From the NCBI GenBank assembly GCA_963855995.1, contig OY979717.1, positions 34,234,997-34,298,996 of the forward strand: 64,000 bases of DNA, given 5' to 3'. The DNA is from Muricea muricata. Its lineage: Eukaryota > Cnidaria > Anthozoa > Malacalcyonacea > Plexauridae. Below are positions 1-64,000 of this stretch, piece by piece (within the stretch, counting starts at the first letter, position 1; each line of letters starts with the position of its first letter). A program made the position numbers and the translations under genes. Under the pieces are notes generated by a model. The model was given only the letters and a program-made list of their open reading frames with translations, made no database searches and was not told the DNA's origin.

Positions 1-269
1 TCACGGATCACTTTCGCTTCTGCTTCTGCTTCGGCCTCTGGTGATGTTCGCACTACTGGATTGTTCGGCTACTTCTGAGGATGCTGGAGCCACTCTGGTC
101 CTGTCCACCATAATTCTGGAGACGAGATCAACCCTCCTCGGCTCGCGATGTTGGCTGGATTAACTGACCTGGGTACATAACGCCACTGAATTTCGGGATG
201 CGCGTGTATCTTCGCCTCACGGTTGGCCACGAACTGTTTGTACGTTCCTTGGCCACATATCCAATGCAA
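1..269 (-). pseudogene. BEL/Pao pol, RNase H to integrase junction (partial)
   Basis: The minus-strand frame from 269 carries the motif WRYVPRSVNPANIASRG followed by WWTGPEWL. This pair is characteristic of the stretch between RNase H and integrase in BEL/Pao polyproteins. It is out of frame with the RNase H piece that overlaps it at 217-269, so a frameshift lies there. The rest of the integrase lies beyond the left edge of the window. Confidence 0.8.
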
Positions 270-843
270 TACTATCTACCCAATTGCAAGCGTAGATAGA
301 GAGGGACTGATCCTTTGGTAGCGCGTTGGATACATTCACCGCGAGGTTGGCTGCCATATGTGCGGCAAAAAATTCGAGTCTCGGGAGAGCCAAACTTCGT
401 TTCGCCAGCCTGCTCTTGGCCGTCACAAGCTGCTGTGTTGACCCGGATGAATGTTTGACGACGGTATAGACTGCAGCTCCAACGCCTTTAATAGACGCAT
501 CTCCCAAGGTATGTAACTCGATTGCTATTACTTCTTCTTGGTGACTCGCGATCGATCTTGGTAGGACTACCTCTGGAGATAAAGAGCGTGCCCACATCTC
601 CCATCGTTGTAAGAGCTTCCCATTAAGATTCGCATCCCAAGGTATCTTCGAATCACATGCGTCTCGGTATATCTGCTTGCCAACGAGGGTTAATGGCGTG
701 GCTAACCTCAACGGATCGTACACTCGCGCGAGCTTGCTTAATACGCCACGCTTTGTTTTCGGTTCTCTCTCGTTAGGAAATGTCACATCTAGGGTGTCGC
801 TGCACTTCATTCCTAGCAGTTTGCTTTCACTCGGCTTGACCAT
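217..843 (-). pseudogene. BEL/Pao pol, RNase H domain
   Basis: About 208 residues are open on the minus strand. The N-terminal part holds a DPLRLATPLTLVGK motif that follows the reverse transcriptase in BEL/Pao pol, then a W-rich connection segment, then the RNase H core, where GDASIKGVGAAVY contains the first catalytic Asp and LPRLEFFAAHMAANLA the conserved Glu helix. The C-terminus reads YACNWVDSIALDMW, where a TD-S-x-V motif would normally sit. Frames upstream and downstream differ, so it is a fragment of a broken polyprotein. Confidence 0.8.
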
Positions 844-960
844 TAACGTTTGCTTTGTGTACGAGTGCTCCTGCAGGGCTTTTGAAGATGCAGCTTCTTC
901 TAACTGTGGAATGTTTGAATTCCACCTGTGTAATTCGAAAGTGGCGTCGTGCAGTATTTC

Positions 961-1554
961 TTATGCTCTTTCTTTCCTCGTCTGAACTTGTTGAAAAGTT
1001 CGTCCGCCGGTTAGCAAGTCATCCACATTCATGCTACGACGTAACCGTGCCGCTTTATCAGGGTATTTCTCTGCCCAAGCATCAAAAGGACTCTCAAGAA
1101 CCGCTTTAAGCAAATACGGCGACAGAGCGAGGCGGAATAGCACTCTTGCGAACCGAAAAGTTTCTATTTTGTCTGCTTCATTCTTCCGCTAATGAAAACG
1201 CAGAGCATCCCTTTCACTTTTTCTCACTCGTATCTGTAAAAACACCTGCCGTATATCCGCTGAGAGCATCACAGGGAACATTCGTTGCTGGATCAGTACG
1301 TCCCAAAGCTTGTTTTGTAAAGACGGTCCGCTGTTGAGACATTCGTTTAAAGATGGACTGTCCGTAGTCGCTCTCGCTGACGCGTCATATACTATCCGCA
1401 CTTTCGTAGTCTCTGCTTTTTCCTTCACAACATACTTGTGCAGAAGGTAGAATTCCTTGTTGATAGGCGTGTCCGGTGCCTTTTCGACAATGCCTGCCTT
1501 CACTTGATCGCGGATTATATTGTCGTATACCTCAGTCAAGCCATCCCGTTGCAA
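961..1554 (-). pseudogene. BEL/Pao pol, reverse transcriptase pieces
   Basis: Two minus-strand pieces make up the palm. Residues from 1554 to 1189 carry the RT start: an LPH-like region, KVRIVYDASAR (where the family has RVVFDASA), SLNECLNSGPSLQNKL and the motif around MLSADIRQVFLQI, with the first catalytic Asp. A second frame, 1143 to 961, carries SPYLLKAVL and NVDDLLTGG. The catalytic box is usually YVDD in this family, so Tyr is replaced by Asn. The two pieces are out of frame with each other. Confidence 0.8.
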
Positions 1555-1626
1555 CTTCTTGGTCAGTCCGTCCTGGCGACGCAGGCTTCCGCTCTTGTTT
1601 GAGAAGAGTTCAGGATAGTTACTGCG

Positions 1627-2560
1627 CTACGGCAGGCCGGTTTCAAACCATCTCTCTGCTGATCGCTGTAGTTGCTCTTCAAATTCCGCATGTACGATAT
1701 TCTGATCATGTTCCTTCGAATCTTCGAGGCCTAAAACATCCAGGCGACACAGTTGCTTGTATTCAACCTGGCTAGTTTGCGTTAGTAACACTGTGCGGTT
1801 GTCAAACTCATTACAAGGAGACATAAGGAACCAGCCAAGTCAAGTAAGCTCTGCGATGAGCTCTCTAACCTTCCCGACAAGAGGCTTCGAATTCGTTTTT
1901 ATCTTGGCATAGTCTCCTACACCGAGTATTACGCGTATCGGCAGTTGATCTTTGGTATCCCTATCCACGATGCTGACTTGTTTGAGATAGGGATATGCTG
2001 TAGTTATCTTTTCATACTGAGGGTTGGGTATTGTTAACAGCTGGGTCTTGTTCACTTTGGTCAATTTCACATCCATCTTAAACTCACCGTCAATGGAAGA
2101 CAACTCGGCATCATACAATTCTAACTTAGTTGTGTGCGTACCCATTAACATTTCCACACGCCTGGTCGTACTTTTGCTCGGTTTCTTTCTCATCATATCT
2201 GCGACTATTGCCGAAACATATGAGCTGTTGGATCCACTGTCGACCAGCGCTCGCGTGGTTATATCATCCACTTTTACTAAAACCATCGGGAATACTCCTT
2301 CACTTGAACCATTAGCAGTCAATGCAACCTCGGTTTTGTCACATATCGATGTATGGTTTACCACACTTTTGACACGAGGTCTTGCTTGGACTCTTGGCTG
2401 CTTGGTGGGTTCCAGGTGAACAATTAAAACAGAGGCGTTTTGTAGCAAGAATGTGCTTGCGCTGGTTAATGGTGGTGACTTTCTGACAGCCATTGGCTTT
2501 ATGGTCAGCGGCTTCGGAATATATACAGTTCCGTCCAAGACGAGAATGAAATAGTTTCAT
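1627..2560 (-). pseudogene. BEL/Pao gag C-terminus and aspartic protease
   Basis: From 2560 to 2339 a Cys-rich stretch reads CFNC then H then CQKCGKPY, the remains of a pair of zinc knuckles at the end of gag. In another frame, from 2538 to 1840, ALVDSGSNSSYVS is the DSG active-site motif of a retropepsin, followed by a conserved beta-strand region ending near LGVGDYAKI. The piece 1824-1627 continues toward the reverse transcriptase. Knuckle and protease are in different frames, so at least one indel separates them. Confidence 0.75.
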
Positions 2561-2799
2561 CTCCCGCCTTTTCCTCTCTTGCTCTTCATCACAATCTCGT
2601 TGTGGTGAATCTGGATTTCTACCCAGAGACGCAAGGCTTCAGCCAGTTTATCTAGATCCCAGGATTCCCATTGGGCGTCACCTCTCTCCAAATGGCCGGT
2701 GACTTGTCTAGTGTAATGAAGTCAACCCATTCACCTCATTTAACTTATTCAATGTTTGAAAGGACTGTACACAGTACGTTAACTTCTCGTTGAATTCAC

Positions 2800-3163
2800 C
2801 TATCTTTTTGGGTTATTCGATGTAATAACTGGTAAATCTAGAATTTTCTTACTATACGCTTTCACCACCTCGCTTTCTTTACCGTATTTTTCTTTTAAGA
2901 TAGCCTTTGCCCAATTGTAGCCTTCGGAAGTGAACGGAGGTGACTCGACATCTCGTCGTACCTTGTCGCTAAGCAACTCTTTCAAGTATGAGAATTTCGC
3001 GCCACTTGCTAGGCCTGATCGTTCAATAGATTCGTTAAATTGACTCCAAAATCGATTCCAATCCGTGAGCGAACCGTCAAATTTAGATATTACTAGCTTT
3101 GAAAGTTTGACACTAACCTCCTTGGTATCTTGAATCGCTTGTTTCTCTGCCATTTTCGCTTCG
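2800..3163 (-). pseudogene. BEL/Pao gag, DUF1759 region, N-terminally truncated
   Basis: The minus-strand frame reads EKQAIQDTKEV, then KLSKLVISKFDGSLTDWNRF, the start of the DUF1759 gag domain of BEL/Pao elements, and ends near 2800 with a stop. Comparison with the gag start at 28616 on the same strand suggests that this frame begins in mid-gag: roughly the first hundred residues are absent. The frame is cut at 3163 by the TCAA array that belongs to the neighbouring LINE tail. The apparent start codon inside the repeat should not be used. Confidence 0.75.
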
Positions 3164-3926
<763 letters not shown>

Positions 3927-5700
3927 CTCTTTATTTATACATGGTAAAATCTTCAGTATATACACAATATTAATTAATAAAACTATACTATAGTTAAATA
4001 TCTAATAATCTAAGTTACATCCATATTTACAACTTGAATACTGTTTTACAAGATTGCCGTGTGGGAGTCAACGAATCCTTTTCAAAATAGTCTTGGATAG
4101 CTTTTTTGAAGTTCTTCAGTGATTTTATAGTTCGAATAGATTCGGGCAAATTATTCCATAGCTGTGCCCCGCCATAACTAAAACTTTGTTTCAAATGACC
4201 CGTGCGTGGACGCGGTAAGTTAAGCTTACCACCAGCGTTTCTAAAATTATAATATGTGTTTCGATCGATAAAAAGATTACGTAAATATTCAGGAGCCCTA
4301 TTATTCAGTGTTTTCAACGTTAAGATTGCTTTCTGTTTTTTCAGCGAGTTAAAACATTGTTCCATCCCAGCTCCTCCAAGAGATTGCTTGCACTGGTATT
4401 GTAACTCGACTGCGTTATTATTCTTGCAGCTCGATTTTTTAATTTCTATATTTTATCAAGCAAAGTCACACCTAGGCCGTCCCAGACCGTGGAACAATAA
4501 TCAAGGTGGGGCTGGATTATTGCTTTATATATTTTATTGGCGACATCTATTGTTATAAAGGGTCTTATGCGCTTTAGGGCACCAATAGCCGAGGAGATCT
4601 TTTTCGATTTTTCCTCGACATGCTTGGACCAAGTAAGGTGTTTATCTATTGTCATGCCCAATGTTTCCGTTTCATTTACTTTTTTAATCGGTTGATCATT
4701 GATTGTTATGTTAATTTGTCTATCAACATTAACATTCAATCGTTGGCGTGACCCAATTATCATAAATTCGGTTTTCGCTATATTAAGGCTGAGCTTATTA
4801 ACCTTCAACCAAATATTAAGATTTTGGAGTTCCTGATTTAACATGTTTTCGAGTTCAAACAAAGTGGATGATGCGAAACTTACGTTAGTGTCATCTGCAA
4901 GCATTCTCGGGGAAGCCGTGCTGAGACAATTTGGTAGGTCGTTTATGTATATAAGAAAGAGCAACGGCCCAGGATTGCTACCTTGAGGAGCCCCACATGA
5001 AACTGATCGCGAATTCGACATGTGTCCATTGGCACAGCACACTTGTTTTCGATCATCAAGATACGACTGAAACCATTTAAGTGATTCTTGTTCTATACCA
5101 TAGAATTGAAGTTTTCGTAAGATTATGCTGTGATCAATGGTGTCGAAAGCTTTTTTGTGGTCAAGAAATACAACTCTATTTAATAGCCCGTTATCAATAT
5201 TAACTGACCAACTATTCGTTGCCTGAGTTAAGCAGTGAGCGTACCGTGAAATGATCTGAATCCAGACTGACAGGACGTCAGAAGATTATTATCGTTGAAA
5301 TAGGAAAATAATTGCTCATAAACATTTTTTTCCAGTATTTTTGCTACAGTCAGAATTACTAAAATTGGTCTATAATTATTCAGATCATTCTTTTTAACTA
5401 TTTTAAAAATTGGCGTTACTCTGGTGATTTTCCATTCGGTTGGCAATATTCCCGAATTTACAGACGTAGTAAATATCTCTGTAAGTGAAGGGGCTATTAT
5501 ATGAGCCGCAAATTTCAGTAGTTTGTTTGAAGCCCCGTCAAGGCCAGTGGCCTTTCAGACATTTATATTTTCCAATAACTTGTACACTGTACTAACTGTT
5601 GATGCTTTTAAGGAAAATCTATGTTGTGTACGTTGCATGTAGGCTTCAGGTTCCATATTTTCATTTGGTATTTCCATTTGGGAACATCCATTGTGTACAA
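3927..5700 (-). mobile_element. CR1/L2-like LINE, 5' truncated, inserted in BEL gag
   Basis: The minus strand from about 5700 to 3927 encodes the reverse transcriptase half of a non-LTR retrotransposon ORF2. Its 3' untranslated end, CTGAAGATTTTACC then ATAAATAAA, nearly matches the 3' end of the plus-strand LINE at 26150-26183, so both belong to one family. Immediately after the end comes the (TTGA)n array. The 5' end is lost at about 5700, next to an unrelated transposon. The LINE junction lies inside BEL gag, so this LINE inserted after the BEL element. Confidence 0.85.
4027..5690 (-). pseudogene. LINE ORF2 reverse transcriptase, broken
   Basis: In order on the minus strand: ATGLDGASNKLLK, an NNYRPI motif (fingers), SGFRSFHGTLTA, a motif A around KKAFDTIDHSI, the box CGAPQGSNPGPLLFLIY (motif B), MLADDTNVSF (motif C, F/YADD type with Leu in front), the HLDYCSTVWD thumb region and the YGGAQLWNNLPESIR C-terminus. 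Stops and frame changes occur near 5546, 5228 and 4400, so no intact protein remains. The endonuclease domain is absent by truncation. Confidence 0.85.
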
Positions 5701-5704
5701 ATTA

Positions 5705-5970
5705 CAGCATTTGCCCTTCATTGAAAAAGAGTTATGAATAACGTGTATGGTATATTTAATAGCGCGTCTCTAATTGCAATAACACCAATGAAATGTCAAT
5801 TGTGCATAGTGAAGTTCAACACAACGCGTCTGTAATTTATACCATAGTTTGAAGTTCAATTGTGCGATTCAAAGAACAATAGCATGTAGTGAAGAATCGT
5901 TAGTGCGAGTCAAAGAACAATACGGAAAATTCACGTATCATTTGAATAACATTGTATTTGCAAGTGAACG
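5705..5970 (+). repeat. left inverted terminal repeat of the 5705-7553 transposon
   Basis: This arm begins CAGCATTTGCCCTTC and ends near GTATTTGCAAGTGAACG. It pairs with the reverse complement of 7289-7553. Within it, TTCAAAGAACAATAGC and GTCAAAGAACAATA are two near-direct subrepeats that may be transposase-binding sites; that role is inference. Confidence 0.9.
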
Positions 5971-6100
5971 CAACATTAGGGGTATTATCTTACTGTACAA
6001 TATTGATTACATGTACATTCGACCACAGTATTTGCACTCAAGTGTACGTACTGCAATGACACAGTGCCTGGAAAACCCAAACAAACAGTTCATGCTCAGT

Positions 6101-7167
6101 TCACCCTTGAATATGTTCTCTGGCCAGGCATCTTCGCATGTAGGACTGCATCAATCGGAACCAGGCAGCACACTTTTCGACAGTAATGCTACGCAAGTTC
6201 CTCTCAGTAGCTGAGACCAAAACACGCTTGCGATATTCCCCCAGGGGAATTTGAGCATTTCGTGCTGCATTGCTGTCATTCAACTGATTCTGAAACAGAG
6301 GACGTGTGATGTCAGCCTTGATATGGGCTTTCAAACAACTGATAGCTTGCTCAACTGGATTCAAAAATGGAGAGTATAATGGCAAAACTTTAACTTGGGT
6401 ATTTTCCGCAGGAGGAGTAGCTCGACGATGGGCTGGCGCACCGTCGAAAATAAGATAGTGTGTTTCATGCTCATCCAAATGCTCGTTTGTGTTCTCCAGA
6501 AACTCGTTGAAAAGTGCACCTGTCATGCCGCCCGACTGAATCTTGTGATATATCAACCCAAACACTGGAGATATTGCCAAACATATGGTAATGTTCCTTC
6601 CTTTCTGCCCACACACCTGACGGTAAGCTCTGTCTCGTCTTGTTGCGAACGCCCCTGGCTTCTTGATGTCCAAATGTTAAACCCACACTCGTCAATAAAA
6701 ACGGTATGGTTCAGGTTTGCTTCCTCGAGGAGCCAGTGAGCATACTCGTTTCGGCGCTGAATTACATCTGCTCGATTACGGTCGGCTGGAACTGTATGTG
6801 CCAACTTCAGGGTATACAACATTCCGTCTAAATGTTTCGCAACTGTGCAAACGTGAACATGCGGACGGTCCGGGAGTTCCTCTCTTAGTTTTCGATTGAT
6901 AGCTTCCAAAGTCAACATTGGATTCTCTTCGAGAATTGCTTCTAGACACTGCCGCATCTCTGCATTGACTTTCACGTTATTACGCTCGCCACGTGGCCTT
7001 TCATCTACTCTGTTCTCTCGCATAAAGCGTGCTACGATGCCTCTGGCTGTCGAGCGGTTTACACCTAATGGGTCGGCAACAACAAGATAGTCCTGCTCGG
7101 GCTCTTCGAAAGCCCGTACAATGCGTTCTCTGTCTTCTTTTGCAATTCTACGTCGTCTCTCTGCCAT
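6101..7167 (-). pseudogene. DDE transposase of IS630/Tc1/mariner type, one frameshift
   Basis: The protein starts at 7167 with MAERRRRIAKEDRERI, followed by a helix-turn-helix (DPLGVNRSTARGIVARF) and a second helical region with NPMLTLEAINRKL. The catalytic core shows FIDECGFNIW (first Asp), LIFDGAPAHR (second Asp) and LPLYSPFLNPVEQAI (Glu). I count about 30 residues between the second Asp and the Glu, shorter than the DD34 spacing of Tc1. A frame change between 6635 and 6665 splits the reading frame after the first Asp motif, so the copy is inactive as read. Length, about 350 residues if the two frames are counted together, is normal for the superfamily. Confidence 0.85.
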
Positions 7168-7288
7168 GTCGTTTGCTTTGGCTAAATCGTTTAGTACACG
7201 TCTCTTTATATCTTATTATGCATTCCCAGGTGGATCAAACCGTCACAATTCTGCACACATATACAGTACTGTACAATGAAATACACGC

Positions 7289-7553
7289 TCGTTAACTTGA
7301 ACTTACAATGTTATTCAAATGATATGTGAATTTTCCTTATTGTTCTTTGACTCGCACTAACGATTCTTCACTACATGCTATTGTTCTTTGAATCGCACAA
7401 TTGAACTTCAAACTATGGCATAAATTACAGACGTGTTGTATTGAACATGCACAATTGACCTTTCATTGGTGTTATTGCAATTAGGGACGCGCTATTAAAT
7501 ATACCATACACGTTATTCGTCACTCTTTTTCCTTTAAGGAAGGGCAAATGCTG
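7289..7553 (-). repeat. right inverted terminal repeat of the 5705-7553 transposon
   Basis: This arm ends GGGCAAATGCTG at 7553, followed by TA. It is the inverted match of 5705-5970 with a few substitutions and a small indel near TTCCTTTAAGG. The presence of two long matching ends supports the limits given for the element. Confidence 0.9.
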
Positions 7554-7618
7554 TAGAACTTGTATGATTTCTATTAGCGAAAAAGCAGAAATTCGAACAT
7601 TTTAGTCGATATTTTATC

Positions 7619-8425
7619 ATGAGTGAAAGCGAAGCTTCCAAATCGGCATCTGGCGAAGAATCAGAAGATAAATCTCATTTTGAACACAATTTTAATTCCG
7701 TCGAACCTTATGAGAATGACCCAGAAGCTTCTGATGATGGCAGTTCAAGCAATGATTCTTACGAAGATGAAGACAGAATTGCACGTGAGGAACTCGAGAA
7801 AGGTTACGAGGGAATTGTGAATGTCAACTCATGGTATGAAGCTTTTTTAATTGACATGAACTCTGAAGAAACCAGTTTCGCTTCAACAAATCTTTGTGTT
7901 TTTTATTACAGGTCTAAATGTGGCAATTGTCGCACCGAAAATTTGGTTGGGGCACGTGAATTTCGATGTTGTAAAGAACTTTCACCTGTGTTGGCGAAGC
8001 TCGCTTTTGAAGGGCTTGAAGTGAAGTGTATTCGGGAGCATAATGAGTATGATCCACTGACTCACAAAGCAGTTTTGTTAAACGTTGGGCCTTTATTGCG
8101 AGGTAAAGACGGCAAAAAGTATAAACGTCAAGGGAAATCCCGCAACAGTGAAAACGAGTAAGTGATTCTATTTATACAATACAGCATATTCTTATCTTGA
8201 ACGCGTTTTTTTCTTTTCAAAAATTCAGGGGACTACAACTTGAAACATTTTTATTTTAGATTTTGTCGTGCTGTGGCGTATAGATGGCTAATTAGGAACA
8301 AACGAGACTTTTGTCTGATTGGTCAATTTTTCCTAAGGCTTTCACTGATCAATCTCACTTCCGGTTCGGGAAGGCTCGAAAATGCAGACGAAGATTTTAA
8401 AAGACAACAAGGTCAACTAGCCTAA
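7619..8425 (+). CDS. P2X7-type intracellular-domain (zinc-binding) protein, three-exon model
   Basis: A start at 7619 opens a Ser/Glu/Asp-rich N-terminus. I place a 78-base intron at 7834-7911 (GTATGA to TTACAG): removing it gives NSWSKCGNC, matching the W-x-x-C-x-x-C signature of the P2X7 C-terminal domain. The domain continues with EFRCCKE, LAFEGLEVKCIREH and LTHKAVLLNV. The second intron, 8158-8259 (GTAAGT to TTTTAG), leads to an exon reading EFCRAVAYRWLIRN, also typical of the family. The protein has no membrane segment, so it is not a channel; stand-alone copies of this domain are known from cnidarians, often in large families. The last part, from about 8296, lies in a repeat block found twice more in the window, so the true C-terminus may have been replaced. 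Confidence 0.7.
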
Positions 8426-8782
8426 CTAAATGAGCAATCACAGTTCGAACTTATCTTTGTTGCTTCTGAATTTAACGCTGGTAAATGTACGGGTATTTAT
8501 CTTCGACATACTCACTTTTGAGACTTTGGATACAGATTTTAAACGTTTTAATCCCGATCAGTGTGTCAGTCTTAAAAAACACTTCCACACGAATACAACT
8601 ACATTAATACATGATTTGACGTTTGATGTTTCTACCTTCAAAGGGATAATATTAAAACAGCGCTAATTCAAGGTATAGCATTCAAAGACTATACGAGTTG
8701 TCAAGTGGTGAAAGAATTAAGTTACGAAAGCGAATCTAATAAGAAAAGAAGACCTGCTTATCGTGTTCGGTTTCCTTGACAT
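8296..8782 (+). repeat. repeat block RB1, copy 1
   Basis: From about 8296 (GAGACTTTTGTCTGATTGG) to at least 8777 (AGACCTGCTTATCGTG) the sequence matches 63229-64000 closely, apart from a 302-base insertion in the other copy. It begins inside the last exon of the P2X7-type gene. Parts can be read as protein-like, for example ALIQGIAFKDYTS, but frames are interrupted, so I treat it as a degraded mobile or duplicated coding segment of unknown family. Confidence 0.8.
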
Positions 8783-9955
8783 GAACTGGTAAAGAACATG
8801 TATACCACGACATATACCTTCTATTGTGCTCAATTGACAATTTTATATGCATCTGATTAACTCAAAATTTTACTTGCTTAAACTAATAAGGTAAGTCACT
8901 TTGATTATCAATTTTCGTGTAATAACAGTATTTTGTCTGAAAGTTATCGGCTTTTGTTTTCAACATTTATCGTGATAGTAATTCTAGCTTTTTCGTAATG
9001 GAGTCTATTTTGCCAGTTTTTACCCACCACGAATGCAGTGCAAGGTCAACAAAAAAATAAAACTCATTTTAAACAGTAGTTTCACATAAACAACTCAGCC
9101 TGGTAGCCTTTTCCCGTCACACGCTTTCGTTTGTTTACAAGCGGCGAAAAACTCATAAGTTTCAACCTACACATTTCCTCTCCAATTTTTGTTCAGGAGA
9201 AAATTTTAAGAAAACAGTAAAAAGCATATGAACGTATGCTTTACCATTTTCAAGAGCTTGGGATAATAAAAGTTTAGGTAAAAACAAACTTATCTGCAAA
9301 TATTCTGTACCTAAAACATACAAACATTTGTAATTACTAAGCAGTCAAACACTACTTGTAATCTTGTCCTTTCATTAAACCTGAACGACAACCCGCACGA
9401 TTGAAACTATTAAAACTACATGTGGAACAGGCTGCATTGAAAAAATAACTCTAATTACTGAAAAAGGAGTGTATTATTTCAGTGTGTTTAAAGGGAATTC
9501 CCGTCACACGAGCTCGTTACATTAGTCCAGGCATTTTTGTGCGGAGCAACTGAAAAACGAAACAGCCTTCTCGTTTAAATTTAATGTTCAAAACAAAAAG
9601 TAATAACTTTCCAAAGAAATATTGTCATAATGTGAAAACTCACTTCCGAGATAATATATCTTTGAAGTCTAAGCATACAAAGTTTTGAGATGATCAGTTG
9701 TGTATCAAGCCTGGAAATTACCATGGTTGAAGGCTATGTATCTTCTTTGCTTGTTTTTGGCTAGAATATTACACATATAAACAAGGCTTTGTTTTTCCTA
9801 TAATACTAGTTTCCATAACTTTACTTTATAGTCATTCAACTGACCATATATCATTGATATTACTTGCCGAGTTAGCCGTTCTAACCTCCTTTGATTGAAC
9901 ATAAAAATAATAAAACGTGAAGCCTGTTATGAACAATGTATCATTACGTGCATGT
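8783..9955. other. no recognisable feature
   Basis: AT-rich sequence without a long open frame or clear repeat. The only notes are CCCGTCACACG occurring twice, near 9112 and 9500. I see no gene here. Confidence 0.5.
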
Positions 9956-9961
9956 ATATTT

Positions 9962-10236
9962 TCACTGCTCCAGAACGAACGGCATTAAAACTTTGAAATA
10001 CTGCATCAAAATTCCCAAGTTTAACGGCTGCCTAAGATAAACACTTGCTGCACAATTAACGTTGATTTCAGAAAGATCAGAAGCAAATACTATTTGTAAA
10101 CGCTGTTTCAATTGTCGACTAATCGTTTTAAGAACTTTGCCCGCTCCTTCCCGGCTTCCCGAACCGGAAGTAAATTTCATCAAAGAAAACTCTTGAAAGA
10201 GTCGACCAATCAGACAAAAGTCTCCTTTGTTCTAAT
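9962..10236 (-). repeat. repeat block RB1, diverged copy 2
   Basis: On the minus strand this stretch contains ACTTTTGTCTGATTGGTC and ACTTCCGGTTCGGGAAG in the same order and spacing as 8303-8375 and 63238-63302. A 73-residue frame (10183-9962) keeps LTSGSG-like and VYLRQPL stretches that resemble readings of the other two copies in other frames. The conservation of protein-like features in an older copy suggests that the block was once coding. Confidence 0.55.
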
Positions 10237-10339
10237 TAGGTGGTTGTGTGGCCATATAGGCTGGGAAAATGCTCCTCACTGTCAACCTGTATTTATGACA
10301 GCATTAGGACTACATTTTCCACAGGTGACCTAAGAGGAT

Positions 10340-11805
10340 TTAAACGCTCAGAAGAACAATAAAAATATTCACCATATTAGAAATGTGATGACAGTAATCA
10401 CTTTTAATAATTTTTGGTTGGGGGCTAAATAGAAAAATAGTGTATGCATAACTTGGATTAGGTATTAAACTATTTAAGGTATTCATTGTTTGTGCCTGAG
10501 GGAAACAGTATGTTTTGTGGACCCTTGACTGCCAATGTTTCCCTAGGCTAAACCTAAGCATACTGTTTCCAGAGGGACGCAGTCAATAAGCATTTTATTA
10601 TTTAAGTGTCAAAGGAGAAGAAAATTACCACAAATTACCATAAAATGTACATCCAATTACACTTTTTAATAGTTGACCTGCATCTAAGGACGTAAAACCT
10701 CATTAATATCATTAACGGGACGAAAGACACGGAAAATCGCCATTTCTTATTGTCTCTTGCTATATCACCTATATGCAAAATATGGCTAAACTAAACATAG
10801 CAATATTTGATTGGCTATGGCATGAGCTGTCTTATATGCTAACTATGTTGTTCTGAGTTAATCGTTTTGTAATTTGCATGGTCAATACATGGAAATGATT
10901 ATTGTATGAAGAAAGTCATTTTGACGGATAATGCTTGCAACTCGCAGTAATCTAATGACCGATGGGATTTGTGATTAGTCTTCACTATTATAACAGCTAC
11001 ATTTTGTAGACAATTTGTAGGTGAAAAACATACTCTAGCTGCGTGTCTGTCATACATGTGGGCCGGGCCTATTGTACATTTGGTGAAGCATATTTCGCTC
11101 AGCTTTACGAATTAATCTTCGAGGTTGTCTTGGTCTAGCTCTTGGAGGCATCTCTCAAATGATTTGTCTTGCACGCATGGAGTTTCAAAAACTGCAGACT
11201 TTTGATTTGCGTATTAACATTTCAGTCATTGTGCACTTATTATATTCGGGGGATTTCAAAATACATCATATCATCCAAGCTATAGAAATTTCGCGTATTG
11301 TATAACTGACTCATTGTGTTTGATATGCACCTTTCGGACAATTAGTCCTATGAACATTCCTAAACATACAAATTGTTCAATGTGATTGACATTGCGTGTC
11401 ATTATACAGTATTGTGAGTTGTGGTGTTGTTAACTGCCCGCTCTACACTTTTGCAAATGTTTGACGATAATTCTTGAACAATATAATGTAAGGTCTAGTT
11501 TGAAACATGCATTACAGCATTAGGTAGCTAATACTTTAAAAATCATGATCATTTTATTTTGTTCATTTTATCATGATCATACTATTTACGCAACGAGATC
11601 TACATAATTTAGCTAGGTCGCTCGTTTAGCCCTTCTATGCACCTTATTATCACATAGCCTTCATGCAACCAATCAAGTTTGAGTTTTTAACGTATGCACA
11701 TTTGCATAACTGAATATAAGCACGTATACGTCCTTAGATTCAGGTCAACTAATAGAAAACAAAACCTTAGCTCCGTCGACTTGTTATTTGTGGTGCATAA
11801 AGTAC
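10340..11805. other. no gene recognised; one imperfect hairpin
   Basis: The stretch is AT-rich and has no supported gene. At 10493-10585 an imperfect inverted repeat runs from GAGGGAAACAGTATG to CATACTGTTTCCAGAGGG, with loop sequence between. A similar but better-paired hairpin occurs at 49648-49748, so this may be a dispersed foldback family. Confidence 0.5.
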
Positions 11806-11807
11806 TA

Positions 11808-12319
11808 CTACCATTTGCATTCAATCGTTACACCGCGCCGCGAAATGAAAGTTGTTTCGAGTTTTCCAACGCGTGTTATCATTGGACAACTTTACGTTTT
11901 ACATTTCAAACTTCCAATTAGGGGGCGTGAACGTTTACAACCGTCAGCAACCAGCCGAAAATAGCTCGACTGACACGTCAGTTTTATGTTACATGACCAC
12001 GAAGCTGAAATTGTTCAGTTTCGAATTTTGTCGTTCAATATTAATGTATTTGCTTTACAAAGAGATGATTGAATGGTTTTCAAGACAATTTAGTGATAAT
12101 CATTGCAAAAGAACGATTTAATATATACTTGTTTCGTTAGTGGTTGCTATTTATAGCGGTTCGCCGGATATAATTGCAAAAACGGTTGTAAACGTTCACG
12201 CCCCCGTAATTGGAAGTTTGAAATGTAAAACGTGAAGTTGTCCAATGATAACACGCGTTGTAAAACTCGAAACAGCTTTCATTTCGCGGCGCGGCGTAAC
12301 GATTGAATGCAAATGGTAG
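11808..12319. mobile_element. foldback MITE with about 138-bp inverted arms and TA flanks
   Basis: Left arm 11808-11945 starts CTACCATTTGCATTC and ends GTGAACGTTTACAACCG; the right arm 12181-12319 is its reverse complement with few mismatches. The dinucleotide TA flanks both ends (11806-11807, 12320-12321), as expected for a Tc1/mariner-mobilised element. The central 235 bases have no gene. The arms contain the GC-rich core ACCGCGCCGCGAAATG. Confidence 0.85.
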
Positions 12320-12321
12320 TA

Positions 12322-12728
12322 TCCATTATTCCAATGCAATACTAGGGTAACCGTTAAATTTTTTCACTATAATTTCATACACTTTTGACCAACAAGGAAG
12401 ATTATTTGAACCTTGACGCTTAGTATATAATAATTGAACTTAGTATGTAATGTTGAGGTAAGAGCGATCATTCGAGCTGAATGCAAAGTTGATAATTTTT
12501 GTACGACCTTGATTTCAATTCAGCTACCGTTTTATTATATATTGATACTTTGCATTTTATTCAAACAAACTTTTTTGCTTCAACAAATGTTTTTTAGGAG
12601 ATAACTGAATTATTTACTTATAAAATTAATGTTAAGTCCCAGGCTAGAGCATAGCAAGAGGGCTTGATAATAAAATATTTATATGTTCATCTATAATCGT
12701 GTAATTGATTTAACAAAATTGAAGATAA
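12322..12728. other. no recognisable feature
   Basis: AT-rich sequence between the foldback MITE and the last exon of the Kolobok-like gene. It probably includes that gene's 3' untranslated region; no other structure was seen. Confidence 0.4.
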
Positions 12729-12877
12729 TCATTCATTTGCATCACTTGCACATCTCCCTTTAGGATGCCCTTTCATGGGTTTGCCACATGTTTGACATGT
12801 GGGTGCCTTTCTTTTCCCTTTATCTTGTGTGTTCTTTTCTTTCTCTTTCTCCTTCTGTAACACATCCTGAACTTCAT
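12729..12877 (-). pseudogene. Kolobok-like gene exon 8: C-terminal zinc motif
   Basis: A Lys/Glu-rich linker is followed by APTCQTCGKPMKGHPKGRC and a stop at 12729-12731. The C-x-x-C-GKPMKGH-x-x-x-x-C pattern is a compact zinc motif found at the C-termini of many invertebrate transposon proteins. Confidence 0.65.
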
Positions 12878-12949
12878 CTGCAAACATTTTTTGTATTTAA
12901 TGGTTGCACTATAAATTGATATTGCTTAATTAATTGTTTTCAACCTTAC

Positions 12950-13131
12950 CTAGAAGTTCAAGTTCAGTTTGAAGGCTTTTCCGTTTTTCATACTGAGCAA
13001 CTGCATCTGACTTCGGCATTTTATCAGGGAAAATCATGGATCTTGGCATTTCTTTTCGTATTTGTGTTTTGTTTTTCTCAATTCAGCTAGTGATGTAGAG
13101 AAGAGTACATCCGTAATAGCAGATGCATAAT
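12950..13131 (-). pseudogene. Kolobok-like gene exon 7
   Basis: Opens after TTTCAG with a helical segment (SAITDVLFSTSLAELRKN), then PRSMIFPDKMPKSDAVAQ. It ends at 12950 before GTAAGG, splitting an Asp codon with exon 8. No stop or indel was seen in it. Confidence 0.6.
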
Positions 13132-13289
13132 CTGAAATGTAAAATTTCACTTTGTAAATACTGTAAAGTAAATTATTTTGTTTACACTGTCTTTAGAGTA
13201 CATTTCATATCATACAAGTCATGATTTAAAGCATGGTCAAGATGAATCTCAATTTGGTTCTTGGATTAAGCATAGCATTTTGTACTCAC

Positions 13290-13438
13290 TATATGTTGCA
13301 GTCACTGCCACTTCTCTGACCACCTCATCTCTTAACTAATGTTTTGGGTAAGAGACTTTAATATACTTCTGTCCATCTATTCTTTTCATCGTCTCTCTCC
13401 TGACATTTTCATTGAAATGCAAGCATGCCAAGATATGC
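13290..13438 (-). pseudogene. Kolobok-like gene exon 6
   Basis: Reads HILACLHFNENVRRE, then YIKVSYPKH, an in-frame TAG at 13336-13338, and LRDEVVREVAVTATY. Relatives have a similar LHFNEN motif shortly after the catalytic Glu. The donor is GTGAGT at 13289. Confidence 0.65.
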
Positions 13439-13895
13439 CTGTCAAAACAAAAAGTTTTCCAAACATCAATACTGGCAATGCTTTTGAAATATTTTAGTTG
13501 CCTTAACATCTAACACCAATCTCACACACAAAAGTTCCGCTGTGCAGCAAAGTACCTCTTCACTTAGAATTGGTTATTATAATAACATAAGGTGACATTT
13601 ACTTGTAAATTTTTTTTGACATCTTTTTCTGAAGAGTCCTTCATAAACAAGCTTCATTATAACACAGATGCCCCTGCTCATACAATACCAGAGGAATTTA
13701 GCAGTGAGTTGATGGAAGGTGTTACATGATCTGAATAAACCTAGTAGGTTTGCAAATATTGTTACATAAATACAAGTTTTGAAGTTGTACTGTAGTTGTA
13801 CCTACTTTTTAATCAGATCATATGACCAGGTTCTATCAAGGTTTTCACTTGGTAAAAATGTGAACCCTGGGTATTGATTATTGGATGATAGTTAC

Positions 13896-14066
13896 CTGCA
13901 GTAAGTTCCCATCCACCAAAAGCATAACATTTTCGGATGCCACTGGTTCAATGTCGAGTGAAACCCTCCCAAACAGCTGGTTTGCTCATGTGGGGAGAGT
14001 CGACGTATCTCATTAACCAAAGACTTCTTTAAGAGGATCAGCTGTAATTTATCATAAGCCTTGTTC
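13896..14066 (-). pseudogene. Kolobok-like gene exon 5: catalytic Glu segment, Glu lost
   Basis: Reads AYDKLQLILLKKSLVNEI, RRLSPHEQTSCLGGFHSTL and HPKMLCFWWMG. Relatives that I remember have a Glu in the SSLE-x-FH motif; here the codon at 13967-13969 encodes Gly, so the third catalytic acid appears missing. The exon ends at 13896 before GTAACT and joins in phase to exon 6. Confidence 0.65.
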
Positions 14067-14177
14067 CTAAAAAGGGGGGAACATCGAACAAAAATATTAC
14101 TTTTTTATCAAATTATCATAAATTATGAAACCATGCACACAAATAATTTTGGCCAATATATTCTATTAAAGACATAC

Positions 14178-14616
14178 CAACTTTGATATACTTCTTCTTA
14201 CTTATTTCTCCATGTGCACAGTTTTTGAATAAGGGGTCATCATGATCATTGTGTTTGTGTGAAATGTGCCTTATAAGGGATTTCCATTTTGCAACAATCA
14301 TGTCATTAAATCCCTCCTTTGTTGACGTTGCACACCAATACATGTGCTTACTTATTGCTTTGATCCACTTTGATATGCGTTCACAATCCTTTTCTTTGCT
14401 TGCTTTTAACAGTTTCTTTGCATTTGACCGGTCAAAATGCCAGTGATCAAAGTAATATTTCACCGCTTTTTGAAGCTCAGCGAACCACTTAGCAATCCCA
14501 CGGTGACGATCAGAAACAAAGGTTGTGACACGTTGACCAGCTGCAACTAGAAAACCAAAACCACGCTGGCAACCTTCAAATTCCATTTTGGTACTGCTGC
14601 CTTCTGTTTCATTTGC
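14178..14616 (-). pseudogene. Kolobok-like gene exon 4: second catalytic Asp and D-x-x-H motif
   Basis: The exon opens after a TTTTCAG acceptor with ANETEGSSTKMEFEG, then TTFVSDRHRGIAKWF (second acid), YYFDHWHF (the D-x-x-H motif seen in Kolobok, MULE, P and hAT relatives), KDCERISKWIKAISKHMYW and VAKWKSLIRHI. It is uninterrupted over its length. It ends at 14178 before GTATGT, but the phase does not fit exon 5. Confidence 0.75.
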
Positions 14617-15023
14617 CTGAAAATAATCAATTATCAAACCCTATAAATTTGCATTACAGAAGTGAAACCACTTTCAGGTGCATTCAGAGAAATTAGGGAG
14701 CCCAGGGCAAAAATCGTTTGTAGAGCCCTTCCTCCATGGACATACTTTACTCGATTTTCTTTTTATTTTATTGCTTCATTGTTTTTTGAGAGGCCTTTAG
14801 CCTCTGGCCCAAAGCAAATTACCACTTTTTCACCCTCTAAATGTCCCTGACCACTATAATGCCTGATTCCAGCATAAATCTGCCAATGTTATGCAATTTT
14901 TCACACACATGTTTTACATTCACTCTGAGAATTCCTATCCTTTTCTCAAAAATAGAATTTGCACAAATTCCACAATATACTAGCTGAAAGTTAGCAATCT
15001 TTAATCTATAATTTTCTACTTAC

Positions 15024-15559
15024 TTGCAATAGCTCAAAGTGCCCAATCTTGAGTGCTGTACAATTCATGAAAGTATGTGCGCAATACTTGGCACTATGAC
15101 CCATGGAATCGAATCGGCCATCGCCACCAAATGTCACTTTCTTTCCACTTATTAAGGAGGGCCTGTTGATATGATTCCCAATAACGAGCAATACTTGATA
15201 GTAGCAGATCTGACTTATGTCGAAAGAATGTCCTGATGCTATACAAAGACAATCCCATGTGTTTGAAAACCAACAAAACTTTAGTTATTGATGCACCCGA
15301 AACAAGAATGGAAAAGCTAAGAAGGATATTACCAGCAGGGAATTTTGTGAGAATGAGGGGCTGGGAACTCCACTTGAATCAACTGTGACAATGCAAGCAT
15401 TCCTGCTGAACAGACAGACCTGTACCATTTTTCTTCATATTGACCTGGTGTTTATCTGCTTTGCAAGTGAAGCAGAACATAGAGAACAATGCCAGAAGGT
15501 TAAAATAGAACACAATGAGCTTTGGTTCTACTTTAGACGAGGAGGATACTGGAGCCCAT
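15024..15559 (-). pseudogene. Kolobok-like gene exon 3: start of catalytic region
   Basis: In order: EPKLIVFYFNLLALF, a CFTC motif, then in another frame ECLHCHS, a TGA at 15379-15381, WSSQPL, PAGNILLSFSILVSGAS, VFKHMGLSLYSIRTFFRH and, after a second frame change near 15140, GGDGRFDSMGHSAKYC. The Asp of GDGR is the presumed first catalytic acid. The exon ends at 15024 (LLQ) before GTAAGT and joins in phase to exon 4. Confidence 0.75.
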
Positions 15560-15748
15560 CTATGAAAATATAATATTGGAAGTTTATATATAGTTTAAAA
15601 GCCAGTTGTTTGCCCTTTTAGCAGTATTGGACATACCAACAGGATATGACATTTTGGAATGTAACTTTTTGCCAATTCTCCAAATTTAGCTGTTAAAGTA
15701 GGCATACCTGCCCCCCTCTGGGTGAAACCACTCACTGGTGTGTGCATT

Positions 15749-16199
15749 ATTAAAGTGTTTATGAAACGAAATTTTCTCCCCCAATTTTTTTATTGCATTA
15801 GAAAGATCAGTTAAAATTACAGTATAACTTCTTTGATAGAATTTTTATAACTGCCTTACTTTTCGAGATATTCAATTTTATTTCATTTGAAAATAACACA
15901 ACCAGTGACGTCATTGTGCATAATCACTTTTTAAAAAAGCTGCATTAATTAAAAAAGTACTCAAGATACAACTCTTAAATACAGAGGCCTGGATGTTAAA
16001 AATAGCTTACATACGTGTAAGTGTAGTTTTAGTCATTTTTCATCATTATATGTTACAAAATAAGCAATCTAACAGTCATCATTACACATTATGACGTCGG
16101 TGGTTGTGTTATTTGCATATCCTATAAAGTTAAATATCTTGACTGGGAACGGAGTTACAAAAATTCGACCAAAGAAGTTATATTGTTATTTTATCTGAT
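15749..16199. mobile_element. foldback MITE in Kolobok-like intron, right end truncated
   Basis: Left arm 15749-15930 and right arm 16080-16199 are imperfect inverted repeats; for instance ATAACACAACCAGTGACG pairs with CGTCGGTGGTTGTGTTAT. The left end, TTAAAGTGTTTATGAAACG, has no partner at 16199, where the element stops abruptly, but its partner is present in the solo arm at 18849-18992. TTAA at the outer end hints at a Kolobok or piggyBac-type family. Confidence 0.7.
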
Positions 16200-18465
16200 G
16201 TACGGCCGAGTATGTCTGAAGACAAAATATAGTGCTTTCCGTCCAATTCAGTTTTCCTCCGATTATATACAGAACACTATGAATAGCATTCGCGTATAAG
16301 ACAAGGGTCAAGACAAAGGTTACAGTTTCACAATCTTTCAAATCCTAACCAAGCAGAGGCATGGACCAAGCTAAAAGAAAATTGGGAACACAACGAACGA
16401 TCAAGATTTGTGGGTTCTCAAAGAAAAGGTACAACCTACAATCAATGCCAAAACACTTTGGACAAAATATCAAATAACACTACACTGCTGTATATTTGAC
16501 CCCCCGTGCCCCCCTTTCAATGTTGAAGCGAAAAAGTATGACACAAAATGTTGTATACAAAACCAACAACATTGTTTAGGGTGAGGGGAGGCATGGAGCT
16601 GCTTTATCTAAGCAACTCTCTAAAAATCGTGTTACTTGTAGGTTGAGAAGCAACTGTCCAAAACAGTTTTGTCACTGATTGTAGCGTTGTAGGGAAGGAT
16701 TTGACGTTGGAGTCGATATGTGCGAGTGGAATCTGTCTTCGGCGAATCTCCTGTATATATTCGTCTCATTTGTATTATATGCCGGTAAAGTATTGTCTTG
16801 CCAATTCACCGAGTACCGCGATTAGTCAAAGTTTATGGGTAACAACTGGAACAACATTGAAACACCGCCGGGAAGAGTTGCTGAGCACTTGGCTGAATCC
16901 ACATTAGCTATCAACATATTATCATATTGCGCGCAAGTTATATTATGGTATCGTAAGTATTCCGTTCTATTCAAACTTCTAGTGCACATTTCGATGAAAA
17001 ATCTAACCAAAATGCATAAAGTTTCTCATTTGTGATAAAACTCAGGCATAAAGCTTACTTAAATAATCTGATATATTCGACTTATACTTTACTGTGAATT
17101 TGACATTTGATTCGGCAAAGATGATGACGTTCAAAGTTCAAGTGTTTATATCAACGTCACATTTGTATTAGAATACATTGAAAGCCTTTTCCATGGATAT
17201 TTGTCGTCATATGTATGGTTCAATATTGATTTGAATTTTAATGCTTAATACAAGTCTTGATTTTTCTGCGCCAAGATTAATCATAAACCAAATATAAATG
17301 TAATTTTCATCAGAAGATTCAGCACTGTTATTATGTGAATCTACATACGCAAATAGTTTTGAATTTGGCCTAGGGTAATTCTAAACTGGGATTTTACTGC
17401 CAGTTAGAAAAATGCTTCATTTTCTCGAAAACCTGGGGAATTGCCTGGTCTATATGACCATGTACTTTATACTTTGTTTGCCAAAGTTAATGTTAATCCT
17501 GTCTTTCTGCATTTTGAGCTCAATTTTAATCAATAATTCATTGAAATTAAATTTGTTCATATTTGCTTCACACAAAACACTACACACTAAATTTGTTGAC
17601 GGCCCCCATAGTTGGGGAGAGAGAGCTATTTGGTATATCTGATACAGCTTGTTACCCATTTATACCACCATGCATTATATGTGGTCACAATCAATGTAAT
17701 TAAAACTGGCAACTTGTCAATTGCAACACAGCTCCTATAAGATAAATAGCATGTTTGCCTAATAGTACTGCTATGTTTTCCAAGTTATACTAATTGATGA
17801 CCAAGGCCAATTGATTTTTGCAAAATAGCAATTATCTTGTTGCAACGGCAATATTCAATCAAATCAGTATTATCAATATTATCAGTGCAATTTAAAACTA
17901 CATTACAACTATGTGAATTATTGCACTGAAACTTTTCTTTCTAAAATTCTTAGCAACATGATATGAAAGACAACTGGAAAATAATCTGCGTTTGGTTTTT
18001 GCCTAACCAATGACTAGATTTTAAACGATTAAAAAATGCAATCATGAAGAAATAAGACATGCAGGGATGGTCAGCTCTGTTTCCTGTATTATCAATGGCT
18101 TAATCATCAAGCTGTAATATAGAAGCTTTGTGGGGAAGCTGCTGGTAGTTGTCTCGGCCCCATTCAGGTTTCCTGTATTGCAGGTTTTTCCTGACCTCCC
18201 TGACAATCCAGCTGTAATAAAAGCAATGGTAACGCTCAGACGGCTAGTTTTTCCATCACCTGGCAAAGCAGTTTCTATTTCATTACAGCTATTGCAATTT
18301 TAATAAAACACCAAAAAATCTGGTCCAACATTCCGGGGGAAGCTTTTTCGTCTATGGGGAATGCGCATGCTGCGCATTTGTGGGGATGGAGTGCTCCCAA
18401 AGGTCACCCTCAACCCCATAGACTCACATAAAACAATGTAATATATATATTTTATTGTAATTAAT
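16200..18465. other. no recognisable feature (intronic)
   Basis: AT-rich sequence lying in the long intron between exons 2 and 3 of the Kolobok-like gene. Open frames here are short and show no domain that I recognise. Confidence 0.4.
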
Positions 18466-18662
18466 TATGGGGATTCACTTCCCCTTGCATGTTTAAAGTA
18501 AACAATGCCCATCACGGGGATCTACTACCCCTTGGATATTAAAGTTAACAATGACCATCACGGCGATCTACTACCCCTTGGACATTGAGAGTGCCCATCT
18601 TGGGGAGCTACTACCCCTTGGGCAAAGTCCAACACGGGGGAGCCATTACCCCCTGAGGACAC
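18466..18662. repeat. imperfect tandem array of GGGGATCTACTACCCC hairpin units
   Basis: About five units of 28-50 bases share the core GGGGAKCTACTACCCCTTGG separated by AT-richer spacers that shorten along the array. Each core is self-complementary at its ends (GGGG with CCCC). The array sits in the long intron of the Kolobok-like gene. Confidence 0.75.
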
Positions 18663-18848
18663 AGCTATATCATGATCATAATGCATAATCATAATTGTGA
18701 GTCTGTGGGGGGGGGCAATTTGACCACAGTTTATAATTATATAAGAATTGGAGCATTTCTCCCCCATCAACCCTTCTCCCACAACATTGTGTGTGTGTCA
18801 TAGTGGTTTCTTAATTGTCTCCGAATATTTTCCTGACGATTGGTGCAT

Positions 18849-18992
18849 TAACTATAAAGTTAAATATCTTGACTGGGAACGGAGTTACAAAAATTCGACC
18901 AAAGAAGTTATATTGTTATTTTATCTGATCTTCCCAATACAACCATCAAAATGTTGGACAAAATTTCGTTTCATAAACACTTTATTATATAT
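18849..18992 (+). repeat. solo arm of the 15749-16199 MITE family
   Basis: 18849-18929 matches 16119-16199 almost exactly, starting ACTATAAAGTTAAATATC and ending TTATTTTATCTGAT. It then continues to CGTTTCATAAACACTTTA, the outer end missing from the first copy's right side. It is therefore a single arm of the same family and shows what the truncated end should look like. Confidence 0.8.
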
Positions 18993-19090
18993 ATTATTGA
19001 TAATAAAGTAATAAACTCACGGCTCACGCAGTAATTTATGTTCCACTCGAGGTCCTATGTGCTGTTATTTTATCAGTTAAGGATACTAAC

Positions 19091-19401
19091 CTTATCTCAG
19101 TGCGGCTTTCATGTTCCTCATTTTCACTTTGTGATAGGATTTCACTTAACTCGGATGTTTCTGCCTTGGGATTAAAAGATGTCTGTGGTGGTGCGCTGTC
19201 ATCAGTCCTGATTTTGCTGCTGTGTTCACTTTCGTCATGACTGCTGCTATCGTCTGAAGGTTCTTCAGACATAACTGAAGCAGGTTTTCGTCCCACCGAG
19301 GGCCTGACTGCCTTCTGACGCAAACGCGAACACTTCTTTTGCAGTGCAACAACCTTTGCCTTCAACGTCACGCACGAATTGCAAATTGCACTCTCTTCAC
19401 T
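19091..19401 (-). pseudogene. Kolobok-like gene exon 2, downstream half
   Basis: From the second copy of the 9-base duplication the frame continues SAICNSCVTLKAKV, a short coiled coil (VALQKKCSRLRQKA) and a Ser/Glu-rich tail, ending at 19091 before GTTAGT. The splice leaves AG, which combines with the A at 15559 of the next exon. This segment would link the DNA-binding THAP domain to the catalytic core. Confidence 0.65.
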
Positions 19402-19605
19402 GAGATAATCTAATCTTCGCGCCTCGCGCCTTTTCTTCGCGCCTCGCGCCTTTTCTTCGCGCCTCGCGCCTTTTCTTCGCGCCTCGCGCCTTTTTTTCGC
19501 GCCTTACTTTTCATGCTTTTTTTTTCGTGCCTATTTTCTGCCGCTTTTCCCGCGCCTTATTCCCCGCCTCGCGTTTTTTCGCTAAAAGTTCATTAAATTA
19601 TTCTT
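19402..19605 (+). repeat. left MULE terminal repeat with 20-bp GCGCC tandem repeat
   Basis: After the GAGATA end come four near-perfect copies of a 20-base unit (CTTCGCGCCTCGCGCCTTTT), then degenerate GCGCCTT-type blocks and TTCGCTAAAAGTTCATTAAA. It is GC-rich against AT-rich surroundings. Confidence 0.85.
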
Positions 19606-19984
19606 AAAAATTACCATTATCATCTTTTAATGTATAGGGAGAAAGAAACTTGCTAAACAAGTGACTCGATCTACTGATATTCATTAACTGGAACGATAAC
19701 TCCGCAATAAAGCCGTTTTTTCACTGGCAAATTTTTGTCGTGCAAATCTTCTATCTTATAAGCTCTCAACTAGGACAAATTAGATTCTCAATTAATAGTT
19801 CATTTCAATTTGAGTAGAATCGTACACATGTCACATCGCGCGAAAATAATCGCCAGCAAAAAATCGGCTAATGAATACTGTGTATTACTTATGAGTACTG
19901 TCCAATGTCATATGTCATTAGTCAAATGTCTGAAAATAACATAGAATAGATAAGTACAAAATTAGGGGGGGGGGGGAGCTACCG

Positions 19985-21443
19985 TTGATTAATTGAAGTC
20001 TGATTATGAACAGTTATATGATTATTTTGTTTCAAATAATTTGCTATCCGATCGTCAATTTGGTTTTAGACAGTTTCACTCCACAGCATCAACCCTTTTA
20101 GATAGCACAAATGAGTGGCTTAGTTAATATGGAGCGTGGTAAAATTAATATTGCAGTATTTCTAGACTTACAAAAAGCTTTTGATACGATAAATCACGAT
20201 ATTCTTTAAAGAAACTTGAAAGGTATGGCATGGGATCACCAGTGTTGAATCTTTTAAGAAATTATTTAACAGACAGAACTTGGATGTGCTCAGTAAATGG
20301 CGTATTGTCCTGTTCAAAAACAGTTGCGTGTGCTGTTCCTCAAGGCTCGATTCTTGGTCCACTTCTATTCTTAATTTATATAAACGATTTACCAGGTAGT
20401 TTGGAGTTTTCGTCTGCAAGAATGTTTGCTGATGATACTACATTAACTGCCTCTGGTGAATCAGTTCTAGTCCTGAGGTGGCCATCAATCATGACCTTGC
20501 AAATATCAAACAATGGCTCTCAGCAAATAAATTATCACTAAATCTTGTCAAAACTAAGTATTTATTGATCGGATCAAGGCATAACATAAATAACTTATTT
20601 CATGCTCCCAAAGTGCATGTTGGTGACATGCCAATCAAAAGGGTGAAAGAAACAAAGGCACTTGGGGCCTATATTGATGAATATTTATCTTGGAATAAGC
20701 ACATTGAAATATTTCGAAAAAATCTCATCCGGCATCGAGGCGGTCAGGAAACTAAAGCCTCATGTTGATCATAATATGTTAATATGTGCTTACAATGCAC
20801 TAGTTTTACCTCACTTCGATTATTGTTGTGAAGTTTGGGACACTATTAATTCTACACTTTGCAATCGCTTGCAGAAATTACAAAATAGGGCTGCTAGAAT
20901 AATCGTGGGCCGTATAAACGAACATGGACAGTCTGAACTTGCTCTGGCTGAATTCAACTGGAAGACCTTAAGTGAAAGAAGGGCTCAGTTTGTTGCAAGC
21001 CAGATGTATAAAATAACCCACGATCCAGCACCCAAACGATTATCCAATATTTTTCATGAAACGCCTTCCTCTCGGCATTACAATCTGAGAGGTTCTTCCA
21101 CTAAACTTTGTTTGCCCCAACCTAAGACTGATTATCTAAAAAAGAGTTTTAGTTATATAGAGGGGAAAAACTGTGGAACAGCCTCTCAGATGATATACGA
21201 AGTAAAGAATCACTTGTTGCCTTTAAAACCAGCATTCGTGCACTTGGCCAATTTCTTGAAATTTTTTAATCTATTTATGAGTAATTCCAAATATTCCATG
21301 TAGTAACGTACTGTCTGTATGTTGTAATTGCTTAATATTTTTAATATATGTATGTAATATGATTTTTAAACTACGCCCCTCTTGGAAATCAGCTCTTGCT
21401 GAATGGTTTTAAGGAATAAAGTTTTACCTACCTACCTACCTTC
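19985..21443 (+). mobile_element. LINE, 5' truncated, with (ACCT)n tail, inside the MULE
   Basis: ORF2 fragments on the plus strand show DRQFGFRQFHSTASTLL, a degraded motif A, AVPQGSILGPLLFLIYIN, MFADDTTLT (intact FADD near 20421), HFDYCCEVWD and LCLPQPKTDYLKKSFSY. Frame changes occur near 20215, 20480 and 20720. The 3' end is GGAATAAAGTTTT followed by ACCT units, a tetranucleotide tail typical of CR1/L2-like LINEs. It differs from the family at 3927 and 26183 in tail and sequence. It begins shortly after a run of 13 G. Confidence 0.8.
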
Positions 21444-21554
21444 TGATTAGTTGAACTCAAACTATAGTTGGTTGAGTTAAACACGGGTTTATATGAATTA
21501 AAATTCACTGACGGGCTAATCTTATATGCCCAAAGTGAACGTCAGTAAGTGGTA

Positions 21555-21742
21555 GTAAATAATTTAATGAACTTTTAGTGAAAAGGACGCGAAGCGGGAA
21601 AAAAGGCACGAGAAAAACGGCAGAAAAAAGGCACGAAAAAAAAAGCATGAAAAAAGGCATGAAAAAAAGGCGCGAGAAAAAGGCGCAAAAAAAGGCGCGA
21701 GGCGCGAAGAAAAGGCGCGAGGCGCGAAAATTAGACTATCTC
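21555..21742 (-). repeat. right MULE terminal repeat
   Basis: The inverted match of 19402-19605: TTTAATGAACTTTTAGTG, degenerate AAAAAGGCRCGA blocks, two GGCGCGAGGCGCGAA copies and ATTAGACTATCTC at the end. It has fewer perfect 20-base units than the left arm, so the arms have evolved by unequal repeat change. Confidence 0.85.
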
Positions 21743-21922
21743 CTCTTCACTTGCTTCGGTTTCAGTCGCCACAGTTGCTATTTCGATTGTCTCCTCAGGC
21801 ATATCGGTAGTTTCTTCAAGGTCTTCGCTTATTTCCTGTTTTTCAGTTGTACCAACAATAGCAGCGACTTTTGTCTTTTCCGATGCTGATGGTGCCATTT
21901 TGCTTTGGATCTCACACATCGT
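21743..21922 (-). pseudogene. Kolobok-like gene exon 2, upstream half
   Basis: An acidic Ser/Thr/Glu-rich segment (MAPSASEKTKV to TEASEE) open on the minus strand. The acceptor is probably the AG at 21924-21923 after a pyrimidine-rich run, joining in phase to exon 1. It ends in AGT GAA GAG, which is the 9-base sequence duplicated by the MULE insertion; the other half of the exon resumes in the same frame at 19401. Confidence 0.65.
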
Positions 21923-22077
21923 CTATGATGTTAAATTTGAGAGAAACATTATTCAGAATTACGCCGGAAAATATTTAAAATAGCGGAAAATATGTAAACG
22001 CGCACACTAGGCGAGAACAGTTACTTTAGTCTTAAACTAAAATTTATAAATACTGTGTAAAAGTTGTAAGCCCTTAC

Positions 22078-22500
22078 TTGTCTGTGACTGCGTTCAGAAA
22101 CTGATACATTTTGCTCGGGTTCGTTTGCGGCATGTATAGTTGGTATGGAACCTTTCTCTAGCCGTCTCTTTGATTTAGCGAATGAACTTGATCCAGACTC
22201 ACCTTTGAGGTCGGCCAAACTGAACATTCGATTAAAACATTGCGCTTCAAAATGAATTGAGCAAAGGGCAGAATATCAAGTAGGCTGGAAATGCGGACGG
22301 TGTCGCCAAACAAAATCTACCCATTTTTTCCTGGTTTCTTTATCTGAGGGAAATGCATGCATCGATATCCCTTCGGTTGAGGTTGAATTCTTGCAGCTTT
22401 GCTGATTTGGGCCACCAGCAACACCATAAAACCCACCAGACTTTGCCGAAGCGCCTTTTTTTCGTAAAGATACGCTGTTTATAACTATAACCATAGACAA
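22078..22500 (-). pseudogene. Kolobok-like gene exon 1: THAP domain
   Basis: A start near 22494-22500 leads into KKGASAKSGGF and then the THAP core: SCKNSTSTEGISMHAFP, RKKWVDFVWRHR, LCSIHFEAQCF and EKGSIPTIH, giving the C2CH order. The first zinc Cys is replaced by Gly (Y-G-V-A). An in-frame TGA at 22276-22278 precedes the LCSIHF part. The exon ends at 22078 before GTAAGG. THAP domains bind specific DNA, here expected to be the element's own ends. Confidence 0.75.
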
Positions 22501-22632
22501 TCAACAGAATGGACTGGAAACGCAAGCTAAAGTATCAATGTTGCTGACGCGACATCCGTGATACGGCCTGATATGCTATACTTTGGAACCCTGTAACTTC
22601 ACTTTAAATATACTTCAGGACTTTCTATTTAC
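22491..22632 (+). repeat. left arm of a palindrome split by a LINE
   Basis: ATAGACAATC, AATGGACTGGAAACGCAAGC, GCGACATCCGTGATACG and TACTTTGGAACCCTGTAACT recur inverted at 26368-26541. The arm also overlaps the presumed 5' untranslated region of the Kolobok-like gene. It stops at 22632, where the LINE begins, and its continuation (TTTTAAACAAGAA) resumes at 26183 after the LINE. Confidence 0.75.
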
Positions 22633-23126
22633 ATATTGCTGGCGACTCAATGGTGAAACATCTAAATGGATATAAAATGTCAGCACGGAATATGAAGATT
22701 CAAGTATCAACATTTCCCGGCTGTTCTACACTAGATGTGGGAGATTACTTAAAACCAATTATTCGGAAAAAACCCGATAAATTAGTAATCCATGTTGGGA
22801 CAAATAGCCTTAGAGAATCAGAAACGCCTGGAAAGTGTGCAAGTGAAATTGCTAATTTGGCAAAACAAGTAATTGATGCCTGTCCCTAAACAGCAGTAGC
22901 GTTATCGAGTATAATAAATCGATCAGATGATATGGTCCTAGCAGCAAAAGCTATTGAAGTGAACTTGCATTTGAAACAGGCATGTCATCAAAATCACTGG
23001 TCTTTTATTGATCACTCGAACATTAAACAGACTCATCTAAACCGAAGTGGAATTCACCTGAATAAAGCAGGTACATCATTAATGGCTCGCAATTTCACTA
23101 ACAGTATTTTCAATAGAAATAGGTAG
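22633..23126 (+). pseudogene. LINE ORF1 C-terminal SGNH-hydrolase (esterase) domain
   Basis: The first codons read AGDSMVKHLNGYKM, with the GDS nucleophile motif; then FPGCSTLDVGDYLKP and KLVIHVGTNSLRES (the GTN block of the SGNH fold) and, after a TAA at 22887, IHLNKAGTSLMARNF with the catalytic His region. Such esterase domains are known in ORF1 of CR1-group LINEs. The N-terminal coiled-coil half is absent here but present in the copy at 26699-28224. Confidence 0.75.
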
Positions 23127-23192
23127 GACATTGCCAGTGAGGAGTCGATAGCTGCCGTTGTTTGGCGGGAAGATCGTGAGAAAGTTGGTGAG

Positions 23193-26073
23193 TTGAATAA
23201 TTCTATTTGTCAACTAAATAGATCATCTTTCCGTCGAGGAATTGTAGTTGCTTGTCTTAACATTAATAGTCTTGTAGCTCATATTGACGAACTTAGAGTA
23301 ATTTTAGATAGCACTGAAATTGATATACTGTGTATTAATGAGACAAAACTCGACGAAACTATTAGCGATCATGAGGTCTGTTTACCGGGTTTTGATATTG
23401 TTAGGAGGGATCGGAGTGTAAATGGTAGACACGGAGGTGGAGTTTGTATTTACATTCAGTCTAGTCTAAACTATAAACTACGCAACGATTTACAATCGCA
23501 CATTCTCGAAAATTTGATTGTGGAAATTATTAAACCACGTTCAAAGTCTATATACTAGTGAGTACCTGGTACAGGCCTCCTGATTTTTCAGCACATTTTT
23601 TTGTCGAGTTTGAAAAAATGGTAGGGTCTCTCGATGCCGAAAATTTAGAATTCTTTATGCTGGGAGATTTAAATGTTAATTTAAATCAATCGATGGAGTC
23701 ATCTAACAAAAATACGCTAAACGAAATATTTGATATTTATGGCTTAGACCAATTAATCCAGGAACCAACTAGAGTCACTGAATCATCTAGTAGTTTAATT
23801 GATCTTTGCCTTACGAATAGTTTAACTACTGTAGTTGACTCCGGTGTTATACACCTTTTGATTAGTGATCACTCACTAATTTATGTAGTGCGGAAAGCCC
23901 ATTATGTTCAAACTGATGCTAAAATTATAGAGGCAAGAACCATGAGAAACTTCAATAGTGAGAACTTCTTAAATGATTTAAATCAGCAACCATGGGCAGA
24001 GGTCTGCCATAATGCTGCAGACCCAAGTAAAATGTGGCAAATTTGGAAGTCTCTATTAATGGAAACTATTGATAAGCATGCACCCATAAGGATTAAGAGG
24101 GTTGGAAAAAAGAATTCTCCCTGGGTTACTGGCGAGTTAAGGCGCCTACTATTTGAGAGAGATTCTCTAAAAAGGAGAGCTGTAAAATCTGGAGACGCTA
24201 GCCTATGGCATCAATATAAACAATTTAGAAATTGCGCTAATAATGAAATAAAAAGAGCAAAGCGACTTTACTTTACAAATAATCTGGAGCTACACAAACA
24301 TGACATGAAAAAGACGTGGAAATTGATAAATGATTTAAATTCACGACATTACAGAACTAGTTCGTGTATTAAGGAAGTTATAAAAGATGATCAAATAGTT
24401 AATTCGCCAAATCAATTGGCCGAAACATTCAATACTTATTTTTCAAATGTCGGTAGTAATCTCTCTGATGAAATACCCAGTTCTGCAGATTCTAATCCGG
24501 AAGATTATCTCGACCCAACTGATGGAACATTTTCCTTACAATTTCCATCAGTTAATACAGTGACAAGATTATTAAAGACAATCGATGAAAAAAAATCAGC
24601 CGGTCTGGACAACATCCCTAATAAGCTTTTAAAAATAGCCGCAGAAGTCGTAGCACCCTCGCTAACTAAAATATTCATCCAGTCCATAATTACTGGAATA
24701 TTCCCCGAGGAATGGAAGGAAGCGAGGGTGTCTCCCTTATATAAAAGTGGCGCAAAAAATGATCCAAGCAACTACCGCCCAATATCGGTCATTCCAACTG
24801 TTTCAAAAATTTACGAGAAAATAATTTACGACCAACTGTATGACTACCTCAATACGTACAATTTGCTGACTCATTGTCAATCTGGATTTAGATCATTCCA
24901 CAGCACATTAACAGCATTACTTGAAGCGACAAATGACTGGTCGGTTAATATAGATAATGGAATGTTGAATGGGGTGGTCTTTATCGATCTGAAAAAAGCT
25001 TTTGACACGATAGATCACGAAATTCTTCTTTTAAAGCTAAGCAACTACGGGGTTGACTCGACTTGCTTAAAATTGTTTGAATCATACTTAACGAATAGAA
25101 GTCAAAAATGTAAAGTAAATGGCGAGCTTTCAAATTCATCCCCGTTAACTTGCGGCATTCCCCAGGGTAGCAGCTTGGGGCCGTTGCTATTCCTTATCTA
25201 TATTAACGACTTACCGAACTGTCTGGATATGGCTAAGCCTAGAATGTTCGCGGACGATACAAGTGTAAGCTATGCTTCTGATTCTTTAGACGAAATTCAA
25301 AATGTCATTAATTCTGAATTAAAAAACCTAAATAGTTGGCTAATAGCTAATAGGCTCAGTTTAAACATAACCAAAACAGATTTTTTGATAATAGGATCAC
25401 GACAAAGAATGAATGCTACACAGAATGACATAGCTATTAGAATACGCGATCGTGAAATAAATAGGGCTGACGTTGTGAAATCTTTAGGCATGCATATTGA
25501 TAGGCATCTTTCGTGGTCAGAGCATATTCATAAGATTTCAAAAAAAATTTCATCCGCTATTGGCGCGCTTAAAAGAGCCAGACCATTTATTTCATGCAAA
25601 ACAGCAGTTCAGGTATATACTGCTTTAATACAGCCTCACTTTGACTACTGCTGCTCGGTCTGGGACGAATTGGGAGGTACACTTGCGACAAAATTACAAA
25701 AGTTACAAAACCGAGCGGCTCGGGTCATTACGAGGTCTAGTTATGATGCTGATGCTGACGCTTTACTAACTCTCCTACAATTGGATAATCTCTCTATACG
25801 TCGCAAAAAATTAAAGCGCAATTAATGTTCAAAATACTTAAAGGCAATGCGCCTTCATATCTGAGATCTCTCTTTTCAGTTCGCACTTTGGAGTATGATG
25901 TTAGAAATAATCAATCTAAATTGCATATTCCAAAACCACGAACAAATTATTTGAAGCGAAGTATATGTTACAGTGGGGCATTACTGTGGAATAACTTACC
26001 CCAGGAAATACGAAATCTTCCAAATCTGTCACAGTTTAAAAGGGCTACAAATGATTGTTATGTTGATACATAA
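23193..26073 (+). pseudogene. LINE ORF2: APE endonuclease and reverse transcriptase, two frameshifts
   Basis: The endonuclease runs from CLNINSLVAHIDELR and CINETKLDE (catalytic Glu) through GLDQLIQEPTR and SDHSLIYVVRK (near 23865). A frame change at about 23555 splits it. The reverse transcriptase has NYRPISVIPTVSKIYEK, SGFRSFHSTLTAL, FIDLKKAFDTIDHE (motif A), GIPQGSSLGPLLFLIY (motif B) and MFADDTSVS (motif C, 25240-25266), then HFDYCCSVWDELGG. A second frame change near 25822 separates the last 80 residues (YSGALLWNNLPQEI). All catalytic residues I can see are present. Confidence 0.9.
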
Positions 26074-26182
26074 AATATTGACTTTCTCACGGCAATCTTG
26101 TAAATCAGTTTACTTTTTTATATTTTAATGTTTGTAATACTGAAGATTTTACCGTGGATAAATAAATTGAAAAAAAAAAAAT

Positions 26183-26541
26183 TTTAAACAAGAACGGCAA
26201 TCTCTATGGAACTATCGACTTTTAAAATTCTTTATGGATATAACAAAGCTAAAACCCAACGCTGAATGTTTGCATTCTTTTTGACTGCAGAAATGTCGCC
26301 ACTGTTGTTGTTGAAAAAGGTTTACGGAAACATTAAATGGTGATTTTCCGCCTCGTTTATCTCTCTGAAAAGTTTTAAAAGTCGATAGTGTCATTCACAT
26401 TTCTATTCTTGTTTAAAATATGTAAATACGAAGTCCTGAAATGTATTTAAATGGGAGTTACAGGGTTCCAAAGTAAAGCGTATCACGGATGTCGCGTAAA
26501 ATTTAGCTTGCGTTTCCAGTCCATTCCTTAGATTGTCTATG
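26183..26541 (-). repeat. remaining left-arm end, centre and right arm of the split palindrome
   Basis: 26183-26225 continues the left arm (TTTTAAACAAGAA, ACTATCGACTTTTAAAA); 26226-26367 is the unpaired centre; 26368-26541 is the right arm. Without the LINE this would be a foldback of roughly 500 bases with arms near 180. No clear target duplication was identified at its outer ends. Confidence 0.7.
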
Positions 26542-26698
26542 CTATAACACACCTGTGAAGTGAAATTTGATTCCGAGTTATGACGTCAGAACGAAAACAT
26601 GGCCGCGTGCGACAAAATTCGCACAAAATAGTGAGATATTTTTGCTCGTATCATCAACACAAAACAAAACTACGGTAAACTAGTAGCAAAAATAAATT

Positions 26699-28258
26699 TC
26701 AATTTAAGTGACGTTTCGTAATATTAGAATGCTCTAATATATTCCAACGTTTTTTGTCACAGTGCTGTCTAAGTATTTTGTTTACCTCGCCCACTTGTCT
26801 TTCAGGTTCTACATCATCTGAGCGCGTTATCAAAGCTGACAGAACTAACTCAGTTGTAGGCAATGAATCTTTAATTGAATTTGCAAGATCAATGATTTCA
26901 CCAGCATACTCAGTGGGGCTGGGAGTGTCTCGCAGACTATTTGTGCCAACATGAACTATAAGCTGATCTGGTTTCCTATTTATAGTTGGATTTATATAGT
27001 CAAACATGTCCCTAGTAGAACAACCAGAAAAGTAGTTACTCTAACCTTGTCGGTTCTGGACATTTTATGCCCTTTCAAACATTTTAGCATCGAGTCTCCA
27101 ACGATGTCTATTCGTCGTTTCTGTTCGCCAATCTGTGATACTTGTGCTTGTCGATTCCTATCACGTCGATTGTTTTGTCGTGGTCGTCGTGGCTGTTGGT
27201 GTTGGTGTTGCTGTTCTGGATTTTGCTGTTCTGCTTATTGTTGCTACGATCTTGAACTTGCCGTTGAGCTTGTTTTTGTTGCTGGTTAGACTCATTAGAG
27301 AACGTTTCACTTTGGTTTACAGGATCGTTTGAATATTTCCTTAATGAGGCATGTCGATTTTGCAATGGAACAACTTCAGCCACGTCCTCATGAATATTAT
27401 AGTTCCTGCATTCAACACGAGATCGTCGTCTATTATTTACCGTTTTCCATTGTTCTTTGTTACCGTCATTTCCTTGTTTCTTGTTCAACAGATTAATGAC
27501 CGTAACGAGGCTACTATTTTGGTTTTCTAGTTCTTTTACCCTCATATTAAGGTCTGAAGTCATGCATTTATAATCATTCAAATCGCTGTTCAGTTTTTCG
27601 TTCCGCTCTTTTAGATTAGCGTGTTCCTTTAACAAGAATTCCCTCATTGCCAATAACGACTGATTACTATCACTATCATCGATATTATTCTTTTCTCGCC
27701 CTGTTTGCTTCAATTGAGAGTTAGTTTTTAAGTCCTGAATTTCGCTTCTGAAGTTGTTTAATTCTATATTCACCTTTTTTTCAAAATTTTGAACAATATC
27801 AACCAACGTTTCGGTGTTCGACGATTCGATGCTCTGCGATTCACCAAGGCAGTCCCCGCTAGCCTCCCCTTCCTTGACCAAAGTCGCTAATATTCTAAGT
27901 TGTGATTTAAAATCTTCTTTCTTTATCCCATTTATAGTTAACGACTTGTTACTTGTATACCATCTCACTTCAATTTCATTTAACTTCAACATTCTGTAGT
28001 CACCGCCAGGTGTAGACCACAAACCATCCTCTCCAGTTAATTTGACCATGAGCTTTTGAAGCATTTCATACGGCCCGTTCCATTTAATCTTGCCCTTGTC
28101 TGTTAATTCAATATGAGTAGCGACCAAAAGTCACTATTTTCTTCATTTAAATCATTAACTACATCAGATATTTCGCTTAAATCTTGAACAATGTCTGAGC
28201 TTACTTTTGTACCTCCAGTCGCCATGATAGCAGCCCGATTGAAGTTGCAATTTGGTTT
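26699..28258 (-). pseudogene. LINE ORF1 with coiled coil and SGNH domain, minus strand
   Basis: The frame starts at 28224 with MATGGTKVSSDIVQDL, shifts near 28110, then continues IELTDKGKIKWNGPYEML, a long coiled coil (about residues 110-220) and a Gln/Asn-rich linker. After a further frame change near 27035 come IVGDSMLKCLKGHKM, QLIVHVGTNSLRD and the block ending SNITKRHLN with a stop at 26699. ORF2 and the normal 3' end are missing, which is unusual because LINEs normally lose the 5' end. It abuts the BEL gag start at 28259. Confidence 0.75.
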
Positions 28259-28259
28259 T

Positions 28260-28616
28260 TTACAGCTTTATTTCAAACTTTAACTGTTCTTCTCCAGCAA
28301 TTCTCTCTTTTCCTTGCTTGTAATTGTCCTGCCATTGCTCCAGCCGTTTGACATCCTCGTCAGCAATCAATATCTCGTTTCCTATTTGATTATTCCACTG
28401 GGCAACCTCGTCGTCATCCTTGCTTTTCTCAATTTTTATCGCCTCGACTTTCTGTCTCGCCACATGGACTTCGCTTATTAAAGCTTTTAGGGCTTCCAGT
28501 TGACGTTTAATCGCTGTATCCTTGTTTGAAATTATCACATTCTCCGTCCTCTTACGAGTTATAAGCAGTTGTTTCAGCTTAGTGCCCAAAACTGCCTTCG
28601 CTTTTTTCTCTGCCAT
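28260..28616 (-). pseudogene. BEL/Pao gag N-terminus, cut by a LINE
   Basis: MAEKKAKAVLGTKLKQLL opens a 118-residue, strongly helical and charged segment ending EEQLKFEIKL. It follows a primer-binding site and an LTR-like end at the distance expected for a BEL/Pao leader. The DUF1759 part that should follow is absent because the LINE ORF1 begins immediately at 28258. It supplies the gag N-terminus that is missing from the element at 1-3163. Confidence 0.65.
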
Positions 28617-28666
28617 ACCTGACAGACGTAAACAACACTCGCCAAAATCGTATAAATATCACATAA

Positions 28667-28684
28667 GTTCCGTCGGAGGTGCCA
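28667..28684 (-). promoter_or_regulatory. candidate primer-binding site of the BEL/Pao element
   Basis: On the minus strand TGGCACCTCCGACGGAAC begins with TGG, complementary to a tRNA CCA end, a few bases after the LTR-like segment and about 50 bases before the gag start at 28616. I cannot name the tRNA. Confidence 0.5.
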
Positions 28685-28689
28685 ATTTT

Positions 28690-29037
28690 GGTAAATTACC
28701 CGCCTCCCTGGGTACGAAATTCACGAAAATATATCACTTTTGTTGATTATAAAATATTTTATTCGCTTGAGTCACTACCTTTCTTTATTGCTTCGAATTA
28801 TTGAATCTCAACGCCCAAAATCTTCCCGTGCGAACACAACAACAAGAATATGACTCCCCGCAACGAACTGTCAATTGCAACCATATGCTTACTTCCGGTA
28901 ATTTCCTACAGGAGTCTGTCGTGAAGTGTTTCCCTGGACATGGGGTGATTTATACATGGAAGCCAGAAATTTTTTTTAAAGATCAATCTCTTTTTTCGAC
29001 GAACTATTGTTTATTTAGATGAATAAATCAATCAATA
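28690..29037 (-). repeat. probable 5' LTR of the BEL/Pao element
   Basis: The minus strand from about 29037 (TTGATTGATTTATTC) to 28690, just before the primer-binding site, is taken as the LTR. Its first 120 bases recur in inverted orientation at 30717-30840 with moderate divergence. No intact second LTR is seen, so the limits are approximate. Confidence 0.5.
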
Positions 29038-29125
29038 AGTGTTAAGTTGGATTGTTCCTTATTGTTGAGACTACGAAAAGATAAGTGATTTTAAAATATC
29101 ATATAATTGATACATTTTCTAAGAA

Positions 29126-29185
29126 CTGTTGACTAGTCCCCCAGCCAACGGCGCGAAGCGCCGTTCCGGGCGTAAGCCCGGGGTG
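29126..29185. repeat. tandem GC-rich hairpins, possible Helitron-like terminus
   Basis: ACGGCGCGAAGCGCCGT and CCGGGCGTAAGCCCGG form two adjacent short hairpins with GAAG and GTAA-type loops. On the minus strand the first hairpin is followed about 10 bases later by CTAG then T at 29136-29132, the arrangement of a Helitron 3' end. The nearby rolling-circle-like frame runs on the plus strand, which does not fit a simple Helitron, so the assignment is tentative. Confidence 0.4.
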
Positions 29186-29510
29186 AGGGTTACTAATCGT
29201 GCATAAGCGAAGTTCAAAGTCGCTGCTCATGGGCGTGACATTTTTTTTGGTAGGTCATGACGTCATGCTCACACTAATCTCAGCAATATGGCGGACTATC
29301 ATGAATGGCTAACACTGATTGGTCAGATTTAAAATTTGTTGTTGATCAACTTAATCACGAATTCAAGTTATTCAACTGTCTGCAAATGTTTAACTTTAGT
29401 TAGCTTTTTGCACCATAATATTTTGTATTTTTGCAAAAAGTTTTGGGAACTTTAACAGCAATTTATTGTTGTAAAAATTAAATAAAAAGCATTTATCAGG
29501 TCAACAAATA

Positions 29511-29700
29511 TGGAGTCAAGCAAGCAGCGAAAGGAAAACGAGGAAGCAGAAGGTTTATCAAGGCGAAACAAGCGTAGACGACGACAAAGGCTTGAGGAGA
29601 CTGCCGAAGAAGATTGAAGAGAGATTAATTCAGGAAAAATGCAGAGAAGCGCCAACAATTGACTATGGCGTGAAACACAAGCCAAGTTTGTTGATAATGC
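29511..29700 (+). pseudogene. basic N-terminal fragment resembling a Helitron replicase leader
   Basis: MESSKQRKENEEAEGL and RRNKRRRRQRLEETAEED lead to a TGA at about 29616; the next frame gives ERLIQEKCREA. Arg/Glu-rich repeats of this type open many Helitron Rep-helicase proteins. No replicase or helicase motif follows before 30200, so this is at best a short remnant. Confidence 0.3.
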
Positions 29701-30220
29701 GAATTTATACTTGTGTTTTAATGCTTTATAATATAAAGGCCGGCGTAGCCGTACTCATCCCGTCTATTCACTGTTCAAATTCCAGAGCAAGTTTATGTTT
29801 TGTAAATGCAAGGCTGTCTTCTTATTATCAATGTAATTAATAGGTCGTATTTTATACCAAATTGAAGCTTACAATAGGCGTAATAACATACCGATGACAA
29901 ATTTGTGCCATTTAAAAAAATGGAAATAAAACAAGGATTAAAAACTGATATTTTGTCATTTTGAAAAAATATACAGAAAGAATAACAATTACCGTGTTGC
30001 TAAGACAACAACCTATACAAGTACTTCATGTAATTCCGAAATTTAGTTACATGCTCTTAGTTAGTGGCGAGGGGTTGCTGCATGAATGTATTTCTAGTAC
30101 TGTTTAATAGACTACATGGCGCCCGTATAAGTTACTCGCTTGTGACACTGACGGCTTCTTTATTCATGCTTGTCATTCTCATAGACAATTTGAGGTGAAA
30201 TTGCCGGCCTTTAACTAGTT
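29701..30220. other. no recognisable feature
   Basis: AT-rich sequence between the possible Helitron fragment and the kinase pseudogene. I see no gene or clear repeat. Confidence 0.4.
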
Positions 30221-30223
30221 AGT

Positions 30224-30729
30224 ATGGCTTTTAAACTGCCAACTTTGCGTTATTTACCGCGACAGATTACCAGCGATTGGCCATCTTTCGATTATGAAGA
30301 TGTCGCCTGTGAAAAACCATTCGCAAAAGAAGGTTTCGGTTTTGTTTACAATGCCAGCTATAAAAACAAAACGGTAGTTATCAAGAAGTTGCGAGCAAAT
30401 CGCCACGCGATGAAGATTTGTTTTTGAAGGAGGCAAAGCTCATTAAGTCTTTGAGACAGTTAACGTTGTTGGCTTAATGGGATTGTGCACCCTGCCATGT
30501 GCAATAATGTTAGAATATGCTGCTTTCGACTTCTCACGTTTCGGCTCATTGGAAGTTTAGTGCAAATTTGGGCAATTTCCTCTACGAGTTTGAGAATTTT
30601 AATGATAAACTACATGCGAAAGTTTTTAGTGATGTCGCAGCAGGGCTCGCCTACTTGCATGATAAAAATACAGCGCAGAGTAGTCTCAACAATAAGGAGC
30701 AATTCAAATTAACACTTATCGATTGATTC
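30224..30729 (+). pseudogene. protein kinase-like fragment (TKL-like), broken
   Basis: The first frame has FAKEGFGFVYNASYKNKTVVIKKLR, the glycine loop and the ATP-binding Lys of a kinase N-lobe, here shown in two parts: FAKEGFGFVYNASY and TVVIKKLR. Other frames give EAKLIKSLRQ, then VVGLMGLCTLPCAIMLEY, and FSDVAAGLAYLHDKNTA, the helix before the catalytic loop. Where HRDLKxxN should follow, the sequence reads QSSLNN and the frame ends. At least three frame changes are present. It lacks the C-lobe, so it is a dead partial copy, perhaps captured by a mobile element. Confidence 0.6.
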
Positions 30730-30840
30730 ATTCATTTAAATAAACAATATAGTTCGTCGAAAAAAGAGCTTCATCTTTAAAAGAAATTTTGGCTTCCACG
30801 TAAAAATCACCGCCTTGTCCTGGGAAACACAGACTCCGTG
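30717..30840 (+). repeat. inverted copy of the start of the BEL LTR-like sequence
   Basis: TTTAAATAAACAAT, GTTCGTCGAAAAAAGAG and AATTTTGGCTTCCACG match the reverse complement of 28943-29037 in order. It follows directly after the kinase fragment. It may be a piece of a solo LTR in opposite orientation. Confidence 0.6.
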
Positions 30841-31133
30841 TTGTCCACTTTATGCCCCCATGACGTAGAAAAGACGGAGTCTATTTAAAAATCACCGCCA
30901 AGTCCAGAAACGCAATTTACAGAGAAACTCCATGCTCCACACTACGCACTCCGTCTTTTCCCCCATGTCCTATTCCACTCTATTCTATATTAATTGTTTC
31001 TTTTTTACGTGAATGCTACAAAGCGAAAAAATTGGAACTAACTTTATAATGACACGAGCCATAATAGACTATTTGCAATTTGCATCATAGACTAAAGGTC
31101 GAACAGGGTTGCTACAATTAGAAAGAGCATTTC

Positions 31134-31392
31134 AAAGTAAGTAGAATTGTAAAGCTTGGTGGTGAAATGTTGTAACATACGGAAAATATAGCCCTGCGAA
31201 GTTTGCAAATTTTGTATATATTTGTATTACGCACGGAAAAAGTTATCATTTTGGGCCGAAATTGCCGCGAAAATGGTAACTTTTTTCCTGCATGCTGCGA
31301 ATATGTACAAAATTTGCAAACGTCGCGCACAGTGCTGTATTTTTCGTATTTTACCACGTTTCGCCTTGAAACTTTGCAATTCCACTTAATCT
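31134..31392. mobile_element. foldback MITE, almost wholly palindromic
   Basis: The two halves are inverted copies with scattered mismatches: AAGTAGAATTGTAAAG pairs with CTTTGCAATTCCACTT, and GTTTGCAAATTTTGTA with TACAAAATTTGCAAAC. There is almost no spacer. No coding capacity. A shorter related foldback is at 44248-44362. Confidence 0.75.
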
Positions 31393-31419
31393 TCACGATT
31401 AATATTCACGACTACACCT

Positions 31420-32185
31420 TTTAAACAGTACAGTAAATGCAAACTTTTGCAGTATTGTTCCAAAATATGTGAAGAAAAATATTGACATGATCATAAAGAT
31501 GTATGTAAAGACTTCGCATACCTAAATGAACAAAACACTGGGTATAGTCAGGAGAGGGCGCAACTGTTGTTTGTTTAGTTTAGAAAAAATGCACGGTGAC
31601 TTGTTTGTCGAATGGATATGGTGTTGAATACTCTCTGGGACAAAGGAGCACAATATGCAGCCCTGGGCTGGTCTTGAAGTCCCAGAGACACTAAAAACTG
31701 TTTAAAGAGATCACGTGTTGATATCTGAGTTAATAACCCGACTAAGCACACAATTGGGTTGCTGAAAAGTACACTATTGGGTGGAATTCAATTGGTAAGG
31801 TCAGCTCCTTTTGAGATGAGCCAAGTACTGGAAAGTGACCAGTGGATTTATTGTCAACTTTCTCAATTTTCGCAATACAAAATACACAAATTATCATGCT
31901 CTGTGTCAACTCTACATGGGAACGACCAGCGCCTGCGATCCAGCTTCAATTTTCGCCTGCCCACAGCGTGGGATGCACCATCTAGTGTATGTAAGATATC
32001 TATGCTGAGAACCAACCTGCCATTCCTAAGCATACAATTCTACAGGCCTAAAATAACTCATGGAATCGGCCAAGTACTAGCCTTTAAACTCGATGAACGA
32101 GGCTCGTCTCTTCGAAACACGTAGCGAGAACTAGTGCAAAATCATTCTAGCGACTATGGCATAGGCTCAAAATTGGAAAACTGAC
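31420..32185. other. no recognised gene; one 121-codon frame
   Basis: A plus-strand frame at 31759-32124 is open for 121 codons but has no domain that I know. Because the next recognisable sequence is a Gypsy integrase on the same strand, it may be degraded pol sequence, but I cannot show this. Confidence 0.3.
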
Positions 32186-32189
32186 GGTT

Positions 32190-33240
32190 TGTTTATTGTT
32201 ACGACATGAAAGTGGCCCTCTAAAACAGTTGGTATTACACCGAACCATTTGCAAGGAACTTCACCAAGATATGGGACACTTAGGTGCTAAAAAATCCACT
32301 CAGTCTTATCGGCCAGAACAAGTCATCTCCAATTCTTACCGACAGGTGTGAACCAGGCTTAATTGAGCTTGGGAAACAACCAACGTCATTATGACGTCAT
32401 TTTCATGCAAAGTCGTTCCTATACATAGGAAAGGTTTTTCCTCGCGGTTACGATACCCAGTGAGCACAGCCTTATTTTTCTATATATGTTTTTTAGCTCT
32501 CGTGTAGCGAGAAAAACGGTTCTGCAGTATTTGCATTCAGCATCGTCTAATATTTTGGACGATGCATGACCAAAGAAGAGAATTTGAAAGCAATTTATAT
32601 CATCAACTAGAGAGGCTTAGTGGAGTTGACCTTTCTTACCCAAAGACACTGCCTGAGGATAGAAAGAGCAGATGGAAGGACGCCGTAAACAAAATGAAAC
32701 ACGCATACAATTGCATTGTCAACGAAGCAACTAAGCTTTCACCGTTTTCCCTAATATTCGGTCGGTCACTAAGGTTACCAAAAGACCTATTGTTTGGAAC
32801 AACATCTGATCTGACGAAAGGAAATCACACGGAGTATGTAAAAAATGGACGAGCGCTATGAATCACGCCCACGCGAAAGCTCTCAGCAACTTCAGTAAAA
32901 CTGCAACTGGGTAAAGAAGATTTATGATCACAAATTTCGCTTCACGCTGTTAAAGCCAGGTGATCGCAGGTAATGGGAAACAAAATTTACGAAGTTTTGG
33001 AATAGAAAGGAGAGTTACCTATTTTTGTGATTAAACCGAAGGGATCACGACCACTACACAGATATCTTCTCCTCAGCTGTGACTTTTTACTATCAGATAA
33101 TCCAGAAAGCATCGAACCAGTCGTCCAACAACAAGAAAGAAAGAATAAGCATGAATTGTGTGATGGTGATAGCAAAAGTAATGACGAGATTGAATATCAT
33201 GGAATTTCTCCTGGAGATATTGTAACAGCTGATCCAATGG
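32190..33240 (+). pseudogene. Gypsy-type LTR retrotransposon integrase remnant
   Basis: 32190-32345 reads LVLHRTICKELHQDMGHLG, the H2C2 zinc region of a Gypsy integrase. The DDE core is mostly missing, but 32562-32861 keeps QRREFESNLYHQL, TLPEDRKSRWKDAVNKM and LSPFSLIFGRSLRLPKDLL from its end. 32900-32970 gives YDHKFRFTLLKPGDR, and 33027-33130 VIKPKGSRPLHRYLLLSC, both typical of the C-terminal tail. Frames change between these pieces and part of the core has been deleted. The 3' end of the element merges into a palindromic repeat array. Confidence 0.75.
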
Positions 33241-33424
33241 TAAGGCGACAGCATGTCCACACCTGAACTGGAAGTAAAAGACGTGATCTCGGCGATAGAG
33301 GTACAAGAACAGCCTGTCAACAGCGAATTAATGCATCTAGAGGCTGACGAAAATGCCGGGAGCCCCACCACCAGTCCAAGACACAAAACCAGAGTAACAA
33401 CGGCTAAACATGATGCCTCAACGT

Positions 33425-33665
33425 CCAGTGTGGAATGGCATACATGTCCAATACCACTGCAATATGTCCAAATCCATACATGTCCAATACCACTGCAATA
33501 TGTCCAATGGACATTTGAATGTCCACTGGACATTTCTGTTCGTCCAATAGACGAATGGGCGTTTGAAATGTCCAATGGATATTTCTGTTTGTCCAATGGA
33601 TATTTCTGTTTGTCCAATGGACAAATGGACATTTGTGTATGTCCAATGGAGATTATTGATATTTG
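33425..33665. repeat. array A1 of TGTCCA/TGGACA palindromes
   Basis: Short palindromes of the form TGTCCANTGGACA and CGTCCAATGGACG alternate with spacers such as TTTCTGTTCG and AATGGGCG. A partial direct duplication (ATGTCCAATACCACTGCAATA) starts the array. Overlapping open frames in all phases arise from the repeat and are not genes. Confidence 0.85.
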
Positions 33666-33783
33666 ACACCAATTAATATAGAACTCGCATGCTGGTAATG
33701 CCTTTTGTCTATTGAGAGCTATTATGAATTAATTCGTAATGAGGCACCCATGCTGAGACGTGTTTGCCTGTGATCCTGGCAAT

Positions 33784-33912
33784 GGACATGTCCATTCGTC
33801 CATTGGACGAATGGACATTTGAATGTCCACTGGACATTTCTGTTCGTCCAATGGACGAATGGACATTTGAAATGTCCACTGGACATTTCTGTTCGTCCAA
33901 TGGACGAATGGG
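33784..33912. repeat. array A2 of TGTCCA/TGGACA palindromes
   Basis: The same palindromes as A1 resume after a 118-base spacer (33666-33783). Two tandem copies of a 60-base unit, GTCCAATGGACGAATGGAC then ATTTGAAATGTCCACTGG and TTTCTGTTC, are visible. Confidence 0.85.
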
Positions 33913-33929
33913 TTATTTGCGGAAATAAT

Positions 33930-35830
33930 ATAACAGGAAATTCAACAAAATAGGCCTGTTTTATTTAACAGGAAATTCAGCATGTTTATTTTAGTTATAA
34001 AATGCAACAATGCTCTTGAGAAACAAAAACATTATTTTAAGAATGCTTCGTTCTTCAGAAACAATTGTATACATATAGCATAGCATAGCATAGCACAGCA
34101 TAGCATAGCATAACATAGCATAGCATAGCATAGCATAGCATAGCATAGCATAGCATAGCATAGCATAGCATAGCATAGCATAGCATAGCATAGCATAGCA
34201 TAGCATAGCATAAGTAGGATTGCTTGAGTTAACAGGAAATTCAGTCATGTCTGCTTTAGTATCTGCGTGCGAACAAGCTAAATTGAACAGAGTGAAATCT
34301 TTCTTGATGCGAACTTAATATGCTTGTTCCAGTATCTGTGTCCGTGTGGACAATCTAAATTGAAAAAGGTGGCATCTTTCTGCGTGCAGATATATGCTTC
34401 GTGCATTGGAAACCGCCGTCATGAGCACATGCTTCGTTGTTTCAAATTCAATATCTTGGATTAGACATGTTGTGTTATATAACTGAATTCACAGGAAACT
34501 CAATATATTTGTTTCAGTATCTGTGTCCGGACAAGCTAAATTGAAAAAAATGGCATCTTTCTGCGTGCGGATAAGACATGCATGTGGTATTATAGCCTAC
34601 AACTGAGTTCACAGGGGACTCAATATGCTTGTTTCCGTATCTGTGTCCGTGTGGACAATCTAAATTGAAAAAGGTGGCATCTTTCTGCGTACAGATAAGC
34701 TAAATCTTAGCTGTAATAATGCAAGAATGATGCCAGTAATGGGTCCTTCACATAGTCTATGTGCAGGCGTACAATTAAATGCAATAATGCTTCGTTCTTC
34801 CGAAACAAAAATCGTTTTTATCAATGGAAGAATGCTTCGCTCTTCAGAAACAACTGTAGATAAAGCATAGCATAGTATAAATAGGATTGTTTGAGTTAAT
34901 AGGAAATTCAGCATGTTTGTTTTAGTTATAACGTGCAACAATGCTTCGTTTATATTCAGGAACAACTATCGTATTTTGAGAATTCTTCTTTCTTAAAGCA
35001 ACTGTCTAAATATAGGATGGTATAAACAGTATTGTTTTAGGAAATTCAGTATGTTTGTTTCACCATCTGCGTCGCAATTAGCTATAGCTAACAAATTGAA
35101 CGCGGAAAATTAATCTAACTGGATGTAAATAAACTAAATCTCAGTTACAAAATGCAACAATGCTTCGTTCTTAAGAAACAAAAATCTAATTTGGAATTCC
35201 AAGAATGCTTCGCTCTTCAAAAACAACTGTGTAGATATACCATAACATAGTATATAAAAAGGATTGTTTGTAACAGAAAATTCAGTGGGTTATACGTTTT
35301 AGTTATAAAATGCAACAATGCTCCGTTCTTTAGGAACAAAAATCTTGCTTTAAGAACGCTTTCTTTCTTCACAAACAACTGCGCAGATAAAGCGTAAGAT
35401 ATTATAGATAGGATTGTTTCAAATAATAGAAAATTCAACAAAATAGGCCTGTTCGATTTAAACTGTGTACATATACCATAACATAGTATAAATAAGATTG
35501 TTTGTACTAACAGAAAATTCAGTGGGTTATATGTTTTAGTTATAAAATGCAACAATGCTCCGTTCTTGAGGAACAAAAATCTTGCTTTAAGAACGCTTCT
35601 TTCTTCAGAAACAACTAAGCAGATAAAGCGTAGGATATTATAGATAGGATTGTTTGAAATAACAGGAAATTCAATACAATAGGCCTGTTTGATTTAACAG
35701 GAAATTCAGCATGTTTGTTTTAGTTATAAAATCCAACAATGCTCTTGAGAAACATTATTTTAAGAATGCTTCGTTCTTCAGAAAAAATTGTATACATATA
35801 GCATATGTATACATATGTGACTCGCCGAAT
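33930..35830. repeat. imperfect long-unit repeats with motif AATGCTTCGTTCTTCAGAAAC
   Basis: About seven diverged units share the order: TTTAACAGGAAATTCAGC, TTTAGTTATAAAATGCAAC, AATGCTTCGTTCTT, AGAAACAAAAATC, AGAATGCTTCGCTCTTC, AACTGTGTAGATATA, ATAGTATAAATAGGATTG. Unit starts are near 33977, 34770, 34910, 35130, 35300, 35535 and 35722. Between 34215 and 34680 the units are more diverged. No gene is supported. Confidence 0.75.
34076..34213. repeat. (TAGCA)n pentanucleotide microsatellite
   Basis: About 27 units of TAGCA with two visible substitutions (TAGCAC and TAACA). It lies at the ATAGCATAG step of one long-unit repeat, so it looks like local slippage from a pre-existing ATAGCATAGTATAAA segment. 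Confidence 0.95.
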
Positions 35831-36121
35831 GCTAAAAGCAGTCCGATACAAAATATATATCAGAATACACAAAGTTCCTAACGCAAATAAACACGGTGTT
35901 TTATACACAGCGCCATCATAAGTTTATGCAGCTTGCGCACGCTGTTTTATACGTCGACAGCATATATTATGGTGTGGCGTATTGAGAGAGATATTTTCTT
36001 ATGTTGCGCTTATGATTAGCATATTTAATTTCAGCCTTCAAATACGGGCGCCAGCAAATATAAGACTACACAAAATCTTAGTAATATAATCGTATTACAT
36101 TGCCTTTAGTCGTCGCTTTAG
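35831..36121. other. no recognisable feature
   Basis: AT-rich spacer between the long-unit repeats and the next palindrome array. Nothing recognisable was found. Confidence 0.4.
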
Positions 36122-36850
36122 AAATGTTCACTGGACATACAGAAATCTCGATTCGTCTATCAATCGGACAAACAGAAATGTCCATTGGACATTCAAATGT
36201 CCATTGGACATTCAAATGTCCATTCGTCCACTGGACGAACAAAAATGTCCAGTTGACATTGAAATGTCCATTCGTCCAATGGACCGATGGACGAATGGGC
36301 ATTGTCTGATGGTAAACACTCTAGTATCCTATCCACATGGGGTTATGCTCAATCATATTACGTCATTATAGCTTTTCTCAGTGACGCAGTAAAAGTTACA
36401 TGTCCATTGGACATAATGAAATGTTCATTGGACATACAGGAGTGTCTATTCGTCTATCGGACAAACAGAAATGTCCATTCGACATTCAAATGTCCATTCG
36501 TCCATTGGACGAACAGAAATGTCCAGTGGACATTGAAATGTCCATTCGTCCAATGGACCGATGGACGAATGGACATTGTCTGATGGCAAACACTCTAGTC
36601 TCCTATCCACATGAGGTTATGCTCAATCATATTACGTCATTATAGCTCTTCTCAGTGATGCAGTAAAAGTTACATGTCCATTGGACGTAATGAAATGTCC
36701 ATTGGACGTACAGGGATGTCTATTCGTCCATCGGACAAACAGAAATGTCCATTGGACATTCAAATATCCATTCGTCCACTGGACGAACAAAAATGTCCAG
36801 TGGACATTGAAATGTCCATCGGACATTTTGCAGAGGTATTGGACATTAAT
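36122..36850. repeat. tandem 274-bp repeat made of TGTCCA/TGGACA palindromes plus spacer (arrays A3-A5)
   Basis: Palindrome clusters at 36122-36302, 36396-36600 and 36673-36850 are separated by a conserved spacer: CATTGTCTGATGG, CACTCTAGT, TCCTATCCACATG, ATCATATTACGTCATTATAG, CAGTAAAAGTTACATG. The spacer starts at 36300 and again at 36574, a period of 274 bases. Copy 1 has a truncated start and copy 3 a truncated end. Confidence 0.9.
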
Positions 36851-36914
36851 CAAAATAACCGTGAAATACGTTTACAATATAACTGAAATTTTAATTTTGT
36901 GGTGCAGTTGTTTA

Positions 36915-39494
36915 TCTAGTTTGGTTGTTTTAAACCTTAGCCGCCAAATGGCTAAAGCTTCTTTTCATGGCGTTAGCTTTGGGTTTTGATAACATTAGCG
37001 TTTTGTTGTTACTTCTCAAATCGTAATTCTCATTGTTTGCAATATGAAACATTGATGTAATTTAAAGCTTTTTTAACTATATCTATCATTTGTTTTTCTC
37101 TTCTTTTATCTAATGTTTCAAATCTTAACTTCAATAATATTTCGCTAAACGTACATTATAAGTGTTTCCTGTCATAATTCTTGCTGCTCTGTTATGAAGT
37201 TTTTTCCTCAACGCCAACAAGCAGTTATCAAAATATTGCTGGACTAGCGCTTGGTACATTGTCCGAAGAGATTGCTGTGAGATGTACTTTTTAGCTCTCT
37301 TTAAAATACCAATCCCTTTTGATGCTTTTTTGCTGATGTTGTCAATTTGGTTATTCTAGTTTAAATTTTTATCTATGAAAATACCTAAACATTTCTCTTG
37401 GAAACACGCCATAAGTTTTCCCCTTCTATGTTGACTATTTGTCCACAATCAATACCTGCATGCTAATCTTTGCCGTGATCCTATTAACATATACTCACTT
37501 TTATCAACATTTACGGTAAATGTGTTAGCTAAAAACCAGTTGTCCACATTATTTAGTTCATTGCTCAATTTTTGTTCTAAATCCTCAGCATGTTTGGCCG
37601 AAATGGTTATATTTGTGTTATCAGCAAACATAGCTGGTACAAAGTTGACCAAGCAATTCGGAAAATCGTTTATGTATAATAAAAACAGGAGAGGCCCAAG
37701 ATTTGGTCCCTGGGGAACGCCACATTTGATATTCTTTGGTGTCGATATTATATTATCAATTTTACAGACTTGCTCTCGGTGCGTAAGATATGATTCAAAC
37801 CATGTCGATGCAGAGCCCTTGACACCTATAAATATAATTTATTCATGAAAACTTCATGATCTCGAGTCCATGCTCACAAACCATGACTTGGTCGTACTTA
37901 ATAATGTTGTAGCTGTAGATTGGCCTTTTCTAAAGCCAGATTGATGTGCAGAAATGATATTATTTTCAATTAAATACTTATTTAGTTTTGGATAAACAAT
38001 TTTTTCAAATAATCCAGCAACAGTTGATGACACCGATATTGGTCGGTAGTAACCACGATCTCGCTTATCACCCGCTTCATAGATAGGTGAAACACGGGCA
38101 ATTTTCCAGTCTTGTGAAAAGACACTTGATGCTAATGAAGCATTGAACATTTGAATTAGAAAAGGCGCAATACTAAAGCAAGAATCTTTTACGTAGCCTG
38201 GCTGCAATTCTATCCGGACCTAGAGATTTTGATGCTTTTAAATTGTTTAAAGCATTATAAACTTCATCAATATTTTTAATACTTTTGAAAACGAAGACAC
38301 TTTCAGAGCTATCAACATACGACTCAGGTTCAATATCTATTACAGGGACTTTCGCGGCAAGATCGGGTCCTATACTAATAAAAAACTCATTCATGGATTC
38401 TGCTATATTTGTCTTGTTAGTGACATTGGGATTGCCAACATTCAGAGACGTAATACGCGTTGTTTCGGAGTTCCTCTGTTACCGTCAGTATAATTTTGAA
38501 AGTATTCTTGCTTCGAATTCTTGATGATTTTATTAATTTTGTTTCTAGCATTTTTTATATGCATCGTGAAAATATGTAGATTTGGTTTTAACTGCTTCCT
38601 TTCTCAAATAATCACGATAATTTATTTCGTTTCCAATGTAATCACTTAACCAAGGAGTATATTTGTTCCTAACTTTTTTAGATCTTTGAGGAACACGAGT
38701 GTCTGCTACTTTGTTAAAGACAAATTTAAATTGAAACCACAATGCGTCTGGGTCATTACTTTCCCAGGTATATTGATTTAGAAAATTATCAAGATCCCTC
38801 CAGAAGTGATCAGGATTATAGTTTTTGTAATCTCTGCTTTCTATAAGCTTTGGCTGAGTTTTAACAAAAGAAATTTTTCGGAAAATATAGATAAAAGAAT
38901 GATCGCTTATTCCCACATGTACCACACCTGAATTAATTATGTTTTCAGGACAGTTTGTCAAAGCAACATCAATTAAAGTTTCAGAATTTTGAGTTATTCG
39001 AGTTGGTTGCGTAATATTCTGATCAAACTGGAACACTTCAATTAGGTCAAGAAATTTACGTGTGTGATTACTGATGGTTGAAGAGAAAAGATCGCAGTTG
39101 AAATCACCAAGTACATATTATCACTTCCTTATTTTCTTGATCTAAATTCTGCATTAAAATTTCTGGGGTTTTTTTCAAAAATGTCCGTTGACGTATTTGA
39201 AGGTCTATAAACTGATGCAATTAATATGGGCTTGGATTTGGTCTGCAATACTTTAATGCAGATAGCTTCTAAATCCTCAAGTATCAAATGATTTCTTGGT
39301 GCAGCATTAGTGCAATTTCTATAATATATTGCAACTCCTCCGCCTTCCCTGTTTCTATCATTTCTAACAATAGAGTAACCATTTATATCAACTATCGAGT
39401 CTATTATATGCTCATCCTAACCGAGTTTCATTCACGCTTAGAATATCAAATGATTCTTTTTGAAGATAAATCTGTAATTGATCAATATATTTAG
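36915..39494 (-). pseudogene. LINE ORF2 (endonuclease and reverse transcriptase), broken
   Basis: From 39494 down: LTKYIDQLQIYLQKESFDIL and VNETRL (endonuclease start), NITQPTRITQNSETLIDVAL and ISDHSFIYIFRK (39036-38545), then SLGPDRIAARL, WKIARVSPIYEAG and YYRPISVSSTV, SGFRKGQSTAT, and MFADNTNITI (37635-37606). Motif C is FADN, so the second catalytic Asp is lost. The C-terminal part gives QYFDNCLLALRK and LHNRAARIMTG, ending near 36915 with YNLRSNNKTLM. Many frame changes are present. The family differs from the LINEs at 3927 and 22633. Confidence 0.8.
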
Positions 39495-39498
39495 TTAA

Positions 39499-41236
39499 AG
39501 TGCATATGGCATAATCACCATTCTTTTTCCAAAAACCCGCCATAACAACACGATTCGAATGCTGTATACCATTCTTCGAACGGATAATTACTTCCAGAGA
39601 TATTCGGCTTCAAACACGCCAAAAATTGGGTTTTTCAAATTATGGCCGGGAGAAAAGAGGCTGGGTCGAATTAGCTCTGTGACGTCATACCGGGAACACG
39701 TCTTAATACTGCATATAAAAACAATAAAAAATATTGTCATATGCGAAGCAAAAAATAGCCATAAATAATTACTTTTGGGGGATATTTGTTTGTATATGAA
39801 CTTGTACATTCAAGGCGACTGAAAACTCATCATTGTATCTTGGAAACTGAAGGAAACAGCTGAAATTTAGAAAATTGAGTCAAATGCAACGTTGGCATTG
39901 AGTCAGGCGTCATGTGTCACATAACGCGTCTGTTTAGAAAGGAATTCTTCGCTCTGAAGCTGTAAAAGCACCGGATAAGATGATATACAGGCATGAATAC
40001 ATAGAACACAAAGATATTAAATCACTAGCTGAGTAGACGCGTGAAAAAGTCGCAAGCACAGTGAGCACTCGCGTTTTCTTCGTTGATGTAGTTACTGTAA
40101 AGACTTCTTATGTTGTTTGCAGTATTTGCACACACATCATCTTGCTCTTATAAATCTAGACGCAAAGCTTTATCAAATTGCCACATTAGATGCTGAATAA
40201 TTGTTATTTTTATGTATGTAATACTTTATTATTATAACTGCGTGAGGTATAGAAAGAGATTGAAAAGTATACTGTAGGGCCATATTAGGCTTCTATGACC
40301 ACCTTATTTACGAATACAGTAATAAACCTAAACCTAAAGGTAAAAAATATTGAGAAACACTACAGTTTAGATTAGGCAGCTGCACAATGATGTATGTGAT
40401 ACAGGAACATAAAAAACTAATCTAAATACTGACATTTACTCTACTCTCAAAATTTGCTATGTATATAGAGAGATACAGTGATAAATAATATATCCAATTC
40501 ATAAAACACATAAAGATTTATTGTTGCAAGCTTTCAAATTTAATTTACCCATCGAAGACTGCAGACTGCATGCCAGTCAACCAGAGAAATGAACATTTCA
40601 ACCAGACAACGTTTACACGATTAGCAGAAGTGTATATCCCAAATGTTCGTGGTCATTAACATACGCACAGTCAACATTGTTATAATACTTACGCCATTTA
40701 ACTCTTCATGCGCCTACTCAGCCAGCGATTTAGTATCCTTGTGTTCTGTGTATTCATGCCTGTATATCACCTTGTCCAATGTGCTTTAACAGCTTCAAAG
40801 CGAAGAATTCCTTTGTAAACAGACGCGTTATGTGACACATGACGCCTAACTAATGCTAACGTTGCATTTGACTCAAATCTCTCAATTTGAGCTATTTTCT
40901 TCAGTTTCCATGATACAATGATGGGTTTTCAGTCGGAATGTGCAAGTTTATATACAAACAAATATCCCCCAAAAGTAATTATTTTTGGCTATTTTTTGCC
41001 TCGAACATGACTATATTTTTGTATTGTTTTTATATGCGACGTTGCGACGTGTTCCCGGTATGACGTTACAAAGCTAATTCGACCCAGCCTCTTTTCTCCC
41101 GGCCATGATTTCAAAAGCTCAACTTTGAACCCAAATATCTTTAGAAGTATTTATCTGCTCGAAGAATGGTATATTTCATCGAATCGTCTCGTCGCGGTGA
41201 ATTTTTGAAAAAAATGGTGATTATGACATATGCACT
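39499..41236. mobile_element. 1.74-kb foldback DNA transposon with TTAA target duplication
   Basis: TTAA at 39495-39498 and 41237-41240 flank inverted ends starting AGTGCATATGGCATAATC on the left and AGTGCATATGTCATAATC inverted on the right. The arms are about 550 bases long (to about 40055 and from about 40700), with shared stretches such as AGACGCGTTATGTGACAC inverted and AAAGTAATTATTTTTGGC. The 650-base centre has no gene. TTAA targets are used by piggyBac and Kolobok families; I cannot decide between them. It inserted into the ORF2 start of the surrounding LINE. Confidence 0.85.
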
Positions 41237-41240
41237 TTAA

Positions 41241-41770
41241 AGATGCCATATTGATATGGCCAATTCTAAAGCCCTTTAGATTCTAAATAATTTCCAAAGG
41301 ATATGCATTATTTTCTTTTACGTCTGATTGTTTATCACTTGATACAGATCTATCTTGAGGTATGATGAAACCATTTTTTATACTATTATCTAATGGTTTC
41401 TGAACCTCTGGGCACAAATTTACTATTAATGACCTCTCAATGGCTTGGCTAGAGCCAGAAACAATTTGCTCGCTGCTAAAATCGATTAATACAATTAATT
41501 ATATTTTTAGCAAACACTTTAGTTCCAGCTTCATTAAGATGCTACTTTGACCCATTTAGAGCCTTGCTATCAATGTTATAATGAGATAACAGACTGACCT
41601 TACTATTTTGTTCACAATATTGTTTTAATGCTATATGGATTACTCTTGCCAAGTTTTGAGTTGCTGTTTATAATATTGATTACTCTTGCCAAGTTTCGAG
41701 CTGCTGTTTTGCCTATTTGCTGAAATTGTCATTTTCTGAAACTGTGATAGTCAGGCAGCTAGAAAGAAAA
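41241..41770 (-). pseudogene. LINE ORF1 C-terminus and ORF2 start, beyond the TTAA element
   Basis: On the minus strand, LARVIHIALKQYCEQNSKV leads to SHYNIDSKALNGSK, a stop, and HLNEAGTKVFAKNIINCI, the end of an SGNH esterase domain like those at 23040 and 26720. It ends near 41470. The first codons of ORF2 (MASL) lie at 41246-41240, next to the TTAA. A 38-base duplication (GATTACTCTTGCCAAGTTT repeated) lies at 41637-41715. Confidence 0.65.
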
Positions 41771-44247
41771 AAACCCACCCTGTCGGGGAACAATTCCATT
41801 CCGGCTTTATATTGTCCCTTTAGTATAAATATCCAGGTTTTTGATTTTCACACATTCAGATTGGTCAAGATTTACTATCTCTGAAGTAATACATCACTGA
41901 CGATTGATTACAGCTTCTCACTTTTTAGGGTTTTTTATACAGGAATAAATTTGAAGTGAATTTTCGTAAAGTTGAGTTGATTATCATTTGTAAACTATCA
42001 TTTGTATTATTTCAGACTCTCGGGCTCAGTGATTACAATCCAACAATATGTTCACTTCGCCTTCAGTCCTGACAGTGAATATAGGCTTGTAATCATCTTG
42101 CCTTTGCAGACTAATTGCTACATAGACCTAATAAATGTATTTTCCATGTTGGCAGCCTAAAAAATTACTTCTGAGCTCCAGGCCACACGTTTATTTTCAT
42201 TTTTTATATTCACTTGTTGAAGTGATATGGAATGTCCTCTTCAAGATCAAGCAGTTAACCCTGGTTCAAACTTGTTCAATGGATCAGGGATGACTTCTTC
42301 TGGCCAATACGTGTGATTAAGTGAATTCTACACCATTGCAAAAGCAATCTAATATTTGTCTTATATTTTACTTTGTTCACATATTCATTCACACATGCGA
42401 GAAGAAGAAAATCTCTGATTCTTACAACAAGTGTGAACCAGGCTTTAATCAATACCTTGCCATACATTGATGACAGATCTGGTTTTCAGTCTAGAACTTT
42501 TCCACGGAGACAAACAAACTTTGTGGCTTACAATAATAAGAACCAGCTTGCTAATATTTCAATACTCACCAGAGAAATCAATAAATTCACAGACAAATCT
42601 TGATTTTCTTTAATAAGATTTCCTATGTCCAATCCCAGGAAGCATAATTACTAAGTTACAAAAATAGACGTAGATAACCATCCTAGTGGACCATAGGTGA
42701 AATTTCAGAAACTCTAGAATGATGTTGCTAACCTCCTTTTTTTTCTATTAAACAGACTAATTTGCGTGAAATTTTAAGTGACTTTGAGAGATATGATGTC
42801 AAGTTTTCAAAACTGATTGAGATAAAATGGCCAGTCTATTTATTAACAGACCACTCCCTCCCCCCAAGGTGGAAAGTTGGTAGAGCACGGCCGAGATATG
42901 GGGCATGCAATTTTGATGTCTCCTACACACTTTCTATGAAATTTCATAAATCTTGGGCATGTAATTGTCAAACTTTCAAAATGATATATGATATGATGCC
43001 AAGTTTCCAAAGCTGATCGAGATAAAATGGCCAAAACAATTATTTACCTCAGGCTTGATGATTTTCGGGAAATATTCACCTCGACTTCGTCTCAAATTAT
43101 CAAACTCATTAATAATTCATGAAGAAAATTGAAAGACATAGGCCTTTTCTGAAATAAGAGAACAAGATGCATGCTGGTATAGCTTCAGTACAAGCAATTC
43201 CATATAAGGTATGATGAATTAATTATTTTGTACTGAATCTAAACCACAATGCACCATGCTTCGTAGTTCAGAAAAGGTCTATGGAAAAATATAAACCAAA
43301 AATGATCCGGCTTTGCGTTGGCCTTTTAAAACAAAAGCCATCATTTTTATGATTCGTTCTTAGAAAACCAATTTCTGTAGTTTATATATTGTCTTTCGTT
43401 GTTCTAACCAACCACTCACAAAGCTTGTTGGCATACCAGATGGCGACCCAGAGAATAACATGTTTATTGAGTGTGTGTATACGCTGATACACAGATCACT
43501 TGCATGCAGTAAACTTTCTCGCAATTTCCCAAGTTTTTAACATTTACTTTTCCAACATAATTTGAAAGCATGACTGTTCGAGGGCGTTTATTATGTAATT
43601 TACAAAAACATTTTTATCCGTTCTGCATCAGTGTGGACAGATACTCGTGCAAAACACTCGTGTCTGTATACAATGATACAGAACGGTCATTCATGTTGTA
43701 AGCATTACTCACAGTATAAATATATAGTATAATACAAATCAAGCATGTTTTTTCATCAGATGTAAAGCAGAAATAATTGCAGACAATTTAGCATACCTTC
43801 TAGATCACTCTGGTCCAATTCAGACATATTTCTTGCTGACGAGGGCCAATATTAACCAGGTATAACAATCAGTTAATGGTTATATTCTTGAGAAACATGT
43901 GCTTATAAAGATATACTTAATTTCAATTGAAATCTGCATTTAAATTTTCTGAACACATCAGCAACACAAAGGAAGCATCAGTTCTGTAAAATATCAACGA
44001 AATCAAATAAACATTCCAAGAGATATTCAATAAAAAACAAATTTACAAAATCAAAATATATTTTGTATTTTCCGCCATTTTGAAACAAAAGTCACTCGAC
44101 CCAGTCTTTAACCATTGCCGTCGTTTGAAACAAATGATGAACGCGCAGAACTAAAATTGAAAATTTGTTTGTTCGACTAAACTTTGATCTGGGCAAGAAT
44201 GGTCAAATCTATCTCCACATCTAATAAGAAAATTTAAAAATTTGTAA
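41771..44247. other. no recognised gene; one short direct duplication
   Basis: AT-rich sequence with only short frames. At 42790-42834 and 42991-43033 a 43-base sequence (ATATGATGTCAAGTTTTC then GAGATAAAATGGCCA) is repeated directly with several differences. Otherwise I see nothing to annotate. Confidence 0.4.
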
Positions 44248-44362
44248 AATTGGAAAGTTTGGTTGCATAATGTAGAAAAATACAAAAAATATGGTCTTGC
44301 AAAATTTTACTTTTTCACACTACACGTAATATTTCCGCACTAGACTTTGCAATTTTACTAAT
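44248..44362. repeat. short foldback related to the 31134-31392 MITE
   Basis: The ends GTAAAATTGGAAAGT and ACTTTGCAATTTTAC are inverted copies and resemble the ends of the foldback at 31134-31392. The middle pairs poorly, so it is an old or deleted copy. Confidence 0.4.
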
Positions 44363-44869
44363 TATAAGGTATTATTCCTTCCTGACTGTGAAAGACGTCT
44401 TTAGTCAAAGAACATAATTCGCCACACAAGACAGCTCGGTTAATGGTCCAATTTCGTTTCAAGAATATTCTGCAAACACAAGTAAATTTATAGAAAAATT
44501 TCTTTGATTTGACGACGGAAGAAATAACCACTCATCTATATTTTGTTTTTGCTCTAACGTTTTTACTATATTTAATTCTTCAGATGCATATTACATATGA
44601 GTGGCATGTTTGTTTCTATACTTATATATTTACAACTGATTGATTAATTTACATGACTTAACTAATATAATTATGTTAAAGTATCCTTTGTGTTTTCACT
44701 TAGTCCGGTGGTTCATTGTTCCTGGTATGCTTTGTATGACTTTCATTGTGTTGGTGTTTATTATTAATGTCGTAATGATAACTAGAATTAAGTTCTGGTC
44801 TAAGAAGTTTTATGATATCTTGTTCTTTGGTTTCTCTAAATAGTCTTGTGGTATTTTCACATTTGTATA

Positions 44870-45729
44870 AAGGCATAATGTTAAAACTCCTATTGCTGCA
44901 TTTCGCTAAGTGTTCACTGACCTTTAACAGTCTAACTTCTCATGCTTTATTTGTTCTTTGTGTAGTGTGACTCTGTTCCGCAAGTGTTCCGTTTGGCCAA
45001 CATAAAAGCAGTGACATTTTGAACATATGTGATATGATGACATATACAGGGTGTCCCAAAAAAAACGGAACCCGCATAAATTAATTATGCAGTCGTTAGA
45101 AATATTATTGACAATAATGTAATTATTATTCACAGTAGTTATTATTCACAAGTGTAATGACTTGACATTTCTGTACCTCTGGGATTTTATATTTTTGTGC
45201 AGCATATGTCAAAGCAAAACAAGTTAAAAGTAATGTCTTACACCTGTCCGTATTGCTAATTTTTCACTCAAAAGTGTAGAAAAACAAAGCGACATTAACT
45301 GAGTAATAGCAACAACAAACGTAATCATGTTTCCCATAAAAGTTTTGACGAACCAGGACAAAATCAGCGTGTATGACACAGCTTTTAAAACTTTTATAAG
45401 AACCAACAAAAGTATCAATTAATCAGCCAGAATGAATATGCGTATAGCTAAATATTTATTCCCCTTGTCCTTCGACATGCCCTCCGTTTCATTGCACACA
45501 AAGTGTTGCTCGCTTGTGCATTCTTCGCATTGCATTTCTAACAATGTCAGGCTGCCGCCGTAAATTGCTGTCAATTTGTGAATCATAATGCATACAACAT
45601 TAATTTATGCGGGTTCCGTTTTTTTTGGGACACCCTGTATAATGTCAGTATCTTGACTTGCATGACATCGCAGATTTAATCCCCCATCTTTTGTCGTTCA
45701 TAAAGTTTATGTCATGCCCAACTAGTTAT
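44870..45729 (-). pseudogene. Penelope-like GIY-YIG endonuclease region, split by a MITE
   Basis: Upstream of the MITE the minus strand reads KCGTCD and then a DKLYERQKMGDxICD-type stretch in mixed frames; downstream, SYHICSKCHCFYVGQT and LRNRVTLHKEQIKHEKL form the GIY-YIG core (YVGQT replaces YIG). It ends with a Cys-rich tail near 44870. Confidence 0.7.
45047..45637. mobile_element. mariner-type MITE, CAGGGTGTCCCA ends
   Basis: The ends CAGGGTGTCCCAAAAAA and their inverse TTTTTTGGGACACCCTG are flanked by TA at 45045-45046 and 45638-45639. The inverted ends extend about 40 bases (CGGAACCCGCATAAATTAA). No transposase is encoded in the 591 bases. It lies within Penelope copy 1 and so is younger. 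Confidence 0.9.
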
Positions 45730-46317
45730 TAAGATGTCGCATGTCCCGCATTTTGATTTGCCACATTTTGATAAATTTTTAATTGAAGGTTCTAATGAGA
45801 ATTATGACCGAGTGAGTTTTTTAAGGTTTTTTTGGTCTTCTTTGGTTTGGCGTAATTCTGTTGTTGTGAGAGGTTCTGCTTCCGTAATTCCTTGTATTAT
45901 CAGTTTCGTCGAATATTCTTGTGATTTTAAGAAATCTCCAAGTTCAGGCAGACTTTGGTTTCTTTCCTCTAGTTTCGATACAATACTGATGATCATTCTG
46001 GCGAGGAAGTAAGGGATGTTCTGTTTGGTGTATTTAGGGCGGCAGGAATTAAAGTTCAAGTATTGGTGTGTGTCTGTCTTCTTGTAAAATATATCCGTAT
46101 GCAGTTTTCGTCCTTCTTTGTAAGCTAATACGTCTAAAGATATAATGGGATCTCTTCTCGGCTTTTCCCATTTTTTTTTGTAAATTGTTTATTATTTCAT
46201 GAGTTTTTCAAGGTCTTGGATAGATCGTTTCCAAAGCAAAAATCAGTTGTCAAGGAATCTTTTGAAAATTTTAGTGGAATCTTCCACTTCGTTTCCACCA
46301 AATGTTTCCCCATATTT
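45730..46317 (-). pseudogene. Penelope-like reverse transcriptase, C-terminal part
   Basis: From 46300 down, FLDN (where the family has YLDD) with KRSIQDLEKLMK, then DVLAYKEGRKLHTDIFY, KKTDTHQYLNFNSC, PKYTKQNIPYFLARMI and KSQEYSTKLIIQGITEAE, TTTELRQTK. This order is typical of the thumb of Penelope RTs. The catalytic Asp change and stops mark it as dead. The segment between the thumb and the GIY-YIG domain is shorter than in copy 2, so copy 1 has an internal deletion. Confidence 0.75.
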
Positions 46318-47585
46318 TGCATATAGAAACTTTTCAAGGAATTACGAAAGCAGAATCTCTCACAACAACAGAACTACGCCAAACCAAATTACAAAGATCA
46401 GTCAACTCGACAATTACACACATTACAGCTGGTTATAACACATAATCCAAAGAACCCACAAATAGTTGGAAAAATTAAGCAGTTTTAAAACAACTCATCA
46501 AAGATGAAATCCATACTAGACAACACGAATATTACCGTAAGTAGACGTCAACCAAAAAACCTCAAAAAAATTACTCACTCGAGCAGAATTGTAATTAGAA
46601 CTTTCAATTAAATGTATCAAAATGTGACTAATCAAATGCGGGACATGCGACACTGGCTTAATAACTAGTTGGGCATGACATAAACTTTAAGAATGGCAAA
46701 AGATGGGGGATTAAATCTGCGATGTCCTGCAAGTCAAGATACATTATATATGTCATCATTTGTCCAAAATGTCACTGCTTTTATGTTGGCCAAACGGAAC
46801 ACTTGCAGAACAGTGTCACACTACACAAAGAACAAATAAAGCATGAGAAGTTAGACAGTTAAAGGTCAGTGAACACTTAGCGAAATGCAGCAATAGGAGT
46901 TTTAACATTATGCCTATGTTAAACGACCCTTTTCTTCGTTTTCTTTTACTTATTAGTCCACGGGATCGTCGGGCCGTTAGGGGGACAGCTTCAATCATTA
47001 ACTCAAGATAACATACATGTAAGACCAATCTTCAATATCTTGTAACATTTATTATATACTTCTTCTATCTCATCGTTCTTTCGTTAACTCTTCAACTATT
47101 ATGCTCAACTGTCATACTATATCTAATTCGTGCGTGCAATCGTTTTCATCCCTTCTGTGCTACAATGTTTCTTTGTTTATTGTCTGGTGCTGAGCAATGG
47201 TTCATTGTGCGTGCTACGTGCGTGCGCATATCTTAATTATATTAAATGGTGTACTGTTGCAATTACTGTATTACACCTTCATGTATATACAAATGTGAAA
47301 ATACCACAAGACTATTTGGAGAAAACAAAGAACAAGATGTCATAAAATTTCTTAGATCAGAAGTTAATTCTAGTTATCATTAGCAATAAACACCAACACA
47401 ACGGAAAGTCACACCACGCATAACGAGAACAATGAACTACCGGACCAAGTGAAAACACAAAGGATACTTTAACATAATTGCTTAAGTCATATGATTAATC
47501 AATCTGCTGTAAATAGATAAGTAGAAACAAGCATACCAATCATATGGGCGAAAACAAAATATAAATGAGTGGTTACTTAAGAATG
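46318..47585 (+). mobile_element. Penelope-like element copy 2 (plus), 5' truncated
   Basis: It starts within the RT thumb (FQGITKAESLTTTELRQTK), continues HNPKNPQIVGKIKQF and VSRRQPKNLKKI, then GHDINFKNGKRWGIK, IIYVIICPKCHCFYVGQT and a tail. Its 3' untranslated part, 47285-47585, is the inverted match of 44526-44870. A segment at 46920-47284, absent from copy 1, is inserted between coding end and 3' part. Frames are interrupted by stops. Confidence 0.75.
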
Positions 47586-48089
47586 TTGAAAACTATACAA
47601 TATGAAATACGGTTGAAGTGGAAAACGGGCTCTATACACGCACTAATACAGTCGCGAGATAAGCTCCACCCATCCAATACCCTACTGTAACCGCTTACCT
47701 AATTAACCTATATATTTAACGACTGCGTGTCATGGAATTATAACAGTTTGCCAGCAAAGTAGGGACCAAATATTTACCATATTTTCTCCATTCCTCAGAG
47801 GCAACACTTACCTTAAAGTTAATCAATTATATATGAAAAAGTATTATAGGCTTTGAAACTGTGGTTTTTCTGACAATGTACGGATTTGTTGCCCGAATAT
47901 GATATTCCATATTTTTAGAGGTGAAGGCAGTTGTCCCCTTGCTCGTACGCTATGAATATTTATCAATTACTCGCCGAAGGCGAAGTGAATATTGGTGAAT
48001 ATTCATACACCATTAATCATCATTCACCATAATCACTGAGCCTGAGGCGAATAATTGTTTTATCATAATTTATTTAGTAAAACAAGTAT
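47586..48089. other. no gene; short CGCCGAAGGCG palindrome
   Basis: The stretch contains TCGCCGAAGGCGAAGTGAAT at 47972, a small palindrome followed by GAATATTGGTGAATATTC, which resembles the end of a dispersed repeat. No coding sequence was recognised. Confidence 0.4.
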
Positions 48090-48390
48090 AAAATGTATTT
48101 CTTTTTTGAGTACAGTTTACTTCGGAAAATTCCAAAGTTTTTTGTAATTTTTAAATAATGAAAAAGTATTTAATAGATTATATGCAGACGATCTATTAAC
48201 TTAAAATAGTTTAACATAAAAGTTTGTTTATATTCTTTGACTCTGTATTAATGCAATTCTTCTCCATTTGTTAATTTTGGCAAAACTATAAAAAATCAAA
48301 GCGACTCGACTTTCACTGGCGGCCATTTTGAAAAAATGAATGCAAACTAGTAAATAATGCTTCTTATTATATATCAAGTTTAAAAGTTCA
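48090..48390 (-). repeat. left arm of a large inverted repeat
   Basis: On the minus strand TCAAAATGGCCGCCAGTG, AGAATTGCATTAATACA, AATATAAACAAACTTT, GGAATTTTCCGAAGTAAAC and GTACTC occur in the same order as on the plus strand at 49855-50085. Divergence is substantial, so the pair is old. The two arms enclose MITEs at 48640 and 49215. Confidence 0.75.
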
Positions 48391-48639
48391 TTTATTCTAG
48401 CCTCTTATTGTTTAAAGTGAAAGTAACGAAATTTAACTGTTGACTGCATGAGGATTAATACCCGGCGGCGATAAAACTGGAAGTCGAGCATGTGTGACGT
48501 AGCTAAATATGCAACCTTTGTCCCTATGAAGTCGAAAGTTCTTTTTCGTGTTTTCAAATCAAATTATTTTGTATCATTTTCTTCAATAAAAACAGTTTTT
48601 GTCTTTTTAATACTGTCGTTTACTTTGACACTTGATATA

Positions 48640-49196
48640 CAGGGTGTATGAAAAAAAAAGATAATCGAACTTTGCAGTGCACTAGCGCGTTCATTATACA
48701 ATCTACAGAAATTAGCCTTCGATGGTCATCATTTTTGTGAAATTTGAAGAAAGATTGGGCAAATACGAGCCAAATGAAAATAGCCGGTTGAAATCGCATA
48801 TTTCCACCTCTGAGCATTATCAGGGAAGCGAATAAGAAAAGAAAATTTCATTAATCATTTATCTGTCACGAGAAACAATTAACATCACTAATAGAATGCC
48901 AGAAGTTTACTACCTAAGCTAAAATTGGTCAATTAATTTTGTAATTTAATTCTCTGATGAGATTAAATTTCAACAGATTTTCAATAAACTTCCACCGGTG
49001 AAAAAATGCGATTTCGACCTGCAATTTTCATCGCACTGTATTTGATTCTTGATTTTTCTTCAAATTTTATAAAAACGATGGCAATTAAAAGCTAAAAGCC
49101 ATGTCTTTCCAACTACGTAAGAATTATTTCTGTATGTTAAATATTGAACGCCCTAAAGCACATCAAAGTTCGATTACCTTTTTTTGATACACCCTG
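48640..49196. mobile_element. mariner-type MITE, CAGGGTGTATGA/CAGGGTGTATCA ends
   Basis: Left end CAGGGTGTATGAAAAAAA and right end TTTTTTTGATACACCCTG are inverted matches flanked by TA (48638-48639, 49197-49198). The next inner bases, ATCGAACTTTG, are also inverted at the right. Inside, TATTTGCATTTTTTC-like sequence and AGCGATTTCGACCTGC resemble inverted subrepeats near both ends (AAATCGCATTTTT). It is a different subfamily from the MITE at 45047. Confidence 0.9.
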
Positions 49197-49214
49197 TATT
49201 AATAAAACACTTAA

Positions 49215-49640
49215 AGGAGCAGTGTCATATTTCACGCATATGCTTCTGCGCATAATAAACTTGAAAGCGTTGGCCCAACGTTTTCAAGTTCGGAATCCAA
49301 AATGGCGTTCTCAATGGAGGGCGACCATGGTCTGAAATTCGATATTTCCGGATGATAAAAAAGCAACAGAATGACAAACTTCGAAGGGAATTATACGAAA
49401 ATCAACGCTAAAGAATTTATGCGGTGTGCAATGTATTTAAAGCATGGAGAATGCAAAAATCGAGGCGGGATGTAACCGTTGGAATTGCAGCGATTTCACC
49501 GCGCATCTGTTGCTCTTGCATACAGAAGAAGGTAAAAATAATGCAATTTATGTGCTTTAATCAAGCTGAATCTACAAGAAACTCGTAAAATAGCAAGAAA
49601 ATAAAGAAATAAAATTTGTGTGAAATGTGACACTGCTCCT
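49215..49640. mobile_element. TTAA-flanked MITE, AGGAGCAGTGTCA ends
   Basis: TTAA at 49211-49214 and 49641-49644 flanks inverted ends AGGAGCAGTGTCATATTTC and, inverted, AGGAGCAGTGTCACATTTC. The 426 bases contain no gene. TTAA targets and AGGAGCAGTGTCA-like ends are compatible with a piggyBac or Kolobok MITE. Confidence 0.9.
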
Positions 49641-49647
49641 TTAATAT

Positions 49648-49748
49648 TTACTGGGCCCTCAGGAAAGCAGCATGTTTTGTGATCCCTCGTCCGGCGTCGT
49701 CATCTTGGGATCACAAAACATATTGCTTCCCTCAAGCCCAGTAAATAA
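49648..49748. repeat. hairpin with 40-bp arms
   Basis: TTTACTGGGCCCTCAGGAAAG and GTTTTGTGATCCC pair with GGGATCACAAAAC and CTTCCCTCAAGCCCAGTAAA. The loop is GTCCGGCGTCGTCATC-like. A diverged relative is at 10493-10585. Confidence 0.75.
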
Positions 49749-49799
49749 ATGTTAAATATTTACTGGTCAGGCAACCAATCAAAATGCTTGAAAACCATT

Positions 49800-50092
49800 A
49801 TTTACTAAATAAATTATAGTAAGAGGCATTCTTTACTAGTTGGCATTTTTTTCAAAATGGCCGTCGATGAATGTCGTTTTGATTTTCTATACTGTATCAA
49901 CGAACGAAAAAAAATTGCATTAATACAAAAACTAAGAATATAAACAAACTTTGATGTTAAACTATCTTAAGGTATTAGATTGTCTACAAATAACTTATTA
50001 AATGTTTTTTTTCACTATCTCAAAATTACAAATAAACTTAAATCTAAATTTAGGAATTTTCCGAGGTAAACTGTACTCGTAAAAAAGTGATA
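49800..50092 (+). repeat. right arm of the 48-50 kb inverted repeat
   Basis: The inverted partner of 48090-48390, ending GTAAACTGTACTCGTAAAA just before an ATA microsatellite at 50093-50130. Confidence 0.75.
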
Positions 50093-50130
50093 TAATATAA
50101 TAATAATAATAATATTTATAATAATACATG
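50093..50130. repeat. short (ATA)n microsatellite
   Basis: About ten interrupted ATA units lie directly beyond the right arm of the inverted repeat. Confidence 0.8.
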
Positions 50131-50339
50131 TTAACTTCGTCAGAAATAATTTTCCGTTATTTTAATAATTTTCTGAAGGACCTGTATTTACACCCAAATG
50201 CACATTTATAATGTGCAGTTTATAATGTATTGGATGTGACTCACAGTGGTTCTGCACCATGCCACCATCACCATCTGCAGTTACAGCGCAATATACACAT
50301 AAAGTAATGGTTTGTAACAGCCTCTATATCTGATGGGTA

Positions 50340-50690
50340 CTTGATAGGTATCAGTTTACCATCCTATGCACCTGCAAGCATCGAAGGCATCTGCTTTCCG
50401 ATCGACAAATCAACTTTACCGTCGGTACGTTTCGATCCATCGGTCAGTTGTTACTTACGGTCGGACAGTTGTTATTTACGGCTGGACAATATTTTGCTGT
50501 TGGTACAATGTCGTGCCATGCAGGAAGTGCGTCATACAGCACTAGCGCTTCTGTCTTGCTGGTTTCCGCCCTAGTGCGAACCTGCTGTGCATGTGCATGG
50601 TCAGTCAGATGGTCCGATCGATCGATTGGATTCATCGGACAAAGCTGTTTACGGTCGGACAATTTTTTACCGATGCATATATTCTAACCC
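50340..50690 (-). repeat. diverged units of the GTCCGATGG/GATCGATC repeat, inverted
   Basis: On the minus strand CATCGGTAAAAAATTGTC, CGACCGTAAA, TTTGTCCGATG, CGATCGATCGGACCATCTG follow the order seen on the plus strand at 51840-54345. Further decayed TTACGGTCGGACA units follow. Their inverted orientation relative to the main array means that the whole domain is flanked by opposed copies. Confidence 0.75.
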
Positions 50691-50859
50691 ATTGCGAACA
50701 AAAATATCGCTTTGTTCGTTAAAAATTGCTGAAGTTGGGAATGTGAACAAGGCTTAGAACATGAAGTTTTCATGCTAAACATTGACAAAATAAGTAGAAT
50801 ACATATATTATATTTTACGACGCACATATGCCAGAACAAATAGAATACAATCAAATGCA

Positions 50860-51835
50860 GTTCGTAATAAAACCACATGACATGCTGACTATTATATTTT
50901 AAGACGCACATAGTCACAATCATATTACATTAATTACAATAACAATATGCTTGCTTCGTTGTCAAGAAAATCTATATGACATGCTGACTCTTATAACACT
51001 AACAATGTTTGCTTCGTTCTCAAGATAACTTACAAGACATGCTAACTATTATATTTTACGGCGCACATATGACAGAATAAGTAGAGTACAATTAAATGAA
51101 AGTCGTAATAAAACAATATGACATGCTGACTCTTGTATTTTACGACGCACATAGTCACAATCATATTACAATAACAATATGCTTGCTTCGTTGTCAAGAA
51201 AATCTATAGGACATGCTGACTCTTATATTTTAGGACGCAAATACTGACAATCATATAACAATAACAATATGTTTGCTTCGTTCTCAAGATAACTTACATG
51301 ACATGCAAACTATATATTTTACGACGCACATATGACAGAATAAGTAGAATACAATCAAATGCAAGTCGCAATAAAACCATATGACATGCTGACTCTTATA
51401 TTTTACGACGCACATAGTCATAATCATATTACAATAACAATATGCTTGCTTCGTTCTCAAGGAAATCTATATGACATGCCGACTCTTATATTCAGTTACG
51501 ACAAGCATAGTCACAAACATATAACACACAAAATATGCTTGCTTCGTTCTAAAAACAACTTACATGACATGCTAACTATTATATTTTACGACGCACATAT
51601 TACAAAATAAGTAGAGTACAATCAAATGCAGGTCGTAATAATACCATATGACATACTGACTCATATTTTACGACGCACATAGTCACAATCATATTACAAT
51701 AACAATATGCTTGCTTTGTTCTCAAGAAAATTTATATGACATGCCGACAATTGTATTTTACGGCGCAAATAATGACAATCATGTAACACCAAAAATATGT
51801 TTGCTTCATTTTTAAGATAACTTACATGACATGCC
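50860..51835. repeat. higher-order tandem repeat, about 263-bp period (90 + 173)
   Basis: The motif TTGCTTCGTT (or a one-base variant) occurs at 50951, 51009, 51183, 51273, 51446, 51539, 51711 and 51801, giving alternating spacings of about 90 and 173 after the first. Units share TTTTACGACGCACATAGTC, ATCATATTACAATAACAA, TCAAGAAAATC and ATGACATGCTGACTC. This is an A-B dimer repeated about four times, the first dimer shortened. Confidence 0.85.
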
Positions 51836-51837
51836 AT

Positions 51838-52392
51838 GCATTTCACCATCGGTAAAATATTTGTTCGACCGCAAGATTGCTTGTCCAATGGATCCGATCG
51901 ATCCATCGGACATTTGGCGTACTTGCAAACCCTCTTGCTTCAAGACTGTACTGCATAGCGCTTTGCTATTAGGTCTTTTCACCATCGGTAAAATATTTGT
52001 CCGACCGTAAGATTGCTTGTCCAATGGATCCGATCGATCCATCGGACATTTGGCATACTTGCAAACCCTCTTGCTTCAAGACTGTACTGCATAGCGCTTT
52101 GCTATTACGTCATTTCACCATCGGTAAAATATTTGTCCGACCGTAAGATTGCTTGTCCGATGGGTTCGATTGATCGATCGGACCATCTGACATTTGCCAT
52201 GCTTGCAAAACCTCTTGCTTCAAGACTACTATCTAGCGCTTTGCAATTACGTCGTTTCACCATCGGTAAAATATTTGTCCGACCATAAGATTTGCTTGTC
52301 CGGTGATCCGATCGATCCATCGGACCATCTGACATTTGCCATGCTTGCAAACCCTCTTGCTTCAAGACTGTACGGCATAGCGATTTGGAATT
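51838..52392. repeat. tandem repeat S1, 136-142-bp period, with GTCCRATGGATC palindromes
   Basis: Four units start CACCATCGGTAAAATATTTG at 51844, 51980, 52116 and 52258. Each has CGACCGTAAGATTGCTTG, a palindrome built from GTCCGATGGATC and GATCCATCGGAC around CGATCG, then CAAACCCTCTTGCTTCAAG, TAGCGCTTTGC and ATTACGTC. ACCATCGGT is itself a palindrome with one mismatch at the centre. Confidence 0.9.
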
Positions 52393-52424
52393 ACGTCATT
52401 TACTCGTCATTAATTCCCTTTATG

Positions 52425-53790
52425 TTTCGCTCAATGGTTTCGCTACCAAAAGGGTCGTTAACGACCCTGCTGGGATTTATAGGGATTTTCTTTTTAATAT
52501 GAGGGATAAAACGGGTTTTTTGATGCTTACTTCTTTTAAATTGTGTCCTACATAAAGTACACGCTATTTGGTGTAAATATGGCCACTAAAATGTGATCAG
52601 AAAACAGCTTGAAAAGTTTGTTGTGTGCTATTGTATCAAGAAAATGGTGACATCTTCCCGAAGGCAATTAGGTGAAATTCTACCCGAGGTTTTAGCCGTC
52701 TGATTGCGATATTTCTACTGAAGATGAATCGTCCAGCTCTGAGGAATATTTAGAAACGACAACAAATTTAAATGAGGCGAGAATTTAGCTTACAAACAAC
52801 TCAAATGTCTTATGAGAGAAGACCCATGTGACCGACCAAAACGTGTGCTTGATGATGATGATGAACTAATCCATAATGATAAAGCAAGTACTATTTTTAC
52901 ATTGTTTTGTATTTTTTTAGTTTTTTTTGTTTGGAATTGTGTATAAATTTCCAAGTTAGAATACCAATGATCTATTTCATGAACAATACTTTTATGTATT
53001 GGATTTACACTTGCTACAGGCTCAAAGCCTGGATGTGATGTACAAATCTCTGGATAGTTATTGTAACTAGTATTTTGGTGTTTTTGCAGGATCCTTCAGT
53101 GGAAAATGAGGTTCACTCACCAATTCCTGGTAGGAGTTCAATAAGTAATGATACAAAACTACAGGGAAAACATTTTGCTGCGAGTCTCCCTCCTAAGCGT
53201 GGAAGGTGTGGATGTTGTGGGAACAAGAAAGGCATAAACAGAAAGAATAAGGACACTAAAACTTCAAATTATTTTGGAAAATATGACAAATTTCTCTGTA
53301 AAACCTGTTTTGAACCATATTATACAAGAAGAAATGTGTAAATGACCAAAAACCGGGTAAACTATTAGCATATTAAAAAATAGTCCAAATTCAGTCCAAA
53401 AAATGGTGTCGTATTACTCGGTCAAATTTGAGAGCATGTAAGCCTGAGTATGCAGTTAGCCAGTTTTTATTGCAACAGTGGGGTTGATTTGTGGAAATTG
53501 TATTGCATTCACTTGGATTTTGTCATTTATTCAAATTTTATTGGGTGGAAATAATTAGAAATTAGTATTTTTAGTATAGTTTTCGTCATTGTCATCATTG
53601 TTCACATGACTTGTGATGTCACACTTTCATAACTAGCATCAAATTAAATATATATTATTAAAGGTTATGTTCTGCTGATTCTAAAAATGTATAACTTTGT
53701 ATGCCTACATGCAAGAAAACTCCCATTACAGGCAACTGAATGCGGCATGTTGCAAATTTGAAAAATCACAAAAAGTTATCTTGGTAGCTT
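52425..53790 (+). mobile_element. piggyBac-like remnant inserted in the tandem repeat
   Basis: The repeat sequence CATTAATTCCCTTTAT is followed by unrelated DNA at 52425, while the uninterrupted form at 53955-53985 goes on CTTTAACCGGATTCG, as does the sequence after 53790. The intervening 1.37 kb encodes an acidic stretch (STEDESSSSEEYLET near 52715) and, at 53086-53341, a Cys-rich end: RCGCC, then FLCKTCFEPYYTRR. This resembles the C-terminal zinc region of piggyBac transposases. The catalytic core is absent, so it would be a deletion derivative. No TTAA duplication was confirmed, so the family is uncertain. Confidence 0.4.
53086..53341 (+). pseudogene. Cys-rich C-terminal exon, piggyBac-like
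   Basis: After a TTTTTGCAG acceptor at 53089-53090 the frame reads PIPGRSSIS, KRGRCGCCGNKKGI, and KYDKFLCKTCFEPYYT before a stop at 53339-53341. The C-x-x-C then C-x-x-CF-x-x-YY spacing is like the RING-like tail of piggyBac transposases. A short upstream exon (52800-52890, LDDDDELIHND) may belong to it. Confidence 0.4.
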
Positions 53791-53805
53791 TAACCGGATT
53801 CGTCA

Positions 53806-54345
53806 ATTCACCATCGGTAGAATATTTGTCGGACCGTAATATTCCTTGTCCGATGGATCCGATCGATCCATCGGACCATCTGACATTTGCCATGCTTGCA
53901 AACCCTCTTGCTTCAAGACTGTACTGCATAGCGCTTTTCAATTACGTCATTTACTCGTCATTAATTCCCTTTATCTTTAACCGGATTCGTCAATTCACCA
54001 TCGGTAAAATATCTGTCCGACCGTAAGATCCCTTGTCCGATGGATCCGATCGATCCATTGGACCATCTGACATTTGCCATTCTTGCAAACCCTCTTGCTT
54101 CAAGACTGTACTGCCTATAGCGCTTTGCAATTACGTCATTTCACCATCCGTAGAATATTTATTCGACCGTAAGAATGCTTGTCCGATGGATCCGATCGAT
54201 TCATTGGACCATCTGACATTTGCCATGCTTGCAAACCCTCTTGCTTCAAGACTGTACTACCTAGCGCTTTGCAATTACGTCATTTCACCATCGGTAAAAT
54301 ATTTGTCCGACCGTAAGATTGCTTGTCCGATGGATCCATTGGACA
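53806..54345. repeat. tandem repeat S1 continued, four further units
   Basis: CACCATCGGTAGAATATTTG or its variants start units at about 53812, 53997, 54142 and 54287. The first two are separated by an additional TTTACTCGTCATTAATTCCC segment. The same GTCCGATGGATCC and GATCCATCGGACC palindromes are present; the last unit is truncated within the palindrome. Confidence 0.9.
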
Positions 54346-55234
54346 TTCGCCACCAGCAATTGAAAAAAAAATCGAAACTTAGAAAAAACGTAGGAAAAGC
54401 GCTGTTAAGCTGTTAAGTATAAATAACCGTAGCAATAAATGCGTATGCATATTATAGTTCCCCACTTGACAAACATTTTTCGGACGGTAAACGTCTTTTA
54501 CCATCGGATCGATCGGAACCACCTGTAAGAGAGATTTCTCCATCGGACTCCGATTGCCGGTAGGTGGCAAATTTACGAAAAACGTACTGAAAATGAATAG
54601 AAACTATGTGCAGATCAACTGTGTATAGATTGTAGGTAAAATATACAAATAGAGTATTTATTAATCTTCCAATTCACGGTTGTCACTTATTAACTCCAAT
54701 TGTTCATACCATAAAGTGGTTTATGCCATATATACATAGATTTACGTGAGGTAAACGGGTGAAATAAAAATCGTATTTTTACTGTGGAGAAGGCGAATAA
54801 GCGTTTTCACTGGCCGTACGATTTTCTTCACTAGGGAAATAACGACCGCGATGTTTTGAACATCGAATATCTTTGAAGTAATAGACATAATTAACAATTA
54901 GTAATCTAATTGGTTTAGTAGTATCTGAGATAAATAATTGATTCATAAGCCATTTTGTTAAAAATAATGTTTGGGCTTTGAAGAATTCTGCATTCTGATT
55001 GGTCGACGTGCTGTCCGTAAAAGCCCGTATTCGGACCGCGGTCCGTAAATTTCCGTATCCGGGCCGGGCGTTCCCAGCGTTTTTAATCGCACTTTTTACT
55101 GCTTGCAATATTCTTATTAATGAAATTAATGTTTTACTGATAGGTTTGAAAATTTTATGTGTAAAAAATAACGTTGTGTCATGTTCAACTTTTTTGTATT
55201 ATAATTAACGAAACGATCAAGGTCAACTGATCAA
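54346..55234. other. no recognised gene; decayed S1 fragment at 54470-54560
   Basis: TTTTACCATCGGATCGATCGG and CATCGGACTCCGATTGCCGG near 54495-54560 look like a decayed S1 unit. The rest is AT-rich without a supported feature, apart from the palindrome GGACCGCGGTCC at 55035. Confidence 0.4.
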
Positions 55235-55504
55235 GTCGATTTTTCAAAACTTTTACCAAAATATGCCAAATTTCGTTCCAAAGTTCGCCAAGTTCGTTGC
55301 GAAGTTTAAAAGTTCATATTGAAATTCACAAGCTGGTTTGTAAACAAAGCCTCTGATTGGTCCATGAATTGAATTAATCCAATCAAATGCTTTGTTTAAA
55401 AAACCGGTTTGTGAATTTCAGTATGAATTTTGAGCTTCGCAACGAACTTGGCGAACTTTGGAACGAAATTTGGAATATTTTGGCAAGAGTTTTGTGAATT
55501 CGAC
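55235..55504. mobile_element. foldback MITE with 120-bp arms
   Basis: GCCAAATTTCGTTCCAAAG, TCGCCAAGTTCGTTGCGAAG and TGAAATTCACAA on the left are inverted on the right (55384-55504). The loop of about 35 bases contains GATTGGTCCATGAATTG. Arms are well matched, so it is fairly young. No gene. Confidence 0.85.
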
Positions 55505-56043
55505 TGTAGAGAATTTAGGCCGTATTCTGTGGTCGATTATCGTTCAGTTTCGTTGCCCCCCTTCGGGCACTGATTGAAAACATGATAGAAAATTAGGATA
55601 AATTATAAAAAGTCCGAATTCACTTGTTGGCACCTCCACAAACCTGCAGTTTTCGAGAACTTCGTCTTCGAAAATTGAATAAATTGACATGTTTCGCAAT
55701 CCATGAACGCCATTTTGTTTCGGAAAATACAAGGACACTTCGTGTAATATACGGTATATATAGCATATTCAGCAATGTTATATCGGGACTTACATGAAGT
55801 CTTTCCACCCCCGCTGTGCAAGCAAGGCTCAACAAGTTCTCAACAAGGAAGTTTGGGTGGGGTTTTAGAAGGTTTTGAGCATAGATATACCAGGTTTTGA
55901 GCAAATTTTCACAGAAATGTTGAAAAATGTTTAGAGAACAGTTTCGAAATAAAAATTATTAGAAGAAAAATATATATAACAATAACTTTGAACACATCAA
56001 ATTCATCCACAAGTGTTTTGTTTCTAATTGAAGTTACATGCAA

Positions 56044-56551
56044 TACCGCATTCTCTCTATTTAGCCCCCTGGGGAGCTTATTCATAATAGGACCTTTTGA
56101 GGGGGGTTTCTTGTTGAGGGGGGAGGCTTAACTGAGAGGGGGGCTTACTTATTCATTCAGATCAAAAAACTAGGTTTGGAGATTATCTCTTTGAACTGCA
56201 ATAAACTCAAAATCATTACATAGTATATATCATATAACAATAACATTTACATTAACAATATAACAACATAAAATTTATATGGTAACAACAACATATAATA
56301 TAACAACATATACTATATATATACATTATGGGGGCTTATCAGAGAAAGGGGCTTATTTAATTTTTCACTCAAAAGGGGGGCTTATTTCATTTTTTCACTC
56401 AAAAGGGGGGCTTATTTAATTTTTCACTCATAAGGGGGGCTTATTAGAGAGAGAGAGGGGCTTATTTCATTTTTTTCACTCAAAAGGGGGGGCTTATTAG
56501 AGAGGGGGGCTTATTTGTGAGGGGGGGGGGCTAAATAGAGAGATTACGGTA
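56044..56551. mobile_element. MITE with TACCGNATTCTCTC ends and GGGGGGCTTATT repeats
   Basis: Ends TACCGCATTCTCTCTATTT and, inverted, TACCGTAATCTCTCTATTT enclose a strand-asymmetric region. From 56330 to 56540 about six units of GGGGGGCTTATT with TTTTTCACTCAAAAG or AGAGAG spacers are tandemly arranged. The G-rich strand could form unusual DNA structure. No gene. Confidence 0.75.
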
Positions 56552-56989
56552 GGAATTTTTAAATAACAAATGTTTTTCAAGTAAAACTATTCACAACTTT
56601 ATCTTGTTGTCATTTGGGAACTCACTAAAAAGATATAACTGCAAGTGCTAAGTACTTTGGTGTCTGTACTGTCCAATTATTAGCAACATAAATCAAATCT
56701 TGGCACAGAGAAAAAATCATCGCTGTTGTTTTTTCCAATGTGATGTACTGAGCATCCTCTTGTACTGAGCATCCTCTGGGTCATCTGAGACCCAGCAACC
56801 ATGCCATGAAATTAAACAAGCAAGGAGATACCAATTTTTAAATTTTTTTAGCAGTGATATCCAATGCAAGTGGTGCCCGGTTCTCATGCAAATGGGTGTT
56901 TGGTTTTGCAAGTCACTCTTTAATGTCTATGCCTACTAAAAGAGTGACCTCTAATCATGCTTGTTTCCATATCCTTTTAGCAATTTCAG

Positions 56990-59544
56990 AAGCCGAATCT
57001 GAATCTTGTGAACTCTGAGAGGTTTCTCTGTTATGGTCAATGAAACTTTCTGCTACTTTTGCTGGACTGAGGCACTCTGTATAAACAATCTCGCTCTTAG
57101 ATCGTACCTTTGATTACTTATGGAACATGAGTTGTGGAAACCTTTTGAACACACAAGCGCTTAAATGACTTTTCGTATTTGTAGACTTGTTTTTCATTTT
57201 CCTCTCCAGTTGACTGCATGCTGTGTCTAAGGAACAATGTGTATTTTCATAACAACATTTATCCTATCAGCAATTTGTATTAAAATACTTTCATCAGCTT
57301 TCCTTGTTGCAGTTTCTTTTAGTTTACCCCCATCTTCTGTTTCTCCTGACACCAATTTGTCCAATTTCCTTTTTCTCATATTCTAAATAAATACATGTCA
57401 CAAGCTATTTTTAGAAATTACACAATCGTTAATTGTTACTATAATGACTGCGACACAATTTAAAATTTCACAGTTACAGCCAACAATTAATGGAACAATT
57501 TAGCAATAAATTTAAAAAAAACAACTTTAAAACAAACCACAGTTAACAGAAGAAGATGGTTAGGCTAGCTGTACCACGTGACAAATTATGTTATTCAACC
57601 GTGCTTTGACGGGTCACGTGGTCCGTTCCCTGCATCAAGTTTCAATCGCTTAATTAGATTATATAAAAACATGCGCTCGAAAGTTCAAATATAAAGTGGT
57701 TCCTTTCTATCTTATTCCTCTATTTTCGCTGGGATTGTGGTTGAATGCCATGGCTTGCGAATGCTATCTATTACATGGTTATTCTGGAAGTTAAAAGTCA
57801 GGTTTTTGGTTAGTTTTGAAACTGGCTTCAGCGCGTCCCGACGAGAGTAAACACACATTAAAATTAGAAAAAACGCAAGAAAAGAGCGACTATATGAAAC
57901 AACGAAGACATAAGAGTTGTCGACGAACAATAAGAAACCAAGAAATGCGTTGAACGAGGCAATATGTATCTTTGCGAGCATCATTTCAACAGGGCAGAAT
58001 GCATGTTTGATGCGCGTGTGACATGTAATGTATTTTCTATAATATTCAGCGAACTGTACATTCACTGCATGTTATTACTGCAAAAAATTAGCTACACGAT
58101 TTACAATATCTATTTGATATTTACATCACATATTCGTCTTCTTCAAAGTGTCACTGAGAGCAACAAAAATCGATTCCTCGATCCGACGAAATTGTGCCAT
58201 TACTGCCATATACTATATATCCATAACATGGTCATAGAAAGCTTATTAAGCATTTAAAAACATCGTAATATATGATAAAACAATCTAACCAGAAATCCTT
58301 ACATAATAAGACCTGCAGTAAGCTAGCAATGCAGTATGTAGCTATACGCAGATGCAATATATATTAACTAGTTTACTGAAGTTCTGTAATTTTACCGAAC
58401 TACTCAATCCTGCATAACATAAAAAATTTTTTACATTTCGTCTTTAAAGTTTCAATTGTCCGGTTTTATTAATAATAAATGTTCTGGAATTACACATAAC
58501 CTGAGTTTTGAGAACCGATGCAGGCTTGATCCACACTATTGTTCAGTCCTGTCTCGTAAACAAATTTTCGCCTTTGACGCACATTTAATACTATACTGTC
58601 CCATAGAAGATGTAACTGTTGTTGCGTTTGTTTTGCAAGGACCACATTCTCTGTACTTCCAGCCCATGTATCTCATTTTGAGTGGTTTGACTATTAATAC
58701 AGAGTACACAGTCATATTTTATGCCAAACAATTGACATCACACCGTGAACTTCCCTCGAAGCGTCAGTGAATTTTATCCTTATATCGTCTCTTTCAGCTT
58801 TGCTCATATCCACGGCAACTTGTACATGATAAACTCATCATTTCAAACATTTTTAGATTCTTCTAAGTAAATTTGAGGCTTGCTTTTCCTCAATATCTTG
58901 CAATTAGCCATTCGTCTGTCATACTTGACCTCGGGGCTTTACACTCAAACAATTATAATTTGATCTCCTAGGCTGTTCTGGTGCCCGAAATCCCAGCGGG
59001 ACATCCGTACAAACCGTGATAATCAAAAACTATACATTTTACTGACGAAAAAGGTTTAAAGATCGCTTAAATTTAACAAAATACTCCACATCCTCTATTA
59101 TTTTCCTAGTATCGCTCCTTCACTGATGCAGGTTCGGGACCACGTGACCTTTATTTTAGCGGGTTTCAACATCATTTTAGAATCCCTTTGAAGTTTGCCG
59201 GCTAGCCTAACCATCTTCTTCTATTAACTGTGAACAAACTCACCGACTCAGTAAAATACGACTTTTCTCTCTTGCAAATAATTCGCAGCATCTTTTTTAC
59301 AGGTTGAAATTCTTCTTGTTCTGTATCATCAATTTCACCTACAGACGACGAAGGATCAACTTCTTCACATTCTGTGTTCTTATGCTAACACCGAACTTGG
59401 GCTCGTTTAATATTAGAATTATTTGTCAATGCCCAATAGCAAGCTCTATGATACGAGAAATTTGCATATAAATCGAATACATCGGCTATGACATTTTTCA
59501 TGTTCTTACTTCTTACCGACAAAAGCTAAACTTCTCCATGCAAT
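56990..59544 (-). pseudogene. unrecognised multi-exon gene remnant inside the 4.4-kb element
   Basis: Minus strand: an exon ending at 59244 before GTGAGT reads MKNVIADVFDLYANFSY, HRACYWALTNNSNIKRAQ and an acidic tail with REKSYFTES. After an intron, an exon opening at about 57383 (TTTATTTAG acceptor) reads NMRKRKLDKLVSGETEDG and ESILIQIADRINVV; later frames give KQVYKYEKSFKRLC. The YH-x-x-C motif and ILxQI segment remind me of cnidarian transposon-associated proteins, but I cannot name the family. The TTAA element lies in the intron. Stops and frame changes show decay. It may be the transposase-linked gene of the 4.4-kb element. Confidence 0.35.
57547..59223. mobile_element. 1.68-kb element with TTAA flanks and AGAAGAAGATGGTTAGGC ends
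   Basis: TTAA at 57543-57546 and 59224-59227 flanks inverted ends that share AGAAGAAGATGGTTAGGC and GTCACGTGG-type sequence further in (57594-57625 and 59140-59155). Frames at 57712-58065 (minus) and 58456-58770 (plus) are open for about 100 codons each but have no domain I recognise. I cannot name the superfamily beyond its TTAA preference. Confidence 0.65.
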
Positions 59545-59964
59545 ATCACGATCTTCTCCATCTAGCGTTAGTCAAATACTATGACAATCCAAAAATGTTT
59601 GAAAAGACACTTCACTAGAAGTTGTAAATGGGCCTTTTTTTCGTCAAATGAATTAAACATGAGGTGGAAGACGCCATGTTTACGAATGAATGATGCTGAT
59701 TTTGCTATATATATGTCATATATTACACGAAGTGTCCCAGTATTTTCCAAAACAAAATGGCGTTCACGGATTGTGAAACGTGTCAATTTATTGAATTTTC
59801 GAACACGAAATTCTCAAAAACTGCAGGTTTGTGGAGGTGCCAACAAGCGAATTCGGACTTTTTATAATTTCTCCTAATTTTCTATCGTGTTTTTAAGTAG
59901 TGCCCGAAGGGGGGCAACGAAAATCATTTTCTAAGCGACTTTTCGTGCCAGAGAATACGGCCTA

Positions 59965-62490
59965 ATTACCTGTATGTTGATGATTTGGCAACTGGAGCCA
60001 ATTCTGACGACAATGCAATACGCCTGTACAATTCGGCGAAAGAAGTGATGAACAAGGGTGGTTTCAATCTTCGTAAGTGGAACAGGAACTCTTCTCGTGT
60101 ACGAAAGTATATTGCAAATGGCGAAAATGACGGTGTTCAAGCAAATCATGCAGGGCAAGAGCGAGTCAGTAATGAGCTGAACAATGAATCGTTGCATGTT
60201 GCACTTGCTGAGGATGATACATCATATGTGAAAGTCTGTTTTAATCCATTAAGCAGTAATGAAAAGTGCGAAGTGAAGATTCTGAGCCTTACCTGGAATT
60301 ATGTTTATGATACGTTCAAGTACAGTATACAGGATTTGGTGATTCTCGCTAGACAATTACCTTTAATATAGCGTTCGGTGTCGAAACCAGAGTTTTTGAC
60401 CCCCTACACCATTTAGTATCAATCTGAAGATTCTTTTTCAAGAGCAGTAATTGGAAACAACTGACTGGGATGTTGAGTTGTCTGACCCGTTGAAGAACAA
60501 GTGGAAGAAATTGATTCTACAGTTACATGCGCTTGACGATATAGCAGTAACGTGCGTCTTACAAGAGTAAGAGTAAGAGAGCGTCTTACAAAAAGAAATC
60601 AAAAACCCATCCAATACTACTCACATATTCTTGTTACCCAAGAAGAAAGGGCCTCTTCGTGTAGAAATTTAGATAAAGTCATGAACTTTAATGATTTTAG
60701 CAATCTAGGAAGATTGTGCTGGGTAACCAGCTACATTTATCGTTTTATACGGAATGTGAGGTATTGAACTTCTCGTAACCACAACGCTTTACCGAAGAGT
60801 TGAGTCTTAGCGGAGGAAATGAGTAATGCAAATAATTCATGGATTCAAACTGTTCAATCGAAAGTATTTGTCAAGGAATTTCACCACCGGTTGTGCCTCA
60901 AATTACGTAAGACAATTCGGTTTACATGCAGACGAATGTGGCGTGTTGAGGTGCAAGGGAAAAATTGGACACGCAAGTCTTTCATCTGATACGGTCAATC
61001 CTGTATTACTTCCTACTCATCATCACTTAACAAATTTGGTGATAAAGGAAGTTCATTCGAAAATGATGCACGGCTGGAGTAGCGTCAACGTTAACCGCAA
61101 TACGGGACAATTATTAGATCTCAAGAGGAAGAGAGGTTGTGAAAGGTTTTATTCGACATTGCGTTGTATGTACGAAACATGGTGGCAAAACCTTTTCCGT
61201 TGTTTACGCCACTAAGTCTGCCCGAAGTCCGTGTTGACGACATTGAACTGTAATAGATCTGGAACGATAACTTCAGACCTGGTTTCCTGTTTAGTTCCAA
61301 CTGTATTACACCTATCTACAGCAAAAAGTGAGCATTTTGACTTTAATATCTTGAAAAAATTACAAATGTTTGTACGTGTCAAAGAAAACTTTGCTCTTGC
61401 GCTAATAAAAAATATATGAAACCTTTAGACAGTCCCAAACTTATTTTGCAGTGAACGCCAGGTATTCCTCTTTATCCTGAACTTTTAATCCTTGCTTTAA
61501 CCCTTTTAAAACATGAAGAAATTGACGTTTTTCTTGAGTGGTGTTATTTTCGGCTTCGCAATTTGTTTATATAGTTCAATGGACCGACTGACTGTCAAGT
61601 ATAAACTATATTTTTCAAATGCATTTTTTTCAACTCTAAAACGTTCGATCTTCTTTAAACTTCGCATACTGATGTATTTTGCATGGAGTTAAATAATTCC
61701 TGTAGTTTCACGTCTCAGTTCTTACTTGAACTTTCAAAAACTCAGAAAAAGGAACCAAAACCCCGCAGATTTTTCGTAATTTTTGTCGTAATTTGTGCTT
61801 CAACATTTTTCCGTAATAGTACGGAAATAATATACTAATTTTATAACATATTATACAAATTCAACTGTCATTGTGTAAATATTTATAGATGTTAGACATC
61901 TGTTAGCAGATTTAAAGAATTTTACGGATACAAAAATGATATTTTTAAACGAAATTCTTTAAAAGGACTGGGTCTACCTGCAAAGTGAACACAAAGTCGT
62001 CTTCAATTTCCCCCCCCCCGGACCCCCCCCGAAAAAGCGTATCTTTGCCTATTTACACGTGCTTCGACAAGGGGAGTTTATTTAGAGCTGGTAGAAGATT
62101 GTTTCTCTGGGCTTTCCGTCATTTCGTTGGTCGCCGAGGTCTACCTCGTGTAATAATGTCGGACAACGCGAAGAGTTTTAAACGGTCCGCGAAAGAAATT
62201 ACGAAAATTGGGCGATCGACTTTCCCATCTAGCAAATATAGGAGTAAACTGGATGTTTATAGTGGAAAAACCCCATGGTTGGATTCTGGGAACGGCTGGT
62301 CAGAATAACAAAGGATTGCATAAAGAAATTCGTTAGTCGTGGTTAGGTTTGAACAATTAAGAACATAGTTGACGAAAGTCGAAACTGTTGTGAATTCTCG
62401 TCCGTTTCGGCTTACGTTTACGACGACATCGAATGTATTTCGTATGCACTATCGCCAGCACACTTATTATACGGCAGACGTTTAACCATA
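59965..62490 (+). pseudogene. BEL/Pao pol remnant: reverse transcriptase to integrase
   Basis: The fragment begins at the catalytic box YVDDLATGANSDD (intact YVDD, 59968 on), followed by GGFNLRKWNRNSSRV and VKILSLTWNYVYD. Next come LSDPLKNKWKKLILQLHAL, FSNLGRLCWVTSYIYRFI and, at 60826-61215, QFGLHADECGVLRCKGKIG and HHLTNLVIKEVHSKMMHGW (integrase zinc region), then HCVVCTKHGG. The integrase core resumes at 62040 with YTCFDKGS, FRHFVGRRGLPRVIMSDNAK and LSPAHLLYGRRL. Frames change repeatedly and 61280-61975 is unrelated insertion or intron-like sequence. The upstream half was cut off by the 4.4-kb transposon. Confidence 0.8.
61280..61975. other. non-coding interruption in BEL integrase
   Basis: AT-rich sequence between the zinc region and catalytic core of the BEL integrase, where related elements are continuous. 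A C-run (CCCCCCCCCGG) follows at 62011. No ends or target duplication could be recognised. Confidence 0.4.
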
Positions 62491-62593
62491 GTTAGTGGAG
62501 CGAGATGGTTTGGAAGCTCCTTTACTCCCGGTGTTATGTTATTGTTGTCTAATTTTGTGGTCACGTGATCACGAAGGACTACGGCAAGCTGTA

Positions 62594-63158
62594 ATGGCGG
62601 CGACTATTAGCGAAGAAAATATGCAAATTATGGAAGAAATGCTTGAAGATGAGGAAGGATTAGAGCCAGAAGATAAAAAGGCAGAGCTTGATGAGTTAGT
62701 TCATGTCATGGCAGATCAACTGGACTATTTTAATGAGGACAAAGAATTTGACAGAGAGGTTGATGATGAAACATTTGTGTCAGAGTTGCAATAAAATTTG
62801 CAAATCAAAAGGCGGTCTCGCCCGTCATGTAAGAGCAAAGCATACGTTGCTTAATGAGACAAGTGAGGGTAAAAACACTCCAGGTATTTCAAAAGAGATT
62901 GTGGAGGATTTGGTTAAAAAAGCTGAGTCTAAAATCAAGGATAATTTATATGGAGAGGAAATCGCTAGTATTTGTAAGAATCTAAAGCCATCTGCATTGT
63001 GTGTTGACGTTCTCGGCGAACTTCGTGGACGTTTCAGCAAGAAATTAAATCAAGATACTTTGGTAAGTGAACTATACAAACACTTGTCGAAAGAACCTGA
63101 AAGACTTGTGAACCAACCAACTACCGGCAAGGAACGATGGTCAGTCGAGCAAATATAA
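62594..63158 (+). pseudogene. C2H2 KSKGGL-type zinc-finger protein, N-terminal part, one frameshift
   Basis: The start at 62594 opens MAATISEENMQIMEEMLED and a long acidic stretch to 62790. One frame over, from about 62775, comes the zinc finger CQSCNKICKSKGGLARH then VRAKH, followed by ISKEIVEDLVKKAESKI, NLYGEEIASICKNLKPS and NQDTLVSELYKHLSKE, ending at 63158. The frames overlap at 62703-62794, and a one-base change there would join them. Proteins with a C2H2 finger of the form KSKGGLxRH are common in cnidarians and resemble transposon-associated proteins; normal members are longer. The gene stops where repeat block RB1 begins. Confidence 0.55.
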
Positions 63159-63228
63159 TTAGAATTGCTGCGAGTCTGTTGTTTATCCACATACCTGAAT
63201 TTCTCGTTGCAACGTGCAAGAGCCAACA

Positions 63229-64000
63229 AAGGAGATTTTTGTCTGATTGGTCAATTTTTCCTAAGGCTTTCACTGATCAATTTCACTTCCGGTTCGGGAA
63301 GGCTCGAAAAAGCAGACGAAGATTTTAAAAAACAACAAGGTCAACTAGCCTAACTAAATGAGCAATCACAGTTCGAAATTATCGTTGTTGCTTCTGAATT
63401 TAACGCTGGTAAATATACGGGTATTTATCTTCGGCATACTCACTTTTGAGACTTTGGATACAGATTTTAAACGTTTTAATCCCGATCAGTGTGTCAGTCT
63501 TAAAAAACACTTCCACACGAATCAACATGAGCTCCTCCCCTGAATTTACTATATCAGTAAATTCTTAAACGCCTCTGAATTTACTAATATAGTAAATTCG
63601 CGACAACGTAGTGCACCGTAACAATTAGACATGGACTTAACATTATTAAAGCAAGATTCACTTTAAGGCGTGGGTGGTCGGGGGCGGAAGGTGGGAGTGC
63701 ACCAGGGTTAGGTTGAGGGTTAGGATTAGGGTTGGGTTCGTCGTAAATTTATCATATCAGTAAATTTAGAGGCTTTTAGCAATTTACTGATATAGTAAAT
63801 TCGGATGAGGAGCTTATGCTGACCCGAATACAACTACGTTAATACATGATTTGACGTTTGATGTTTCTACCTTCAAAGGGATAATATTAAAACAGCGCTA
63901 ATTCAAGGTATAGCATTCAAAGACTATACGAGTTGTGGAGTGATGAAAGAATTAAGTTACGAAAGCGAATATAATAAGAAAAGAAGACCTGCTTATCGTG
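63229..64000 (+). repeat. repeat block RB1, copy 3 with MITE, runs off the window
   Basis: Apart from 63524-63825 the sequence closely follows 8296-8782 up to the last base. It joins the C2H2 gene, whereas copy 1 joins the P2X7-type gene. The shared boundary lies near AACAAAGGAGATTTTTG (63225) and AACAAACGAGACTTTTG (8292). Confidence 0.85.
63524..63825. mobile_element. 302-bp MITE with four AT-rich palindromes and telomere-like G-rich stretch
   Basis: Copy 1 of RB1 reads CACACGAATACAACTAC, so the insertion limits are exact, with CGAAT present on both sides as a probable 5-base duplication. The ends share AGCTCCTC in inverted orientation. Palindromes of about 22 bases (GAATTTACTATATCAG and partner) occur near 63542, 63577, 63746 and 63780. 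Between the pairs, 63706-63737 reads GGGTTAGGTTGAGGG and TTAGGATTAGGGTTGGG. No gene. Confidence 0.85.

Follow-up and report, generated by a model that had tools for sequence, protein, structure and literature searches.

Transposons of the Kolobok superfamily are characterized by a transposase with a DxxH motif and a zinc finger before the last catalytic E, a TTAA target and 5'-RR ends. Those of the Kol0 type encode, besides the transposase, a second protein, KolX, similar to the P2X7 ballast, and it is from the KolX-bearing group that the P2X7 ballast domain is proposed to derive (PMC9587614). In PMC9587614, the H2CH finger between DxxH and E is described as absent in MuDR, P and hAT, and piggyBac is described with a TTAA target and termini other than 5'-RR..YY-3'. 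The full-length XKol elements of Xenopus measure 6.8–13.9 kb (Table 5 of PMC6004289).

The window analysed here is a stretch of 64,000 nucleotides from the genome of the anthozoan Muricea muricata (contig OY979717.1). From position 26,682 to 5,679 (minus strand) it almost certainly contains the decayed remains of a Kolobok DNA transposon whose full form is 6.2 kb long and has two genes; 6.0 kb of this interval is Kolobok and 15.0 kb is inserted sequence. With Kol0, as PMC9587614 describes it, the element shares DxxH, a TTAA target, 5'-RR ends, a zinc finger ahead of the last E and a ballast-like KolX; its eight-exon transposase and the CxxC(x6)H(x4)C motif at the C-terminus may set it apart. 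THAP, H2CH, DDE, AG termini and TTAA are common to this element and XKol, whereas the Xenopus transposases are given in the cited part of PMC6004289 by their longest ORF, of ~2.1–2.6 kb, and the gene is here distributed in eight exons. The superfamily is already published and the mechanism offers nothing new; the locus adds a multi-exon, KolX-carrying family to the group proposed as the ballast source (PMC9587614).

In the complete element, an eight-exon THAP/DDE transposase gene and a KolX gene run towards each other on opposite strands, with short inverted repeats outside and a TTAA target. As in the known superfamily, the THAP domain would bind DNA, and the RNase-H-type DDE core would excise the element and rejoin it at TTAA.

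Transposase gene

The eight exons are collinear on the minus strand:

E1, 22078–22473, minus: THAP domain; without start codon, first Cys gone, one stop
E2, 19091–21922, minus: coding parts 21922–21743 and 19401–19091 with insert 1 between; the parts overlap by the target duplication
E3, 15024–15559, minus: GGDGR with the first catalytic D; one stop and one frame change
E4, 14178–14616, minus: second catalytic D (SDRH), DxxH (FDHWH), H2CH zinc finger; frame open
E5, 13896–14066, minus: third catalytic position, Gly (Glu in 3/3 close copies); one frame change
E6, 13290–13438, minus: one stop
E7, 12950–13131, minus: one frame change
E8, 12729–12877, minus: the C-terminal motif CxxC(x6)H(x4)C; stop codon

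An earlier note, made from the sequence, had described this eight-exon THAP/Kolobok-like transposase, and the exons were recovered in the same order, with the THAP domain of E1 identified by Pfam PF05485 (E 6.7e-11, 43.2 bits, cut-off 23.9). The motifs GGDGRFDS, SDRH, FDHWH and CQTCGKPMKGH were likewise found in the transposase order that it gave. Its statement that the splice phases were compatible was correct, and its count of six out of seven junctions was too low: all seven have GT..AG and matching phases (0,2,0,1,2,1,1, determined by hand). Exons E3–E8 matched no transposase family of Pfam. The case shows that a gene spread over 21 kb is recoverable from a raw reading of the sequence.

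Sister copies and related loci

The family is low-copy, with four copies found in the genome. The search for relatives that the earlier note had advised yielded three close copies (L039, L041 and a single locus that bears both labels L040 and L047), which share 91–96% DNA identity with the window in long blocks; L039 and L047 align without interruption over 6.2 kb. The larger extent given above follows from this comparison, since the sister copies align beyond the interval 12,729–22,500 first assigned to the feature, and the element is more than twice as long.

The wide gaps that separate the exons in the window could suggest unrelated open frames strung together by chance. This explanation is discarded: in the sister copies the exons are contiguous, in the same order within ~4.2 kb and free of the inserts, and the window is 94.6% identical over 3,482 columns of DNA to an unlinked locus, so the exon set is not a product of chance. 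Moreover, 41 of the 42 splice sites are retained in the three close copies.

Exons E1, E3, E4, E5, E6 and E8 are collinear in all five more distant loci (37–76% protein identity) and E7 in three of the five (28–42% identity); E2 had no reliable match in these five. The seven THAP columns (C2CH and P/W/F) are retained in all three close copies and in all five long distant loci; E1 falls outside the 27 short loci. Among 27 distant loci, the first catalytic D is kept in 25 (N in one, one uncovered) and the second in 27; D and H of DxxH are each present in 26; the zinc columns show H in 27, H in 26, C in 27 and H in 27; and the third catalytic E occurs in 23, the other four being uncovered, as well as in all three close copies. 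DxxH and H2CH are completely conserved in two of the three close copies, L041 having a stop at D and W in place of the zinc C.

L039 is bordered by TTAA on both sides and has AG..CT ends, and L047 has TTAA on the 3' side only. All five distant loci have TTAA-flanked inverted repeats, with 14–16 of 16 positions, and AG at both ends. The THAP domain, the order D-D-DxxH-H2CH-E, the TTAA target, the AG termini and the KolX partner, compared by description with the superfamily, point to Kolobok; every feature of the superfamily that could be tested was found either in this copy or among its sisters, in agreement with the Kolobok-like affiliation first proposed. The AG..CT termini of sister copies and relatives are not those of piggyBac.

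P elements also carry THAP and generate 8-bp target duplications. A P-element or THAP9-type transposon could therefore be considered from the THAP domain, yet L039 and the five distant loci have a TTAA target and AG termini without an 8-bp duplication, a KolX partner is present, and an H2CH finger lies between DxxH and E, which is absent from P according to PMC9587614. This affiliation is extremely improbable.

KolX gene

Convergent to the transposase lies a gene for a KolX protein similar to the P2X7 ballast, its second exon split by insert 5:

KolX exon 1, 7619–8161, plus: encodes an accessory protein of ballast type; the open frame spans 180 aa, the stop past the presumed splice site included

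A convergent KolX is also present in the five long distant loci. Comparisons of KolX with Pfam P2RX7_C gave E-values of 0.014, 0.0023, 0.76, 0.0068 and 0.016, the scores all lying under the curated cut-off; exons 1 and 2 joined aligned to profile positions 84–182. Exon 1 alone gave no ballast match in Pfam or PDB, where a TRAPPC3 chain (E 0.41) was the only PDB match. KolX thus resembles the P2X7 cytoplasmic ballast by sequence, below cut-off, and is found here outside any receptor gene. Both this gene and the splitting of E2 had been overlooked in the first reading. Scans of the window with Rfam (gathering threshold) and for tRNA genes gave no matches.

Inserts

The nested insertions reported earlier are seven in number, each with inverted repeats at its ends; all are missing from L039, and six were seen to be absent from L040. 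They are listed without strand:

Insert A, 22492–26541: 4,050 bp inverted-repeat element; GTTATAG on both flanks
Insert 1, 19402–21742: 2,341 bp; inverted repeats at its ends; target duplication of 9 bp, AGTGAAGAG; interrupts exon E2
Insert 2, 15754–18981: 3,228 bp, within intron 2; ends AGTGTTTATGAAACGA; TTAA on the low side
Insert 3, 11808–12307: ~500 bp, with boundaries placed to within ~11 bp; long inverted repeats; target TA
Insert 4, 10673–11749: 1,077 bp; 22-bp inverted repeats
Insert 5, 8296–10231: 1,936 bp; inverted repeats at its ends; target duplication of 8 bp, CTAATTAG; interrupts KolX exon 2
Insert 6, 5705–7553: 1,849 bp; inverted repeats ~250 bp long; target TA

Insert A contains a nested LINE (endonuclease/RT frames 23193–25825, plus), and insert 6 encodes a transposase split between two frames that overlap, with a Pfam DDE_3 match at 6101–6670. 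The frames of insert 1 resemble LINE RT fragments by eye; frame 20662–21300 had no match in Pfam. Insert 2 looks like a non-autonomous Kolobok.

Ends and surrounding LINE

The outermost recognisable parts of the window copy are the following:

Kolobok 5' non-coding end, 26542–26682, minus: element positions 47–187 of 6,209
Kolobok 3' side, last recognisable 26 bp, 5679–5704, minus: element positions 5993–6018

The first 46 element positions, including the terminal repeat, are unrecognisable, and ~191 positions with the other terminal repeat are gone at the 3' side; a search for the terminal repeats in the window copy allowing up to 3 mismatches gave no matches. A LINE flanks the copy on both sides. 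It breaks off at a TTAA (26704–26707) just outside the 5' end and resumes at 5674, with ~1.4 kb missing on the 3' side; one deletion probably removed this segment together with the 3' end of the element. Because both terminal repeats are lost, the 5' TTAA is all that is left of a target duplication that cannot be demonstrated for this copy. Inverted repeats above threshold were not found between 8,000–12,900 and 21,800–28,000, the flanks of the interval first reported; the 3' end lies outside the searched range and the terminal repeats are lost. The LINE was also searched for a clean empty site, and none was found, owing to the missing ~1.4 kb.

Decay of the window copy

The lesions of the window copy were judged against the three close copies. 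Among these copies, it alone has lost the first THAP Cys, carries a stop in each of E1, E3 and E6, changes frame within E3, E5 and E7, and has Gly as its third catalytic residue; the start codon present in L039 is missing, as it is in L047 and L041. The Cys loss, the three stops and the change of Glu to Gly had been correctly recognised before, and the two frame changes then counted are in fact three. Private substitutions at codon positions 1, 2 and 3 number 32, 19 and 16.

A domesticated THAP host gene, still functional and with introns enlarged by transposon insertion, would agree with the multi-exon structure and the intact splice sites, and THAP-bearing Kolobok transposases of Xenopus have been reported as domesticated (PMC6004289). 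Nevertheless, it is very improbable in view of the three stops, three frame changes and lost third catalytic residue, all private, the lack of a start codon, and inserts that sit inside exon E2 and KolX exon 2; the private changes lack the third-position excess, which also speaks against domestication.

Lesions and inserts, set against the three sister copies, instead demonstrate, at the level of sequence comparison, that the copy decayed where it lies, through point lesions and nested insertions, as had been proposed. The copy inserted into the LINE, decayed and took up seven transposons; the order of its point lesions relative to the inserts is inferred. It can no longer act, because the third catalytic Glu, the start, the frames and both ends are lost and seven insertions have entered it. 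The locus is a clear example of the death of a two-gene DNA transposon, in which nesting gives the relative order of events and no dates in years, and an unusually legible fossil of an ordinary event.

Tentatively, and with considerable doubt, the element could represent an undescribed multi-intron sublineage of Kol0, marked by a convergent KolX and by a motif resembling a zinc knuckle at the C-terminus of the transposase, whose same-ended non-autonomous elements (such as insert 2) might enter their autonomous relatives and contribute to silencing them.

Transposase gene of the window copy

The eight minus-strand exons described in the earlier note, from E1 (22078-22473) to E8 (12729-12877), are real. 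The THAP domain lies within E1 (Pfam, E 6.7e-11), and GGDGRFDS, SDRH, FDHWH and the terminal CQTCGKPMKGH, all named in that note, are carried by the exons after E1 in the translated minus strand. A GT donor and an AG acceptor are present at all seven junctions, and the phases, worked out by hand, are consistent across all of them (0,2,0,1,2,1,1), one junction more than previously claimed. The splice sites are conserved in 41 of 42 cases in three close copies from the same genome, L039, L041 and L047 (the L040 locus, over a longer stretch), the exception being one altered donor in L047. No transposase model was matched in a Pfam search with E3-E8.

Extent and inserted elements

The exons lie at 12729..22500, where the feature had been placed, but the element is larger: comparison with sister copies gave blocks from 26682 to 5679. 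These total 6,023 bp, within element positions 47-6,018 of 6,209; the long blocks are 91-96% identical to the three other copies and the shortest ones 96-100%. Between the blocks lie seven inserts, 14,981 bp together.

Blocks of the window copy and inserts, with target duplications
26682-26542, block
22492-26541, insert A; GTTATAG, clear
22491-21743, block
19402-21742, insert 1; AGTGAAGAG, clear
19401-18982, block
15754-18981, insert 2; less certain
15753-12308, block
11808-12307, insert 3 (ends uncertain by about 11 bp; entered in the inverted-repeat test as 11808-12318); TA, clear
11807-11750, block
10673-11749, insert 4; less certain
10672-10232, block
8296-10231, insert 5; CTAATTAG, clear
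8295-7554, block
5705-7553, insert 6; TA, clear
5704-5679, block

Every insert has inverted repeats beginning at, or at most one base from, its ends, scoring 20-211 versus best scores of 12-18 in 50 shuffles each. L039 is continuous across all seven insert sites and L040 across six; the alignment of L039 with L047 is unbroken. Insert A contains a LINE (RVT_1, E 5.8e-31), and L039 appears to have a copy of the low end of this insert without the nested LINE. Frames of insert 1, judged by eye, look like reverse transcriptase fragments; a Pfam search with one of them gave no match. The end of insert 2, AGTGTTTATGAAACGA, is of the same type as the Kolobok ends of distant loci (AGTG..YATGAAA), and its empty site in L039 includes TTAA; it is a likely non-autonomous Kolobok, lying inside the second intron of a Kolobok. 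In insert 6, which has TA as its target and is bounded by inverted repeats about 250 bp long, a DDE_3 transposase fragment was detected (E 7.5e-12); the transposase is spread over two overlapping frames.

Copies of the family in the genome

The assembly (453 Mb) contains introns and animal-type transposons. A search with E4 gave at least 153 matches, a lower bound, as 150 of 568 candidates were scored. Besides the window, the matches listed include two at 88% protein identity and one further locus split in two pieces (78% and 68%); the remaining ones are at 31%-56%. With the L039 element DNA as query (40 of 981 candidates scored), four family copies were found.

Family copies found with the L039 element DNA
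C1:45.05 Mb, all 6,209 positions covered
C10:4.92 Mb, all 6,209 positions covered
C1:51.57 Mb, partial
Window copy, seven pieces; a separate comparison adds an eighth, of 26 bp

Nearly all other matches among those scored correspond to a short repeat within the element, positions about 4,670-5,030 (window about 12430-10400). This repeat occurs in about 30 other places at 68-83% among the matches listed. It is common to all full family copies, so its presence in the element predates their spread.

The exon order is common to five distant loci, themselves among the 27 short loci of the catalytic-column comparison; in these five, E2 had no reliable match and E7 was matched in three. The whole assembly has at least 150 scored matches to THAP and likewise at least 150 to the E4 exon; among them are relatives with a single exon, whose open frames are as long as 695 aa.

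Decay of the window copy

Several lesions set the window copy apart from all three close copies: its first THAP cysteine is gone, stops interrupt E1, E3 and E6, and the third catalytic residue is Gly where the others have Glu. All of these were recognised in the earlier note. Frame changes are also real and private, but number three (E3, E5 and E7) and not two. The start codon is lacking in the window copy and in two of the close copies. The recommended search for intact relatives did recover close copies, but L039, L047 and L041 are each damaged by stops or frame changes that differ from those of the window, and none of the copies seen in this small family is unbroken.

The count of private changes covered 1,998 aligned coding sites, taken from E1, E2, E4, E6 and E8 in full and from most of E3; frame changes kept E5, E7 and the last part of E3 out of it.

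Private changes at codon positions 1, 2 and 3
Window copy: 32, 19, 16
L039: 6, 7, 5
L047: 7, 12, 17
L041: 21, 16, 20

For the window copy there is no indication of constraint at the protein level.

Element ends and KolX gene

TTAA stands on either side of the L039 element, which starts with AGTGCCTATGACATGAAATTT and ends with its complement (1 mismatch in 21); L047 retains TTAA at the 3' side only. In the five long distant loci (L042-L046), the best TTAA-flanked end pairs are of the AGTG..YATGAAA type, with 14, 14, 16, 16 and 16 of 16 positions matching; the next-ranked pairs among those listed match at 8-10 positions, apart from a pair inside L045 that matches at 14. A search for the window copy's own terminal repeats found none, both being lost.

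A 180-aa open frame at 7,619-8,161, on the opposite strand and convergent with the transposase, corresponds to the first exon of KolX, a ballast-like accessory gene. Its second exon (CRAVAYRWL...; junction set by eye) comes next in the sister copies and is cut by insert 5 in the window. KolX matches were found in 12 of 47 loci, representing 11 distinct places (L040 and L047 being one) and including all five long distant loci; most short loci stop before its expected place. Against Pfam P2RX7_C, the P2X7 cytoplasmic ballast, joined exons 1 and 2 gave E 0.014 and four relatives 0.0023, 0.76, 0.0068 and 0.016, all below the curated cut-off. PMC9587614 describes KolX as a ballast fold and a proposed origin of the P2X7 C-terminus.

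Assignment to Kolobok

In PMC6004289, Kolobok transposases are characterised by THAP, DDE and H2CH, with TTAA and AG termini listed; PMC9587614 further names DxxH, 5'-RR ends and, in the Kol0 lineage, KolX. The window family has, with reservations, all of these features. The original observation holds, and reading it as Kolobok was right in essence. What lies here is a dead transposon, ordinary in kind and from a known superfamily, whose history is unusually easy to read. No report of an intron-rich Kolobok lineage was found in the literature listings, Repbase being outside their scope, and unpublished status is not claimed.

Insertion site

A minus-strand LINE flanks the window copy on both sides:

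26698-28127, minus strand, LINE
3900-5674, minus strand, LINE

Three other copies of this LINE are 97% identical to the window as far as 26,698; at that point the window reads CACTTAAAT. Two of them pick up again at 5,674 (95-96%) and the third (L061) at 4,746; the stretch between the two matches, about 1.42 kb in those two copies, is missing from the window. On the simplest, though not proven, reading, the Kolobok would have landed at the TTAA (26704-26707), and one later deletion would have removed roughly its last 191 positions together with 1.4 kb of LINE. The first ORF of the LINE gave a weak GDSL-lipase match and the second a reverse transcriptase match. About 191 perfect TCAA copies are found at 3164-3926.
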